Source: Prevotella sp. (GTDB lineage: Bacteria > Bacteroidota > Bacteroidia > Bacteroidales > Bacteroidaceae). Taken from it: a stretch of DNA of 49,656 bases. The DNA is taken from contig JAFZIL010000070.1 in NCBI GenBank assembly GCA_017554385.1, positions 1 through 49,656 of the forward strand, given 5' to 3'. This document shows, one piece after another, positions 1 to 49,656 of this stretch (position 1 is the stretch's first letter; each line of letters begins with the position of its first letter). The notes beneath the pieces were generated by a model. It ran no database searches and had not been told where the DNA came from. It was given only the letters and a program-made list of their open reading frames with translations. The position numbers and the translations under genes were made by a program.

Positions 1-1
1 C

Positions 2-694
2 GCTCTGCGTACCCACTCGCAGACCTCTGGCTGGTCGCTCACCGAGCAGGATCCCTTCAACAACGTGGGCCGTACCTGTATCGAGGCTATGGCTGCCGTG
101 TTGGGTCACACTCAGTCGCTCCACACCAACGCCCTCGACGAGGCCATCGCCCTGCCTACCGACTTCTCGGCACGTATCGCCCGTAATACGCAGATCTACA
201 TCCAGAACGAGACGAAGGTGTGCAAGCAGATTGACCCGTGGGCAGGCTCCTACTATGTGGAGACGCTGACCAACGAGCTGGTGCACAAGGCTTGGGAACA
301 CATTCAGGAGATTGAGAAGCTCGGCGGTATGGCCAAGGCTATCGAGACAGGTCTGCCCAAGATGCGTATCGAGGAGGCTTCAGCCCGTACGCAGGCCCGT
401 ATCGATTCTGGCGTGCAGACCATCGTCGGCATCAACAAGTATCGCCTCGACCATGAGGATCCCATCGACATCCTCGAGGTGGACAACACCGCTGTGCGCA
501 AGCAGCAGGAAGAATGCCTCAAGGAGGTGCGCGCTGCCCGCGACGAGGCCGCCTGCCAGGAAGCCCTCAAGGCTATCACCGAGTGCGTGCGTGACTTCAA
601 GGAAGGCCGCAAGAGCGAGAACAACCTGCTCGACCTGGCCGTCAAGGCTGCCCAACTGCGCTGCACCTTGGGTGAGATTTCAGATGCCTGCTAA
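2..694 (+). CDS. scpA: Methylmalonyl-CoA mutase large subunit, catalytic-domain part (5' end outside window, stops at in-frame TAA)
   Basis: This frame is open from base 2, so the gene begins upstream of the window. The peptide contains the typical mutase stretches [20 protein letters not shown] and [20 protein letters not shown] followed by the linker helices ([18 protein letters not shown]) that lead to the cobalamin domain. The enzyme interconverts methylmalonyl-CoA and succinyl-CoA with adenosylcobalamin and in Bacteroidales serves the succinate-propionate pathway. The frame ends at TAA 692-694, but the same frame resumes at once and encodes the missing B12-binding domain. Homologues as I remember them are a single chain of about 715 residues that read on as DACEKVVGRYKAV at this point, so this looks like one gene split by a nonsense codon. 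Also named mutB or mcmA. Confidence 0.93.
692..694 (+). other. In-frame stop codon splitting methylmalonyl-CoA mutase
   Basis: TAA lies between the codons for ...ISDAC and EIVGRYKAV..., in the same reading frame on both sides. A single G to T change of a GAA glutamate codon would create it. There is no frameshift and no insertion. It could be a true nonsense mutation, a sequencing error, or a domain split that leaves two separate polypeptides. Confidence 0.85.
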
Positions 695-700
695 GAAATC

Positions 701-1213
701 GTGGGCCGTTATAAAGCAGTAATCAGAACTATTTCAGGCGTGTATTCATCAGAAAGCAAGAACGACAGCAACTTCGAGAAGGCCAAGCAGATGACCGACG
801 AGTTTGCTAAGAGAGAGGGTCGCCGTCCGCGTATCTTCATCGCCAAGATGGGTCAGGACGGTCACGACCGTGGTGCAAAGGTCGTTGCCACGGGTTATGC
901 TGACTGCGGCTTCGACGTGGATATGGGGCCGCTGTTCCAGACACCCGCCGAGGCTGCCCGTGAGGCTGTGGAAAACGACGTCCACATCGTGGGTGCATCG
1001 TCGCTGGCCGCCGGTCATAAGACACTCATCCCGCAGCTCATCGAAGAGCTGAAGAAGCTGGGCCGCGAGGACATCATGGTCACAGCCGGCGGCGTCATCC
1101 CCGCCCAGGACTACGACTTCCTCTACAAGGCTGGTGTGGCCTGTATCTTCGGCCCCGGTACTCCTGTGCCATATTCAGCTGTCGAGATGATGAAAATCCT
1201 TCTGGAAGAGTAA
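701..1213 (+). CDS. scpA: Methylmalonyl-CoA mutase, B12-binding domain part
   Basis: The 170-residue frame carries the cobalamin-binding fold of the mutase: DGHDRG (the DxHxxG motif whose His ligates cobalt) near residues 53-58, the ASSLAAGH loop and the [18 protein letters not shown] strand near the C-terminus. GTG at 701 is the first possible start after the upstream TAA, 6 bases away, with no visible Shine-Dalgarno site. It is in the same frame as the upstream catalytic part. If it is translated alone it would be a separate small cobalamin subunit, an arrangement known for some archaeal mutases and for IcmA/IcmB. If not, the protein lacks its cofactor domain. The coding sequence is otherwise intact and ends normally with ...EMMKILLEE. 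Confidence 0.9.
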
Positions 1214-1336
1214 ATCATCCTGTAACTACTCAGTTCAGCCTAAGGTAAGAGTAGTTGTCTTGCATGAAATCCGTTAAATTTTACTAAATGACGGGCTGCA
1301 AAAGGTACGAAAAACATTTTTTTCCATAAAAATGCG

Positions 1337-1344
1337 TATCTTTG
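1337..1344 (+). promoter_or_regulatory. Bacteroidetes -7 box of rplU-rpmA
   Basis: TATCTTTG matches TAnnTTTG and lies 93 bases before rplU in a T-rich region. No good TTTG is present at -33; a T-run at 1317-1323 is the nearest candidate. The predicted transcript starts near 1350. Confidence 0.7.
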
Positions 1345-1349
1345 CAGCC

Positions 1350-1437
1350 CGAATTGAGTCCGTAGAGGCTGGGTGAAGTGTGCACGGACGTGCGCCGCCT
1401 CGCGGAAAAACCCCTAAAATACATATAAACAAAAGCA
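1350..1437 (+). promoter_or_regulatory. rplU 5' untranslated leader, possibly structured
   Basis: About 88 nt separate the predicted transcription start from rplU. GTCCGT (1358-1363) can pair with ACGGAC (1384-1389), and GAGGC (1365-1369) with GCCTC (1397-1401); the two helices interleave, as in a pseudoknot. GCAC (1382-1385) with GTGC (1390-1393) is a competing small hairpin. The helices are short, so this is only a candidate autoregulatory leader. Confidence 0.35.
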
Positions 1438-1755
1438 ATGTACGCAATTGTAGAAATCCAGGGTCAGCAGTTCAAGGCTGAGGAGGGCAAGAAGCTCTTC
1501 GTGCACCACATCAAGGACGTGGAGGCAGGCAAGACTGTTGAATTTGACAAGGTGCTGCTCGTCGATGTCGACGGCGCTGTCAAGGTAGGCGCACCCACCG
1601 TAGAGGGCGCAAAGGTAGTAGTTGAAGTGGTGAACCCGCTGGTCAAGGGCGACAAGGTAATCGTCTTCAAGATGAAGCGTCGCAAGGACTCGCGCAAGCG
1701 CAACGGTCATCGTGAGCAGTTCACTGAAGTAGTAATCAAGCAGGTAGTCGCTTAA
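1438..1755 (+). CDS. rplU: 50S ribosomal protein L21
   Basis: The 105-residue protein starts [17 protein letters not shown] and has the Lys/Arg-rich C-terminal rRNA-binding region [19 protein letters not shown], all typical of bacterial L21. It binds 23S rRNA in the large subunit. It is followed 19 bases later by rpmA, the nearly universal L21-L27 pair, and both are served by the promoter at 1337. Length and both ends agree with the family. Confidence 0.98.
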
Positions 1756-1774
1756 AACGTAGGAGGAACACATT

Positions 1775-2038
1775 ATGGCACATAAAAAAGGTGTAGGTAG
1801 TTCTAAGAACGGTCGCGAGAGCGCAGCTCAGCGACTTGGCGTGAAGATCTGGGGTGGCCAGAAGGTACAGGCAGGCAACATCATCGTTCGCCAGCGTGGC
1901 TCGAAGCACAATCCCGGTAACGGCGTTGCCATGGGTAAGGATGATACGCTCTATGCACTGATCGACGGCACGGTGAACTTCCATCGTGGCTATCACAACA
2001 AGAGCGTTGTTTCAGTAATCCCCGACGCCGAGGCCTAA
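1775..2038 (+). CDS. rpmA: 50S ribosomal protein L27
   Basis: The 87-residue protein has the L27 signature [16 protein letters not shown], then [10 protein letters not shown] and [14 protein letters not shown]27 sits at the peptidyl transferase centre. The N-terminus begins directly at MAHKKG, without the cleaved extension found in Firmicutes. An unusually strong Shine-Dalgarno, AGGAGG at 1761-1766, lies 8 bases before the ATG, which is notable in a phylum that rarely uses one. A hairpin terminator follows at 2075. Confidence 0.98.
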
Positions 2039-2074
2039 ACATCTTACAAACAAACACTTATTCCAAACAAACAC

Positions 2075-2110
2075 AAAAGTTCCCGGATCTCCATGAGACC
2101 CGGGACTTTT
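2075..2110 (+). terminator. Rho-independent-type hairpin after rpmA
   Basis: AAAAG-T-TCCCGG (2075-2086) pairs with CCGGGACTTTT (2099-2110) with one bulged base, and the downstream arm ends in a T-run. It lies 37 bases after the rpmA stop. Confidence 0.8.
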
Positions 2111-2130
2111 GCTTTATGGCTCACCCCGTA

Positions 2131-2400
2131 GCCGCTCCTCCTCCCACATAGGCACCCACTGCACGCAGCGTTTGCGCCAGCCGCTCCCCTCCCATGTAGG
2201 CACCCACTGCGCACCCGTTTGCGCCAGCCGCTCCCCTCCCATGTAGGGGAGGGGCAGGGGTGGGGTGACATACTTATCATTCAGCGGCAGGAAGATACTG
2301 ACCCCACCCCTAACCCCTCCCCTACATGGGAGGGGAGTCGCTGCGCACTGAGTTCTACCCTAACCCCTCCCCTACATGGGAGGGGTTAAAGGTGGGGTCT
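2131..2400. repeat. GC-rich intergenic repeat block: 48-bp tandem units and CCCCTCCC/GGGAGGGG palindromes
   Basis: This fills the gene-free stretch 2111-2426. A unit of 49 then 47 bp starting GCCGCTCC is repeated at 2131-2179 and 2180-2226, with a partial third copy at 2227-2247. The third copy runs into an inverted repeat: 2233-2267 matches the reverse complement of 2300-2335 (ACCCCACCCCT...CCCCTCCCCTACATGGGAGGGG). A further copy forms a perfect 11-bp stem, TAACCCCTCCC (2361-2371) with GGGAGGGGTTA (2378-2388). Related sequence recurs at 49562-49656. Confidence 0.85.
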
Positions 2401-2426
2401 GTATCTTTCCGATTAGATATAGCCCC

Positions 2427-3098
2427 CTACTTACAGAGGTCGAGCCATCTCTTCAAGGCCGAACGCGGGATGCCCCGCCGTAGAGCCTCCTCGATGGTTG
2501 CGGCAGCCTCGGCATTGCGCTTCATGGTCAGCAGCACGTCGACCTTCGAAGCCACCAGGTCGGCATCGTCAGGCCTCAGGCTGATGGCCTTGTCCCAGTC
2601 GAACAGCGCAGCCTCGTACTGCTTCGTCTCAACCTCGAAGCCCGCACGCGCCACGTAAGCCAGCGCCGAGTCGGGATGCTGCTCGACAAGCAGGGTCAGC
2701 TCGTCGAACGTTTCCTGCCTGCGTCCCATCTTCTGCTTCACCATAGCCAGTCCTAACCTGGCCTCGAAGTGGCGAGGCACGATGGCCAGGAAATGCTCAT
2801 AGTCGCGGCGGGCAAGGTCAAGGTGGTTCTCGTGGGTATGAGCATAGGCACGGAAATAGAGCGCAGCCAGGCATTCCGAATCGATGTCGAGCACGCGGCC
2901 GTACTCATCGATGGCATACTCCCACTGTCCCAACTCAATGTTCACAGCAGCCTTCTTCAGCCTGAGGTCGGTAGAACGGGGTGACAGGGCTATCTCACGG
3001 TTGAGCACCGAGAGCGAGTCGCGCCACGACGTCTGACCCTCAGCACAGACAGCCGACAGGAGCAACAGACCAACCGATAGAAACCTCACGCCTCTCAT
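2427..3098 (-). CDS. Secreted tetratricopeptide-repeat protein
   Basis: I chose the ATG at 3098 because it is followed by a clear signal peptide (MRGVRFLSVGLLLLSAVCAEGQ) and because an earlier start would overlap leuB. The 223-residue product has about five TPR units with typical spacing, for example AAVNIELGQWEYAIDEYGRVLDID, ALYFRAYAHTHENHLDLARRDYEHFLAIVP and AYVARAGFEVETKQYEAALFDWDKAISLRP. TPR arrays mediate protein contacts; the protein is probably periplasmic. The partner is unknown. It is 10 bases downstream of leuB on the same strand, across a short repeat of the type TAACTCATAACTC. The specific role cannot be read from the sequence. Confidence 0.85.
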   Translation of the reverse strand: MRGVRFLSVGLLLLSAVCAEGQTSWRDSLSVLNREIALSPRSTDLRLKKAAVNIELGQWEYAIDEYGRVLDIDSECLAALYFRAYAHTHENHLDLARRDYEHFLAIVPRHFEARLGLAMVKQKMGRRQETFDELTLLVEQHPDSALAYVARAGFEVETKQYEAALFDWDKAISLRPDDADLVASKVDVLLTMKRNAEAAATIEEALRRGIPRSALKRWLDLCK

Positions 3099-3108
3099 AA
3101 CTCCTAAC

Positions 3109-4176
3109 TCATAACTCATAACTACAAATATAGTCGACAATCCACTGGCCAACCTCGCGCGTACCATATTTATTATATCCCTCAACCTGAATCTCAGGCG
3201 TACGCACGTTGGCATCGAGCGAAGCATGGACGGCACGACGCACCAGCGCACCCTCGTCAGTCAGCCCGAAGTGTTCGAGAAGCATGGCAGCCGAGAGAAT
3301 CTGCGCCAGCGGGTTGGCAAGGTTCTGACCGGCTGCCTGTGGCCACGAGCCGTGAACGGGTTCGAACAGCGGCGTATGCTCACCAAGACTCGACGACGGC
3401 TGCAAGCCCATAGAGCCGGTGATGCACGAGGTCTCGTCGGTAAGAATGTCGCCGAAGGTGTTCTCGGTCACGATGACATCGAAGAAGCGCGGCTCGGTAA
3501 GCACACGCATCGAGGCATTGTCGATAAACATATAGTCGGTGGTGACGTCAGGATACAGGGGCTCCATCTCCTTCGCTATCTGCCGCCATAAACGACTGCT
3601 GGCCAATACGTTAGCCTTATCGACTACAGTAAGGTGACGGCGGCGTTTCCGGGCATATTCGAAGCTCAGCTTCAGTATGCGCTCAATCTCGGGACGCGTG
3701 TAGATGTCGGTATCGTAGGCCTTGTCGTTGTCCTGGTATTTCTCGCCGAAATACATGCCGCCCGTCAACTCACGGATCACGATGAAGTCGGCACCGCGCA
3801 GCAGCTCTTCCTTCAGCGGTGACTTGTGCAACAGGCAGTCGAACGTAGCCACCGGACGGATATTGGCAAAGAGACCCAGCTTCTTGCGCATAGCCAGCAG
3901 ACCCTGCTCAGGACGCACGGGGGCAGTAGGATCGTTGTCGTACTTCAGCGACCCTACGGCAGCAAACAGCACGGCATCGGCACGCATGCACACGTCGTGA
4001 GTAGCATCCGGATAGGGGTCGCCCGTCACATCGATGGCATGGGCACCCACGAGCGCCTCCTCATATTCAAACTCGTGGCCGAACTTCCGTGCAACGGCAT
4101 CCAGCACGGCCACACCCTGTTTCATAATCTCCGGACCTATTCCGTCGCCCGGCAAAACGGCAATTTTCAATTTCAT
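3109..4176 (-). CDS. leuB: 3-isopropylmalate dehydrogenase
   Basis: The 355-residue protein begins [18 protein letters not shown] and contains the decarboxylating dehydrogenase motifs [10 protein letters not shown], the [14 protein letters not shown] segment, [14 protein letters not shown] and [10 protein letters not shown]. It oxidises and decarboxylates 3-isopropylmalate in leucine synthesis using NAD and a divalent metal. I chose the ATG at 4176 over an upstream in-frame extension, since the family starts at MKLKIAV and a -7 box lies at 4208-4215. leuA, leuC and leuD are not in the window next to it, so either the leu operon is dispersed or this copy stands alone with its TPR neighbour. 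Confidence 0.96.
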
Positions 4177-4207
4177 TGTGTTGGTGATTAAAAGAGTAAT
4201 TGCGATG

Positions 4208-4215
4208 CAAATATA
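4208..4215 (-). promoter_or_regulatory. -7 box for leuB
   Basis: On the minus strand TATATTTG matches TAnnTTTG, 31 bases before the leuB ATG. No clear TTTG is found at -33. The leader would be about 25 nt, which leaves no room for a leucine attenuator. Confidence 0.55.
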
Positions 4216-4267
4216 AGGAAAAAATGCCAAGTAGGCCGCACAGGGCCCCAACAATTATGTTTTTTAA

Positions 4268-4288
4268 GCATTCATTGAACAAATAAAG
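4268..4288 (+). repeat. Single copy of the 22-bp-period repeat motif
   Basis: GCATTCATTGAACAAATAAAG between leuB and the VTC operon matches 18 of 21 positions of the motif found three times at 26413-26471. Confidence 0.5.
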
Positions 4289-4347
4289 TCGAAAGAGGGG
4301 CGAGAATCATAAATTTGCTGAAAAAAAAGGCCGATTCACAGAAGATA

Positions 4348-4379
4348 TTTGCAAGAAAGGAATTAAACCGCTATCTTTG
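4348..4379 (+). promoter_or_regulatory. Promoter of the VTC operon
   Basis: TTTG (4348-4351), a 20-bp spacer and TATCTTTG (4372-4379) form a near-perfect Bacteroidetes promoter. The ATG at 4398 leaves a leader of only about 12 nt. Confidence 0.8.
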
Positions 4380-4397
4380 CGGAAAAAAGAAGAAGAC

Positions 4398-5156
4398 ATG
4401 AAAGGGATGGAAACAATCATAGCCGACTTCAAGCCGATCACACTGGCCGAGATGAGCAGTGTGAAGCTGATGAACCGCACCGACACCAAGTTTGTGACGA
4501 CGATGCCCCAGCTGCTGCGGCTGCTGGAGATGGCGCGCGGCGACTACTACGCTCAGGAGATTGACGGCGAGCGCAACATGCTCTACGACACCACCTATTT
4601 CGATACCACCGACTTCGGCATGTACCGCGAGCACCAGCATGGGCACACTAACCGCCAGAAACTGCGCTTCCGTACCTACGTCAGCTCGAACCTGCAGTTC
4701 ATGGAAATCAAGACGAAGAACAACCACGGACGCACAAAGAAGAAGCGCATCGAGGTGGCCGACATGGACCTCAACGACCCATCGAAGCGCGAATTCATAG
4801 GCAGCCACCTGCACTTCGGCGTAGACACCCTCATCCCACACATGCACAACCACTTCCGACGGGTCACGCTGGTCAACTATGCCAAGACCGAACGACTGAC
4901 CATCGACACCCAGCTACACTTCCACAACGTGCAGACAGGAGAGGACAAGGACATGGGGCCGCTGGTCATCGTCGAGCTGAAGCGCGACGGACTCGTCTAT
5001 TCACCCGTACTCCAGATGCTGCGCCAACTGCGCATCCACCCACACGGCTTCAGCAAGTACTGCATGGGAGCCGCCATGACCAACAACCAACTGCCCGTAA
5101 ACAACTTCAAGGTGAAGCTCACCGACGTAAGACGAATACTAACATTAAACAAATAA
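4398..5156 (+). CDS. VTC-domain protein (polyphosphate polymerase-like)
   Basis: This 252-residue protein has the VTC/triphosphate-tunnel fold signatures: NRTDTKFV near residue 27, TTYFDTTDFGMYREH, RQKLRFRTYV, FMEIKTKNNHGR, then LVIVELKR and the C-terminal KYCMGAAM. In yeast Vtc4 such residues line the tunnel that makes polyphosphate from ATP; many bacterial relatives are untested. ATG 4398 was taken because an upstream TTG start would lie inside the -7 box; ATG 4407 (METIIAD) is an alternative. It has no membrane segment. The next gene starts 4 bases after its stop and encodes a DUF4956 membrane protein, which is the usual partner of VTC proteins in bacteria. Confidence 0.88.
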   Translation: MKGMETIIADFKPITLAEMSSVKLMNRTDTKFVTTMPQLLRLLEMARGDYYAQEIDGERNMLYDTTYFDTTDFGMYREHQHGHTNRQKLRFRTYVSSNLQFMEIKTKNNHGRTKKKRIEVADMDLNDPSKREFIGSHLHFGVDTLIPHMHNHFRRVTLVNYAKTERLTIDTQLHFHNVQTGEDKDMGPLVIVELKRDGLVYSPVLQMLRQLRIHPHGFSKYCMGAAMTNNQLPVNNFKVKLTDVRRILTLNK

Positions 5157-5160
5157 CATT

Positions 5161-5799
5161 ATGGAATTGCTGTTTTCACAAGAATTTATCCACACGCTGG
5201 TCAAATTCGCCATCTGTCTCGTGGTCAACTGGGCCATCATCACCCTACTCTACTTCAGAAAGAGCCACCGGCGCGACTTCTACTTCACCTTCATGCTGAT
5301 GACCGTGGCCATCTTCTTCCTCGTCTACTTCATGATGGGCATGGAACGAGGAAAAGCCACAATGGGCGTAGGTCTCGGACTGTTCGGCATATTCTCCATC
5401 ATGCGCTATCGCACCGATGCCATGCCCGTGAGAGAGATGACCTACCTCTTCGTCATCATCTGTCTCTCCGTAGTCCATGCTATGGCCGAGAACTACTCCG
5501 AGCTGCTGATCATCGATGCGATTACCATAGCTGCCATCTGGCTCTGCGAGCTAAGGCTGAAGATCAAGGCAACGAAACTCATACAGTATGACCGCATAGA
5601 GCTCATCAAGCCCGAACGACGCGACGAGCTGAAGGCCGACCTGGAACAGCGTACAGGCCTGAAGATCCTGCACATCGAGGTGGGAGGAATAGATTTCCTG
5701 AAAGACACTGCCGTACTGCGCATTACCTACGACGGCCCTCAGGGCAACGAGGTGGACTCACAATTCAGAGTAAGGAAATCGCAATGGAGAGAAATCTGA
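5161..5799 (+). CDS. DUF4956 inner-membrane protein
   Basis: The 212-residue protein has four to five hydrophobic helices (about residues 7-27, 39-58, 60-78, 90-107 and 115-131) and the characteristic DUF4956 stretch GLGLFGIFSIMRYRTDAMP. The last 70 residues are a soluble domain. Function is unknown; the conserved pairing with VTC suggests it receives, exports or anchors the polymer or the polymerase at the inner membrane. It begins 4 bases after the VTC gene and its last 16 bases overlap the next gene, so translation is probably coupled. Confidence 0.87.
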   Translation: MELLFSQEFIHTLVKFAICLVVNWAIITLLYFRKSHRRDFYFTFMLMTVAIFFLVYFMMGMERGKATMGVGLGLFGIFSIMRYRTDAMPVREMTYLFVIICLSVVHAMAENYSELLIIDAITIAAIWLCELRLKIKATKLIQYDRIELIKPERRDELKADLEQRTGLKILHIEVGGIDFLKDTAVLRITYDGPQGNEVDSQFRVRKSQWREI

Positions 5800-6521
5800 T
5801 CATCATCACCATGGCGGCACTCATGGCCGCACCCACCGTCAAGGCACAAAGCGACGACTTCGGCGTGTGGTACGAAGTGGGCGCCGAGAAGAAGCTGTCC
5901 AGAAAATGGAACGTGGCTGCCGAGGCAGAGCTGCGCACACGCGACAACTCGAAGGAGACCGACCGCTGGAGTGTAGGCGTCAATGCCGAATACAAGCTGC
6001 TCAAGGGGCTCAAGGCATCGGCGGGCTACACACTGCTCTACGACAACCATGCCGAAGAGCTCGACATGAAGTCCGACGGACTTACTCCCAACAAGTGGAC
6101 ACCCGCCTACTGGTCACCACGCCATCGCCTCAACCTCACCCTTTCGGGCAGCGTCGACTGGCAGCGCCTGCGCTTCTCGCTACGCGAACGATGGCAGTAC
6201 ACCTACCGTCCTGCTGCCGAAGGCAAACGCTACGACCTCGACGAGGACTCGTGGGTGGACGTGAAGAGTAAGAGCAAGAGCGTACTACGCAGCCGTCTGC
6301 AGATTGACTACGACATTCCCAACTGGAAGTTCGACCCCTACGTCAGTGCCGAGATGTTCAACGCCACGGGCGGCATCGAGAAGATGCGCTACACGCTCGG
6401 CGTCGACTACAAATGGCGAAAGCAGCATACCTTCGGCCTCAGCTACAAGTATCAGAACGTAAGGGACGACGAAGACAGCAACAGACACATCCTCGGACTC
6501 AGCTACAAGTACAAATTCTGA
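5784..6521 (+). CDS. DUF2490-family outer-membrane beta-barrel protein
   Basis: The 245-residue protein has a signal peptide (cleavage probably after VKAQ, residue 22) and then alternating amphipathic strands with aromatic ends: WYEVGAEKKLSRKWNVAAEAELR, RWSVGVNAEYKL, LNLTLSGSVDW and the final HILGLSYKYKF with terminal Phe, typical of Bam-inserted barrels. The family is usually annotated DUF2490. Its ATG lies inside the DUF4956 gene (16-bp overlap), and the lipoprotein gene follows after 4 bases, so the operon spans cytoplasm, inner membrane and outer membrane. Confidence 0.82.
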   Translation: MERNLIIITMAALMAAPTVKAQSDDFGVWYEVGAEKKLSRKWNVAAEAELRTRDNSKETDRWSVGVNAEYKLLKGLKASAGYTLLYDNHAEELDMKSDGLTPNKWTPAYWSPRHRLNLTLSGSVDWQRLRFSLRERWQYTYRPAAEGKRYDLDEDSWVDVKSKSKSVLRSRLQIDYDIPNWKFDPYVSAEMFNATGGIEKMRYTLGVDYKWRKQHTFGLSYKYQNVRDDEDSNRHILGLSYKYKF

Positions 6522-6525
6522 AACA

Positions 6526-7644
6526 ATGAGAAAGCTACTCCTATCCATACTCGCCATAGCCGGCCTCGCGGCCTGCCAGAACGACGACAGCTACAGCATC
6601 GATGATTTCGTGGGCAACGACACCCTCACCATCAGCTATAACGGCTCGACTGCCACCGTGGGAGCCCTACCCTACTTCGTCAGCGTCAGCACCGAAGGAG
6701 CCCACGTCACCGTCAACTCCTTCACCAGCAAGTATCTCGTCGTCAGCCTCAGCGGTACTACTACCGACGGCTCCCTGCTCGTCTTCAGCAACAAGAAGTA
6801 CGAGATCATGCTCAACGGCGTCACCATCAACAACCCCAAAGGCCCCGCCATCAACAACCAGTGTGGAAAGTCGCTCCACATCACACTGCCTGCCGGAACC
6901 ACCAGCACGCTGACCGACGGTAACTCCTATGCCGATGCACCCCTCAATGCCAGCGGTGAAGCCATCCAGCAGAAAGCCGCCCTCTTCAGCGAGGGACAGA
7001 TTCACTTCATGGGGCAAGGCACCCTCAATGTCGAAGGAAACTCGCGCAACGGCATTGCCAGCGACGACTATATCAACTTCGAGGGAGGCACCATCAACGT
7101 CAACGTATCGGCTTCGGGCACCAACGGCGTGAAAGCCAATGACGGCGTGTTCATCTTCGACGGCAAGCTCACTATCGACGTGAAGGCCGACGGTGCACGC
7201 GGCATCAAGAACGATGCCCGGATGGAGATAAGCGGTGGCACCACCACCATCACCACCTCGGGAAACAGCAAGATTGAGACCGTTGACGGCATTGCCGACA
7301 CCACCTCGTGTGCCGGAATACGCTGCGACAGCCTGATGACAATGACTGCCGGCACCCTCAGCATCGTCAGCACAGGCGAAGGAGGCAAGGGCATCAATGC
7401 CGACGGAGCCATTGAGTTCAAGGGGGGAAAGCTCGACGTACAGGCCTTGGGCAGCGAAGAGCTCTCGAAGCCCAAGGGCGTGAAAAGCCTGACGGGCATC
7501 ACCCTTAGCGGCGGCACCTTCCATGCACTGAGCCGTAAGAGCAAAGCCATCGACAATGCCGAGAACGAGAAGCCTAACATCAACGGAACACCCGTTTCCT
7601 CGACACTGAAGCTTACTAAACGCGAAGTCTACGTGGAGTTCTGA
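6526..7644 (+). CDS. Cthe_2159-like (DUF4353) beta-helix lipoprotein
   Basis: The 372-residue protein has a lipoprotein signal with lipobox LAAC (Cys17). It continues into repeated short strands such as GQGTLNVEGNSRNGIAS, FEGGTINVNVSASGTNGVKA, DGKLTIDVKADGARGIKN and MEISGGTTTITTSGN, the ladder of a right-handed beta-helix. This resembles the Cthe_2159 family, described as binding acidic polysaccharide. It is the last gene of the VTC operon. Its stop is only 3 bases from the convergent feoAB stop. A surface or periplasmic binding role for an anionic polymer is inference. Confidence 0.8.
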   Translation: MRKLLLSILAIAGLAACQNDDSYSIDDFVGNDTLTISYNGSTATVGALPYFVSVSTEGAHVTVNSFTSKYLVVSLSGTTTDGSLLVFSNKKYEIMLNGVTINNPKGPAINNQCGKSLHITLPAGTTSTLTDGNSYADAPLNASGEAIQQKAALFSEGQIHFMGQGTLNVEGNSRNGIASDDYINFEGGTINVNVSASGTNGVKANDGVFIFDGKLTIDVKADGARGIKNDARMEISGGTTTITTSGNSKIETVDGIADTTSCAGIRCDSLMTMTAGTLSIVSTGEGGKGINADGAIEFKGGKLDVQALGSEELSKPKGVKSLTGITLSGGTFHALSRKSKAIDNAENEKPNINGTPVSSTLKLTKREVYVEF

Positions 7645-7647
7645 CAA

Positions 7648-10086
7648 TCACAACAACAAACGCCCTGCCTGATAAACCAAAGCAGACACCATCCACGCCA
7701 AAGCAGTAGTGTAGCAGGCGGCGAAGAAAGCCCAACGCCAAGTGCCAGTCTCATTTTTAATGGCTGCGATAGTGGCGATGCAGGGGAAATAGAGCAGGAC
7801 AAAGAGCAGATAGCAGAAGGCCGTCAGGGGCGTGATGCCATCGGCTTGCATCTTCTGTCTTAAACTGGTATAGCGCTGCTGGTTCTCCTTCACCTCGGAG
7901 AAGCCCGAGAGGTCGGAGAAATCGGTCGTATCATCGTGGTCGTCGCTATAGAGCACACCCATGGTCGAGGCCACGATTTCCTTGGCTCCCACACCGGCAA
8001 TAAGCGAGACGTCGAGCTTCCAGTCGAAGCCCTGAGGACGGAACAAAGGCTCTACGGCATGCCCCATGCGCCCGATGTACGACTGTTCCTGCTGCGCCTG
8101 GTTGTCGAGCTCAGCATGATGGGGGAAGTAGCCCAATGCCCACACGATGACAGAAGCCACGAGAATAATGCCGCCCATCTTCTTCAAGTATTCCTTGCCC
8201 TTCTCCCACGTATGGCGTCCGATGGCCTTAGGTGTGGGGAAACGGTAGGGCGGCAGTTCCATCACGAAGGGAGTATCGTCGCCCTTCAGCAGGAGACGGC
8301 TGAACAGACGGCTCATCAGCGCAGCCATCACAATGCCCAGCGCGTAGAGCGAAAGCATGACCAGGCTTTGGTACTCTACGGCAAAGAACGTACCGATAAT
8401 CATAATGTAGATAGGCAGACGGGCCGAGCACGACATCATGGGCAGCACAAGCATGGTGATGAGTCGTGAGCGGCGGCTCTCGATGGTGCGCGTCGACATG
8501 ACGGCAGGCACGTTGCAGCCAAAGCCCATAATCATAGGAATGAACGACTTGCCGTGCAGCCCGATCTTGTGCATCAGACGGTCCATAATAAACGCAGCAC
8601 GGGCCATGTAGCCGGAATCCTCCATCAGCGAGATGAAGAAATAGAGAATCAGTATCTGAGGCAGAAACACGATGACGGAGCCTACACCGCCCACCACACC
8701 GTCGACGAGCATGTCGCGCAACGCGCCCTCGGGCATCGTGGTGCTGAGCTTGTTGCCGGTCCATGCCACAAACCACTCTATCCAATCCATAGGATACTGC
8801 CCCAGGACGAAGGTGGCCTCGAACATGAGGAACAGCAACAGGAAGAAGATGGGGAAACCCAGATATTTGTTGGAAAGGACATTGTCAATGAGATGGGTGG
8901 TACGGTAGGTGTCCTTCTCCGTTCCGGTGGTATAGCCTGCCTCGGTCAGCGCACCATTGATGAAGCCGTACTTCGCATCCATGATAGCCGTCTCAGAGTC
9001 GCTGTTCGTCTCCTCCATCACACGGGCGGCAGCAGTGTCGCGGGCAGCAAGGATGGAGCGTGCCTTGTCAACTGACTGACGTCGAACGAAGTCGGCAATG
9101 CTCGTGTCGTGCTCCAGCAACTTCAGGGCAAGATAGCGCGTAGAATACTGAAGAGTGATGCTCGGATCGGGTTTCAGGTATTGCTGAATGTGGCTGATAC
9201 CGTCCTCAATCTCGTGACCATAATTAATATGGATGTGACGGGCATGCTTGCTCGCGCTCTCGTAGACCTGAATCACGTTGCGGAACAGCTCCTCAACACC
9301 ACGCCCGCTCTTGAACGAAGTGGGCACCATGGGTGCACCGAACAGCGTGGAGAGGGTATGGATATCGACATGGTCGCCACGACGCTCGAACTCGTCAAAC
9401 ATGTTCAGCGCACAAACCATACGCAGGTTCATGTCGACCAGCTGGGTAGTCAGATAGAGATTGCGCTCAAGATTCGAGGCATCGATGACGTTGATGACCA
9501 CGTCGGGCATCTGCTCTGTCAGATGCTGACGCACATAGAGTTCCTCGGGCGAATAGCACGACAGGGAATAGGTGCCAGGCAGGTCGGTCAGCTTGAACTC
9601 GTAGCCGAAATAGGAGGCATGGGCTTCGGAGGCATCGACGGTGACACCCGAGTAATTGCCCACGTGGCCGTGGGCTCCGCTGGCAAAGTTGAAAAGCGAG
9701 GTCTTGCCACAGTTGGGATTGCCCACCAGCGCCACATTGATGGTGCGACGCTCGCGAAGGGCAGCATGGCGAAGGCTTTCAGCATCGTCGTAGGACTGGT
9801 CACTGACATCCGACAAAGCATCCTCAGCCACAGAACAGCGCCCCGTATCGGCTAAAGCCTGACTGCCACCGACCACCTCGATCATGGCAGCCTCCTGACG
9901 GCGCAAAGACACCTCATAGCCCATCAGTTTGTATTTCACCGGGTCGTGGAGCGGAGCATTGAGCAACACCTCAACAGTCTTGCCCTTGATAAAGCCCATT
10001 TCCACGATGCGTTTACGGAAGCCGCCGTGACCCAGCACCTTCACAATCACGCCACGCTCACCAGTCTTAAGTTCTGAAAGTTTCAT
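7648..10086 (-). CDS. feoB: FeoA-FeoB fusion ferrous iron transporter
   Basis: The 812-residue protein starts with a FeoA SH3-like domain (MKLSELKTGERGVIVKVLG, about residues 1-75). A linker follows, then the FeoB G domain with P-loop GNPNCGKTS, switch II DLPGTYSLS and the NMFD guanine-specificity motif. The polytopic channel region carries the two gate motifs FGCNVPAVMS and MSCSARLPIY. It imports Fe2+ across the inner membrane driven by nucleotide hydrolysis. The FeoA fusion is common in Bacteroidetes. ATG 10086 was preferred over the one at 10116, which lies inside the promoter region. No feoC or Fur-like gene is adjacent. Confidence 0.96.
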   Translation of the reverse strand: MKLSELKTGERGVIVKVLGHGGFRKRIVEMGFIKGKTVEVLLNAPLHDPVKYKLMGYEVSLRRQEAAMIEVVGGSQALADTGRCSVAEDALSDVSDQSYDDAESLRHAALRERRTINVALVGNPNCGKTSLFNFASGAHGHVGNYSGVTVDASEAHASYFGYEFKLTDLPGTYSLSCYSPEELYVRQHLTEQMPDVVINVIDASNLERNLYLTTQLVDMNLRMVCALNMFDEFERRGDHVDIHTLSTLFGAPMVPTSFKSGRGVEELFRNVIQVYESASKHARHIHINYGHEIEDGISHIQQYLKPDPSITLQYSTRYLALKLLEHDTSIADFVRRQSVDKARSILAARDTAAARVMEETNSDSETAIMDAKYGFINGALTEAGYTTGTEKDTYRTTHLIDNVLSNKYLGFPIFFLLLFLMFEATFVLGQYPMDWIEWFVAWTGNKLSTTMPEGALRDMLVDGVVGGVGSVIVFLPQILILYFFISLMEDSGYMARAAFIMDRLMHKIGLHGKSFIPMIMGFGCNVPAVMSTRTIESRRSRLITMLVLPMMSCSARLPIYIMIIGTFFAVEYQSLVMLSLYALGIVMAALMSRLFSRLLLKGDDTPFVMELPPYRFPTPKAIGRHTWEKGKEYLKKMGGIILVASVIVWALGYFPHHAELDNQAQQEQSYIGRMGHAVEPLFRPQGFDWKLDVSLIAGVGAKEIVASTMGVLYSDDHDDTTDFSDLSGFSEVKENQQRYTSLRQKMQADGITPLTAFCYLLFVLLYFPCIATIAAIKNETGTWRWAFFAACYTTALAWMVSALVYQAGRLLL

Positions 10087-10113
10087 AATTCCCTGCTTAC
10101 GAAATATTTGGTG

Positions 10114-10145
10114 CAAAAGTACTCAAAAATCTTAAAACCACCAAG
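10114..10145 (-). promoter_or_regulatory. Promoter of feoAB
   Basis: On the minus strand CTTGG (10145-10141) and TACTTTTG (10121-10114) are separated by about 19 bases, 27 bases before the ATG. I see no convincing Fur box. Confidence 0.7.
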
Positions 10146-10185
10146 AACTAAAGACCATAATCGGTTACCAATACCTAAAAATGAG

Positions 10186-10246
10186 GATGCCGACATTGAT
10201 GCCGACATTGATGCCGACAATGATGCCGACAATGATGCCCGACAAG
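10186..10246 (+). repeat. 12-bp tandem repeat, about five copies
   Basis: GATGCCGACATT occurs at 10186 and 10198, GATGCCGACAAT at 10210 and 10222, then a degenerate unit at 10234. It sits in the 339-bp gap between feoAB and the sigma factor. Apart from the two divergent promoters the gap holds nothing else I can recognise. An open frame through the repeat (10108-10320) gives a DADIDADN peptide that I do not regard as a gene. Confidence 0.9.
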
Positions 10247-10308
10247 TGGCAAAAAGCAGGGGGAAAAGAGGAAAATGCAGTCAAAATAACATTTTTTCTG
10301 ATTTTTTC

Positions 10309-10339
10309 TTGGCATTTTAAATTATAATGCCTACTTTTG
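10309..10339 (+). promoter_or_regulatory. Promoter of the ECF sigma gene
   Basis: TTGG (10309-10312), about 19 bp, then TACTTTTG (10332-10339); the ATG follows after 86 bases. Confidence 0.7.
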
Positions 10340-10425
10340 CAAGCGAAATATTCATTTAATAACTCACAAACTTAAACTTTATTGCCTATCGAAAAAGATT
10401 TACTCCATCAAAAAAAGTAAATGAA

Positions 10426-11028
10426 ATGAAGAAATACGATGGTATGACCGACGAAATGTTGGCCCTCCGTTATGTCGATGGAGATAATCGTGCATTCGAT
10501 GAGTTATTAGCAAGAACTCAGGAGAAGTTGTTTACCTATATCATGTTCGTCGTGCGCGACCATGATGTGGCCGACGATGTGTTCCAGGAAACCTTCGTCA
10601 AAGTGATAGTGAAGTTGCAACAGCGGCAGTACAGCGACACCGGCAAGTTCACGTTCTGGCTCACGCGCATTGCCCACAACGTGATCATGGACCGCTACCG
10701 TGCCCAGCGCAATGAGCATATCGTAGAACCCACACAGGACAACGACCTTTCGAACCTGAGCGGTGACTCCATACTCGACACGTACAGGGAAAGCGAAATC
10801 ATCAACGAGCAGGTACTGCGCGACGTGAAAAAGATGATGAACAACCTGCCTGCCCCTCAGCGAGAGGTGGTTTACATGCGCTTCTACCAGCAGCTGTCGT
10901 TCAAGGAGATAGCCGAGCTCACAGGCGTAAGCATCAATACGGCCCTGGGGCGCATGCGCTATGCCATCATCAACCTGCGCCGAATGGCCAAGGAACATAA
11001 GATTGAGCTGGCATTAACAGAACATTGA
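10426..11028 (+). CDS. ECF-type RNA polymerase sigma factor
   Basis: The 200-residue protein has sigma region 2 (residues about 20-85: AFDELLARTQEKLFTYIMFVV, DVADDVFQETFVKVI, FWLTRIAHNVIMDRYR) and region 4 (about 130-185: LPAPQREVVYMRFYQQLSFKEIAELTGVSINTALGRMRYAI), the RpoE-like two-domain layout. No anti-sigma factor or TonB-dependent regulator is adjacent, so it is not an obvious FecI-type SusC/D switch. It may act like the stand-alone sigma factors common in Bacteroidetes. Regulon unknown. Confidence 0.93.
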   Translation: MKKYDGMTDEMLALRYVDGDNRAFDELLARTQEKLFTYIMFVVRDHDVADDVFQETFVKVIVKLQQRQYSDTGKFTFWLTRIAHNVIMDRYRAQRNEHIVEPTQDNDLSNLSGDSILDTYRESEIINEQVLRDVKKMMNNLPAPQREVVYMRFYQQLSFKEIAELTGVSINTALGRMRYAIINLRRMAKEHKIELALTEH

Positions 11029-11057
11029 CCACTTATACCACCAAGGAATAAACAAAA

Positions 11058-11093
11058 CATTGACCACTGTCCCACCAAGGACAATGGTCAATG
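11058..11093. terminator. Bidirectional hairpin between convergent genes
   Basis: CATTGACCACTGTCC (11058-11072) pairs with GGACAATGGTCAATG (11079-11093), 15 bp with one mismatch and a 6-nt loop, between the sigma factor gene and the convergent small secreted protein gene. Confidence 0.75.
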
Positions 11094-11120
11094 CCACATA
11101 ACTTCAAGTGTTCGAAGACT

Positions 11121-11456
11121 TTATTCTCCAGTAGGAATAGCACCACCATTGAGACGGGCAGCTTTCTCGGCAGCCTTCTCCGACTTCTCGGCAGCCTTCT
11201 TGGCTGCCTTTTGTGCATCTTCAGCCTTCTTTGCCATCTTATCGGCATACTTCACAGCCTTCTCGGCGGCAATCTTTGCCTTCTGGGCATCCTTGACGGC
11301 TTTCTCCTTCTCCTTCTGAATCTTAGTAGCCTCCTTCAGCTCCTTGGCACTCATCTGAGAAGCATCCTTAGCTGTCACTACATCCTGTGCATTTACATGC
11401 TGAGCGCCCAGCAGACATACAGCTGCCATAGCGCAAATAGTCAACATTCTTTTCAT
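11121..11456 (-). CDS. Small secreted Ala/Lys-rich coiled-coil protein
   Basis: From ATG 11456 the 111-residue product has a signal peptide (MKRMLTICAMAAVCLLGAQHVNA-Q). It is followed by a long charged helix made of AEKAVKYADKMAKKAED-type heptads with almost only Ala, Lys, Glu and Gln, then a short tail LNGGAIPTGE. I do not recognise a family. The composition suggests a periplasmic coiled coil. It has its own promoter at 11488-11519 and is convergent with the sigma gene. The in-frame extension upstream would run into the promoter, so it was rejected. Confidence 0.8.
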   Translation of the reverse strand: MKRMLTICAMAAVCLLGAQHVNAQDVVTAKDASQMSAKELKEATKIQKEKEKAVKDAQKAKIAAEKAVKYADKMAKKAEDAQKAAKKAAEKSEKAAEKAARLNGGAIPTGE

Positions 11457-11487
11457 ATTCGTTACAATTTTGATTAGTAAAACCGTG

Positions 11488-11519
11488 CAAAGATACACAT
11501 TTTCAATCTAACAAACAAA
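11488..11519 (-). promoter_or_regulatory. Promoter of the small secreted protein gene
   Basis: On the minus strand TTTG (11519-11516), 20 bp, then TATCTTTG (11495-11488), 31 bases before the ATG. Confidence 0.8.
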
Positions 11520-11575
11520 ATTTCTTGCCAAATATTTTTTTTTCGGGAGTATTGAATAAAAAAAGCTGGCAAACA

Positions 11576-11607
11576 TTTGCTAATATGATAAACATTGTGT
11601 AAATTTG
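11576..11607 (+). promoter_or_regulatory. Promoter of the capD-like gene
   Basis: TTTG (11576-11579), 20 bp, TAAATTTG (11600-11607), 63 bases before the ATG at 11671. It is divergent from the promoter at 11488-11519. Confidence 0.8.
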
Positions 11608-11670
11608 CACACTACAAGAAAGGGAAAAGGATTTTTCACCCCCCCATTTAACAGAATTTAACTATCCACT

Positions 11671-13590
11671 ATGGAGCTATTCGATAAAGTCTTGAATTGG
11701 TACTTCACAAGGAACTCGCTTCCCTACTGGTGTATCCTTCTTTTAGACAGTATAATTATATTCTTCTCTGGAATCACTACATACTGGGCATTCTACCGTG
11801 GAGTAGCCACTTTGTCAAACTTCACACCACTGACGTTGACAATGATGCTCTACATTATTATTAGTTGTGTAGGATTCCGACTATTCAGGACTTACTCGGG
11901 CATCGTTCGCTATTCTTCGTTTGTCGACCTGCAAAGGGTGGCTATGGCCAACGTCATTTCAATGATACTTGTCATTGCTGTCAACGTTGTTTTCATTCGG
12001 CCGTCGGCTCATAGCAGCCTTGTCCACCTCTACGTCAGCCATATCGTACTGATATACATCATTGCCACTGCTCTGATGTGGGCCATACGCGTATTGGTGA
12101 AACTGCTTCACGACGTAACCACTATCAACAAGCGCGCCAAGCGCACAATGGTTTACGGCATCAACGAGGGAGGCGTAGGACTGGCCAAGAACATCAGAAT
12201 GCAGAACCCATTGCAATTCCAGCTAAAGGGATTCATATCCCATGAGCCAGGACACAAGCACCACGTTCTGATGGGTGAGCGTGTATATGAGGTTGACGAA
12301 CATCTGACTGAGGTCATCAAGGATCTGCGCATCGAAGCTGTGCTCGTGTCGCCCATGCGCAACAAGGAATTCCGCAACGATCAGGCACTGCAGGATATGC
12401 TCATCAACGCCGGCGTGAAGATCTACATGATGGAGAACGCCAAGGAATGGAATGCTAAGACCTCAGTACATATCAAGTCGGACATGCTGAAAGAGGTGAG
12501 TGTGGAAGACCTCCTGCCCCGCGAGGAAATTGAGATTGATATGGATTCCGTTGGCAAGCAGCTGAAAGGACACCGCATTCTCATTACCGGTTCTGCCGGC
12601 TCAATCGGCAGCGAAATGGTGCGCCAGATAGCACAGTTCAAACCCGCGGCTCTGATGCTTATAGACCAGGCAGAGACACCTCAGCACGACATACGTCTGA
12701 TGATGTCAAAGGAATGGCCCGACATTCCCTGCGAAACGATAGTCACCAGCATCTGTAAGGCGAAGCGCATGGAGCACATCTTCGACAAGTTCCGTCCCGA
12801 ATATGTCTTCCATGTAGCTGCCTACAAGCACGTACCCATGATGGAGGATAATCCCTGCGAAAGTATCCAAAACAATGTCTACGGAACAAAAGTCATTGCC
12901 GACCTGAGCGTAAAATACGGTGTAAAGAAGTTTGTGATGGTTTCAACCGACAAGGCTGTGAACCCCACCAACGTGATGGGTTGCTCCAAGCGCATTTGCG
13001 AAATCTACGTCCAGTCGCTGAACAAGACAACCTCCACGCAGTTTGTCACCACACGTTTCGGCAATGTGCTTGGTTCCAACGGCTCGGTCATCCCCCTGTT
13101 CCAAGAGCAAATCAAGAATGGCGGCCCTGTCACCGTGACCCATCCCGACATCATCCGCTATTTCATGCTTATCCCCGAAGCCTGCAAGCTGGTACTTGAA
13201 GCAGGCACAATAGGCAATGGTGGAGAGATCTTCGTCTTCGACATGGGTAAACCCGTGCGCATCGCTGACTTGGCCCAACGCATGATTAAACTGAGTGGCA
13301 AGAAGGGTGTGAAGATTGAATTCACTGGACTCCGCAACGGTGAGAAACTCTACGAGGAAATGCTGAGCGACAAGGAGAACACCAAGCCCTCGTTCCACAA
13401 GAAGATACGCATTGCCAACGTACGTGAATATGATTTCAACACGGTTAGCAAGGATATTAACGAGCTCATCGAACTAAGCAACAACTACGACGACCTTGCT
13501 GTAGTAAAGAAGATGAAAGAAATCGTGCCCGAATTTATTTCCAACAATTCGGTATTCAGTTCGCTTGACAAGGAAAAAGAGAATAAATAG
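11671..13590 (+). CDS. CapD/FlaA1-type membrane nucleotide-sugar 4,6-dehydratase
   Basis: The 639-residue protein has four N-terminal membrane helices (about residues 18-150) and a first Rossmann-like domain (VYGINEGGVGLAKNI). The catalytic SDR domain follows, starting at LKGHRILITGSAGSIGSEM with VAAYKHVPMMEDNP, VSTDKAVNPTNVMGCSKR and TRFGNVLGSNGSVIPLF. This is the WbpM/CapD layout, which converts UDP-GlcNAc-type sugars to 4-keto-6-deoxy intermediates for surface glycans. The family usually reads GASKR where this protein has GCSKR. It is not inside a visible capsule locus, but sugar genes (glycosyltransferase, rfbC, ugd) occur elsewhere in the window. Confidence 0.92.
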   Translation: MELFDKVLNWYFTRNSLPYWCILLLDSIIIFFSGITTYWAFYRGVATLSNFTPLTLTMMLYIIISCVGFRLFRTYSGIVRYSSFVDLQRVAMANVISMILVIAVNVVFIRPSAHSSLVHLYVSHIVLIYIIATALMWAIRVLVKLLHDVTTINKRAKRTMVYGINEGGVGLAKNIRMQNPLQFQLKGFISHEPGHKHHVLMGERVYEVDEHLTEVIKDLRIEAVLVSPMRNKEFRNDQALQDMLINAGVKIYMMENAKEWNAKTSVHIKSDMLKEVSVEDLLPREEIEIDMDSVGKQLKGHRILITGSAGSIGSEMVRQIAQFKPAALMLIDQAETPQHDIRLMMSKEWPDIPCETIVTSICKAKRMEHIFDKFRPEYVFHVAAYKHVPMMEDNPCESIQNNVYGTKVIADLSVKYGVKKFVMVSTDKAVNPTNVMGCSKRICEIYVQSLNKTTSTQFVTTRFGNVLGSNGSVIPLFQEQIKNGGPVTVTHPDIIRYFMLIPEACKLVLEAGTIGNGGEIFVFDMGKPVRIADLAQRMIKLSGKKGVKIEFTGLRNGEKLYEEMLSDKENTKPSFHKKIRIANVREYDFNTVSKDINELIELSNNYDDLAVVKKMKEIVPEFISNNSVFSSLDKEKENK

Positions 13591-13613
13591 CAAAGGCAAG
13601 CTCCATCCGTCAT

Positions 13614-13666
13614 TCGTTCACAGCACCGCACTGTGCCATTGGTTACTCGTTCACAGCACCGCACTG
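13614..13666. repeat. 20-bp direct repeat duplicating the 3' end of the adjacent gene
   Basis: TCGTTCACAGCACCGCACTG occurs at 13614-13633 and again, 33 bp away, at 13647-13666. The second copy is the coding end (CGAVNE) of the minus-strand zinc-ribbon gene; the first is just beyond its stop. Confidence 0.85.
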
Positions 13667-14635
13667 CGGACAGACACCTTTCTTATGCAGGTGGGCACCG
13701 CAGGCTCCACAGACATAACGGCGGCTATCATGGCGCAGATAACGCCAAATGGCCAGCACCACATAGGCTACCAACAAGGGGTAGCCTATATAGTATAAGG
13801 TGGTCAGGCTGAACACCACATAGTTTAGGGCGCACACACCAGCAAGTCCCAGCATATATACAACGGCTTCGCCTAACGGCAGACGGCGGCGTACATCGTC
13901 GACCGTCGAGATGGCGATGATGACAATCAGCCACACCGATAGGAGGAAAAGGCCCAGATGAAGGGGTACGTCAAAGGGATTCAGCGTGGGATGATAATAG
14001 TAATGTCGCCAAGATTCAGGTGCAAACAATTGAATAGTACTGTAGAATACCGCAGCCGCAGCCACACTGATGGCCAGCATCGATGGATAGAAGGAGTCGA
14101 TGTCGTTAAGATGGACAAGCTTGGCATTGCGTTTCAATAGGTGCATGATGACATACGACGCAACTACCACTGCCAACACTGCCAGGAAGATCAGCATGTG
14201 GGTGTCGGAGAAGAAATCGATGAAACGAGAGATGGGAGTATCAGGGGCAACACTGCCCAGCAGTTCGCATTCGTGGGTCCAACCTATAGTCTCCTGATCG
14301 CGTGCCACCTTCACCCAGACAGAATCGAGCGAGTCAGTGGGCATCTTTGTAATATCAGCCACCACAAGGTGGTCACCATGCTTCACACTAATAGTATCTA
14401 CCAATAACCCGCTAACTGCCTCGCTGGGATGCTGTACGATAAGTGCCAACGAGTCGCCCTTCACCACGAAATTGAAGTTCTCGGTATAATGATGTGTGGT
14501 ATAGAAGGAGATGGAGTCGACCTGACGGTCAGTCAGAATCCAGGCATCCGACGTCTGGGGACCTTGTTGGTAACAGGATACCAACAGCCACAGTAAAGGC
14601 AACCACAGGTAATTAGCAATCTTCAGCATAGACAT
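13643..14635 (-). CDS. Membrane lipoprotein with C-terminal cytoplasmic zinc ribbon
   Basis: The 330-residue protein starts with a lipoprotein-like signal (WLLVSC, Cys21) and a periplasmic domain of about 125 residues resembling an SH3-type fold (DSVWVKVARDQETIGWTHECELLG). Five membrane helices (about 145-300) follow, then a zinc ribbon CGACGAHLHKKGVCPQCG at the very C-terminus. A lipid-anchored N-terminus plus polytopic core plus cytoplasmic zinc ribbon is unusual. No named family is recognised. The start overlaps the upstream U32 gene by 23 bp; ATG 14629 is an alternative start. It closes the long minus-strand block that contains several other zinc-ribbon proteins. Confidence 0.82.
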   Translation of the reverse strand: MSMLKIANYLWLPLLWLLVSCYQQGPQTSDAWILTDRQVDSISFYTTHHYTENFNFVVKGDSLALIVQHPSEAVSGLLVDTISVKHGDHLVVADITKMPTDSLDSVWVKVARDQETIGWTHECELLGSVAPDTPISRFIDFFSDTHMLIFLAVLAVVVASYVIMHLLKRNAKLVHLNDIDSFYPSMLAISVAAAAVFYSTIQLFAPESWRHYYYHPTLNPFDVPLHLGLFLLSVWLIVIIAISTVDDVRRRLPLGEAVVYMLGLAGVCALNYVVFSLTTLYYIGYPLLVAYVVLAIWRYLRHDSRRYVCGACGAHLHKKGVCPQCGAVNE

Positions 14636-16442
14636 TCATTTGACATTGACGGCAATCGAACTCCAGCCGAAAACGACGTCCATCACCTAATTTCAGGTAC
14701 AACGGTTCGCGCCAAGCGGGTTTCTTTCCACCATGCTTCACACAGAATCCCAACGAGAAACGCAGACAATGGCGGCACTGCATCAACAGCAAGGGTTCAG
14801 AAGGCTTTCTTACCTCGAAGGCATCTTCCGCATCAGCAACACCCTGCAGCTTGTAGTATGCACGTGCTTCATCGTTGGCTATATTATATAAAAAGGTACG
14901 CGCGTAGGAAGGTGGCGTCTCTGGCATAACTGCGGATGCCTCGCACTCCATCTGACGGTTTGTACGAACAGCAGCAAGTGAAGCCTCGACCACCCTTCTT
15001 CGCATCTCGGTCAGCTGACTGCTCGGGATAAAATAGTTGAAATCATCAGGCAGCACCACTTCCGCACATTCGTAGGGAGTGCCGCCAAGCTTAGACAGTT
15101 GTCGAACAATATTCTCGCGCTGCGGCGTCTTGCTGACAGCGTGTTCCATCAGCATTTCTATACTCACCCCATCCATTGAGAGCCGGAAACCGTCGCTGGT
15201 CTCCGTTAGTTCCATCGTCACGGGAATCTTCCTCACGGCAGTGGTACGTGAAAGCATCTTGTCGAACTCCTGATCATTATTGCGATAGAGGCGCATCCCT
15301 TGTCGCAGCGTTTGGGGTGTCTTCAAAAGGAAGAGCCTATTGCCCTCAACCCTATTCACGCGAAAGCCCTCCAACTCGCGCTGTTGATTTAGGAAGCAGA
15401 GTCCGTCACCGTTGGAGAAACGGGCAATACCCGCTACACTCACTGAGTTACCCCTGATGTCCTTTACCGTTCCCACATACTCTCCGATGGCCTTGGGTGT
15501 GTCGAAAGAGGCAATGTCCTGCTGACGGCCATGTAGGAAATAGGTGGTGTAGCCACGATTAAAGCTCTTTATGAGATCAGGTTTGAAAGTATATTCACAG
15601 TGTCCCCTTGATGCCCTCCGATACTCGGAAGGATGACGCGCAATGATGCTGTCCAACTGCTGACTGTATGCCGCCGTGACATTCTTCACGTATGAGAGGT
15701 CTTTCAGGCGTCCTTCAATTTTGAATGAAGCAGCACCAGCCTTAACCAGTTCTTCAAGGTGCGCCCATTGGTTCATGTCCTTCAGCGAGAGCAAATGACG
15801 CTGATGCTCTACCATACGGCCATCAGCATCGGTCAGGTCGAACTTCATCCGGCAGAACTGTGCACACTCCCCTCGGTTGGCACTTCGCCCGAAGCAATAC
15901 TGCGACGCATAGCACAGTCCGCTATAGGAGACGCAGAGGGCACCGTGAACAAACACTTCGAGCTCTGTCTGCGGTACCTCTTGATGAATAGCTGCTATCT
16001 CATCGAGCGTCAACTCACGCGCCAGTACCACCCGTTTGAAGCCCTGAGCTGTCAGCCATCGAACTTTCTGGACAGTACGGTTATCCGTCTGGGTCGAAGC
16101 ATGTAGCGCAAGTCCTAAGCTTGGATGCTCCCGCACATAGCGGGCAACGGCCATATCCTGAACGAGCACGGCATCGGCCTTCGCCTCGGCCAACTGCTCC
16201 AACAAACGATAGGTATCTTCAAGTTCATCGTTGTAGACAATAGTGTTGACCGTAACATAGACGCGGGCACCGAACTGATGGGCATAGTCGCACAGATGGC
16301 GTATGTCGTCGACGCTATTACCCACAGCCGCACGGGCTCCGAAGCGTGGTGCTCCAATATATACAGCGTCGGCTCCGTGATCGATGGCGGCCACGCCACA
16401 CTCCAGATTCTTGGCAGGTGCCAGCAGTTCCAGTGTCCTCAT
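14613..16442 (-). CDS. rlhA: U32 peptidase-family protein, RlhA/YdcP-like 23S rRNA hydroxylation factor
   Basis: The 609-residue protein begins RTLELLAPAKNLECGVAAIDHGADAVYIG, a TIM-barrel start shared by U32 proteins. It carries the U32 signature ELEVFVHGALCVSYSGLCY followed by the cysteine cluster SQYCFGRSANRGECAQFCR, which in relatives holds an iron-sulfur cluster. The long C-terminal part, ending in two further cysteine pairs (CRHC...GFC, CRQC), matches the long RlhA type rather than TrhP/UbiU. RlhA hydroxylates C2501 of 23S rRNA in E. coli. It begins 9 bases after metA. Assignment to RlhA rather than another U32 clade is by length and architecture. Confidence 0.88.
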   Translation of the reverse strand: MRTLELLAPAKNLECGVAAIDHGADAVYIGAPRFGARAAVGNSVDDIRHLCDYAHQFGARVYVTVNTIVYNDELEDTYRLLEQLAEAKADAVLVQDMAVARYVREHPSLGLALHASTQTDNRTVQKVRWLTAQGFKRVVLARELTLDEIAAIHQEVPQTELEVFVHGALCVSYSGLCYASQYCFGRSANRGECAQFCRMKFDLTDADGRMVEHQRHLLSLKDMNQWAHLEELVKAGAASFKIEGRLKDLSYVKNVTAAYSQQLDSIIARHPSEYRRASRGHCEYTFKPDLIKSFNRGYTTYFLHGRQQDIASFDTPKAIGEYVGTVKDIRGNSVSVAGIARFSNGDGLCFLNQQRELEGFRVNRVEGNRLFLLKTPQTLRQGMRLYRNNDQEFDKMLSRTTAVRKIPVTMELTETSDGFRLSMDGVSIEMLMEHAVSKTPQRENIVRQLSKLGGTPYECAEVVLPDDFNYFIPSSQLTEMRRRVVEASLAAVRTNRQMECEASAVMPETPPSYARTFLYNIANDEARAYYKLQGVADAEDAFEVRKPSEPLLLMQCRHCLRFSLGFCVKHGGKKPAWREPLYLKLGDGRRFRLEFDCRQCQMNVYAEDC

Positions 16443-16451
16443 CGCTCGCGA

Positions 16452-17369
16452 CTACTCAATCATGTTAATGTCATAAGGCGTTGCCTGATAGACATAGTAG
16501 TTAATCCAATTGCTGTAGAAGAGATTAGCATGTGCACGCCAAGTGACCTTCGGTCCCTGGGCAGGGTCATCGTCCCGATAATAATTATAGGGTACACTGA
16601 CATCAGAGCGTATGTCACGGTCGCGCTTGTACTCATTGTCGAGCGTGTTGGGGGCATACTCCAGATGTCCGGTGATGAAGAACTCGCGACCTCCGCGCGC
16701 CATCACGATACTAACTCCGCTTTGTGGCGACTCGGCAATCAGCGACAGTTCCTCATGCTTCTCGATATCGGCACGTCTGATTTCTGAATGACGGCTCTGC
16801 GGCATCATGAACTTGTCGTCGAAGCCACGGAAGATGGGCAGACGCGGGAAGAGAATGTCCTGCTCATAGATACCGAACATCTTCTGGTCAAGCTGATGCT
16901 TGGGCACACCATAATAATAATACAATCCTGCCTGAGCCGCCCAGCAGATGTAGAGCGTACTGGTAACGTGATTACGGGCCCATTGGAATATCTCGGTAAT
17001 CTCGTCCCAGTATTTCACCTGCTCGTATTCCATCTGCTCGACAGGTGCACCGGTGATAATCATACCATCGAACTTCTGCTTGCGAAGCTCCTCAAAGTCG
17101 CGGTAAAACATCATCATGTGTTCGATAGGCGTATGACTGGGCGTATGGCTCCTGAGTTTCATGAAGCACACCTCTATCTGCAGCGGCGTGTTCGAGAGGA
17201 GCCTGATAAGGTCGGTTTCGGTGGTAATCTTGATGGGCATGAGGTTCAACACCACAATGCGAAGCGGACGTATGTCCTGTGAGTGAGCACGCGTGTCGTC
17301 CATCACGAAGATGTTCTCACGCTTCAGCAGCTCAATGGCCGGTAGTTGGTCGGGAAGTCTTAAAGGCAT
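16452..17369 (-). CDS. metA: MetA homoserine O-acyltransferase, predicted acetyl-CoA type
   Basis: The 305-residue protein has all MetA landmarks: MPLRLPDQLPAIELLKRENIFVM at the start, catalytic Cys142 in YICWAAQAGLYYYYG, and His235 and Glu237 in FFITGHLEYA. Residue 111 is Glu (TGAPVEQMEYE). In published work on this family Glu111 favours acetyl-CoA and Gly111 succinyl-CoA, so O-acetylhomoserine is the predicted product despite the usual name homoserine O-succinyltransferase. It commits homoserine to methionine. It lies 45 bases after the PP2C gene and 9 before rlhA, so it may be read through from the signalling cassette. I see no SAM riboswitch upstream. Confidence 0.95.
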   Translation of the reverse strand: MPLRLPDQLPAIELLKRENIFVMDDTRAHSQDIRPLRIVVLNLMPIKITTETDLIRLLSNTPLQIEVCFMKLRSHTPSHTPIEHMMMFYRDFEELRKQKFDGMIITGAPVEQMEYEQVKYWDEITEIFQWARNHVTSTLYICWAAQAGLYYYYGVPKHQLDQKMFGIYEQDILFPRLPIFRGFDDKFMMPQSRHSEIRRADIEKHEELSLIAESPQSGVSIVMARGGREFFITGHLEYAPNTLDNEYKRDRDIRSDVSVPYNYYRDDDPAQGPKVTWRAHANLFYSNWINYYVYQATPYDINMIE

Positions 17370-17414
17370 CTATTATCTAATTGAATAAAGAATTACAATA
17401 AAAAAAGCATCTGA

Positions 17415-18179
17415 TTATTGGGCGGTAGCTGTCATACGTGCCACTATAGCTGACACATTGTCGTAGCCGCCCGCCTCCTCGGCAGCAAGGCACAATGCCT
17501 CGGCACTGCATCCTTCAATCAGCAAGCGCTGCAAAGTGGCGTCGTCGAGCATGTCGCTAAGTCCGTCGCTACAGATGAGAACGGTATCGCCCAGATGCAG
17601 GTCACCAGTACACTGCACCATGTCGATGTAGCTGTTCTTGCAGCCGCCGCCAATACAGTTGGTGATAATACTGCAGTGCTCGGGATTGCCAATGAGACTG
17701 TTCAGCGAGTGGTCGGTTGTCAGCTGCTGTAGCTTACCTTCATGCATCAGATAGAGCCGGCTGTCGCCACAGTTTAAACTATAGAACTGTCTGTCATAGT
17801 AAGCGAGTGCCACCAAAGTGGTACCCATTCCCTGACATGCAGGGTCTACATGTCCTCTTGACTCAATGATATTATTAATACTGGAGAGCCACTCGCAGAT
17901 AGCCTCGTTCAAGCTACCCGGAGAGAGCTGTGCAGGGATGTCGCTGAAGAAGAACTGCAGGTTGTGCAGCACTTCGCTGCTGGCCACATCACCGCTCCGA
18001 TGCCCGCCCATACCGTCGGCGAGAGCCAGAAGAAAGCGGTCGACACCGTCAAGCGGCACCTGCATCTCTATCTTGTCATCGCGCACGAAGCGGTCGCCAA
18101 CAAGCAGCATATCCTCGTTGTGTTCCCTGACGCAGCCGGTATTACTTGCTGCCGTAATGGTCAAATCGAACATGGACAC
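17415..18179 (-). CDS. PP2C-family Ser/Thr protein phosphatase
   Basis: The 254-residue cytoplasmic protein carries every metal-binding motif of the PPM/PP2C fold: VREHNED (residues 17-23), ALADGMGGH (about 52-60), GMGTTLVAL, NCGDSRLYL, ICSDGLSDML and GGYDNVSAIV. It should remove phosphate from Ser/Thr on targets of the kinase encoded three genes upstream. ATG 18173 is an alternative start. It begins 24 bases after the FHA gene on the same strand. Kinase plus PP2C plus FHA in one operon is a standard reversible phospho-signalling set. Confidence 0.94.
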   Translation of the reverse strand: MSMFDLTITAASNTGCVREHNEDMLLVGDRFVRDDKIEMQVPLDGVDRFLLALADGMGGHRSGDVASSEVLHNLQFFFSDIPAQLSPGSLNEAICEWLSSINNIIESRGHVDPACQGMGTTLVALAYYDRQFYSLNCGDSRLYLMHEGKLQQLTTDHSLNSLIGNPEHCSIITNCIGGGCKNSYIDMVQCTGDLHLGDTVLICSDGLSDMLDDATLQRLLIEGCSAEALCLAAEEAGGYDNVSAIVARMTATAQ

Positions 18180-18203
18180 AATTTTTCTATATTAATATCG
18201 GGG

Positions 18204-18776
18204 TTAATCAATGCTCACCTCTAAGTTCACATTGGCAATGGTAACAATGTCGCCGTTCTTCAGCGACATGTCGACATCGGGTTGCAACAGCCGCTCGTTC
18301 AGCTTCGTGCCATTCGACGAATGTTTGTCGGTAATGCACCAGCCAGTCCCTGCGTTATATTTCAGCTGTGCATGTACACCCGATACATACAGGTTCTGCG
18401 TGAAAAATTCAGCGTAAGGTCCCTGCTTACGACCAATGATGGCACCATTGACACCTTTGATACGTATATTTAGCGCACCATTGTATAGCAGCAATGAAGG
18501 CATTTCAACAGGTATTGCCTGCTGTTCCTGCCCGGTGGGATAAGTTTTGCTGAACTCCTGCGAAACGGAACCTGTCGAATCTGACGACGAGAACGACGTC
18601 TGCTCCTGGTTATGTTTCAGCTTGTCTGGTGTAACCATCAGACCTCCACACGATGTGCAGCGACGCCCAATGCCTACCCTTCCGCATCTGTCACAATAGA
18701 GCAAGGATTGTCCACACTGGTCACAATAGTGCGAATCATCATCAATTTCTTCTCTGCAATTCGGACAAACTATCAT
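18204..18776 (-). CDS. Zinc-ribbon/FHA domain protein
   Basis: The 190-residue protein opens with CPNC...CDQCG (residues 4-21) and CDRCG...CTSCG (29-43), a double zinc ribbon. After a polar linker of about 50 residues comes an FHA domain (about 97-190) with the canonical phosphothreonine-binding signature IIGRKQG, YVSGVHAQL and DKHSSNGTKL. FHA domains bind phosphothreonine peptides, so this is the likely reader of the kinase in the same operon. It lies 51 bases after the AAA+ gene. The C-terminus KNGDIVTIANVNLEV fits the end of the FHA fold. Confidence 0.93.
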   Translation of the reverse strand: MIVCPNCREEIDDDSHYCDQCGQSLLYCDRCGRVGIGRRCTSCGGLMVTPDKLKHNQEQTSFSSSDSTGSVSQEFSKTYPTGQEQQAIPVEMPSLLLYNGALNIRIKGVNGAIIGRKQGPYAEFFTQNLYVSGVHAQLKYNAGTGWCITDKHSSNGTKLNERLLQPDVDMSLKNGDIVTIANVNLEVSID

Positions 18777-18827
18777 AATATGGTCATTGACAATTTACAT
18801 TTTTGTTATCTGCTCACCTGCTTTGCA

Positions 18828-21800
18828 TCAGCCTTCGGGAATATCCTCGGGTAGGATTAGCTGGTAGGTTTCCTTGGTCACCTGTTCGGATGGCATCTGC
18901 GACACTCGCACCGAGACGTGCTCAATGGTCTTGTCGAGCAGGTTACGCATCTCACGTGCATTACCGAACGACTCATTTTTAGCCACAATCATCTTGCTGA
19001 TGGTATCACGCAATTTCGACTCGGCAGGCGGCGAAACGACGTACTGTTCCTTCTGTGCCATTTTCGTGAAGATGGCAAACAGTTCGTCTTCATTGTAGTC
19101 ATCGATGTGCAGCTTATGGGTGAAGCGGCTTGCCAGTCCTGCATTCATCTGAAGGAACTCCTCCATCTTATCCTTGTAGCCAGCAGCGATGACCACGAAC
19201 TTGCCGCGGTCATCCTCCATGCGCTTCATCAGCGTATCAATAGCCTCCTTGCCATACTGGTCGTTCTGATCACTGAGGGTATAAGCCTCGTCGATAAAGA
19301 GGATGCCTCCCATTGCCTTGTCGCACATCGAGTTGACAATCTTCGGTGTCTCGCCCATGTACTTGCCCACGAGGGTTGCCCTGCTTGCCTCAATGACGCG
19401 GGCCGTTGGCAACACATCCATCGACTGCAACACCTCGCCCATCTTACGCGCTATTGATGTCTTTCCAGTACCGGGGTTACCGGTGAGCACGAAGTTCATT
19501 GCCATCTGCTGCACATTGCCGGCGCCTACGGCTGCACGCTGCTTCATGAACATGCTCTGTACGGCCAACCTTCGGATAGCGTTCTTCACCGAACGCATAC
19601 CGATAAACTCATCGAGCTCGTTGAGCACCTCGTCGACGGGACGTGCAGCAGTGCTCTGCTCCATAGGCAGATCGGCAATCGACAATCGGTACATATCCTC
19701 AAAGAGGAAGCCGTCGGCCTCGTCGTCGCACACCATCACGTCGGGTGCATTCATCTTGGCAACGAGGCGCTGGCTCTGTCTTTCGACCGTCTCATCGAAA
19801 ATGCGGCGAGCTTCACGCGCATTTCCGAAGTTTTTGTCGCGCCGCAGATACAACTGCTCAAACATGCGATGTATGGCTCCACGCATGTCATCATCGATGG
19901 TGAACTTCTTGCCCGCAGCCATGTTGAGGAATATCTGGGTGAGCTCGTCGGGGGTGTAGTCCTCGAAGTGGATGGTCTGCGTAAAGCGGCTCTTCAATCC
20001 GGGATTCGAGTCAATGAAATCGTGCATCTGCTCGGTATATCCGGCCACGATACAGATGAACTTTCCGCGGTCATCCTCCAGTCGCTTCAGCAGGGTGTCA
20101 ATGGCTTCACTACCAAAAGCATCGCTGTCGTTCGAGCGCAGGGTGTAGGCCTCGTCGATAAAGAGTACGCCACCCATGGCCGAATCTATCAGCTGATTGG
20201 TTTTGATGGCCGTCTGTCCGCTATATCCAGCCACAAGGCTTGAGCGGTCGGCTTCGACGAGTTGTCCACGTGTCAGGATGCCCAGCGTCTTGAACACCTC
20301 GGCCATGATGCGTGCAACAGTGGTCTTACCAGTACCGGGGTTACCCGTGAACACATAGTGCTTACCAAGGAAGGTCGCCGTCTCTCCACGCTTGATCTGC
20401 AGATTGAGGTAGGCTGCCAGATTAGCTATTTCCTTCTTCACAGCATCAAGACCCACAAGACCGTCGAGACGCTTCAGACACTCGGTATAGTCGACCTCGC
20501 GCGGTGCCTCGTAGGGCACATCTTCTTCCTCGAAGGTCATCAGCTGCTCGGTGGTCATCTGAGTGAGTCCGGCATTCTGCAATCGCTGCGCCTGCTTCTT
20601 ACACATCTGGTCGAAGAGCGAGCGCATGGTACGTCCGTTGGCAAAGTTCTTGTCGCGCGTCTTGTAGAGTTGCTCTATCATGTGCTTTGTCAGTGCCAGG
20701 GCCTTCTCCGAGAAGAGGTACTTCTTCTCGTTGGCAAAGACCTGCATAATCTGGAAGAGCTCCTCGGGGTTGTAGTCCTCGATGTTGAGGAAATAGTTGA
20801 ATCGGCTACGCATTCCAGGGTTCACGCGGAAAAGGTTGTCCATCTCTTTCTGGTAACCGGCAGCAATAACCACGAACTTGTCGCGGTCGTCCTCCATGCG
20901 CTTCATCAGTGTCTCCAATGCCTGTGCACCCTGATTGTCGCGCTCACCGCTCTGGCTGACGGGTGCCAACGTGTAGGCCTCGTCGACGAAGAGTATGCCA
21001 CCCATGGCCTTGTCGCAAAGGCGACCTACGACCTTCGGCGTCTCGCCCTGATAGGGGCTGACCATCTGCGAGCGGTCGACCTCGACCACATGTCCACTGT
21101 CTAAGTAGCCGATGGCGGCAAGAATCTCGCCAAGCTTGCGGGCAATGGTGGTCTTACCTGTACCGGGATTACCGGTGAGCACGATGTGCATGCCCATTTT
21201 CTGCTGCTCGCCCAATCCGCGCTCTGCTCGCTGTATGCTGTTCTGCACCGTGTAGGCAATCTCGCGCACAGCGTCCTTCACCTCCTTCATGCCAATAAAG
21301 CTGTCGAGGTCGGAGAGGATGCTCTCAAGCGAGCGTTCCTCGGGTACATAGCCCTTGATGTCGTCTATCTCTACCTGTGCAGCATCACCACCTCGGCTGA
21401 TGAACGAGCTGAAGATATCCTCGGCAGTCTTTGTAGCCAGATGGGCATTGCCAAAGCTCTCGTCCTTGATTTTTATCTGATACTTGAAGTAACGGGTCAG
21501 TTGCTTGTCAGCCTCTTCCGAGAAGGTGTTGATACCGTAGCGGTTGTCGAGTATCTGCTTCACAATCTCGCACAGTTCCTTGTAGCCGTAGGTGGGCAGA
21601 CGGAAAGTGTACTTGAAGCGGTTCTTCACTGCGGGGTTACTCTCAAGGAAATCCTCAAGACCCTTGGGCAGTCCGGCAATGATAACGATGGGGTTGCCGT
21701 CCCACTTGTCCATTTCGACGAAGAGCTTGTCGAGTGGGTTCACCTGATTCGAGTACTTGTCGGGCAGCAACTTCTGCACATTGTCGAAGAATAAGATGCC

Positions 21801-22172
21801 GTCATGGGCTTTCTCAATGTTATCGTCCCAATTCTCAACGAAACGCTGGTAGTCAACGGCATCGACCATTGTGAGTTTGGGCTTGGCAATGATTTTCTGC
21901 TGATAGAAATAGTCGCGGATGATTTCTGCGAGCGAGGTCTTACCAGTACCGGTCTCTCCAATTATTACGACGTTTATCGAGAGCCTTACGACCGAGATAT
22001 CCTTGCGCGAGCGCAGATAGGTATAGGTGTCGACAATGCTCTTCAGCTGTGCCTTCACCTCAGCCTGTCCAATCATTTTCTCAAGCAGGTTCTGGTTGGA
22101 GATGGGCTTTCCGCACCATTTGCAGAACTTTGCAATCGAGCGGTTTCCTTTATGACAATATTCGCAAATCAT
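18828..22172 (-). CDS. Zinc-ribbon protein with four CbbX/SpoVK-type AAA+ modules
   Basis: The 1114-residue protein starts with a zinc ribbon (Cys3, 6, 17, 20) and then has four AAA+ modules. Module 1 has Walker A GETGTGKTS (72-80) but a weak Walker B ending FFDN (128-131) with Asn in place of the catalytic Glu. Modules 2, 3 and 4 have GNPGTGKT at 334, 610 and 898 and DEAYTL at 397, 673 and 961, each followed by SRF (arginine-finger region) and a C-terminal helical lid with NFANGR or FGNAREAR. Modules 2-4 resemble CbbX, SpoVK and the EccA ATPase of type VII secretion. Most relatives have one to three modules. The role is probably remodelling of a protein target. It is 38 bases downstream of the kinase gene. 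Confidence 0.9.
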   Translation of the reverse strand: MICEYCHKGNRSIAKFCKWCGKPISNQNLLEKMIGQAEVKAQLKSIVDTYTYLRSRKDISVVRLSINVVIIGETGTGKTSLAEIIRDYFYQQKIIAKPKLTMVDAVDYQRFVENWDDNIEKAHDGILFFDNVQKLLPDKYSNQVNPLDKLFVEMDKWDGNPIVIIAGLPKGLEDFLESNPAVKNRFKYTFRLPTYGYKELCEIVKQILDNRYGINTFSEEADKQLTRYFKYQIKIKDESFGNAHLATKTAEDIFSSFISRGGDAAQVEIDDIKGYVPEERSLESILSDLDSFIGMKEVKDAVREIAYTVQNSIQRAERGLGEQQKMGMHIVLTGNPGTGKTTIARKLGEILAAIGYLDSGHVVEVDRSQMVSPYQGETPKVVGRLCDKAMGGILFVDEAYTLAPVSQSGERDNQGAQALETLMKRMEDDRDKFVVIAAGYQKEMDNLFRVNPGMRSRFNYFLNIEDYNPEELFQIMQVFANEKKYLFSEKALALTKHMIEQLYKTRDKNFANGRTMRSLFDQMCKKQAQRLQNAGLTQMTTEQLMTFEEEDVPYEAPREVDYTECLKRLDGLVGLDAVKKEIANLAAYLNLQIKRGETATFLGKHYVFTGNPGTGKTTVARIMAEVFKTLGILTRGQLVEADRSSLVAGYSGQTAIKTNQLIDSAMGGVLFIDEAYTLRSNDSDAFGSEAIDTLLKRLEDDRGKFICIVAGYTEQMHDFIDSNPGLKSRFTQTIHFEDYTPDELTQIFLNMAAGKKFTIDDDMRGAIHRMFEQLYLRRDKNFGNAREARRIFDETVERQSQRLVAKMNAPDVMVCDDEADGFLFEDMYRLSIADLPMEQSTAARPVDEVLNELDEFIGMRSVKNAIRRLAVQSMFMKQRAAVGAGNVQQMAMNFVLTGNPGTGKTSIARKMGEVLQSMDVLPTARVIEASRATLVGKYMGETPKIVNSMCDKAMGGILFIDEAYTLSDQNDQYGKEAIDTLMKRMEDDRGKFVVIAAGYKDKMEEFLQMNAGLASRFTHKLHIDDYNEDELFAIFTKMAQKEQYVVSPPAESKLRDTISKMIVAKNESFGNAREMRNLLDKTIEHVSVRVSQMPSEQVTKETYQLILPEDIPEG

Positions 22173-22210
22173 TATGCGCTTTTATGTTTGGTTATATTCA
22201 TTCAGTGGTT

Positions 22211-25099
22211 TTACAGGCAGTGCAGCAGCAACATGACGATAAGCAGCAACACCATGAAACTCCATTCCAAGTAGTGGATAACCGATTCGCCTGCAAAAGA
22301 GTTCACCTGGTTGTCGACATCGTCAAGAAGTCCGAACTTCGAGCCGCTGTAGCGCGCCGACTTGGTTCTAAACGTATAGTAGAGTGGATCGAGAAGCGAG
22401 GTGTTCACGTCGTCGGTCTTCACCACATCGTCCACGAAGTTCTTGTCGCTGTGGCGGTCTCTACTGTAGTCAGTTCGGTGACACACGTAGACGTAGGCAA
22501 GCGTGAGCATAATGATGACCACCGATGAGAGCATGGGCACCGATGCAGCCACAAACTTCAGGATATAGACGGGTATAAGAGAGGACAACAGGCCCAAGGC
22601 TCCCCAAAGCAGCGACATACTGGAACCATAGCCGCGGAAGTAGGCACGTGTGCCCATAATGACGGCACTCATGCCGCCCACGGGTAGCAGTACGGCAACG
22701 TAGGGGTGCTGTGCCACATAATCGATGACCTCCCTGCCGAAGACCACGACCAGCAGTACCCAAAGGATGCTGAAGCCATAGAAAATATAGCGCATGATGC
22801 GCTCACGGTTGTAGGCGTCCATCCACCGTTTCCTCACGTAGGACGTACGGTCGCGTGTCTCCTGGCAGGCACGATTGTATCGGAAGAAGTACTGGTGATG
22901 CTCGTCAAACTTTCCGATGGTCTCAAGCCACTGGGCAAGTGCCCGCTCGTAACTGTACGACTCGGTGAAGTCGCGTGTGGGGTCTTCGTGATAGAACACG
23001 GTGAGCCACTGCGCAAGGGCGCCCCCACGTATCTCGTCATGTATCTGCGATGCGAGCTGCGAGGTGAGCTGACGACTGTCGGTGAGCACCTGTCCGTTGG
23101 GCAGCAGGTAACCTGGCGTGGTGCCGAGGATGCGGCAGAAGCGATACATGGCCGTGCGCAGGTCGTAGACGCCCAGGCGGTCACGATTCTCAGGCGATTT
23201 AAGGTCGAAGCAACGGCGTGCCTCTTCCTGCAGGCCACCCCAGCCATGTATCTGTGCATAGTAGGCAAAACGTCCGTCGGGCGACGAGATGTCGGCCATC
23301 GTCTTCTCGAAGTCGGCAGCCGGAACATGTTCCAGCTGCATGAGACGCTGGGCGATGACCTCGCCCACGGCCTCGGGTGTCGATGCCTCGCGCAGGTCAT
23401 AGGCAGCCTCACGGTCGAGATTGTAGATCACCTTATAGGCCAGCGATTCTGAGTAAGGCTTTCCCTCGATCAGAATGCGTGTCGATTCGCAGGCCATAAC
23501 GTCTTCGTGGGCATACATCCACGAGAGCAGACGCCCGTCGGTGAGCGAATGCCAGTCGTCGTCGGTGAGATTTGAGTGGCCAAACGAGTAGAATATCTCG
23601 TCGAGCGTCATCGATGGGTGGCGCCCCAAGAACGGTATGTCAGGATCAATCTCGAACACCATGCGCATGACGGCCACGTGGGCATCGGCGTCGGGCTTGA
23701 AGTAAGAGCGCAGGCGGTCGATGTTGCACTTCGTGTGGACGTCGAGCCACAGGAAGAGGTCGTCGTTGGGGTCCTGCAACTTCATGGCGTAGATATCCTG
23801 GTTGCTGAGCAATGCGAGCGAGATGGTGTGCACGTCGTCGCAAAGGTTTCCTTTGATGTCCTTATATGGATAGGTAGGCTCCATAGCATATACGGCTGCC
23901 ATGAGGCCCGCCCTCGAGTTGGCGGGAAACTTGTTCGACACGATGTCCTTGACCACGGCCGTGAGCTTCTGGTTGCCGCACGACTCCAGCCAGTTGGCTA
24001 TGCGACCGCTGTAGAGGTAGTTGATGGCCAGTCGCTCGTTGTCGATGAGCATGGGTATGAGCTCATGCAGGTTGTTGGCCACAAGGTTGCGCTCAGGGTC
24101 GACGATGAAGCTCTTGTAGCGAAGGGCTGCCGACGAGAGGTCGACCTTCACATCCTCGCCCTTGAACCAGCGCTCCACCTCGTCGTAGGTCCATCGTCCC
24201 TCGACATTGACGGCGGTAAGTCCCTGAACGATGCGCTTCACGCTCTCGGGCAGCTCACCGAGCCGGGGCAGACGGCCCTCGTTCTTCTGCTTCATCATGT
24301 TGCGCTCGTTCGAGCTCAGGGGCGTCTCGCCCAACCACAGTGCCAGCAGCGTGATGCCCAGCGAGTAGTAGTCGGCAGCAGCCGAAATCTCAACCTCGCC
24401 GTCAATCACGTCGGCATACATCTCGGGAGCGGCATAGATGGGCGTACGTGCCTGAGTGGTACGTACGAGCCCCGTCTTGGGATCGAGAAACGACGAGATG
24501 CCGAAGTCGCCCAGCACCAACTCCTTGTGACCCTTGTCGCGGAAGAAGAAGTTGGTGGGCTTCACGTCCTTGTGCAGGATGTTGTAGCGGTGGCAGTAGG
24601 CCAGCGCGGCCGCCGCCTGAAGTGCCAGGCGACGGAACTGGTTCAAGTCGTTGCCGAGCTTGAAGTCATGCAGCGTGCCGCCCTCCAGATACTCCATCAG
24701 CTCGTAATAGCGGTACTTCGCATCGACGTAGGTCTTGCCGTAGTCGATGAGGTTGACTATCATCTCGAAGTGGAACGAACGGATGACCTGTAGCAGCTTC
24801 TTGTTCACCGTGAAGTTGGGGTAGTAGACCTTCAGCACGTACTCCTTGCCGTCGTGGTAGACGAGGAACACCTGTGCCTCGCCCGAGTTGTCGCTCAGGC
24901 AGCTGACCTTTTCATAACGCTCACCTTTCAAGACGAACACGTTGTCGTCGGTGACCTGCATGGATTGGGGAGCGGGAGCAGAAGCGACCTTCAGCGTGTG
25001 CTGCGTAGCGTCGTCCGTAGACGGCAACGCAATGGTACGGTCGCCTCCTACTGGTATCGGAGCCGGCATCGGGCCTTCAAGCTTGAGTGTCTTGTCCAT
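22211..25099 (-). CDS. Transmembrane eukaryotic-type Ser/Thr protein kinase
   Basis: The 962-residue protein has an N-terminal kinase domain (about 60-310): glycine-rich region near 69-77, Lys90 in YVLKVYY, HKDVKPTN (176-183), DFG (198-200) and APE (224-226). HKD instead of HRD is seen in many active kinases. A large helical region of about 430 residues without recognised domain follows. Four or five membrane helices come next (about 765-880), with a final helix at the extreme C-terminus. No PASTA repeats or periplasmic sensor domain are visible. Before the kinase, three short T-[LI]-[KA]-[LV] motifs (Thr4, Thr22, Thr35) could be FHA docking sites. It lies between the zinc-ribbon scaffold and the AAA+ gene. 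Confidence 0.92.
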   Translation of the reverse strand: MDKTLKLEGPMPAPIPVGGDRTIALPSTDDATQHTLKVASAPAPQSMQVTDDNVFVLKGERYEKVSCLSDNSGEAQVFLVYHDGKEYVLKVYYPNFTVNKKLLQVIRSFHFEMIVNLIDYGKTYVDAKYRYYELMEYLEGGTLHDFKLGNDLNQFRRLALQAAAALAYCHRYNILHKDVKPTNFFFRDKGHKELVLGDFGISSFLDPKTGLVRTTQARTPIYAAPEMYADVIDGEVEISAAADYYSLGITLLALWLGETPLSSNERNMMKQKNEGRLPRLGELPESVKRIVQGLTAVNVEGRWTYDEVERWFKGEDVKVDLSSAALRYKSFIVDPERNLVANNLHELIPMLIDNERLAINYLYSGRIANWLESCGNQKLTAVVKDIVSNKFPANSRAGLMAAVYAMEPTYPYKDIKGNLCDDVHTISLALLSNQDIYAMKLQDPNDDLFLWLDVHTKCNIDRLRSYFKPDADAHVAVMRMVFEIDPDIPFLGRHPSMTLDEIFYSFGHSNLTDDDWHSLTDGRLLSWMYAHEDVMACESTRILIEGKPYSESLAYKVIYNLDREAAYDLREASTPEAVGEVIAQRLMQLEHVPAADFEKTMADISSPDGRFAYYAQIHGWGGLQEEARRCFDLKSPENRDRLGVYDLRTAMYRFCRILGTTPGYLLPNGQVLTDSRQLTSQLASQIHDEIRGGALAQWLTVFYHEDPTRDFTESYSYERALAQWLETIGKFDEHHQYFFRYNRACQETRDRTSYVRKRWMDAYNRERIMRYIFYGFSILWVLLVVVFGREVIDYVAQHPYVAVLLPVGGMSAVIMGTRAYFRGYGSSMSLLWGALGLLSSLIPVYILKFVAASVPMLSSVVIIMLTLAYVYVCHRTDYSRDRHSDKNFVDDVVKTDDVNTSLLDPLYYTFRTKSARYSGSKFGLLDDVDNQVNSFAGESVIHYLEWSFMVLLLIVMLLLHCL

Positions 25100-25123
25100 G
25101 TATCTGTCTTTATTGCTATTTCC

Positions 25124-26128
25124 TTACTTATCATCCTTGATCTCTTGTTTCGACCCGTGACCCAACACGACCCACTTGCCACCAAGTTGTGGCTTGGCAC
25201 AACCGCAGGGGCTGGAGTGCATAGCGTGCTTATAGTTGCATAGCCAGGCAAGCCTGAGGCCCTGAGGTTTCTGGGCCATTGCGTAATTACGCACCTGGGC
25301 AGGCTTAGGATTGGCAGGGACGGGTATGCGCTCAAGCAGGTTGCTGATGCGCTCCATCACCTCTGCCTTGCGGGCGGCATGTTCTTCCTTCGACATGCGC
25401 TCTTCGCCTACGGGTGGTATGACCACGTTGACCACACCTGCATCCTGAGCCAACAGGCGCAGCACGCGCTGGCGCAACTCGTCGCACTTGCGGGCGGTCT
25501 TCACGTCCTCCTCGCTCTCAAAAGGCAGCTGCATCTGCAGTTCGTCCAACTCTTTCGCTGCCGCAGCCAACTCCTGGTACTCGGGCTTCATCTGCAACTC
25601 CCTCACCAACTGCGCTGCCTCCTCGGTGAGCGCCCGTCCACACTGCTTGCAGAAGGAGAACTCGTTCAGCGTGTGGCACGTGGGACACACAATGCCACCA
25701 CGCGGAGAACCGCACTCGGGACAGAAAGCATCTTGTTCCGAAAGGTGAGCACCGCAGAACGAACATGCACTGGTCGAGATGTAATGATGGCACGACTCGC
25801 AGAAGTCGGCATCGCCATCGAGCTCAGCACCGCAGTTGGGACAAGTCTGACGACGCAACACCTGGCCACAGGAGGCACAGTAGAGGCTTCCTGCATCGTT
25901 GGTAGCACCACAGTTGGGACATTTCACCGACTGCGCCTGCTGCTGGGCCTGTTGTTGCTGGGGCGACTGCTGAGTCTGCTGCTGAGTCTGCGACTGAGAC
26001 TGTAGCTGAGTCTGCGACTGAGGGGCACCGTCGTCGTTAGCCTCACGCAAACCTGCCGTGCTATCAAGTTGCTGCATCCCGGCCGACTGTCCAGGCATGC
26101 CACGGAGTGTCATATCGTCGTTTGTCAT
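25124..26128 (-). CDS. Multi-zinc-ribbon Gln-rich scaffold-like protein
   Basis: The 334-residue protein has a Gln-rich low-complexity segment (about 36-66), then four zinc ribbons in a row: CPNCG...CASCG, CPNCG...CESC, CSFCG...CPECG and CPTC...CKQCG. A charged helical segment follows, then a C-terminal region with WLCNYKHAMHSSPCGCAKPQLGGKWVVLG, where more cysteines may bind metal. No enzyme motif is present. It is the first gene of the signalling operon, directly behind the promoter at 26203, and ends 24 bases before the kinase. A scaffold or adaptor role is inference from position and composition. Confidence 0.82.
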   Translation of the reverse strand: MTNDDMTLRGMPGQSAGMQQLDSTAGLREANDDGAPQSQTQLQSQSQTQQQTQQSPQQQQAQQQAQSVKCPNCGATNDAGSLYCASCGQVLRRQTCPNCGAELDGDADFCESCHHYISTSACSFCGAHLSEQDAFCPECGSPRGGIVCPTCHTLNEFSFCKQCGRALTEEAAQLVRELQMKPEYQELAAAAKELDELQMQLPFESEEDVKTARKCDELRQRVLRLLAQDAGVVNVVIPPVGEERMSKEEHAARKAEVMERISNLLERIPVPANPKPAQVRNYAMAQKPQGLRLAWLCNYKHAMHSSPCGCAKPQLGGKWVVLGHGSKQEIKDDK

Positions 26129-26202
26129 CGGTTCGTTGAATTTATTGAATATATTCCGTTATTTTATGTTCGCTGTGTACCTATTTATATTTAAATCTCG
26201 TG

Positions 26203-26233
26203 CAAAAGTAAGCATTTTTTTTTATACAGCCAA
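26203..26233 (-). promoter_or_regulatory. Promoter of the zinc-ribbon/kinase/AAA+/FHA/PP2C operon
   Basis: On the minus strand CTTGG (26234-26230), about 19-20 bp, TACTTTTG (26210-26203). The ATG at 26128 follows after 74 bases. I see no other strong promoter until the end of the block at 13643, although gaps of 38-51 bp could hide weak ones. Confidence 0.65.
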
Positions 26234-26330
26234 GTATTTCGCCTGCTTTTTCAGAAACCACAGCCACAAAGAATGAGGGCGCACCGTTTCATCATGAAAG
26301 AAACGCTGTTTGTTGATACAGGGAATATTG

Positions 26331-26409
26331 TTTCGGCTTTGCTGACGAAGGTCAGCAGATTTGCCGACGTTCGTCAGCAGTGTTGCTGACCTTCGTCAGC
26401 AAGCTGAAA
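26331..26409. repeat. Array of three tetraloop hairpins inside a larger inverted repeat
   Basis: The stem TGCTGAC/GTCAGCA occurs three times with 4-nt loops: GAAG (26340-26357), GTTC (26362-26379, one mismatch) and CTTC (26384-26401). The first and third hairpins are also reverse complements of each other over about 25 bp (26331-26357 with 26382-26409), so the whole can fold as one cruciform. It fills part of the 505-bp gap 26129-26633. The same gap also holds the palindrome TTTCATCATGAAA (26287-26299) and a GGGCGTT...AACGCCC inverted repeat (26501-26531). Confidence 0.85.
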
Positions 26410-26412
26410 GAA

Positions 26413-26471
26413 GGCTTCATTGAACAAACAAAGAGGCTTCGTTGAACAAGAGAACAGGCTTCATTGAACAA
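26413..26471 (+). repeat. Three direct repeats with exact 22-bp period
   Basis: GGCTTC(A/G)TTGAACAA starts at 26413, 26435 and 26457. Spacing of two helical turns suggests cooperative protein binding upstream of the glycosyltransferase promoter. A fourth related copy is at 4268-4288. Confidence 0.8.
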
Positions 26472-26565
26472 AAAGTAGCCTCATTCATAGCTTCTCTTAC
26501 GGGCGTTTAGCGATAATCCCGATTAACGCCCCTCTGCTTTTCGACGAAAAAAAGGCAGGAAAGCG

Positions 26566-26596
26566 TTTGTCAGGCGGAAAGTTTTTAATACCTTTG
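26566..26596 (+). promoter_or_regulatory. Promoter of the glycosyltransferase gene
   Basis: TTTG (26566-26569), 19 bp, TACCTTTG (26589-26596), 37 bases before the ATG. Confidence 0.8.
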
Positions 26597-26633
26597 CAAC
26601 GAGAAACGAAAACAGACTAACAACGTCGACACT

Positions 26634-27824
26634 ATGATTATCGTACTGAAAACAGCATTCTGGCTCTTCGTAGCGCTGGTGTTCTACACCTACATTGGCT
26701 ACGGACTGTTGCTCTATATCATCCTGAAAGTCAAGTCATTAATCAAGCGGCCATCCCCTACCCCACAGCTGCCTGCCGACGAATGCGACTACCCTAAGGT
26801 GACGCTCATGATCTGCGCCTACAACGAGGAGAGCGTGGTAGAGGAAAAGATGAGGAACACACGCGCACTGGACTATCCGAAGGACAAGCTCTGCGTGATG
26901 TGGGTCACTGACGGCAGCAACGACCGCACCAACGAACTATTGTCGGCTTACCCCGAGGTAAAGCTCGTATTCAGCCCCGAACGGCGCGGCAAGGCTGCCG
27001 CCATGCAGCACGGACTGAAGGAGAACAAAGCCGAATACGTCGTGTTTACCGATGCGAACACCATGCTCAATACCAAAGCCATCAGCGAAGTGATGCGTCA
27101 GTTCATGCGCGAAGACGTGGGCTGCGTTTCGGGCGAGAAGCGTGTGGCGGCTCGCACGGAGGGTCAGGATGCCGCCGAGGGCGAAGGTCTTTACTGGAAA
27201 TACGAGAGCCGTCTAAAGCAATGGGACAGCGACCTATACTCGGCAATGGGTGCCGCCGGCGAGCTCTTTGCCGTGCGCATGAGCTGCTACCAGCCTGCTC
27301 CATCCAACGCTCTGCTCGACGATTTTATGATATCGATGCTTATCTTGAACAAGGGATATAGAATTGCCTACACATCAGATGCTTACGCCATGGAGTATGG
27401 AAGTGCAAACCTGCAGGAGGAATCGAAGCGGAAGCGCCGCATTGCCGCAGGAGGACTACAGAGCATCTGGTGGCTGCGGGGCATGATGAACCCGCTGCGC
27501 AGGCCACTCATAGCCTTCCAGTTCGTGTCACATCGCGTGCTACGTTGGAGCCTCACACCCGTCGCCATGCTGCTGCTCATACCCCTGAACATCGCCCTCG
27601 TCACGCTCGGGGCGGGCAAAGTCTATACCGCCGTGCTCATCGCTCAGGCCGTGTTCTATCTGGCTGCCCTTGCCGGCTACCTCTTGGCAAAGGCTGGAAA
27701 GAAGAACAAATGGCTCTACGTGCCCTACTATTTCCTGTTTATGAACACTAACGTGTTCCGGGGAATGAGCTATCTCAGGTCGCACAGCAGTTCGGGAACA
27801 TGGGAAAAAGCAAAAAGAGCGTGA
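26634..27824 (+). CDS. Membrane glycosyltransferase family 2
   Basis: The 396-residue protein has an N-terminal membrane helix (about 5-35) and a GT-A domain with VTLMICAYNEESVVEEKM, VTDGSNDRT, the DAN metal motif (FTDANTML) and LLDDFMISML. The KRKRRIAAGGLQSIW segment resembles the QxxRW region of processive synthases. Three C-terminal helices (about 305-385) follow. The overall layout is that of PgaC/poly-GlcNAc-type or hyaluronan-like transferases. Acceptor and sugar are unknown. It stands alone with its own promoter and precedes the hybrid kinase. Confidence 0.92.
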   Translation: MIIVLKTAFWLFVALVFYTYIGYGLLLYIILKVKSLIKRPSPTPQLPADECDYPKVTLMICAYNEESVVEEKMRNTRALDYPKDKLCVMWVTDGSNDRTNELLSAYPEVKLVFSPERRGKAAAMQHGLKENKAEYVVFTDANTMLNTKAISEVMRQFMREDVGCVSGEKRVAARTEGQDAAEGEGLYWKYESRLKQWDSDLYSAMGAAGELFAVRMSCYQPAPSNALLDDFMISMLILNKGYRIAYTSDAYAMEYGSANLQEESKRKRRIAAGGLQSIWWLRGMMNPLRRPLIAFQFVSHRVLRWSLTPVAMLLLIPLNIALVTLGAGKVYTAVLIAQAVFYLAALAGYLLAKAGKKNKWLYVPYYFLFMNTNVFRGMSYLRSHSSSGTWEKAKRA

Positions 27825-27874
27825 AAAAAGACAAATTTTTTCAACATTCTTTCGCCCGTTTCAACAAAAAACAG

Positions 27875-27882
27875 TATCTTTG
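27875..27882 (+). promoter_or_regulatory. -7 box of the hybrid histidine kinase gene
   Basis: TATCTTTG at 27875-27882 with TTTCG 20 bp upstream; the ATG at 27933 is 50 bases downstream. Confidence 0.65.
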
Positions 27883-27932
27883 CAGCTGCATTTAATATGC
27901 GAACTGACTAAAACTGTTCATTGATATACGAA

Positions 27933-29189
27933 ATGGATCAAGACGAAAGGGAAATATTGCTTCAGAAATTTGCCACTGTCAACAGGAAACTGATGACGGC
28001 AAACGAGCAATTGGAACAGGCCAACCGGAAGATCAAGGAATACGAGGAGAAGGCTTCAAAGGCTGAGAATGCCAGCAAGATGAAGTCGCTCTTTCTGGCC
28101 AACATGTCCCATGAAATACGCACACCACTCAACGCCATCGAGGGCTTCTCGCGCATCATGGCCGAAACCGACTCACCCGATGAACGCATGAAATTCATGG
28201 AGATCATCGAGAGCAACAACAGCCGCCTGCTCAGCTTGGTCAACGAGATTCTCGATCTGAGCCGCGTAGAGTCGGGCGAGATTGTCATCAAGAACAAGCC
28301 TACCGACCTTGGCCACCTCATGAGCAGCATCAAGCAGGTATTCAAGTTCCGCTGCCCTGAGACCGTTGACTTGATATGGACAAAGCCCGACATACCCGTA
28401 GTCATGACCACTGACGAGAACCGGTTGATGCAGGTATTCTCGAACCTTATCTCCAACGCGCTGAAGCACACGTCGAGAGGCTCCATCACCTACGGCTACA
28501 ACATGCTTAACGACGGTAGAGACATCCGATTCTTTGTCAAAGACACTGGTTCAGGCATCTCCCCCGAATTCATTGACCAGATTTTCAACGCCTACGCATC
28601 GCAGGACGCCAACCAACAGCAGGGCTTCGGTCTCGGACTTGCCCTTTGCCGCATCATCGTAGAGAAGATGGGCGGCACCATCAGCGTGAAGTCTAAGATG
28701 GGCGAAGGGTCTATTTTTACTTTCGAGATGCCTTTCCACGGTACCATCGGAGGTGTTTCGACCAGCAACAGGTCTGGGACGGCCACCAACGTTCGCACAT
28801 TGCGTGTAGATGCCCATCTCGACGAAGAGAACATGAAGACCGTGCTTGTGGCCGAAGACGAGGAGAGCAACTTCGAGCTAGTACGCATTGTGCTGCAAAA
28901 GCGCTACAAACTGCTGCGCGCCCACAACGGCATAGAAGCAGTAACCATCAACGAAGACGAAAAGCCAGACTTGATCTTGATGGACATACGCATGCCAGAA
29001 ATGAACGGCCTCGATGCGACCCGCATCATCAAGGAGGTGAGCCCCGAGACACCCGTGATTGCACTTAGCGCCTTTGCCTTCGAAGAGAATATCAAGGAGG
29101 CGCGGGCAGCCGGATGTGACGAGTTCATGGCCAAGCCCTTCCGTGTGGAAGACCTCATTGAAACTATCGACCGCTACATGAAGAAATAA
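27933..29189 (+). CDS. Cytoplasmic hybrid histidine kinase with C-terminal receiver
   Basis: The 418-residue protein starts with a coiled coil (about 1-50). HisKA follows with the phospho-accepting His in FLANMSHEIRTPLNA, then HATPase_c (NLISNALKHTSRGS, VKDTGSGISPEF, QGFGLGLALC) and a receiver domain (about 295-418) with AEDEESNF, the phospho-acceptor Asp in LILMDIRMPEMNGL and Lys in MAKPFRV. No membrane helix, PAS or GAF domain is present, so the signal must enter through the coiled coil or a partner. There is no DNA-binding output. The start was moved from TTG 27921 to ATG 27933. The next gene follows closely. Confidence 0.94.
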   Translation: MDQDEREILLQKFATVNRKLMTANEQLEQANRKIKEYEEKASKAENASKMKSLFLANMSHEIRTPLNAIEGFSRIMAETDSPDERMKFMEIIESNNSRLLSLVNEILDLSRVESGEIVIKNKPTDLGHLMSSIKQVFKFRCPETVDLIWTKPDIPVVMTTDENRLMQVFSNLISNALKHTSRGSITYGYNMLNDGRDIRFFVKDTGSGISPEFIDQIFNAYASQDANQQQGFGLGLALCRIIVEKMGGTISVKSKMGEGSIFTFEMPFHGTIGGVSTSNRSGTATNVRTLRVDAHLDEENMKTVLVAEDEESNFELVRIVLQKRYKLLRAHNGIEAVTINEDEKPDLILMDIRMPEMNGLDATRIIKEVSPETPVIALSAFAFEENIKEARAAGCDEFMAKPFRVEDLIETIDRYMKK

Positions 29190-29210
29190 TTGTTAGCCAA
29201 AAGAAATAAC

Positions 29211-30266
29211 GTGGGAAAGCTCGCTGTCTACAAATACATATCTTTCATGTTCCTTGTCCTGTCGGCCATCCTCATGTTTTTCACGCTGGCCGCACTCTTC
29301 GGAGGGAAAGTGACGCCTATAGGCAACAATGCCTTGGCAATGCTCGTCTATGCCCTGCCAGGACTACTCATCGGAAATGCGCTCATGCTTGTCTACTGGC
29401 TGGTCAGACGCCGCTGGCAATGGGCTCTCATGCCTCTGTTTGCCCTCCTATGCAGCATTCCTTATATAGGTACCTTCTATCAGCCGTCCATCTTCAGCAA
29501 AACCGACGACAGCAAGGCCGGTCTGATTGTGGCCACATACAACGTAGCAGCTTTTAGTAATGAGACCTCTGGATTCAAGTCGGGCGACATACTGGCAGAA
29601 ATGAAAAAGAACAGCGTTGACGTGCTCTGCCTACAAGAATACAGGGACCGTAGCGGCGACCGGCTGAACTCCGACACCTATAAGGACTACTTCCCCTACT
29701 TCATGTTTGGGCACGACGATATGATTATCTATAGCCGCTACCCTATCAGCCAGTCGGAAGCCATCGACTTCGGTGATACGAACAACAGCGCCATGTGGGC
29801 TGACATCAATGTGAATGGGCACATGATACGCGTGTTCAACGCCCACTTGGAAACCACAGGCTTCAACCGCACGATGCGCAAGGTGGCAAAGATGGAGCTG
29901 CAAGGACTCACCGTCAAGGAAAACGCCATCATCAAGGCCATCTACGGCAACTACACCATGGGCATGATAATACGCTCAAGGCAATGCGACAAAGTGGCCC
30001 AGCAGATAGAGGAATCGCAGCTACCCGTCATTCTCTGTGGCGACTTCAACGATGTGCCCTACTCCTACACCTACAACAGGATGCGCGGTGATCTAATCGA
30101 CGGCTTCAAGGAGTGTGGCAAGGGCTTCATGAGCACATACCGGGGTAAGAAGAAGTTCCGCATCGACTACATCTTCCATGACAAGCTGCTGAAGGGCGTC
30201 AGCTACTACAAGCAGGAGCTGAGCTACAGCGACCACAACCCCGTATTCATGAAAATAGAGCTCTGA
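29211..30266 (+). CDS. Membrane-anchored endonuclease/exonuclease/phosphatase family protein
   Basis: Three membrane helices at the N-terminus (about 8-85) precede an EEP domain (about 100-351): VATYNVAAF, VLCLQEYRD, IIYSRYPI, FNAHLETTG, ILCGDFNDVPYSYTY and YSDHNPVFMKI, with the expected Asn, Glu, Asp and His metal and catalytic residues. Substrates in this superfamily range from DNA to phosphoinositides and sphingomyelin, so the actual target is open. GTG 29211 gives MGKLAVYKYISFMF; TTG 29190, directly after the kinase stop, is an alternative. A hairpin terminator overlaps its stop codon. Cotranscription with the hybrid kinase is likely. Confidence 0.88.
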   Translation: MGKLAVYKYISFMFLVLSAILMFFTLAALFGGKVTPIGNNALAMLVYALPGLLIGNALMLVYWLVRRRWQWALMPLFALLCSIPYIGTFYQPSIFSKTDDSKAGLIVATYNVAAFSNETSGFKSGDILAEMKKNSVDVLCLQEYRDRSGDRLNSDTYKDYFPYFMFGHDDMIIYSRYPISQSEAIDFGDTNNSAMWADINVNGHMIRVFNAHLETTGFNRTMRKVAKMELQGLTVKENAIIKAIYGNYTMGMIIRSRQCDKVAQQIEESQLPVILCGDFNDVPYSYTYNRMRGDLIDGFKECGKGFMSTYRGKKKFRIDYIFHDKLLKGVSYYKQELSYSDHNPVFMKIEL

Positions 30267-30296
30267 GGGTAGTCACAACGCCCACAGAGCTCTATT
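30254..30296 (+). terminator. Terminator hairpin that includes the EEP stop codon
   Basis: AATAGAGCTCTG (30254-30265) pairs perfectly with CAGAGCTCTATT (30285-30296). The stop TGA is at 30264-30266, so the 5' arm is coding sequence. The stem is symmetric enough to work on both strands for the convergent AlaX gene. Confidence 0.75.
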
Positions 30297-30320
30297 ACTA
30301 TTATCAAGGAAATACCACAA

Positions 30321-30791
30321 TCACTGCACAATCTTAAAGCGCACACGGAACGAGCGCTCGCGTTCGTCCCAATTGGTGCCAAGCATTTCGAAGCGCCCTA
30401 TCTGAGAGGTAGAGCGAACGTGTTTGCCAATGCACGGACAAACGTCATAGTCTCCGATGCGCACAAGCCGGATAGCTTCAGAGGCATCGTCGGGTAGTCG
30501 GTCAAGACTCACCCCTTCAGGCAAATTATAGCGGTCAGCCATCTCGAACGTCACAGGCAAATCTTCGGCAATAAGCTCGTTCATGCGACGTTCAATCTCC
30601 TGCTCGTCCTTGCGCGAAGGCTTACGATCGAGGTGGAAGCTCATCTTGCTCTTCTTACGCTCCACATGGGCGTTGAAACTGCGCTCGCAGCCGAACATGC
30701 GAATCATGGTCTGATTGAGCAGATGCTCAGCGGTATGTGCAGGCGGGAACTCATCCTTATTGTGCTCGTTCAATAGATAATCGTTGTTCAT
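30321..30791 (-). CDS. AlaX-like alanyl-tRNA editing protein
   Basis: The 156-residue protein has the second-additional-domain zinc motif of alanyl/threonyl-tRNA synthetases: HTAEH (residues 19-23) and CPCIGKH near residue 120, with NQTMIRMFG and LPEGVSLDRLPDD between. Stand-alone forms hydrolyse mischarged tRNA, usually Ser-tRNA(Ala). Length fits the short AlaX class. It lies 34 bases after tyrA on the same strand, so it may be the last gene of the aromatic operon although its function is unrelated. Confidence 0.85.
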   Translation of the reverse strand: MNNDYLLNEHNKDEFPPAHTAEHLLNQTMIRMFGCERSFNAHVERKKSKMSFHLDRKPSRKDEQEIERRMNELIAEDLPVTFEMADRYNLPEGVSLDRLPDDASEAIRLVRIGDYDVCPCIGKHVRSTSQIGRFEMLGTNWDERERSFRVRFKIVQ

Positions 30792-30825
30792 GTCCTCAAC
30801 ACTTTTTCGTACTTATCACGCAGTG

Positions 30826-31620
30826 TCATCTTTTGATCTCGATGTCTCGGCGCACGTTGTCGCGAATCTTCTTCAAGTAGCCCTGCATGCCAGAGGCATC
30901 CTTGTGGTCGATAATCTCAAGCAGTTCCTTCAGCTCCGTGCGTATCTGCGACACCTGGTCGTGAGTGTACGGGTTGAACAGGATTTCCTGCAAAAGGTAG
31001 TCATCCTCGTTAAGAACACCCTTTGCAATGCGCATGTGGCGTTTGAAAGTGGTGCCCGGTGCGTCCTGATGCTTCATCACGGCAGCAAAGACGAAGGTGC
31101 TCACAAACGGAATGGAAAGCGAATAGGCCACTGTCTTGTCGTGCTCCTCGAACGTGTACTCATAGATGTTAAGCCCCAGCTTCTGATACAAATCCTTAAA
31201 GAAGATGCGACCCATGTAGTCGCCCTCGCTGATGATGATGGCGTTCTCTTCACTGAGCTGCTGCAGGTTAGCAAATGTGGGGCCGAACATCGGGTGGGTC
31301 GACACATAGCGCATGCCCGACTGCTCATAGAAATCCTTTAGGTCAGTCTTTACCGAAGCGATGTCGCTGATGATACACTGTTTAGGCAAGTAAGGGATGA
31401 CCTCACGGAACACGGGGATGGTGTACTTCAGCGTAACGGCATTGATCATCAACTCCGGCTGGAAGGCACGCACCTCCTCCAAGTCGGTAAAACGCTGGCA
31501 GTTATACGTGAACCGCATCCGCTTCGCATCGCGTTCGAATACGGCCACCTCATGTTCAAAACTCAGCAGGTCGATGAAGAAACTCCCCATCTTGCCTGCG
31601 CCCATTACTAATATTTTCAT
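30826..31620 (-). CDS. tyrA: Prephenate dehydrogenase
   Basis: The 264-residue protein starts MKILVMGAGKMGSFFIDLL, a Rossmann dinucleotide fold. The TyrA landmarks ISDIASVKTDLKDFYEQ, STHPMFGPTFANLQ and the helical dimerisation domain follow. It oxidises prephenate to 4-hydroxyphenylpyruvate for tyrosine. ATG 31620 was chosen because the upstream extension (MSEYLKKTGRTTKT) is not part of the fold. It follows the DAHP synthase/chorismate mutase gene after a 73-bp gap that contains a small CCTCCC/GGGAGG repeat. No chorismate mutase or ACT domain is fused here; the mutase is supplied by the neighbour. Confidence 0.93.
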   Translation of the reverse strand: MKILVMGAGKMGSFFIDLLSFEHEVAVFERDAKRMRFTYNCQRFTDLEEVRAFQPELMINAVTLKYTIPVFREVIPYLPKQCIISDIASVKTDLKDFYEQSGMRYVSTHPMFGPTFANLQQLSEENAIIISEGDYMGRIFFKDLYQKLGLNIYEYTFEEHDKTVAYSLSIPFVSTFVFAAVMKHQDAPGTTFKRHMRIAKGVLNEDDYLLQEILFNPYTHDQVSQIRTELKELLEIIDHKDASGMQGYLKKIRDNVRRDIEIKR

Positions 31621-31693
31621 TGTTTTGGTTGTTCTACCCGTCTTTTTCAAGTATTCAGACATTCCTCCCTTGGGGAGGGTTTGGCTGGATTTT

Positions 31694-32758
31694 TTATTTG
31701 TTAATAATCTCTATCTGCTGACGTACGCTCTCCTCGTGAATACTCTCGAAGACCTTAGCTACGAAGTCAGGTCCCATACCGCAAAGTGAACCCTGGACAC
31801 CGCGTTTCGACAGTATCTCGTTGTAGCGCACAGTCTGCAGCACAGTCATGTTGTGGTCTTTCTTGTAGTGACCAATCTCGCGGCACACACGCATACGCTT
31901 CGCAAGGATATCCATAATCTGGTTATCAAGCTCGTCAATCTGCTTGCGCAGGCTGGTCAATCCCTCGGTGGTGGTGTGCTCGTCACGGATAATCAGCAGT
32001 GAGAGGATGTAGTCGAGCACCTCAGGTGTCACCTGCTGCTTGGCATCGCTCCACGCCTTATCGGGATCGCAGTGGCTCTCCACAATCAGACCGTCAAATC
32101 CCAAGTCCATAGCCTGTTGGCACAAGGGGGCAATGAGTTCGCGGCGACCACCTATATGACTGGGGTCACAGATGATGGGAAGTTCTGGTATGCGGCGGTG
32201 TAACTCGATGGGAATCTGCCACATAGGCGAATTACGGTAAATCTTCTGCTCATAGCTTGAGAAGCCTCGGTGAATGGCTCCCATACGCTTGATACCAGCC
32301 TGATTGATGCGCTGCAAGGCACCTATCCACAGCTCGATGTCGGGGTTGACGGGGTTCTTCACGAAAACGGGAACGTCGACGCCCTTCAGCGAGTCGGCCA
32401 GTGCTTGCATGGCGAAAGGATTAGCCGTAGTGCGGGCACCCACCCAAAGGATGTCGATGTCGTACTTCAATGCCAACTCCACGTGTTCGGGCGTAGCCAC
32501 CTCGGTAGCGACGAGCATGTGGGTTTCGTCCTTCACCTGTTTCATCCATACTAAGGCCGGCTCACCATGACCCTCAAAACCACCTGGCTTCGTACGTGGT
32601 TTCCACACACCTGCACGGAAGTTGTGACAGCCTTTCATAGCCAGCTGCTTTGCCGTTTCCATCACTTGCTCCTCGGACTCTGCCGAACATGGGCCTGCAA
32701 TCACGAACGGACGTTCATTGTCGCTCGGTAGATTGATTTTCTCTAACTCTAATTCCAT
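31694..32758 (-). CDS. Bifunctional DAHP synthase/chorismate mutase
   Basis: Residues about 1-265 are a type I-beta DAHP synthase (FVIAGPCSAES, AGVWKPRTKPGGFEG, GARTTANPFAMQ, KNPVNPD, CDPSHIGGRRE). Residues about 268-354 are an AroQ-type chorismate mutase (LRKQIDELDNQIMDILAKRMRV, EIGHYKKDHNM, RYNEILSKRG). The protein therefore catalyses the first shikimate-pathway step and the branch step from chorismate to prephenate. The mutase order (C-terminal) is the Bacteroidetes arrangement. Its ATG is 1 base from the stop of the upstream aminotransferase gene, implying coupled translation. Confidence 0.95.
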   Translation of the reverse strand: MELELEKINLPSDNERPFVIAGPCSAESEEQVMETAKQLAMKGCHNFRAGVWKPRTKPGGFEGHGEPALVWMKQVKDETHMLVATEVATPEHVELALKYDIDILWVGARTTANPFAMQALADSLKGVDVPVFVKNPVNPDIELWIGALQRINQAGIKRMGAIHRGFSSYEQKIYRNSPMWQIPIELHRRIPELPIICDPSHIGGRRELIAPLCQQAMDLGFDGLIVESHCDPDKAWSDAKQQVTPEVLDYILSLLIIRDEHTTTEGLTSLRKQIDELDNQIMDILAKRMRVCREIGHYKKDHNMTVLQTVRYNEILSKRGVQGSLCGMGPDFVAKVFESIHEESVRQQIEIINK

Positions 32759-32759
32759 A

Positions 32760-33929
32760 CTATATCATTTTTTTGATTCTTTCTAATGCCTGCTGTATTT
32801 TCTCTTCCTTGGCGCAAAGCGAGATGCGGATATATCGCTCACCGTTGCTACCGAAGATGAAGCCTGGAGTAATGAACACACGAGCCTCGTGGAGCACGCG
32901 CTCGGTAAGGTCTTCGACATTCTGAATGTTGTCAGGAATACGCCCCCAAAGGAACATCCCCACCTGCTGAGGGTCATATTTACAACCAAGGACGTTCATT
33001 ATCTGCTCAGCATATTGGCGACGGCTGGCGTAGGTGTTAATGTTATACTCGCGATGCCACTCCTCGCTGTTACGATAAGCTTCTGCAGCGGCTAACTGGA
33101 TGCCACGGAACGTACCACTCTCTATGTTTGACTGAACTTTCAGAATCCACTGGATGAACTGCGCGTTAGTGGCACAAAGGCCTACACGCCAGCCAGGCAT
33201 GTTATGGCTTTTCGACATGGAGTTGAACTCAATACAGCAGTCCTTGGCACCGGGAATCTGAAGAATACTCTGTCGCTCCTCACTGAGGATAAAGCTGTAG
33301 GGATTGTCGTTCACCACGACGATGTTGTGTTCCTGTGCAAACCGTACCAGACGCTCATAAGTCTCACGACGGGCACGTCCGCCCGTCGGCATGTTAGGAT
33401 AGTTGGTCCACATCAGTTTTACACGTGATAGATCCATCTTCTCCAACTCGTCGAAGTCAGGTTGCCAGCCGTTGTCCTCTCGCAGGTTGTAGTTGACAAT
33501 CGTAGCACCTAACAGCTTGCTCAGTGACGTGTAAGTGGGATAGCCCGGATTGGGCACCAATACCTCGTCGCCAGGATTCACGAAAGCCAGCGTGACATGC
33601 AGAATGCCTTCCTTCGAGCCAATCAACGGCAACACCTCTGTCTTTGCGTCGAGGTCGACATCGTACCAACGTTTGTAGAAGTCGGCCATCGCCTCGCGCA
33701 ATTCGGGCGTACCCATCGTAGGCTGGTAGCCGTGGGCGTTGGGATCGTGTGCCACCTCACAAAGTTTCTCTATGGTTTGCTTCGATGGCGGCATGTCGGG
33801 ACTGCCGATGGCCAACGAGATAATGTCCATGCCCTCGGCATTGAGTCGAGCCACCTCTTTCAGCTTGCGGCTGAAGTAGTATTCACTTACAAGTTGAAGT
33901 CTGTCTGCTGGTTGTATCTTAGTAATCAT
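32760..33929 (-). CDS. PLP-dependent class I/II aminotransferase, probably aromatic
   Basis: The 389-residue protein has fold-type-I landmarks: LAIGSPDMPPS, GSKEGILHVTLAFVNPGDEVLVPNPGYPTY, MWTNYPNMPTGG and the PLP-binding Lys in NSMSKSHNMPGWRVG. ATG 33929 (MITKIQPADRLQLVSEYYF) matches the expected N-terminus; the longer frame to 33962 would overlap pheA. It lies between pheA and the DAHP synthase/chorismate mutase gene, so conversion of phenylpyruvate and 4-hydroxyphenylpyruvate to Phe and Tyr is the likely job. The sequence alone would also allow an aspartate or LL-diaminopimelate-type transaminase. Confidence 0.92.
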   Translation of the reverse strand: MITKIQPADRLQLVSEYYFSRKLKEVARLNAEGMDIISLAIGSPDMPPSKQTIEKLCEVAHDPNAHGYQPTMGTPELREAMADFYKRWYDVDLDAKTEVLPLIGSKEGILHVTLAFVNPGDEVLVPNPGYPTYTSLSKLLGATIVNYNLREDNGWQPDFDELEKMDLSRVKLMWTNYPNMPTGGRARRETYERLVRFAQEHNIVVVNDNPYSFILSEERQSILQIPGAKDCCIEFNSMSKSHNMPGWRVGLCATNAQFIQWILKVQSNIESGTFRGIQLAAAEAYRNSEEWHREYNINTYASRRQYAEQIMNVLGCKYDPQQVGMFLWGRIPDNIQNVEDLTERVLHEARVFITPGFIFGSNGERYIRISLCAKEEKIQQALERIKKMI

Positions 33930-33942
33930 AATTCTCAATTTC

Positions 33943-34773
33943 TCAGTGTCCTTTATATTCACCTAATATTTTCAAGTCACGGGTCAAAGGGATGATGGCA
34001 TCGACCGCCTGACGGTATCGCGTCAGGTCGCTGTAGGTCACATCTACGTAGAACAGGTACTCCCACTCACAGCCAATGATGGGCAGCGACTGAATCTTTG
34101 TCAGGTTAATCTTGTAGAACGACAGGATGGCAAGGATGGCCGAGAGCGAGCCCTCTTCGTGGGGAAGTGAGAAGACGATGCTCGACTTGTCGGTCTCAGT
34201 GAGAGGTCGAAGCAGGTCGGCCTTCTGCGGCATGGAGCACACCAGGAATCGCGTGTAGTTGTGCTTGTTGTCCTCGATATTGTCCTCCAACACTTTCAAA
34301 CCATAGAGGCGAGCGGCCTCGGCGTGACAGATGGCTGCCCACCCCTTGTGCTGTCCCTCAGCAATCATTTTGGCTGAACCAGCTGTGTCCTCACCCTCGA
34401 CGATGCGCAGCTGCGGGTGGCGCTCCAGATAGTGACGTGTCTGCATCAGCGCCACTGGATGCGAATGAACCTCGGTAATGGTGTCCCAGTCGTCATCGGG
34501 CAGACAACAGATACTGTGAGTGATGTGAAGCTTATGCTCGCCCACCACCGTCGTTCCGCTGTCGCGCAACAGCTCATAGTTGTGCAACAACGACCCCGCT
34601 ATGGTGTTCTCAATGGCAGCCATAGCTATGACCGTAGGGTCCTGACGCACGGCATCGTAGACCTGCTCGAACGTGGAGCAGCAAATCAACTGTATCTGCT
34701 CACCCTGATAGAACTCATGGGCCGCAATGTCGTGGAACGACCCGATCTCTCCTTGTATGGCAATTCTCTTCAT
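33943..34773 (-). CDS. pheA: Prephenate dehydratase with ACT domain
   Basis: The 276-residue protein has the prephenate dehydratase domain (KRIAIQGEIGSFHDIAAHEFY, AAIENTIAGSLLHNYELL, the TRFLV motif in NKHNYTRFLVCS) and a C-terminal ACT domain (GSLSAILAILSFYKINLTKIQSLP) that normally binds phenylalanine for feedback control. It makes phenylpyruvate from prephenate. There is no fused chorismate mutase. It is the first gene of the aromatic operon, behind a leader with a Tyr/Phe-rich peptide and attenuator hairpins (34812-34943). The start MKRIAIQG was preferred over MNIMKRIAIQG three codons upstream. Confidence 0.95.
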   Translation of the reverse strand: MKRIAIQGEIGSFHDIAAHEFYQGEQIQLICCSTFEQVYDAVRQDPTVIAMAAIENTIAGSLLHNYELLRDSGTTVVGEHKLHITHSICCLPDDDWDTITEVHSHPVALMQTRHYLERHPQLRIVEGEDTAGSAKMIAEGQHKGWAAICHAEAARLYGLKVLEDNIEDNKHNYTRFLVCSMPQKADLLRPLTETDKSSIVFSLPHEEGSLSAILAILSFYKINLTKIQSLPIIGCEWEYLFYVDVTYSDLTRYRQAVDAIIPLTRDLKILGEYKGH

Positions 34774-34811
34774 GATGTTCAAAGTTCAACGCTTGGGTTA
34801 TCAACAAGAAA

Positions 34812-34890
34812 CTCCGCTTTCACTGATGTGAAGCGGAGCTCTCTGATATTCTTTTTCGAATGAATCCCTGCATACGAACAACCGCTTCAC
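34812..34890 (-). promoter_or_regulatory. Transcription attenuator of the aromatic operon (terminator and antiterminator)
   Basis: In the minus-strand transcript CUCCGCUUCAC (34838-34828) and GUGAAAGCGGAG (34823-34812) form a terminator stem with an AUCA loop and one bulge, followed by UUUCUUG. The same 5' arm can pair over 10 bases (CCGCUUCACA) with UGUGAAGCGG at 34891-34882. That segment overlaps the stop codon of the leader peptide. The two pairings exclude each other. A ribosome stalled on the Tyr/Phe codons would leave the antiterminator free; one reaching the stop would cover it and allow termination. Confidence 0.85.
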
Positions 34891-34943
34891 AATGATTTTG
34901 CAAAGTAAAAGTAGAAGTAATAGTATGCATTCAGATTCTTCAT
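34887..34943 (-). CDS. Tyr/Phe-rich leader peptide
   Basis: ATG at 34943-34941 opens an 18-codon frame reading MKNLNAYYYFYFYFAKSL, ending with TGA at 34889-34887. Residues 7-14 are eight consecutive aromatic residues (five Tyr, three Phe). It begins about 17-20 nt after the predicted transcription start and ends inside the antiterminator strand, as in classical attenuators such as E. coli pheL. It senses charging of tRNA(Tyr) and tRNA(Phe), which suits an operon that makes both amino acids. It is too short for ordinary gene finders. Confidence 0.88.
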   Translation of the reverse strand: MKNLNAYYYFYFYFAKSL

Positions 34944-34968
34944 GTGAGTTTTCTTTTGATTTCGCTTG

Positions 34969-35000
34969 CAAAAGTATAACTTTTCCTTGGATTGTACAAA
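34969..35000 (-). promoter_or_regulatory. Promoter of the aromatic operon
   Basis: On the minus strand TTTG (35000-34997), 20 bp, TACTTTTG (34976-34969). Transcription should start near 34962, giving a leader of about 190 nt before pheA. Confidence 0.82.
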
Positions 35001-35066
35001 TAATTTGGTAAAAAAATACAGAATCTGGTTACATTTATGTTCCAATTATAAAAAAAGTGCGACATA

Positions 35067-35098
35067 TTTGCATAAATACGAAAATATTTGTACTTTTG
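35067..35098 (+). promoter_or_regulatory. Promoter of the LacI-type regulator gene
   Basis: TTTG (35067-35070), 20 bp, TACTTTTG (35091-35098), with the ATG at 35118, leaving a leader of about 13 nt. Confidence 0.8.
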
Positions 35099-35117
35099 CA
35101 CATATTTTCAGATAGCA

Positions 35118-36188
35118 ATGGCAACAGACAAGATTAGAATCAAAGACATAGCCGAACGTGCAGGCGTGAGCGTTGGCACGGTTGACCGCGTACTGCACAA
35201 CCGCCCCAACGTTTCGAAAACGGCACTTGACAAGGTAAATAAAGCCCTCGAAGAAATGGACTATCAGCCGAACATGTATGCTTCGGCTCTTGCATATAAT
35301 AAGTCGTACACGTTCTACTTATTAATACCCCGCCACGACAGCGAAGCCTACTGGGAAGAAATAGAAGAGGGAGCGAAGGCTGCCACCGCACTACGCCGCG
35401 ACTTCGGCATTAAGCTCAAGCTGATGTACTACGAGCGGTTCAATGCCCCTTCCTTTGTACGCATTGCCAGTGAATGTCTGAAAGAGAAGCCTGACGGCGT
35501 CATCATGGTGCCTGCCAAGCTCGACGTTACTACTGCTTTTGCCAATCAGTTACAGGAGAACAACGTACCGTTCATCCTGCTCGACTCCTATCTGCCCGAC
35601 CTGAAGCCATTGGCATTTTACGGTCAGGACTCTTTTCAGAGCGGCTACTTTGCTGCCCGCATGCTGATGCTCATTGCTTCGAAAGAGAAGGAAATCATGC
35701 TGATGAAGCAGCTGAAGAACGGACATGTAGGGTCGAAACAGCAGTCGAACCGTGAGACGGGCTTCCGCCACTACATGAAAGACCACTTTCCCGATATTGA
35801 GATAACAGAGCTCGACCTTCCCCTCGACGAGAAACGGGAGAAGTACCCTGAGATTCTTGAGAAGTTCTTTACCGAGCACCCTCAGGTACACCATTGCATC
35901 ACCTTCAACTCTAAGGCCCATCTCGTAGGCGACTTCCTGCTACGCACCAATCGGCGCAACGTGCAAATCATGGGATATGACATGGTGCCGAAGAACGAGG
36001 AGTGCGTGAAGCAGGGGAGCATTTCATTCCTCATTGCCCAACACGCCTACCGGCAGGGGTTCTCATGCGTAGACACGCTTTTTGAGGCCATCGTCCTGAA
36101 GAAAGAGGTGAACCCCGTGAACTACATGCCCATCGAACTGCTCACAAAGGAGAACGTGGCGTTCTATCGTCGCACCTACGACGGATAA
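35118..36188 (+). CDS. LacI-family transcriptional regulator
   Basis: From ATG 35118 the 356-residue protein has the LacI helix-turn-helix and hinge (IKDIAERAGVSVGTVDRVLHNRPNVSKTALDKVNKALEEMDYQPN, read in parts, residues 6-50). A periplasmic-binding-protein-like effector domain (about 60-345) follows. The segment GTVDRVLHNRPNVS is typical of Bacteroidetes members. It lies 55 bases before an altronate dehydratase gene on the same strand, so a hexuronate-derived effector and control of that gene are likely but not shown. ATG 35118 was chosen over an upstream in-frame start that lies inside the promoter. Confidence 0.93.
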   Translation: MATDKIRIKDIAERAGVSVGTVDRVLHNRPNVSKTALDKVNKALEEMDYQPNMYASALAYNKSYTFYLLIPRHDSEAYWEEIEEGAKAATALRRDFGIKLKLMYYERFNAPSFVRIASECLKEKPDGVIMVPAKLDVTTAFANQLQENNVPFILLDSYLPDLKPLAFYGQDSFQSGYFAARMLMLIASKEKEIMLMKQLKNGHVGSKQQSNRETGFRHYMKDHFPDIEITELDLPLDEKREKYPEILEKFFTEHPQVHHCITFNSKAHLVGDFLLRTNRRNVQIMGYDMVPKNEECVKQGSISFLIAQHAYRQGFSCVDTLFEAIVLKKEVNPVNYMPIELLTKENVAFYRRTYDG

Positions 36189-36243
36189 TAATTAGAATTG
36201 AGATTTGAGAATTGAGAATTGAACTAAAACAAATACAAGACAA

Positions 36244-37743
36244 ATGGCACAACAAGCTACATTTTTGAAAATTAATCCTGCAGACACTGTGGTTGTCTGC
36301 CTTACAGAAAAGAAAAAAGGCGAAATCATTGAGGTAGGCGACGTAAAGGTGACACTGGCCGAAGACGTACCCGCAGGACACAAGGTGCTGCTGCGCGACG
36401 TAAAGGAAGGCGAGGACGTCATCAAGTACGGCTATCCCATCGGTCATGCACGCAAGGACCTGAAAGCTGGTGAATGGGTGAACGAAAACAATCTGAAGAC
36501 AAATCTCAGCGGCACGCTCGAATACACCTATCAACCCGTTGGCGAACAACTGGACATAAAAAAAGAGAACCGCACGTTTAAAGGCTATATGCGAAAGAAC
36601 GGTGATGTAGGCGTACGTAACGAGATATGGATTGTCCCTACCGTCGGTTGCGTCAACGGCATTGCCGAGCGGCTTGCCCAGCAGTTGCGCGAGGAGATAG
36701 ATTCTCAAAACATCGATGCCGTTTGGTGCTGGCATCACAACTACGGCTGCTCACAGCTCTCCGGCGACCACGAGAACACCCGCAAAGTGCTTCGCGACAT
36801 CTGCCTGCATCCCAATGCTGGTGCTGTGTTGGTGTTAGGCTTGGGGTGTGAGAACAACCAACCCGAAGACTTCATGCAGCTCCTGGGCGACTACGACAAG
36901 GAACGCATACGCCTGCTCGTAACGCAAAAAGTCGATGGTGATGAAGTGGAGGCAGGCATGCAGATCCTGCGTGAACTCTACGAGATTGCCAGTAAGGACA
37001 AACGCGAGCCGGTGCCCGTCAGTAAGTTGCGCGTAGGCTTGAAATGCGGTGGTAGCGACGGTTTCAGCGGTATTACTGCCAATCCGCTTGTAGGCGAATT
37101 CAGCGACTGGCTCGTGGCACAGGGTGGTACCAGCGTACTCACCGAGGTACCCGAGATGTTCGGTGCCGAAACCATCCTGATGAACCGCTGCGAGACGCGC
37201 GAACTCTTCGACAAGACCGTCTCGATGATCAATAACTTCAAAGAGTACTTCCTCAGTCACGGTGAGCCTGTGGGCGAGAATCCATCTCCGGGCAATAAGG
37301 CAGGCGGCATCTCCACACTCGAAGACAAGGCACTGGGCTGCACGCAGAAATGCGGTCGCGCACCTGTTTCTGGTGTTATGGAGTATGGCGACCGGCTTGA
37401 ACACAACGGTTTGAACTTGCTCTCTGCTCCGGGAAACGACCTTGTGGCTGCCACTGCACTGGCTTCGTGCGGCTGCCATCTGGTGCTCTTCACCACTGGT
37501 CGCGGCACGCCCTTCGGCACCTTCGTACCCACGATGAAAATTGCCACCAACCCTACACTCGCCCAACGAAAGCCCAAGTGGGTCGATTTCTCGGCAGGAC
37601 AGTTGGTAGAGGGACGCACCATGCAGGAGCTCGTACCCGAGTTCATTGATAAAGTACTGGCTGTGGCAAGCGGTGAAAAAGCTCGTAACGAAGAGAACGG
37701 CTACCGCGAAATATCTATCTTCAAGAACGGAGTCACTCTGTAG
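36244..37743 (+). CDS. uxaA: Altronate dehydratase
   Basis: The 499-residue protein has an N-terminal SAF domain (about 1-100: FLKINPADTVVVCL, VPAGHKVLLRDVKEGEDVIKYGYPIGHA). The UxaA/GarD catalytic region follows with GYMRKNGDVGVRNEIWIVPTVGCVNG, HNYGCSQLSGD, LGLGCENNQP, LKCGGSDGFSGITANP and the late CGCHLVLFTTGRGTPFG. It dehydrates D-altronate to 2-keto-3-deoxygluconate in galacturonate degradation. uxaB, uxaC and kdg genes are not in the window. The short spacer before it is made of GAATTGAGA-like direct repeats (about 36193-36223). Its last 11 bases overlap the convergent FHA gene. Confidence 0.95.
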   Translation: MAQQATFLKINPADTVVVCLTEKKKGEIIEVGDVKVTLAEDVPAGHKVLLRDVKEGEDVIKYGYPIGHARKDLKAGEWVNENNLKTNLSGTLEYTYQPVGEQLDIKKENRTFKGYMRKNGDVGVRNEIWIVPTVGCVNGIAERLAQQLREEIDSQNIDAVWCWHHNYGCSQLSGDHENTRKVLRDICLHPNAGAVLVLGLGCENNQPEDFMQLLGDYDKERIRLLVTQKVDGDEVEAGMQILRELYEIASKDKREPVPVSKLRVGLKCGGSDGFSGITANPLVGEFSDWLVAQGGTSVLTEVPEMFGAETILMNRCETRELFDKTVSMINNFKEYFLSHGEPVGENPSPGNKAGGISTLEDKALGCTQKCGRAPVSGVMEYGDRLEHNGLNLLSAPGNDLVAATALASCGCHLVLFTTGRGTPFGTFVPTMKIATNPTLAQRKPKWVDFSAGQLVEGRTMQELVPEFIDKVLAVASGEKARNEENGYREISIFKNGVTL

Positions 37744-38269
37744 TGTCAGCTCCTCTAAGAATAATGCTGGTGGCACCGATGGTAAAGAGCGTGCCATCAG
37801 CTATCAACCGACGTTCGCGCGGCTGTAGTTCCACGTTGTCGACAAAGGTGCCGGTATTGCTGTTGCTGTCCTGCAACATATATCGTAGACGTCCTTTCTT
37901 GTCGCGCGAAACATTAATGGTGCAATGCCATAAGTCCACGCTCGGGTCAACAGTTTCGATAGGAGTGTTGATGGGATTGCCTTTCTGATAACGCCCAATC
38001 TGGTTGTCACCCATCTGAAGGGGGAGCACCTGCTTATAGTGGAACACGTTCTCAATGACGATGATTGCTCCCAACTCACTCTGTGCCTGCATGTTCATCG
38101 CATCCTGATTCTCGGTCTTCTGCGTCTGATGTAGCTTCGACACGCCCATGCGTATGCCGAACTGCTTACCACAGTCAGGGCACTGAAACACCAATGACTG
38201 CCCAGCTTCATACTGGGTTTCATCAAAAGTGATGAACTGGTCACACTTGGGACAGCGTACTCTTTTCAT
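37733..38269 (-). CDS. Second zinc-ribbon/FHA domain protein
   Basis: The 178-residue protein starts MKRVRCPKC and has a zinc ribbon CPKC...CPDC (Cys6, 9, 30, 33) of the zinc-ribbon/MJ0042 type. An FHA domain (about 75-178) follows with QIGRYQKG, LWHCTINV and DSNSNTGTFVDN. It has the same zinc-ribbon plus FHA idea as the protein at 18204, but with one ribbon and divergent sequence. ATG 38269 gives the expected N-terminus. It lies 29 bases after the HU-CCDC81/SPOR gene. Its stop codon lies within the last codons of uxaA on the other strand. Confidence 0.9.
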   Translation of the reverse strand: MKRVRCPKCDQFITFDETQYEAGQSLVFQCPDCGKQFGIRMGVSKLHQTQKTENQDAMNMQAQSELGAIIVIENVFHYKQVLPLQMGDNQIGRYQKGNPINTPIETVDPSVDLWHCTINVSRDKKGRLRYMLQDSNSNTGTFVDNVELQPRERRLIADGTLFTIGATSIILRGADTTE

Positions 38270-38298
38270 AATAAAAAGATGTATGAAAGAAAAGGACT

Positions 38299-39432
38299 TT
38301 AAAGCTTCATGATCCAAGCCTCCTGGAAGTCCTTCTGCTGCTTGCGCAACTGGCGCAAACTCTCGTAGGCATCCTGTTCTGACTTGTATTCACCGTACAC
38401 CACACGCACCTTCTTCGAAAGATGCATCTCCATAACGCGCGCTTCATTGAATCCTTTCTTGTTCAGCTGATCAATAAAGTCGTCAGCATGACGCTGGGTA
38501 GTCTGACTGGCCAGTACAATACAATAGCTCGGCTCTGACTGAGCAATTGGCTCATCAGACTTAATTGTAGCGTCCGAAGTAGCATCGGATTCCTGCTCCT
38601 CCACGACTTGCTGGCTGTCAGCGACAGCATTCTCTTGCTCCGTTTTAGCTTCCTCCGTGGGGGCAATGCTCTGAGCAACGTCCTCTTTTATCTGCGCATC
38701 ATTGCCGGAAACGATTGGCAACACAGAACTCTGCTGCACATCACTCATCAGATGGCTGTTCGAAACTGGCGTCTGGATGAAGAAGAATGCCAAGATGGCA
38801 GCAGCCACGGCTACAGCATTACGCAGCCACGACATCTTAATCACGATGGCGGGCTCTTCCTTCACTGTTTCTGCCAGAGTCTGCGACTCTTCTTTGTCAC
38901 TTTCCTCTACCACTTGTGCCACTACAGGCTCCATCTCCTGCACGTCATCCACCGGCAGCTGTTCGGGTACAGTCACTGTTGACTGCTGCATAGCCACTGT
39001 AGCCTGTTGTTGTTCTATGGGTCTCATCTCAAACGAGCTCAGACCATATAGCGCTGGCGTTAGAATGCCGGCCTCACAAGGATCAAACTCCATGTGTCCC
39101 TCCTCGTTGAGCCTTAGTACACCGATATCGTTCAGTTCGTATTTGCCCTCATTCTCCAGGTGCTGACGCAGTTCGGCCACTTCACACTCTACACGACGTA
39201 AGGCCTCGGGGTAGCTGATGTCATAGGCTTCGATGTACGACTGCACCAAGAGCGAGTCGTTCATCGTGAGCTGTGGATTAAATCCAAGCGTACGCAAAGG
39301 CGGCAGGAACAGGCCACCATCCTCGTCGTACGAGGCATTTACATAGTGAGCCATAAAGCCACCGAGCTCAGGAACAATCACACAGTCATTGCTCAGCAAA
39401 AGTATTTCGATATGTCTTTCTAATTCAATCAC
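38299..39432 (-). CDS. HU-CCDC81 and SPOR domain membrane protein
   Basis: The 377-residue protein begins IELERHIEILLLSNDCVIVPELGGFMAHYV, the HU-CCDC81 domain (two HU-like halves, about 1-130). An acidic linker, one membrane helix (202-220), a second acidic linker and a C-terminal SPOR domain (about 300-377, YCIVLASQTTQRHADDFIDQLNKKG) follow. SPOR domains bind denuded septal peptidoglycan, so the protein probably bridges cytoplasm and cell wall during division. The start is GTG at 39432-39430: the next Met would remove half of the HU fold. A complete promoter ends only 4 bases before this GTG, implying a leaderless message. Confidence 0.9.
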   Translation of the reverse strand: MIELERHIEILLLSNDCVIVPELGGFMAHYVNASYDEDGGLFLPPLRTLGFNPQLTMNDSLLVQSYIEAYDISYPEALRRVECEVAELRQHLENEGKYELNDIGVLRLNEEGHMEFDPCEAGILTPALYGLSSFEMRPIEQQQATVAMQQSTVTVPEQLPVDDVQEMEPVVAQVVEESDKEESQTLAETVKEEPAIVIKMSWLRNAVAVAAAILAFFFIQTPVSNSHLMSDVQQSSVLPIVSGNDAQIKEDVAQSIAPTEEAKTEQENAVADSQQVVEEQESDATSDATIKSDEPIAQSEPSYCIVLASQTTQRHADDFIDQLNKKGFNEARVMEMHLSKKVRVVYGEYKSEQDAYESLRQLRKQQKDFQEAWIMKL

Positions 39433-39436
39433 GTTG

Positions 39437-39467
39437 CAAAATTACAACTTTTTCCCGAACTGGCAAA
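39437..39467 (-). promoter_or_regulatory. Promoter directly abutting the SPOR gene (leaderless)
   Basis: On the minus strand TTTG (39467-39464), 19 bp, TAATTTTG (39444-39437), then CAAC and the GTG start. Normal spacing from the -7 box puts the first transcribed base at or within 2-3 nt of the GTG. Confidence 0.75.
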
Positions 39468-39530
39468 TGAAAAGGAACTTAAAAATGACAGAAAAGCGAA
39501 AAATATTTTCGGCATTCGGAATAATATTCG

Positions 39531-39538
39531 TAATTTTG
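39531..39538 (+). promoter_or_regulatory. -7 box of rfbC
   Basis: TAATTTTG at 39531-39538, with TTTCG 20 bp upstream; the ATG is 28 bases downstream. It is divergent from the SPOR gene promoter, 87 bp apart. Confidence 0.65.
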
Positions 39539-39566
39539 CAAATTGAAACTTAGTACACATTAAGAA

Positions 39567-40115
39567 ATGGAATATATAGAAACAGCTATCCAAGGCGTTC
39601 TCATCATCGAGCCGAAGGTGTTCTGCGATGCCCGTGGCTACTTCATGGAAGCGTGGAAAAAGCAGGAGTTTGAGGAACATGTAGGCAAGATTGACTTCGT
39701 CCAGGACAACGAGTCGAAATCATCATACGGTGTTCTGCGCGGCCTTCACTATCAGAAAGGCGATTATTCCCAAGCCAAACTCGTACGCGTAATTAAAGGA
39801 AAGGTGGTCGATGTGGCAGTCGACATCCGTAAGTCCTCACCCACCTTCGGAAAACATATCGCAGTGGAGCTGAGTGATGAGAACAAGCGCCAGCTGTTTA
39901 TTCCCCGCGGTTTTGCTCATGGCTTCGTCGTGCTGAGTCAAGAAGCTGTCTTCACATACAAGGTTGACAATATCTATGCCCCTCAGGCCGACGGCGGCAT
40001 ACGCTGGGACGACCCTACTCTCAACATTGAGTGGCCCATCGACCCTGCCGACGTGCTGACAAGTGAGAAAGACCTGCGCCTTCCTTTCCTGAAAGATGCA
40101 GAACTGTTTGAGTAA
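39567..40115 (+). CDS. rfbC: dTDP-4-dehydrorhamnose 3,5-epimerase
   Basis: The 182-residue cupin has RmlC landmarks: FCDARGYFMEAWKKQEF, FVQDNESKSSYGVLRGLHYQ (catalytic His), KVVDVAVDIRKSSPTFGK and LFIPRGFAHGFVVLS. It epimerises dTDP-4-keto-6-deoxyglucose on the way to dTDP-rhamnose. rfbA, rfbB and rfbD are not next to it; ugd follows 25 bases downstream on the same strand, so the two sugar-nucleotide genes are probably cotranscribed. Confidence 0.96.
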   Translation: MEYIETAIQGVLIIEPKVFCDARGYFMEAWKKQEFEEHVGKIDFVQDNESKSSYGVLRGLHYQKGDYSQAKLVRVIKGKVVDVAVDIRKSSPTFGKHIAVELSDENKRQLFIPRGFAHGFVVLSQEAVFTYKVDNIYAPQADGGIRWDDPTLNIEWPIDPADVLTSEKDLRLPFLKDAELFE

Positions 40116-40140
40116 CAACCCCATGTAATATCATAACATC

Positions 40141-41457
40141 ATGAATATAGCAATTGTTGGTACAGGCTATGTAGGCCTTGTCTCAGGAACATGTTTCGCT
40201 GAAACCGGTGTGAACGTCACATGCGTCGATGTCGACGAAAAAAAGATTGAACGGCTGACTAACGGTGAGATACCCATCTACGAGCCAGGACTTGACCAGA
40301 TGGTTCTTAAGAACGTGAAGGCAGGACGCTTGAAGTTTACCACTGATCTCGCCTCGATTCTCAACGAGCAGGAGATTGTGTTCATCGCGGTGGGCACACC
40401 GCCCGACGAAGACGGCTCTGCCGACCTGAAGTACGTGCTACAGGTGGCAAAGACCATTGGCGAGAACCTCAGCCAGTATCTGGTTGTTGTCACCAAGTCT
40501 ACCGTTCCCGTTGGTACTGCCCGCAAAGTGCGAGCCACCATCGAAGCCGAGCTCAAGAAGCGTGGCTCTGACATTCCTTTCGACGTGGCCTCCAATCCAG
40601 AGTTCCTCAAAGAAGGCAACGCCATCAAGGACTTCATGTCGCCCGATCGTGTGGTTGTGGGCGTTGAGAGCGAACAGGCCAAGAAGAAGCTCACGAAGCT
40701 CTACAAGCCCTTCCTCATCAACAACTTCCGCGTCATCTTCATGGACATTCCCTCAGCCGAGATGACCAAATATGCTGCCAACTCGATGCTTGCCACGCGC
40801 ATCTCGTTCATGAACGACATTGCCAACCTGTGCGAGCGCGTGGGTGCAGATGTAAATATGGTACGCGCGGGAATAGGTTCCGACACCCGCATCGGACGTA
40901 AGTTCCTCTATGCAGGCTGCGGCTACGGCGGTTCCTGCTTCCCCAAGGACGTGAAGGCCCTCATCAAGACTGCCGACCAGAACGGCTATTCTATGGAGGT
41001 GCTCAAAGCTGTGGAGCGCGTGAACGAGCGCCAGAAGGGCATTCTCTTCGAGAAGCTCCAAAAAGCCTTCAACGGCGAGAGCCTGAAGGGTAAGACCATT
41101 GCCCTCTGGGGACTATCGTTCAAGCCCGAGACCGACGACATGCGCGAATCAACAGCACTCGTCATCATCCAGAAACTTCTCGATGCCGGATGTACCATTC
41201 GTGCCTACGACCCCATCGCTATGGATGAATGCCGACGCCGCATGGGCGAAACGATTGTGTATTGCCGTGACATGTACGACGCTGTGCTCGACGCCGATGC
41301 CCTGTTGCTGCTCACTGAGTGGAAGGAATTCCGTCTGCCCACGTGGGGCGTCATCCGCAAGGCCATGCGCCATCCGCTCGTTATCGACGGACGCAACATC
41401 TTCGACATTGACGAGGTGCTGGAGAGCGGTTTCGAATATCACTGCATCGGAAAATAA
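40141..41457 (+). CDS. ugd: UDP-glucose 6-dehydrogenase
   Basis: The 438-residue protein starts MNIAIVGTGYVGLVSGTCFAE (NAD-binding fold). The UDP-glucose/GDP-mannose dehydrogenase motifs VVVTKSTVPVGTARKV, SNPEFLKEGNAIKDF, AEMTKYAANSML, the catalytic Cys in GYGGSCFPKDV and LWGLSFKPETDDMRES follow. It oxidises UDP-glucose to UDP-glucuronate for surface polysaccharides. Length and ends are normal for the family. It lies between rfbC and a lipoprotein gene that starts 9 bases after its stop. Confidence 0.96.
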   Translation: MNIAIVGTGYVGLVSGTCFAETGVNVTCVDVDEKKIERLTNGEIPIYEPGLDQMVLKNVKAGRLKFTTDLASILNEQEIVFIAVGTPPDEDGSADLKYVLQVAKTIGENLSQYLVVVTKSTVPVGTARKVRATIEAELKKRGSDIPFDVASNPEFLKEGNAIKDFMSPDRVVVGVESEQAKKKLTKLYKPFLINNFRVIFMDIPSAEMTKYAANSMLATRISFMNDIANLCERVGADVNMVRAGIGSDTRIGRKFLYAGCGYGGSCFPKDVKALIKTADQNGYSMEVLKAVERVNERQKGILFEKLQKAFNGESLKGKTIALWGLSFKPETDDMRESTALVIIQKLLDAGCTIRAYDPIAMDECRRRMGETIVYCRDMYDAVLDADALLLLTEWKEFRLPTWGVIRKAMRHPLVIDGRNIFDIDEVLESGFEYHCIGK

Positions 41458-41466
41458 CATCATCTC

Positions 41467-42267
41467 ATGAAAACAATACCTTCTGTTCTCTTCTTCCTGA
41501 TGCTCCTCGTCGCGCTTGCCTCCTGTAAGCGCAACAGCGACGTGGCCGTCGTCAGTACGTCCGAAGACAGACAAGCAAAAGAACTGTTGCAAGGCGTATG
41601 GATAGAGGACGAAACCGAGGAGATCTCTTTCAGGGTGAAGGGCGATTCCATTTTCTTTCCCGACTCCACCAGCCTGCCGGCTTATTTCCGCATTGTTGCC
41701 GACTCGTTCTATCTGGGCGGGGCTTCCTACCCCATCGAGAAACAGTCACCCCACGTATTCTGGTTCATCAACCACAACGGCGACATCGTCAAACTCTCAA
41801 AGAGCGACGACCCCGATGACGAGCTTGACTTCCAGAAGCATCAGGCTCCCATGCCGCTAACCCTCAATGAGGTGGTCAAGACCGACTCGGTAGTTATGTT
41901 TGGCGGACAGCGCTATCATTGGTACATCGCTGTCAACCCTACCCGCTACAAAGTGCAGAAGACCTCTTATAACGACGAAGGTGTGGGGGTTGAAAATGTC
42001 TATTATGACAATATCATCAACATCAGCTTGTTCAAGGGAGCCGAGAAACTTTTCTCGCGCGATTTCCGTAAACAGATGTACGTCAAGAACGTACCGCCCC
42101 GCTTCCTTGACCAGGCCATCCTCGGCAACATGCAGTTCGACCACATCGATGCGCGTGGCTTCCACTTCAACGCCACTCTCTGCGTCCCCGACGGTGCCAG
42201 CTGCTACCTCATCGAAACGCTCATCGGTTTCAATGGCGAGGTGGTTTACAAGCTGCTGGAGTATTAA
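41467..42267 (+). CDS. Lipoprotein, possibly DUF4738 family
   Basis: The 266-residue protein has a lipoprotein signal with lipobox ALASC (Cys20). After a short linker comes ELLQGVWIEDETEEISFRVKGDSIFFPDSTSLPAYFRIVADSFYLGG, a beta-rich N-terminal half. The C-terminal domain holds YDNIINISLFKGAEKLFSRDFRK and ends in VYKLLEY. The pattern resembles Bacteroidales lipoproteins annotated DUF4738; I am not certain. It starts 9 bases after ugd and ends 8 bases before the convergent nudC stop, with no terminator visible between them. No function can be assigned. Confidence 0.8.
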   Translation: MKTIPSVLFFLMLLVALASCKRNSDVAVVSTSEDRQAKELLQGVWIEDETEEISFRVKGDSIFFPDSTSLPAYFRIVADSFYLGGASYPIEKQSPHVFWFINHNGDIVKLSKSDDPDDELDFQKHQAPMPLTLNEVVKTDSVVMFGGQRYHWYIAVNPTRYKVQKTSYNDEGVGVENVYYDNIINISLFKGAEKLFSRDFRKQMYVKNVPPRFLDQAILGNMQFDHIDARGFHFNATLCVPDGASCYLIETLIGFNGEVVYKLLEY

Positions 42268-42275
42268 AGATTGTT

Positions 42276-43055
42276 TTACTTTTCTCCAAGCCAGTTGTCA
42301 ATGAGGCGACGGGCGATGGAGAGTTTTTCAGGCAATTGGGGCAGGTGGTTGCGATGGAACCACCCGCCTTTTTGCAATTCCTCGCGCTGCAGATGGGGCT
42401 CGCCTCCGGCATAGTCGGCATTGAAGCCCACCATCAGTCCGCTGGGATAGGGCCAGGGCTGCGAGGCGAAGTAGCGAATGTTGCAGATACTGAGGCTGGT
42501 CTCTTCCATCACCTCTCGGCGCACGGCTTCCTCAAGGGTCTCACCCGTCTCGACGAAGCCTGCGATGAGTCCGTAGAAGTCGCTCTTGAAGTTACGCCCT
42601 CGGGCCATGAATATCTCGTCGGGGCCGCGATGGATGAGCACGATGACTGCCGTGGCCAGCTGGGGCCACACCTCCTTACCACATTGTTCGCAGCGCTTGG
42701 AGATGTCGGTATGGAAGCGCATGGTGCCTCCGCAGACACCGCAGAAGCGGGTGTTATGGTGCCAGTAGAGCAGCTCGGCACACTTGCCCGCCTTCAGGTA
42801 GAGCGGTTCCGGCAGGCGGTAGTAGCTCTGGCGCAGGGGGCACATCTCGTAAAGGGGATGGGATGCTACGGGCTGGTCGATGTTGTAGGAACGCACCTCG
42901 GTGCCGTCGGCCATGGGGGTGACGGTGAGCACCTGCGTCCACGTCTTGAGGGCTATGGGCGGTTCTTCCTGCAGGGGGATGGTGAAGGTGCCGTCGGGCA
43001 GTCGCTGTAGCATGAGCGACTCTTTGCAGAAGACGAAATAGTAGCGATTAGTCAT
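42276..43055 (-). CDS. nudC: NudC-type NAD(H)/NAD-RNA pyrophosphatase
   Basis: The 259-residue protein has the NudC layout: an N-terminal domain, a zinc ribbon CGVCGG...CEQCGK (about 98-124), a Nudix box GFVETGETLEEAVRREVMEETS (split here as GFVETGETLEEAVRREV plus MEETS) and the diagnostic SQPWPYPSGLMVGF that follows it. It hydrolyses NADH to NMNH and AMP and decaps NAD-capped RNA. Its first 8 bases overlap the end of the 5'-nucleotidase gene, so the two are translationally coupled and both act on nucleotides. Confidence 0.95.
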   Translation of the reverse strand: MTNRYYFVFCKESLMLQRLPDGTFTIPLQEEPPIALKTWTQVLTVTPMADGTEVRSYNIDQPVASHPLYEMCPLRQSYYRLPEPLYLKAGKCAELLYWHHNTRFCGVCGGTMRFHTDISKRCEQCGKEVWPQLATAVIVLIHRGPDEIFMARGRNFKSDFYGLIAGFVETGETLEEAVRREVMEETSLSICNIRYFASQPWPYPSGLMVGFNADYAGGEPHLQREELQKGGWFHRNHLPQLPEKLSIARRLIDNWLGEK

Positions 43056-44805
43056 TGAATATCAGCTTACGGTCGCGCTTTAGTGCGGGTTCTGTCCACT
43101 CTGATGGCACGAAGCGCCAGTTGTTGTTAGCCTTCGGCATGACGTGTCCCATCTTTTCGATTTCGAGCATGATGTAGTGGCGCTGGTCGCGCTCACTCTG
43201 GAAGACGATGCGGCGGCTGAGCTCGTCGCGCGGTATGCCTGCACCCTTGGTCAGCAGCTCTCCACCTCCGTTGCCTCGGTAGCTGTTCATGGCCACGCGA
43301 TAGGTCTTCTTCTCGTCGAAGGGCGTTCCGTCCGACATGCGCAGTATTCGCACCTTCTCGCCGTCGGGCTTGGTGACGTCGACCTCGTAGTCGATGCCTG
43401 CAGCCGAGTCGAAGTTGAACGTCATGTTGACGAATCCGTAGGACTCGCTCTGCGTGATGTGCGAACCGAAGGCTCCCTTCTCAATGCGCATGATATGGTC
43501 GTCGGGCGAGGTCATCGTGTTGACCCAGAGGTCGTAGCTCATCTCCAGGTGCCGACGTATCTCCTCGCCGGTCATCTCGAGCGTGTAGATCATGTTCTCG
43601 TAGCGGTAGAGCTTGAACAGGTCGGCCACGGTGACAGGGCCCTCGTCTATGCGTGCATCATATATGAGAGGTGCGTTGAACGAGATGTCGGCACCGGTGA
43701 TGCGCAGCTGTATGTCGTGGATGAAGTCGGTGAAGGGTGCCGAGCCGAAGAAGCAGTCGCGTGCCTCGATGGGAACATCGAAATAGCCTATCTGCCTGTC
43801 GACGTAGTGCTTCACGCTGTCGATGGCGGGCTGGAAATGGCTGACGAGCTGCTCGTCGACAGCCTCGTTGGCCACGCTGCGTATCTGGCCCTTGATGTCC
43901 TTGCGCACCAGCCTGTCACCCTCGAAGGTCAGCTCGACAGAGGCGTCGGCCACCATCTGTGCGAAGCACGAGGGGTCAAGGCAGAGCACCTGATTGCCCT
44001 CTTCGTTGCACACCCAGTCCTCGTGTTGGGTATGGTCGTGGCCGAAGAATATGATGTCGAAGCCCGGCACGAGGCGTGCCACGCGCTCGGTGGCGTTCTC
44101 CTGGTATTCGTCGGTAGTGATGCCCCCGCTCTTTCCGCTGTGGAAGAGACCGAGCAGCAGGTCGGGCTTCTCCTTCTCGCGGATGATGCTCACCCACTTC
44201 TTGGCACATGCCACCATCTCCTGGAACTCAAGTCCGCTCCACAGCGACTCGTTGAGCCAGAAGGGGATGGCAGGCGTAATCATGCCGAGGATGACAATCT
44301 TGGCCCCGTCGACCTCATGGACGGAATAGGGCCGGACGTAGGGTTCGCCCGTGTCGCGCCTCACAATGTTGGCCCCGAGCATGGGGCAGCGCACCTCGCG
44401 TATCCACTTGTCGTAGACGTCATGCCCGGTCTCGATGTCGTGGTTGCCCACGGTCTCGGCATCGTAGCCCATGTAGTTGACCAGCTCGGCAGCAACGTTG
44501 GGTGCCTCGGGCATCACGTAGTTGGTGTAGTAGCACGTGGGCTGTCCCTGAAGTATGTCGCCGTTGTCGATGAGCAGCAGGCGCGAGCCGTACTCCTTGC
44601 GCAGCCGCTCCACGTAGGTGTTCACACGAGCCAGGGTACCCTTGAGCGGTTTGCGCTCAATAAAGTCGTAGGGAAAGAAGTGACCATGCACGTCGCTGGT
44701 CTCGATAATCCTGAGATTAACGGTCTTCTTGCCTGATGGATTTGCCATTGTCGTCATGCTTGCCATGCACATCATGGCAACACCTGCCACGATAATTGTT
44801 CTCAT
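43048..44805 (-). CDS. Secreted 5'-nucleotidase/2',3'-cyclic phosphodiesterase family enzyme
   Basis: From ATG 44805 the 585-residue protein has a signal peptide (MRTIIVAGVAMMCMASMTTMA). The metallophosphoesterase domain carries ETSDVHGHFFPYD, LIDNGDILQGQP, TVGNHDIETGHD and FFGHDHTQHED. The C-terminal 5'-nucleotidase domain carries FTDFIHDIQLRIT, RIDEGPVTVADLFKLYRYEN and YRVAMNSYRGNGGGELL. It probably dephosphorylates extracytoplasmic nucleotides. An earlier in-frame start would overlap the regulator gene; the chosen one leaves a 7-bp gap, suggesting one operon: regulator, nucleotidase, nudC. Confidence 0.92.
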   Translation of the reverse strand: MRTIIVAGVAMMCMASMTTMANPSGKKTVNLRIIETSDVHGHFFPYDFIERKPLKGTLARVNTYVERLRKEYGSRLLLIDNGDILQGQPTCYYTNYVMPEAPNVAAELVNYMGYDAETVGNHDIETGHDVYDKWIREVRCPMLGANIVRRDTGEPYVRPYSVHEVDGAKIVILGMITPAIPFWLNESLWSGLEFQEMVACAKKWVSIIREKEKPDLLLGLFHSGKSGGITTDEYQENATERVARLVPGFDIIFFGHDHTQHEDWVCNEEGNQVLCLDPSCFAQMVADASVELTFEGDRLVRKDIKGQIRSVANEAVDEQLVSHFQPAIDSVKHYVDRQIGYFDVPIEARDCFFGSAPFTDFIHDIQLRITGADISFNAPLIYDARIDEGPVTVADLFKLYRYENMIYTLEMTGEEIRRHLEMSYDLWVNTMTSPDDHIMRIEKGAFGSHITQSESYGFVNMTFNFDSAAGIDYEVDVTKPDGEKVRILRMSDGTPFDEKKTYRVAMNSYRGNGGGELLTKGAGIPRDELSRRIVFQSERDQRHYIMLEIEKMGHVMPKANNNWRFVPSEWTEPALKRDRKLIFND

Positions 44806-44812
44806 ATTTCTT

Positions 44813-47800
44813 CTATTCTTCAATGATTTCATAGTTGTCAGTGCCATCGTCGTTCTGCTTATGGGCTTCGTCACGGTAGTTCGATGGCGTGACGCCCATC
44901 TTCGAGGTGAACTGCCGGTTGAAGCTCGTCGGGTCGCTGAATCCTGAGTTCATGGCAATCTCGGCAATGCCGTCGTCGGTATCCTCCAGGTACTTGATGG
45001 CCTTGTTCAGCCGGTAGTCGCTGATAAGGTCCTTCGGTGTGAGACCGGTGTACTTCATCAGCCGGCTGTTGTATTCCTCGGGCGTAAGCCCCGAGCTTTC
45101 TATCATGTCGCCGACCGTGAGCGAAGCGTTCGTGGCATTGGCATCGAGCCACTCCATGAGTCGGGTCATGAACACGGCCTCGTCCTCGTTCTGATAGGTC
45201 ACCTCGCCAGGCGACGAGTGCATGCGTCTGAGGCGTTCTTTCTTGTCAAGGCGTCGCTGCTGCCAGAACATGAGCCAGATGGCAAGCACCACAAAGAGCA
45301 CCATATAGACCCAGATGGATGCGGTCGACATGAAGAACGTGGGAGGCACGATGACCTCGATGACGCGCTGGTCGTACTTCTCGGGCGACTCGAGCAGGAA
45401 GCACTTCACAATGAACTTGTACTTACCCGTGGGCAGTCCGTTGTAATGGGCCGTGCGACTCTTGTCCGAGTTCTGCCACACACGGTCGTAGCCTTCAAGC
45501 TTATACTGATAGTGCACACGGTGCTGCAACTGATAGTTGAGCGAGGCAAAGCGGAACGAGATGGAAGAATTATAGGACGGCAGACGCACTGTGTTGTTGT
45601 CAGGCACATAATAGTCGTAGGTGGTGTTCAGTCGAGGGCTCTGCAATTCGTCATCGAGGAAGAAGTCGGTGATGTGCAGCTTCAGCATCGAGCCTGCTGT
45701 GGTGACAAGTTTCTGACGGTCAACGAAATAGTATCCGTTGATTGTACCGAAGATCAGGTTGTCGTTGTCGAGCGTGACGGCAGCCCCTTCTGAGCACATG
45801 GTGTCGTCGACACCATCGAGACTGGAGAACGTAGTAAAGATGCGCTTGCCCGTGTCGTACGAACAGATGACATGGTCGGTAGTGAACCACACATTGCCCC
45901 GGCTGTCGAAGGTGATGCCCATGATCTCCTCGCTGGGCAGACCTTGCTGTGAGCCGAAAGCCTCGAAAAGCCAACAGCCCTTGCCGTCTTTGCCAATGGT
46001 ATGGGCAAGGCCGCCACCATTGGTACCTACCCACATGTCGCCCTGAGGACCGCAAGCAAGGGCCACGATGTCGTTTGACATGAGTATCTGCTCGGGATGC
46101 TCCTTGCTCGCCTCCAACTGCTTCACGTTGAACTTTCCACCCTTGTACGACATAATCAGTACACCATCGGTAGTGCCGGCCCATACGTTGCCTTCCTTGT
46201 CGAGAGCCAGCGTGCGCACCTTGCGATGAGAGTGGAAAGGATAGGTCTTCATGGCATTGTCCGGATGGAGGAACACAGGTTTGCCGTTCTTGTCACGGTG
46301 CATCATGTTCACGCCGCCGCCGTAGGTGGCAATCCAGATGTTGCCATCCTTATCCTCTACCGAGCAATAGGCGTTGTCGTTGTTCAGCGAATAAGGATCG
46401 TCGTCGTTGTGGCAGTAACGCTCCATCCGCGCCACACCGTCGCCCTGCCAAATCATACGGAACATTCCCCTATCCTTCGAAGCAATCCAGTAGCTGCCCT
46501 CCGAATCTTTGCTGATACCGTAGAGGCGCCCCAGTGTCTCGCCTTTGGAATCGGTATTGACAACGATATGGCTGCTGTCGCTACGGATGATGAAAAGGCT
46601 GCTGTTCTTATTGCCCATAAGCAGCAACTTACGTGCTCGATCGTAGTAGACAGCGCGTATCTCGTTCGATGCACTTCGGCCTCCCTCAGGGATAAGCATG
46701 TTTCGGCTGATGGTGTTCTTGATGATCTCAAGCTTCTCCAGACCGCGACGGCTGGTAGACTCCCACACCACGCCCTCGTTGAGTTCGAGCACAGCATTGA
46801 CGGTGTTAGAGAGGTTCCAGGGATTCACCGGGTCGTTATGAAAGAATTCCACCTCGTCTGTCTTGCGGTTGTAGTAGCCATAGCCGCCGCTGTTCATCCT
46901 GACCCACATCACGCCACCGGTTTCGTTGAACTTGCCGCCCGACCCGCCATAGTCGGGCACGGTGATAGGCTGTGAGAACAGCTTCTCCTCACCGGTGTTA
47001 GGATCGAGCTTCGAAGCCCCCTGACGACTGTCAGAGAACCATACCAGCCCGTGACTGTCTACGTAGATGGAGCTCAGCGGCTGGTCGCCAGCACGCAGCT
47101 GCTGCGGTTCCTGTCCGTAGGCAAAGGTGTAGATGTTGCCCGACTTTGCGCCGGCATAGATGTTATAGCCGTTGGAGTAGAGACAGGTGATGTGCTGACC
47201 TATGAACATACCCTTGCGCTCAATGGTCAGGTTCGACACATCCATGCGATGAACACCGTCGTTCGTGCCCAACCAGATGTCGTTCTGATAGCCCTCGGCC
47301 ATGCTTGTAATCTCAAGGTCGCCCGTAGTGATGAGGTCGTACTTCACTTTGTCGCGCTCCATGCTGAGCTTGTACAGCCCCACACCGTCGATGGTCACCA
47401 GCACATCGCCAGCGCTGGTAGCGGTGAGCGGTGTCTGCGTGCGAAACTCTTCGCTGCCGCTGATGCCCTCGAAAGGATTGATGATTCTGTCAATGCTGCG
47501 CTTCAACACGAACACGCGTCCGTCGTACATGCGCATCCAGATGTTCTGCTGGTTATCTACCGTTAGTCCCAAAATACGGTTGTGCAGATTGGGAATCCCG
47601 CTGCCGTTGCCCGTGCGGTAATTAAAGAAGTTGAACCCGTCAAAGCGCGACAGGCCGTTCCACGTAGCCAACCAGATATAGCCGTAGTTGTCCTGTACAA
47701 TCTGCGAGATGGCATTGCTGGGCAGACCGTTGTCGGTCGAGAAATGCGACAACGTGGCCTGTAGCTGCTGGGCATGCAAAGAAGGCATGACCAGACACTG

Positions 47801-47857
47801 GCCAACGAGCAGCAGCAGTGCCCGTCTGATCCATGATTTTATATGCTGATGAATCAT
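44813..47857 (-). CDS. Periplasmic propeller sensor fused to a cytoplasmic AraC DNA-binding domain
   Basis: The 1014-residue protein has a signal sequence (ending SLHAQQ) and about 14 propeller repeats of the two-component-regulator type (GYIWLATWNGLSRFDG, GNIWIATYGGGVNMMHRD, GDMWVGTNGGGLAHTIG). A Y_Y_Y domain (HYQYKLEGYDRVWQNSDKSRTAHYNGLPTGKYKF, read in parts) and one membrane helix (WVYMVLFVVLAIWLMFW, near 870) follow. The AraC helix-turn-helix comes directly after that (DYRLNKAIKYLEDTDDGIAEIAMNSGFSD). The histidine kinase and receiver modules found in Bacteroides HTCS proteins are absent. ATG 47857 was chosen to give the signal peptide. Confidence 0.92.
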   Translation of the reverse strand: MIHQHIKSWIRRALLLLVGQCLVMPSLHAQQLQATLSHFSTDNGLPSNAISQIVQDNYGYIWLATWNGLSRFDGFNFFNYRTGNGSGIPNLHNRILGLTVDNQQNIWMRMYDGRVFVLKRSIDRIINPFEGISGSEEFRTQTPLTATSAGDVLVTIDGVGLYKLSMERDKVKYDLITTGDLEITSMAEGYQNDIWLGTNDGVHRMDVSNLTIERKGMFIGQHITCLYSNGYNIYAGAKSGNIYTFAYGQEPQQLRAGDQPLSSIYVDSHGLVWFSDSRQGASKLDPNTGEEKLFSQPITVPDYGGSGGKFNETGGVMWVRMNSGGYGYYNRKTDEVEFFHNDPVNPWNLSNTVNAVLELNEGVVWESTSRRGLEKLEIIKNTISRNMLIPEGGRSASNEIRAVYYDRARKLLLMGNKNSSLFIIRSDSSHIVVNTDSKGETLGRLYGISKDSEGSYWIASKDRGMFRMIWQGDGVARMERYCHNDDDPYSLNNDNAYCSVEDKDGNIWIATYGGGVNMMHRDKNGKPVFLHPDNAMKTYPFHSHRKVRTLALDKEGNVWAGTTDGVLIMSYKGGKFNVKQLEASKEHPEQILMSNDIVALACGPQGDMWVGTNGGGLAHTIGKDGKGCWLFEAFGSQQGLPSEEIMGITFDSRGNVWFTTDHVICSYDTGKRIFTTFSSLDGVDDTMCSEGAAVTLDNDNLIFGTINGYYFVDRQKLVTTAGSMLKLHITDFFLDDELQSPRLNTTYDYYVPDNNTVRLPSYNSSISFRFASLNYQLQHRVHYQYKLEGYDRVWQNSDKSRTAHYNGLPTGKYKFIVKCFLLESPEKYDQRVIEVIVPPTFFMSTASIWVYMVLFVVLAIWLMFWQQRRLDKKERLRRMHSSPGEVTYQNEDEAVFMTRLMEWLDANATNASLTVGDMIESSGLTPEEYNSRLMKYTGLTPKDLISDYRLNKAIKYLEDTDDGIAEIAMNSGFSDPTSFNRQFTSKMGVTPSNYRDEAHKQNDDGTDNYEIIEE

Positions 47858-47942
47858 TTTTCGATTAGGTTTTCTGTTTAACTTGCGAAAATACGGTTTT
47901 TTTTTCAAATACACATCATTTTAAGGAATTTTAATATCAAAC

Positions 47943-48030
47943 ACACTCCTACACTCCTACACTCCCACACTCCTACACTCCTACACTCCCACACTCCTAC
48001 ACTCCTACACTCCCACACTCCTACACTCCC
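47943..48030. repeat. 8-bp satellite, 11 units, with 24-bp higher-order period
   Basis: ACACTCCT and ACACTCCC alternate as T,T,C / T,T,C / T,T,C / T,C, so triplets of units form a 24-bp super-repeat. It lies in the divergent gap 47858-48082 between the propeller regulator and the dnaJ-like gene. Confidence 0.93.
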
Positions 48031-48082
48031 CAAGAATGGCATATTTTTTGCTGGCTCTTAATAAAAAGAGGAGGAAAAGATT

Positions 48083-48754
48083 ATGGCATTCATTGACTAT
48101 TACAAGATTCTGGGCGTCCAGAAAGACATTCCGCAGAAAGACGTGAAGAAGGCTTACCTGAAGAGGGCTAAGCAGTTCCACCCCGACCTGCACCCCGAAG
48201 ACCCGAAGGCCAAGGCCAAGTTCCAGGCCCTCAACGAGGCCTACGACGTGATTGGTGACCCGGAGAAGCGACGCAAGTACGACCAGTATGGTGAACAGTG
48301 GCGGCAGGCCGAAGCATTCAACGGAGCATCGGCAGGAGGCTTCGGAGGTGCCGAAGGGGGCTCGCCCTTCGAGGGCTTCGACTTCTCCTCGTTCAAAGGG
48401 GGAGGTGGCTTCAGCTCGTTCTTCGAGAACCTGTTTGGCGGCGGTGCACGACAGGGTGGCTCTGGTTTTGGCGGCTTTGGAGGCTTTTCGCGCCAACAGG
48501 CTCCGCAGGACACGCAGGCATCGGTCACCATCGACCTCTACACAGCCCTGCTCGGAGGCGACGTGGTCATTGCGCTCAGCAGCGGACAGAAACTGAAACT
48601 GAAAGTGAAGCCAGGCACACAGCCCGGCGCCAAGGTTCGTCTGCGCGGCAAAGGACAACAAGGCACCGACCTCATCATCACCTACCAGGTCAGCCTGCCC
48701 ACCTCGCTCTCGCCCCGTCAGCAAGAGCTCGTCAGGGAACTGCAGCGCTTATGA
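48083..48754 (+). CDS. Short DnaJ/CbpA-type J-domain cochaperone
   Basis: The 223-residue protein has a J domain (1-66) with the HPD motif (FHPDLHPEDPKAKAKF) and a Gly/Phe-rich linker (about 78-145, GGFGGFGGFS). Only one C-terminal beta domain is left (QASVTIDLYTALLGGDVVIALSSG, KVKPGTQPGAKVRLRGKG), which matches CTD II. The zinc finger and CTD I of full-length DnaJ are missing, and it is shorter than CbpA (about 306 residues). It stimulates Hsp70 ATPase; client handling may differ. A strong Shine-Dalgarno (GAGGAGG, 48068-48074) precedes the ATG. No CbpM gene follows. Confidence 0.9.
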   Translation: MAFIDYYKILGVQKDIPQKDVKKAYLKRAKQFHPDLHPEDPKAKAKFQALNEAYDVIGDPEKRRKYDQYGEQWRQAEAFNGASAGGFGGAEGGSPFEGFDFSSFKGGGGFSSFFENLFGGGARQGGSGFGGFGGFSRQQAPQDTQASVTIDLYTALLGGDVVIALSSGQKLKLKVKPGTQPGAKVRLRGKGQQGTDLIITYQVSLPTSLSPRQQELVRELQRL

Positions 48755-48824
48755 AGCACCATAGCAAACACATAAAAGATTGAAAGATTGAAAGATTGAT
48801 TTTCGAGCTTTACGCACAAATAAA

Positions 48825-48865
48825 GGGGTTTCGCGTGTTTTACCACACGAAACCCCCATTTTTTA
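48825..48865. terminator. Hairpin terminator after dnaJ-like gene
   Basis: GGGGTTTCGCGTG (48825-48837) pairs with CACACGAAACCCC (48844-48856), 13 bp with one mismatch, followed by TTTTTT at 48860. It is preceded by three AAGATTGA repeats (about 48776-48800). Confidence 0.88.
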
Positions 48866-48940
48866 ATTCTTTCGCTCGACCTCCGGTCGCTTGCAAGGCA
48901 AGAATTTTTCAATTCTTCCGCTCAACCTCCGGCCGCGTCG
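48865..48940. repeat. 46-bp-period duplication of the 3' end of the amidase gene
   Basis: AATTCTTTCGCTCGACCTCC (48865 on) and AATTCTTCCGCTCAACCTCC (48911 on) are imperfect copies 46 bp apart that continue into CGG(T/C)CGC. The second covers the amidase stop (48922-48924); in the first the stop is changed to CGA. Confidence 0.8.
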
Positions 48941-49341
48941 AAGCAGGGACACTCCTTGCCTCGGTCAAAGTCGCGGTGGCCTGCAATCCTTGCTTTCGGG
49001 AATCTTCGGAGCAGCTCTTTCAGTAACGTTCCAAGCACGCTTTTCTGCTGCTCCGTGCGGGTGTCGGCACAAACGCCCTCGGCGTTGCGGCCACCTACGT
49101 AGCATACGCCTATGCTGTCGTGGTTTCTGCCACCGGCCTTGCAGTGGGCACCCTCGTAGAACAGCGGTCGGCCGTGCTCAATGGTGCCGTCGGGCAGTAT
49201 GACAAAGTGGTAGCCTATCATCTCGAAGCCCCGTCGCTGGTGCCAGTCGTTGATAATCTCTGCATTGCAGGGCTGTCCGGGCAGCGTGTCCGAACAATGC
49301 ACAATAATGTACTTTACGTTTTCTTTCTTTAGTCGTCGCAT
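48922..49341 (-). CDS. N-acetylmuramoyl-L-alanine amidase (PGRP/T7 lysozyme type)
   Basis: The 139-residue protein has the amidase_2 zinc site and catalytic residues: VHCSDT (first zinc His), YHFVILPDGTIEHGRP (catalytic Tyr), GHRDF (second His) and CPCFD (zinc Cys), with KKENVKYIIVHCSD at the start. It cleaves the MurNAc-L-Ala bond of peptidoglycan. No signal peptide is present, as in phage-type enzymes; similar genes are scattered in Bacteroidales chromosomes. No other phage genes are nearby. The last residues AAGG are replaced in relatives, as I remember them, by a longer tail, and the 3' end is duplicated downstream. Confidence 0.92.
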   Translation of the reverse strand: MRRLKKENVKYIIVHCSDTLPGQPCNAEIINDWHQRRGFEMIGYHFVILPDGTIEHGRPLFYEGAHCKAGGRNHDSIGVCYVGGRNAEGVCADTRTEQQKSVLGTLLKELLRRFPKARIAGHRDFDRGKECPCFDAAGG

Positions 49342-49361
49342 AGTTATATTGGTGTTTTATG

Positions 49362-49471
49362 TAGTGTAGGGGCTGGCACAGGGCCTGCCCGAACCGCCCC
49401 AAAGGCGGTATGTACGCGCGAAGAACGCCGTGACCGGCGTGCGGGCTGGCACAGGGCCTGCCCCTACACTA
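49362..49471. repeat. Intergenic element: 12-bp terminal inverted repeats with an internal 21-bp direct repeat
   Basis: TAGTGTAGGGGC (49362-49373) and GCCCCTACACTA (49460-49471) are perfect inverted repeats. A 21-bp sequence beginning GGGCTGGCACAGGGC is present at 49370-49390 and 49443-49463. The interior has two small hairpins (CCGCCCCAAAGGCGG, CGCCGTGACCGGCG). No coding sequence is inside; it looks like a dispersed miniature repeat. Confidence 0.8.
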
Positions 49472-49561
49472 GGTCGTTTCGCCACTTCCGAAACTTGAAT
49501 TGAGAGCCCACTTTAAAAAGTCCACATACTGCCGCAACGGGAGGCGCAGCCACTCCCCTCC

Positions 49562-49656
49562 CTTCAAGGGGAGGGGTGGCCCAAGGCCGGGGTGGGGTCT
49601 GTAAATATCAGACAGCGAGGAATATACAGACCCCACCCCTGCCCCTCCCCTTGAAG
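49562..49656. repeat. Inverted GC-rich repeat related to the 2131-2400 block (continues past window end)
   Basis: CTTCAAGGGGAGGGG...GGTGGGGTCTGTA (49562-49612) is matched in inverse orientation by TACAGACCCCACCCC...CCCCTCCCCTTGAAG (49625-49656). Building blocks and order equal those at 2233-2400. The rest of 49472-49561 holds nothing I recognise. Confidence 0.8.

Follow-up and report, generated by a model that had tools for sequence, protein, structure and literature searches.

The window, a stretch of 49,656 nucleotides from Prevotella sp. (contig JAFZIL010000070.1), contains a cassette of five open reading frames on the minus strand. The ORF ZR4 (25124-26128) corresponds to 334 predicted amino acids; a middle region separates its four zinc ribbons from a Cys/His site of the zinc type near the C-terminus. 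It is followed by KIN (22211-25099), a membrane Ser/Thr kinase of 962 amino acids, and by AAA (18828-22172), which has 1114 amino acids and carries a zinc ribbon at its N-terminus, ahead of four AAA+ modules of the SpoVK/CbbX/EccA type. The FHA protein (18204-18776) consists of 190 amino acids, with an N-terminal double zinc ribbon, a linker and an FHA domain, and the PP2C phosphatase (17415-18179), 254 amino acids from a GTG start codon, keeps the Asp motifs DG.GG, SDG and GG.DN. The intergenic gaps from ZR4 to PP2C are 24, 38, 51 and 24 bp, and the ORF calls thus confirm the five co-oriented genes with gaps of 24-51 bp reported in the first-pass annotation, which had been made from the sequence alone. 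Its domain assignments also agree with a Pfam scan of the five core proteins and 17 flanking window proteins (22 of the 51 called ORFs), in which the five matched DZR/Zn_Ribbon, Pkinase, AAA with AAA_lid_6, FHA plus DZR, and PP2C, respectively. Zinc ribbons are found, as claimed, in three of the five proteins (ZR4, AAA and the FHA protein).

The zinc ribbons of ZR4, four in tandem (residues 70-163; 25640..25921, minus strand), comprise eight CxxC pairs and had been recognized earlier, but a fifth, C-terminal zinc-type site (residues 297-310, C297..H304..C310; 25199..25240, minus strand) had been missed. Residues C297, H304, P307 and C310 are invariant in 13/13 homologues, and the site is a CxxC in some distant homologues. 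The KIN protein begins with a tail (residues 1-57; 24929..25099, minus strand) containing predicted phosphoacceptor motifs, discussed below. In the kinase domain (residues 75-308; 24176..24877, minus strand) K90, D178, N183 and D198 of the D198-F-G motif are invariant in 14/14 homologues. The middle domain (about residues 310-760; 22820..24172, minus strand), which lies ahead of the membrane segments, has no Pfam family of its own and no match among PDB sequences, and was used as the probe for finding family members. The membrane part (22214..22798, minus strand) has, by hydropathy, three hydrophobic segments (768-786, 849-867 and 944-962), and 3 to 5 such segments are present in the same part of eleven other KINs. 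By the same measure the last hydrophobic segment of the window KIN is also its C-terminus, and therefore no extracytoplasmic sensor domain is visible in it; some distant KINs extend up to about 360 residues past the membrane part.

The zinc ribbon of AAA (22110..22166, minus strand) has C3, C6, C17 and C20, which are invariant in 11/11 homologues. It precedes a degenerate AAA+ module 1 (21303..22091, minus strand), with P-loop GETGTGKT, Walker B ILFFDN, GL in place of GY at sensor 1 and H in place of the sensor-2 Arg. Modules 2-4 (about residues 291-563, 564-849 and 850-1114; 18831..21302, minus strand) each have GNPGTGKT, DEAY, GY and N[AG]R. The four modules annotated at first pass are therefore present, but only modules 2-4 look catalytic, module 1 having DN for DE. 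The Walker B Glu is absent from module 1 in 22/22 AAA homologues from both classes of the phylum sampled, 16 of which have Asn at this position, and the later modules of the homologues keep the Glu. The number of AAA+ modules per chain varies from 3 to 5 among species. Of the marks of the SpoVK/CbbX/EccA clade, GY at sensor 1 is found as AGY at 438, 710 and 997 (modules 2, 3 and 4), and the sensor-2 Arg is found as N[AG]R in modules 2-4, with H in module 1. Another mark, given in excerpts of PMC10659427, is an Asn that precedes the first Arg finger by four residues; the Asn of N[PA]G in AAA lies six residues before the SRF arginine and four before a position with R, K or A. The protein scores 711 bits, summed over the four modules, with the NCBIfam EccA model (cut-off 467). 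Clade members are described in parts of the same preprint (PMC10659427) as dedicated chaperones, SpoVK activating MurG, CbbX activating rubisco and EccA1 being linked to mycolic acid production.

In the FHA domain (residues 113-180; 18237..18440, minus strand) G115 R116, S132, H135, G156 and N160 are invariant in 10/10 homologues and N155 nearly so. The Asp motifs of PP2C are invariant in 9/9 homologues. KIN, the FHA protein and PP2C each keep their key residues in these comparisons, in agreement with the proposed writer, reader and eraser of phosphothreonine, and their occurrence in one operon is what would generically be expected of such a system.

The single clear promoter that had been claimed for the five genes appears weaker on analysis. 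A sigma-70-type scan found no promoter before ZR4; matches of this type in the region were near chance (9 vs 7.2 expected), and two on the minus strand fall within the FHA and PP2C genes. The consensus of the Bacteroidota-type promoter box is TAnnTTTG. A promoter-like site (26203..26233, minus strand) consists of TTGG (26230-26233), a 19 bp spacer and TACTTTTG (26203-26210), 74 bp before the ZR4 ATG. When the intergenic stretch was shuffled, 34 of 1000 sequences matched the TAnnTTTG type equally well.

All five genes were found in one order and on one strand in 74 of 80 Prevotella-type loci. Of another 23 distinct loci, 14 have the same arrangement, among them loci from three families that belong to a second class of the phylum. 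These counts are from all-ORF scans with score thresholds chosen by the author, and L031 was left out of the 23 as the same locus as L081 (KIN 100 % identical). All five genes are present in L081, whose source, Prevotella aff. ruminicola Tc2-24, is culturable. The first-pass annotation had made its case depend on the genes being found together in other genomes, which they are; since order and strand are shared across these loci, the five genes are one evolutionary unit. The median gaps between cassette genes in the Prevotella-type loci are 0, -1, 3 and 14.5 bp, i.e. the genes abut or overlap. Presence is patchy: 14 of 201 genomes sampled from the family have the cassette, and 7 of 395 from the phylum. 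PP2C is missing from two loci that are not truncated by a contig end, and one locus, L164, is without both ZR4 and PP2C.

No extra gene was common to the complete cassettes examined. A metA or U32 peptidase gene adjoins the cassette in 74 of the 80 Prevotella-type loci and is also found downstream in L034, and it was not seen beside the cassette in the other lineages fetched; it was rejected as part of the unit because the neighbours differ by lineage. The genes upstream in L031 (M13 peptidase, ABC-F ATPase and a LolA-like gene) and the efflux genes upstream in L034 and L037 were rejected as the output because they, too, change with lineage. Comparison with the window genes and by eye revealed no flanking family that recurs across lineages. 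The earlier description of the cassette as having no known output stands, and full-text literature searches found no published system with this gene set.

The tails of cassette proteins share the motif [DE]xT[IVLM]R. It was found 165 times in 102 KIN tails (of 104, those of L164 and L165 being missing), whereas shuffles gave 1.7 and the other 96,181 residues contained 3. In a non-redundant set (70 % identity), 39 KIN tails contained 53 motifs; the corresponding numbers were 0.52 for shuffles and 3 for the 36,971 residues outside the tails. A narrower, earlier tail pattern covered 95 of 99 tails and left out four. The shuffle test is post hoc, because the motif was defined after the tails had been inspected, and the match in FHA tails came later and was likewise spotted by eye. 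Two or more motifs occur in 43 called proteins, and 41 of these are KINs. The N-terminal tails of ZR4 contain 19 motifs in 96 tails (0.6 in shuffles), and the window ZR4 has DMTLR. In the second class, 6 of 8 loci have the motif at the C-terminus of the FHA protein, in each case followed by a last residue I, L or V, which fits the preference of FHA domains for I/L/V at pT+3.

Several observations count against reading the motif as a switch. The strict motif, which occurs 0 to 7 times per KIN tail, is lacking in 21 of the 102 tails (12 of 39 after redundancy removal). The window KIN tail is itself without it, having the weak copies DKTLK, DRTIA and HTLK where relatives have strict arrays, and no FHA protein of the window's own family (0/85) carries the C-terminal motif. 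A search of six second-class genomes for clients with the DNA pattern D-[KNDE]-K-T-[IV]-R resulted in 16 matches, compared with 7 in a reversed control. Of these, 6 were within cassettes and 10 outside; three of the latter were in frame in called ORFs, none in a tail with repeats, and no client was found. No terminal motif array was found outside the cassettes of these six genomes with the pattern, which also misses some cassette motifs. As a docking device, the tail motif nevertheless appears better supported by the sequences than the zinc ribbons favoured at first pass.

Based on the gene set with its order and conservation, the intact catalytic and binding residues, the motif arrays and the degenerate first module, it is proposed, with an even chance of being correct, that the cassette is a self-contained, membrane-anchored machine in which a phosphothreonine switch assembles or gates an AAA+ chaperone. 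KIN would be anchored in the inner membrane, the kinase domain and the large middle domain facing the cytosol. Its substrates would be the threonines of short acidic-x-T-[IVLM]-R motifs, which lie on disordered tails of proteins from the cassette itself. The predicted targets are the KIN N-terminus in most lineages and the FHA protein C-terminus in the second class, with the ZR4 N-terminus in Prevotella as a lesser one. Binding of the tail phosphothreonines by the FHA domain would then cluster the kinase, the FHA reader and, via the zinc-ribbon proteins, AAA at the membrane. AAA may be a dedicated chaperone of the SpoVK/CbbX/EccA clade in which the dead module 1 would act as a platform or adaptor, while the other two to four modules would use ATP hydrolysis to remodel one client, which is probably encoded outside the cassette. 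PP2C would strip the phosphates and reset the machine. No direct sequence tie between AAA and the FHA protein was seen, which counts against this mechanism, as do the loci that lack PP2C or both ZR4 and PP2C. A more specific proposal, that of a free-standing machine of its own kind, in which a row of phosphothreonines on the kinase tail assembles and powers an AAA+ protein with a non-hydrolysing first-module platform, is put forward only tentatively and is rather doubtful. In this version, phosphothreonines on the second-class FHA tails would permit head-to-tail FHA chains, and the wiring would be fixed even though the numbers of motifs (0 to 7) and of AAA+ modules (3 to 5) vary by species.

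Alternatively, the cassette could control an envelope or secretion machine whose genes lie elsewhere in the genome, as the threonine-phosphorylation pathway does for T6SS, and AAA would act on that machine like EccA. Genes for a kinase, an FHA protein and a PPM phosphatase recur in several T7SSc-T7SSj types and in T6SS (excerpts of PMC11217815), AAA scores above the EccA cut-off and KIN is a membrane protein by hydropathy. The first-pass annotation, which drew the same analogy, had pointed out that no secretion gene is nearby, and the Pfam scan of 17 flanking window proteins revealed none, neither an EccC/EssC ATPase nor WXG100 proteins being among them; nor was any flanking family seen to recur across lineages. 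TssC (PF17541, one model) was found in 0 of 19 carrier genomes, 13 of which had a completeness of 90 % or more and a contamination of 5 % or less, whereas the same model matched in 15 of 201 genomes of the family as a positive control. The 14 carriers and the 15 TssC genomes among these 201 have an overlap of 0 where about 1 was expected, which is not significant, and it therefore follows only that the Bacteroidota-type T6SS is not required. The flanks and the carrier genomes thus leave control of secretion unsupported, and this explanation is considered unlikely. It is quite unlikely that the cassette is a dedicated cell-envelope chaperone in which phosphorylation senses envelope stress, the client being chromosomal and hence without a co-travelling gene. 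The membrane anchor of KIN, the clade precedents SpoVK-MurG, CbbX-rubisco and EccA1-mycolic acid (parts of PMC10659427) and the absence of an extra gene common to the complete cassettes examined are in its favour, but the patchy distribution fits poorly with an essential client, and the window KIN has no visible sensor outside the membrane, even if some distant KINs extend further.

Patchy presence speaks for a further alternative, a defence or conflict module whose kinase, active upon infection, would trigger AAA (cf. KKP or MADS). The kinase domain matches the MAD6 and PD-T4-6 models and AAA matches the IetA models, but these matches span only the shared kinase or AAA domain (MAD6 79 bits, cut-off 460). 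SUKH-like proteins, which are common in conflict systems, are present within or beside the cassette in three examined loci of family f17 (in L144 with a match below the Pfam cut-offs), but no toxin-like gene was seen. The adjoining metA or U32 peptidase gene indicates a stable chromosomal place in Prevotella, and no relatives were found in viral contigs, on plasmids (KIN middle domain) or in phages (ZR4). When plasmids were searched with the full-length AAA protein, 271 records matched, none reaching 60 % identity, and these were taken as generic AAA+ relatives. Defence was rejected as very unlikely on these grounds. That the cassette is five separate genes on a shared transcript, with no joint function, is scarcely credible: the domains are all individually common, but it is contradicted by an order and strand that two classes of the phylum share, and by the tail motif common to KIN, the FHA protein and ZR4.

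To our knowledge, Ser/Thr phosphorylation has been little studied in Bacteroidota. Because the five genes supply a writer, a reader and an eraser together with an ATP-driven effector and a motif predicted to be phosphorylated, the wiring of the proposed machine is testable in vitro even before its biology is understood, and the near confinement of the motif to cassette tails provides a ready list of candidate phosphosites and a client probe. If the proposal is true, an EccA/SpoVK-type chaperone would be run by threonine phosphorylation outside a secretion system. Prevotella are dominant members of the rumen community, and the cassette is present in many rumen Prevotella.

Among known systems, the TerY-P triad consists of a TerY-type vWA protein with a kinase and PP2C; no vWA was found among the 22 of 51 window ORFs scanned. 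The threonine-phosphorylation pathway of T6SS consists of the kinase PpkA, Fha and the phosphatase PppA. As would be the case in the cassette, a membrane kinase, an FHA reader and a phosphatase act together in this pathway, and the Agrobacterium FHA protein binds a phosphorylated T6SS membrane protein (excerpts of PMC11217815). In contrast, the cassette is without T6SS genes in the scanned flanks and without TssC in its carriers, adds a tandem AAA+ and a zinc-ribbon protein, and has the motif array on the kinase itself. The T7SSc-T7SSj sets are similar in having a kinase with a cytosolic N-terminal domain and a membrane segment, a PPM phosphatase and an FHA protein (excerpts of PMC11217815). 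KKP also combines a Ser/Thr kinase with PP2C and an FHA domain (parts of PMC11341870). Its PP2C is followed by two short kinases (genes filtered for a length of 900-1300 bp), one of them fused to FHA and the other with a CSD, whereas the cassette has one 2.9-kb kinase gene (a single protein of 962 amino acids, with no CSD match in the Pfam scan), a separate FHA protein and an AAA+ protein. The actinobacterial GAP1-N2 systems share an active kinase, often with a zinc ribbon or TM helices, and an adjoining PP2C (excerpts of PMC7159879); KIN itself is without a ribbon, and no vWA, system GTPase or GAP1 gene was present among the scanned neighbours, the only GTPase match being FeoB. EccA of T7SSa is related in that the cassette AAA belongs to the EccA clade, but EccA is described with N-terminal TPRs (parts of PMC10659427), whereas the AAA proteins have a zinc ribbon and between three and five AAA+ modules in one chain. 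With the SpoVK/CbbX/EccA clade as a whole, AAA shares GY and the sensor-2 Arg in modules 2-4, where an Asn, spaced as given above, also lies ahead of the putative Arg finger, and it differs in its tandem modules, the degenerate first module, the zinc-ribbon N-terminus and an operon with a kinase, FHA and PP2C. The legend of Fig. 3A in PMC10659427 mentions operons and 'ZnBd', and the operons referred to there may overlap with the operon type described here.

The five-gene cassette which the first-pass annotation had placed at 17415-26233 is present there on the minus strand, with gaps of 24, 38, 51 and 24 bp, in a draft genome of 3.06 Mb that is 81 % complete. The domains assigned to the four-zinc-ribbon protein (ZR4), the membrane Ser/Thr kinase (KIN), the zinc-ribbon tandem AAA+ protein (AAA), the zinc-ribbon FHA protein (FHA) and the phosphatase (PP2C) were each confirmed by Pfam. 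ZR4 has the four ribbons predicted and an additional fifth zinc-type site at its C-terminus, invariant in 13 homologues. The promoter, described as clear, is plausible, yet weak. The middle domain of KIN (residues about 310-760) has neither a Pfam family of its own nor a PDB match.

Relatives were sought in a species-genome collection with a profile of this middle domain, and the best 80 of 261 were used. Apart from a single 'uncultured bacterium' (L063), the titles of these relatives give Prevotella or Prevotellaceae, and many name ruminants. Among these best 80 loci, 74 contain the complete five-gene set in a single order and on one strand, adjacent genes abutting or overlapping. In the others the contig ends inside the cassette (four loci), PP2C is absent (L070), or KIN alone is present by the score thresholds chosen in this analysis (L099). 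Of 24 further loci 23 were counted, L031 being a duplicate of L081; all five genes occur in 14/23, 6/23 are truncated by contig ends, PP2C is missing in L032 and L037, and both ZR4 and PP2C in L164. The five families are thus found together in other genomes, as the proposed neighbourhood check had asked. Three families of a second class of the phylum (f17, f35 and f59) are represented among these further loci, and the KIN middle domain of L142 has 25 % identity with that of the window. Neither a comparison with the genes of the window nor inspection by eye revealed flanking genes common to the lineages.

The presence of the cassette is patchy. Near full-length matches were found in 14/201 genomes of the window's own family, and relatives in 7/395 genomes of the phylum, 8/391 of the second class, 6/80 of family f35 and 5/79 of family f17 (two of the five short or weak). 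Outside the phylum the search covered plasmids, phages and viral contigs, in which KIN or ZR4 queries had no match.

Additional genes were observed at some loci. SUKH/SMI1-KNR4-like proteins lie in or just behind the cassette in the three f17 loci examined (L141 7288-8082; L144 4665-5198, below Pfam cut-offs; L145 10445-10966). A long TPR protein directly precedes KIN in two genomes of genus g132 (L164 356-5173, with a SAM domain too; L165 2756-6433). In L166 (4636-11215) a shortened KIN is followed by genes of 418 and 107 aa, and a 207-aa protein with repeated YRIDKDTGEIKKVGWFTESYTG units is encoded between AAA and FHA. An ORF adjoins ZR4 in the two g29 genomes examined (L040 15921-16934; L041 630-1802), that of L040 encoding an apparent membrane protein without a Pfam match.

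The claimed writer, reader and eraser of phosphothreonine appear intact, judged by their key residues: the kinase lysine, catalytic Asp-Asn and DFG of KIN are invariant in 14/14, the phosphopeptide residues of FHA in 10/10 and the Asp motifs of PP2C in 9/9. By hydropathy, the window KIN has three hydrophobic segments beyond residue 767, and the same part of eleven relatives' KINs has three to five; since the segments lie after residue 767, the kinase and middle domains are most likely cytosolic. The L166 KIN has just 549 aa.

The N-terminal tails of KIN appeared repetitive on inspection. The motif [DE]xT[IVLM]R was defined post hoc from them, and its counts are therefore descriptive and no proof alone: 151 in 95 KIN tails against 1.4 in shuffles and 2 in the 89,949 residues outside the tails, and 165 in 102 tails against 1.7 in a larger set. 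After redundancy was removed at 70 % identity, 53 motifs remained in 39 tails against 0.52 (500 shuffles, largest 3), and the 36,971 residues outside the tails contained 3; at 60 % identity, 35 remained in 23 tails against 0.26. At least one strict motif is present in 81/102 tails and at least two in 42/102, with a maximum of seven in one KIN, and 41 of the 43 called proteins with at least two motifs in the examined loci are KINs. The L043 tail has no strict form and carries a related array (TIRP, TIKP, TVKP, TIRP, TVRP). The window KIN tail is weak (DKTLK, DRTIA, HTLK), and the window ZR4 begins MTNDDMTLR. In 96 tails of ZR4 the strict motif occurs 19 times, compared with 0.6 in shuffles. In FHA proteins of the second class the motif forms the C-terminal end in 6/8 (final residues LDKTVRI, TEKTVRI or GEKTIRV, for example), compared with 0/85 in the window's family. 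This recurrence in three proteins of one operon and in two classes is a stronger point than the counts. A stricter, narrow DNA pattern revealed no additional tail array in six second-class genomes, its ten matches outside the cassette being close to the seven of a reversed control. The KIN N-termini of L040 and L041 carry DDVHATGKAVRGN tandem repeats, a lineage-specific form of the threonine tail.

Modules 2-4 of the window AAA carry GNPGTGKT, DEAY, GY and N[AG]R, and module 1 has DN, GL and H at the corresponding places. P-loop modules number three to five per chain where the contig does not end within the gene. The Walker B DE is missing from module 1 in 22/22 homologues (three truncated): DN is found in 16, DD in L040 and L041, SD in L042 and DS in L043, and no box was found in L164 and L166. 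Later modules have DEAY wherever the modules lie inside the available sequence of these homologues. A first module which its motif predicts to be incapable of ATP hydrolysis is thus a lasting property in both classes. The AAA relatives SpoVK, CbbX and EccA are described, in the part of a preprint consulted, as dedicated chaperones whose variable N-terminal domains may recruit substrates (PMC10659427).

The window's genome holds further proteins of these types. In the window, a 194-aa second FHA protein without a zinc ribbon match (37733-38317, minus strand) lies directly behind an HU-CCDC81/SPOR-domain protein (38299-39432, minus strand), and the two could possibly form a DNA-to-envelope linker with a phosphopeptide reader. 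A second, different array (L044, G000:C43:4001-24000, at 5971-18756) encodes four kinases (one FHA-fused), a PP2C and a WG-repeat protein, together with two more FHA-containing proteins, one of them an FHA protein and the other a zinc-ribbon protein. Relatives have 20-kb stretches (L045-L050) with two to seven kinase-like genes in an arrangement unlike the cassette, and a PP2C-like gene is present in 4/6. Another, short contig (L167, G000:C65) bears a gene at 1908-4058 for a 716-aa protein of its own, in which there is a single AAA+ domain of the AAA_lid_6 type.

The composition, order and conservation of the cassette, its residues, the tail motif and the degenerate module are observed directly. 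In the mechanism we propose, KIN would phosphorylate the threonine tails, FHA would read the phosphorylated tails and AAA would be recruited, to act on a putative client elsewhere in the cell. No description of the five-gene set was found in the titles, abstract starts and some passages returned by a full-text literature search that included few subscription journals. According to excerpts of the respective papers, similar parts lists occur in the control sets of T6SS and several T7SS types (PMC11217815) and in kinase-phosphatase defence modules (PMC11341870), actinobacterial conflict systems contain similar zinc-ribbon kinase/PP2C/vWA genes (PMC7159879), and, by its legend, Fig. 3A of the SpoVK preprint includes operons and zinc-binding domains, which may overlap with this operon type (PMC10659427). 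The cassette, however, lacks the defining features of the T6SS/T7SS, defence-module and actinobacterial systems where these were tested. We place it among phosphothreonine-controlled modules, as a variant, with a fair chance that it is a separate kind of machine.
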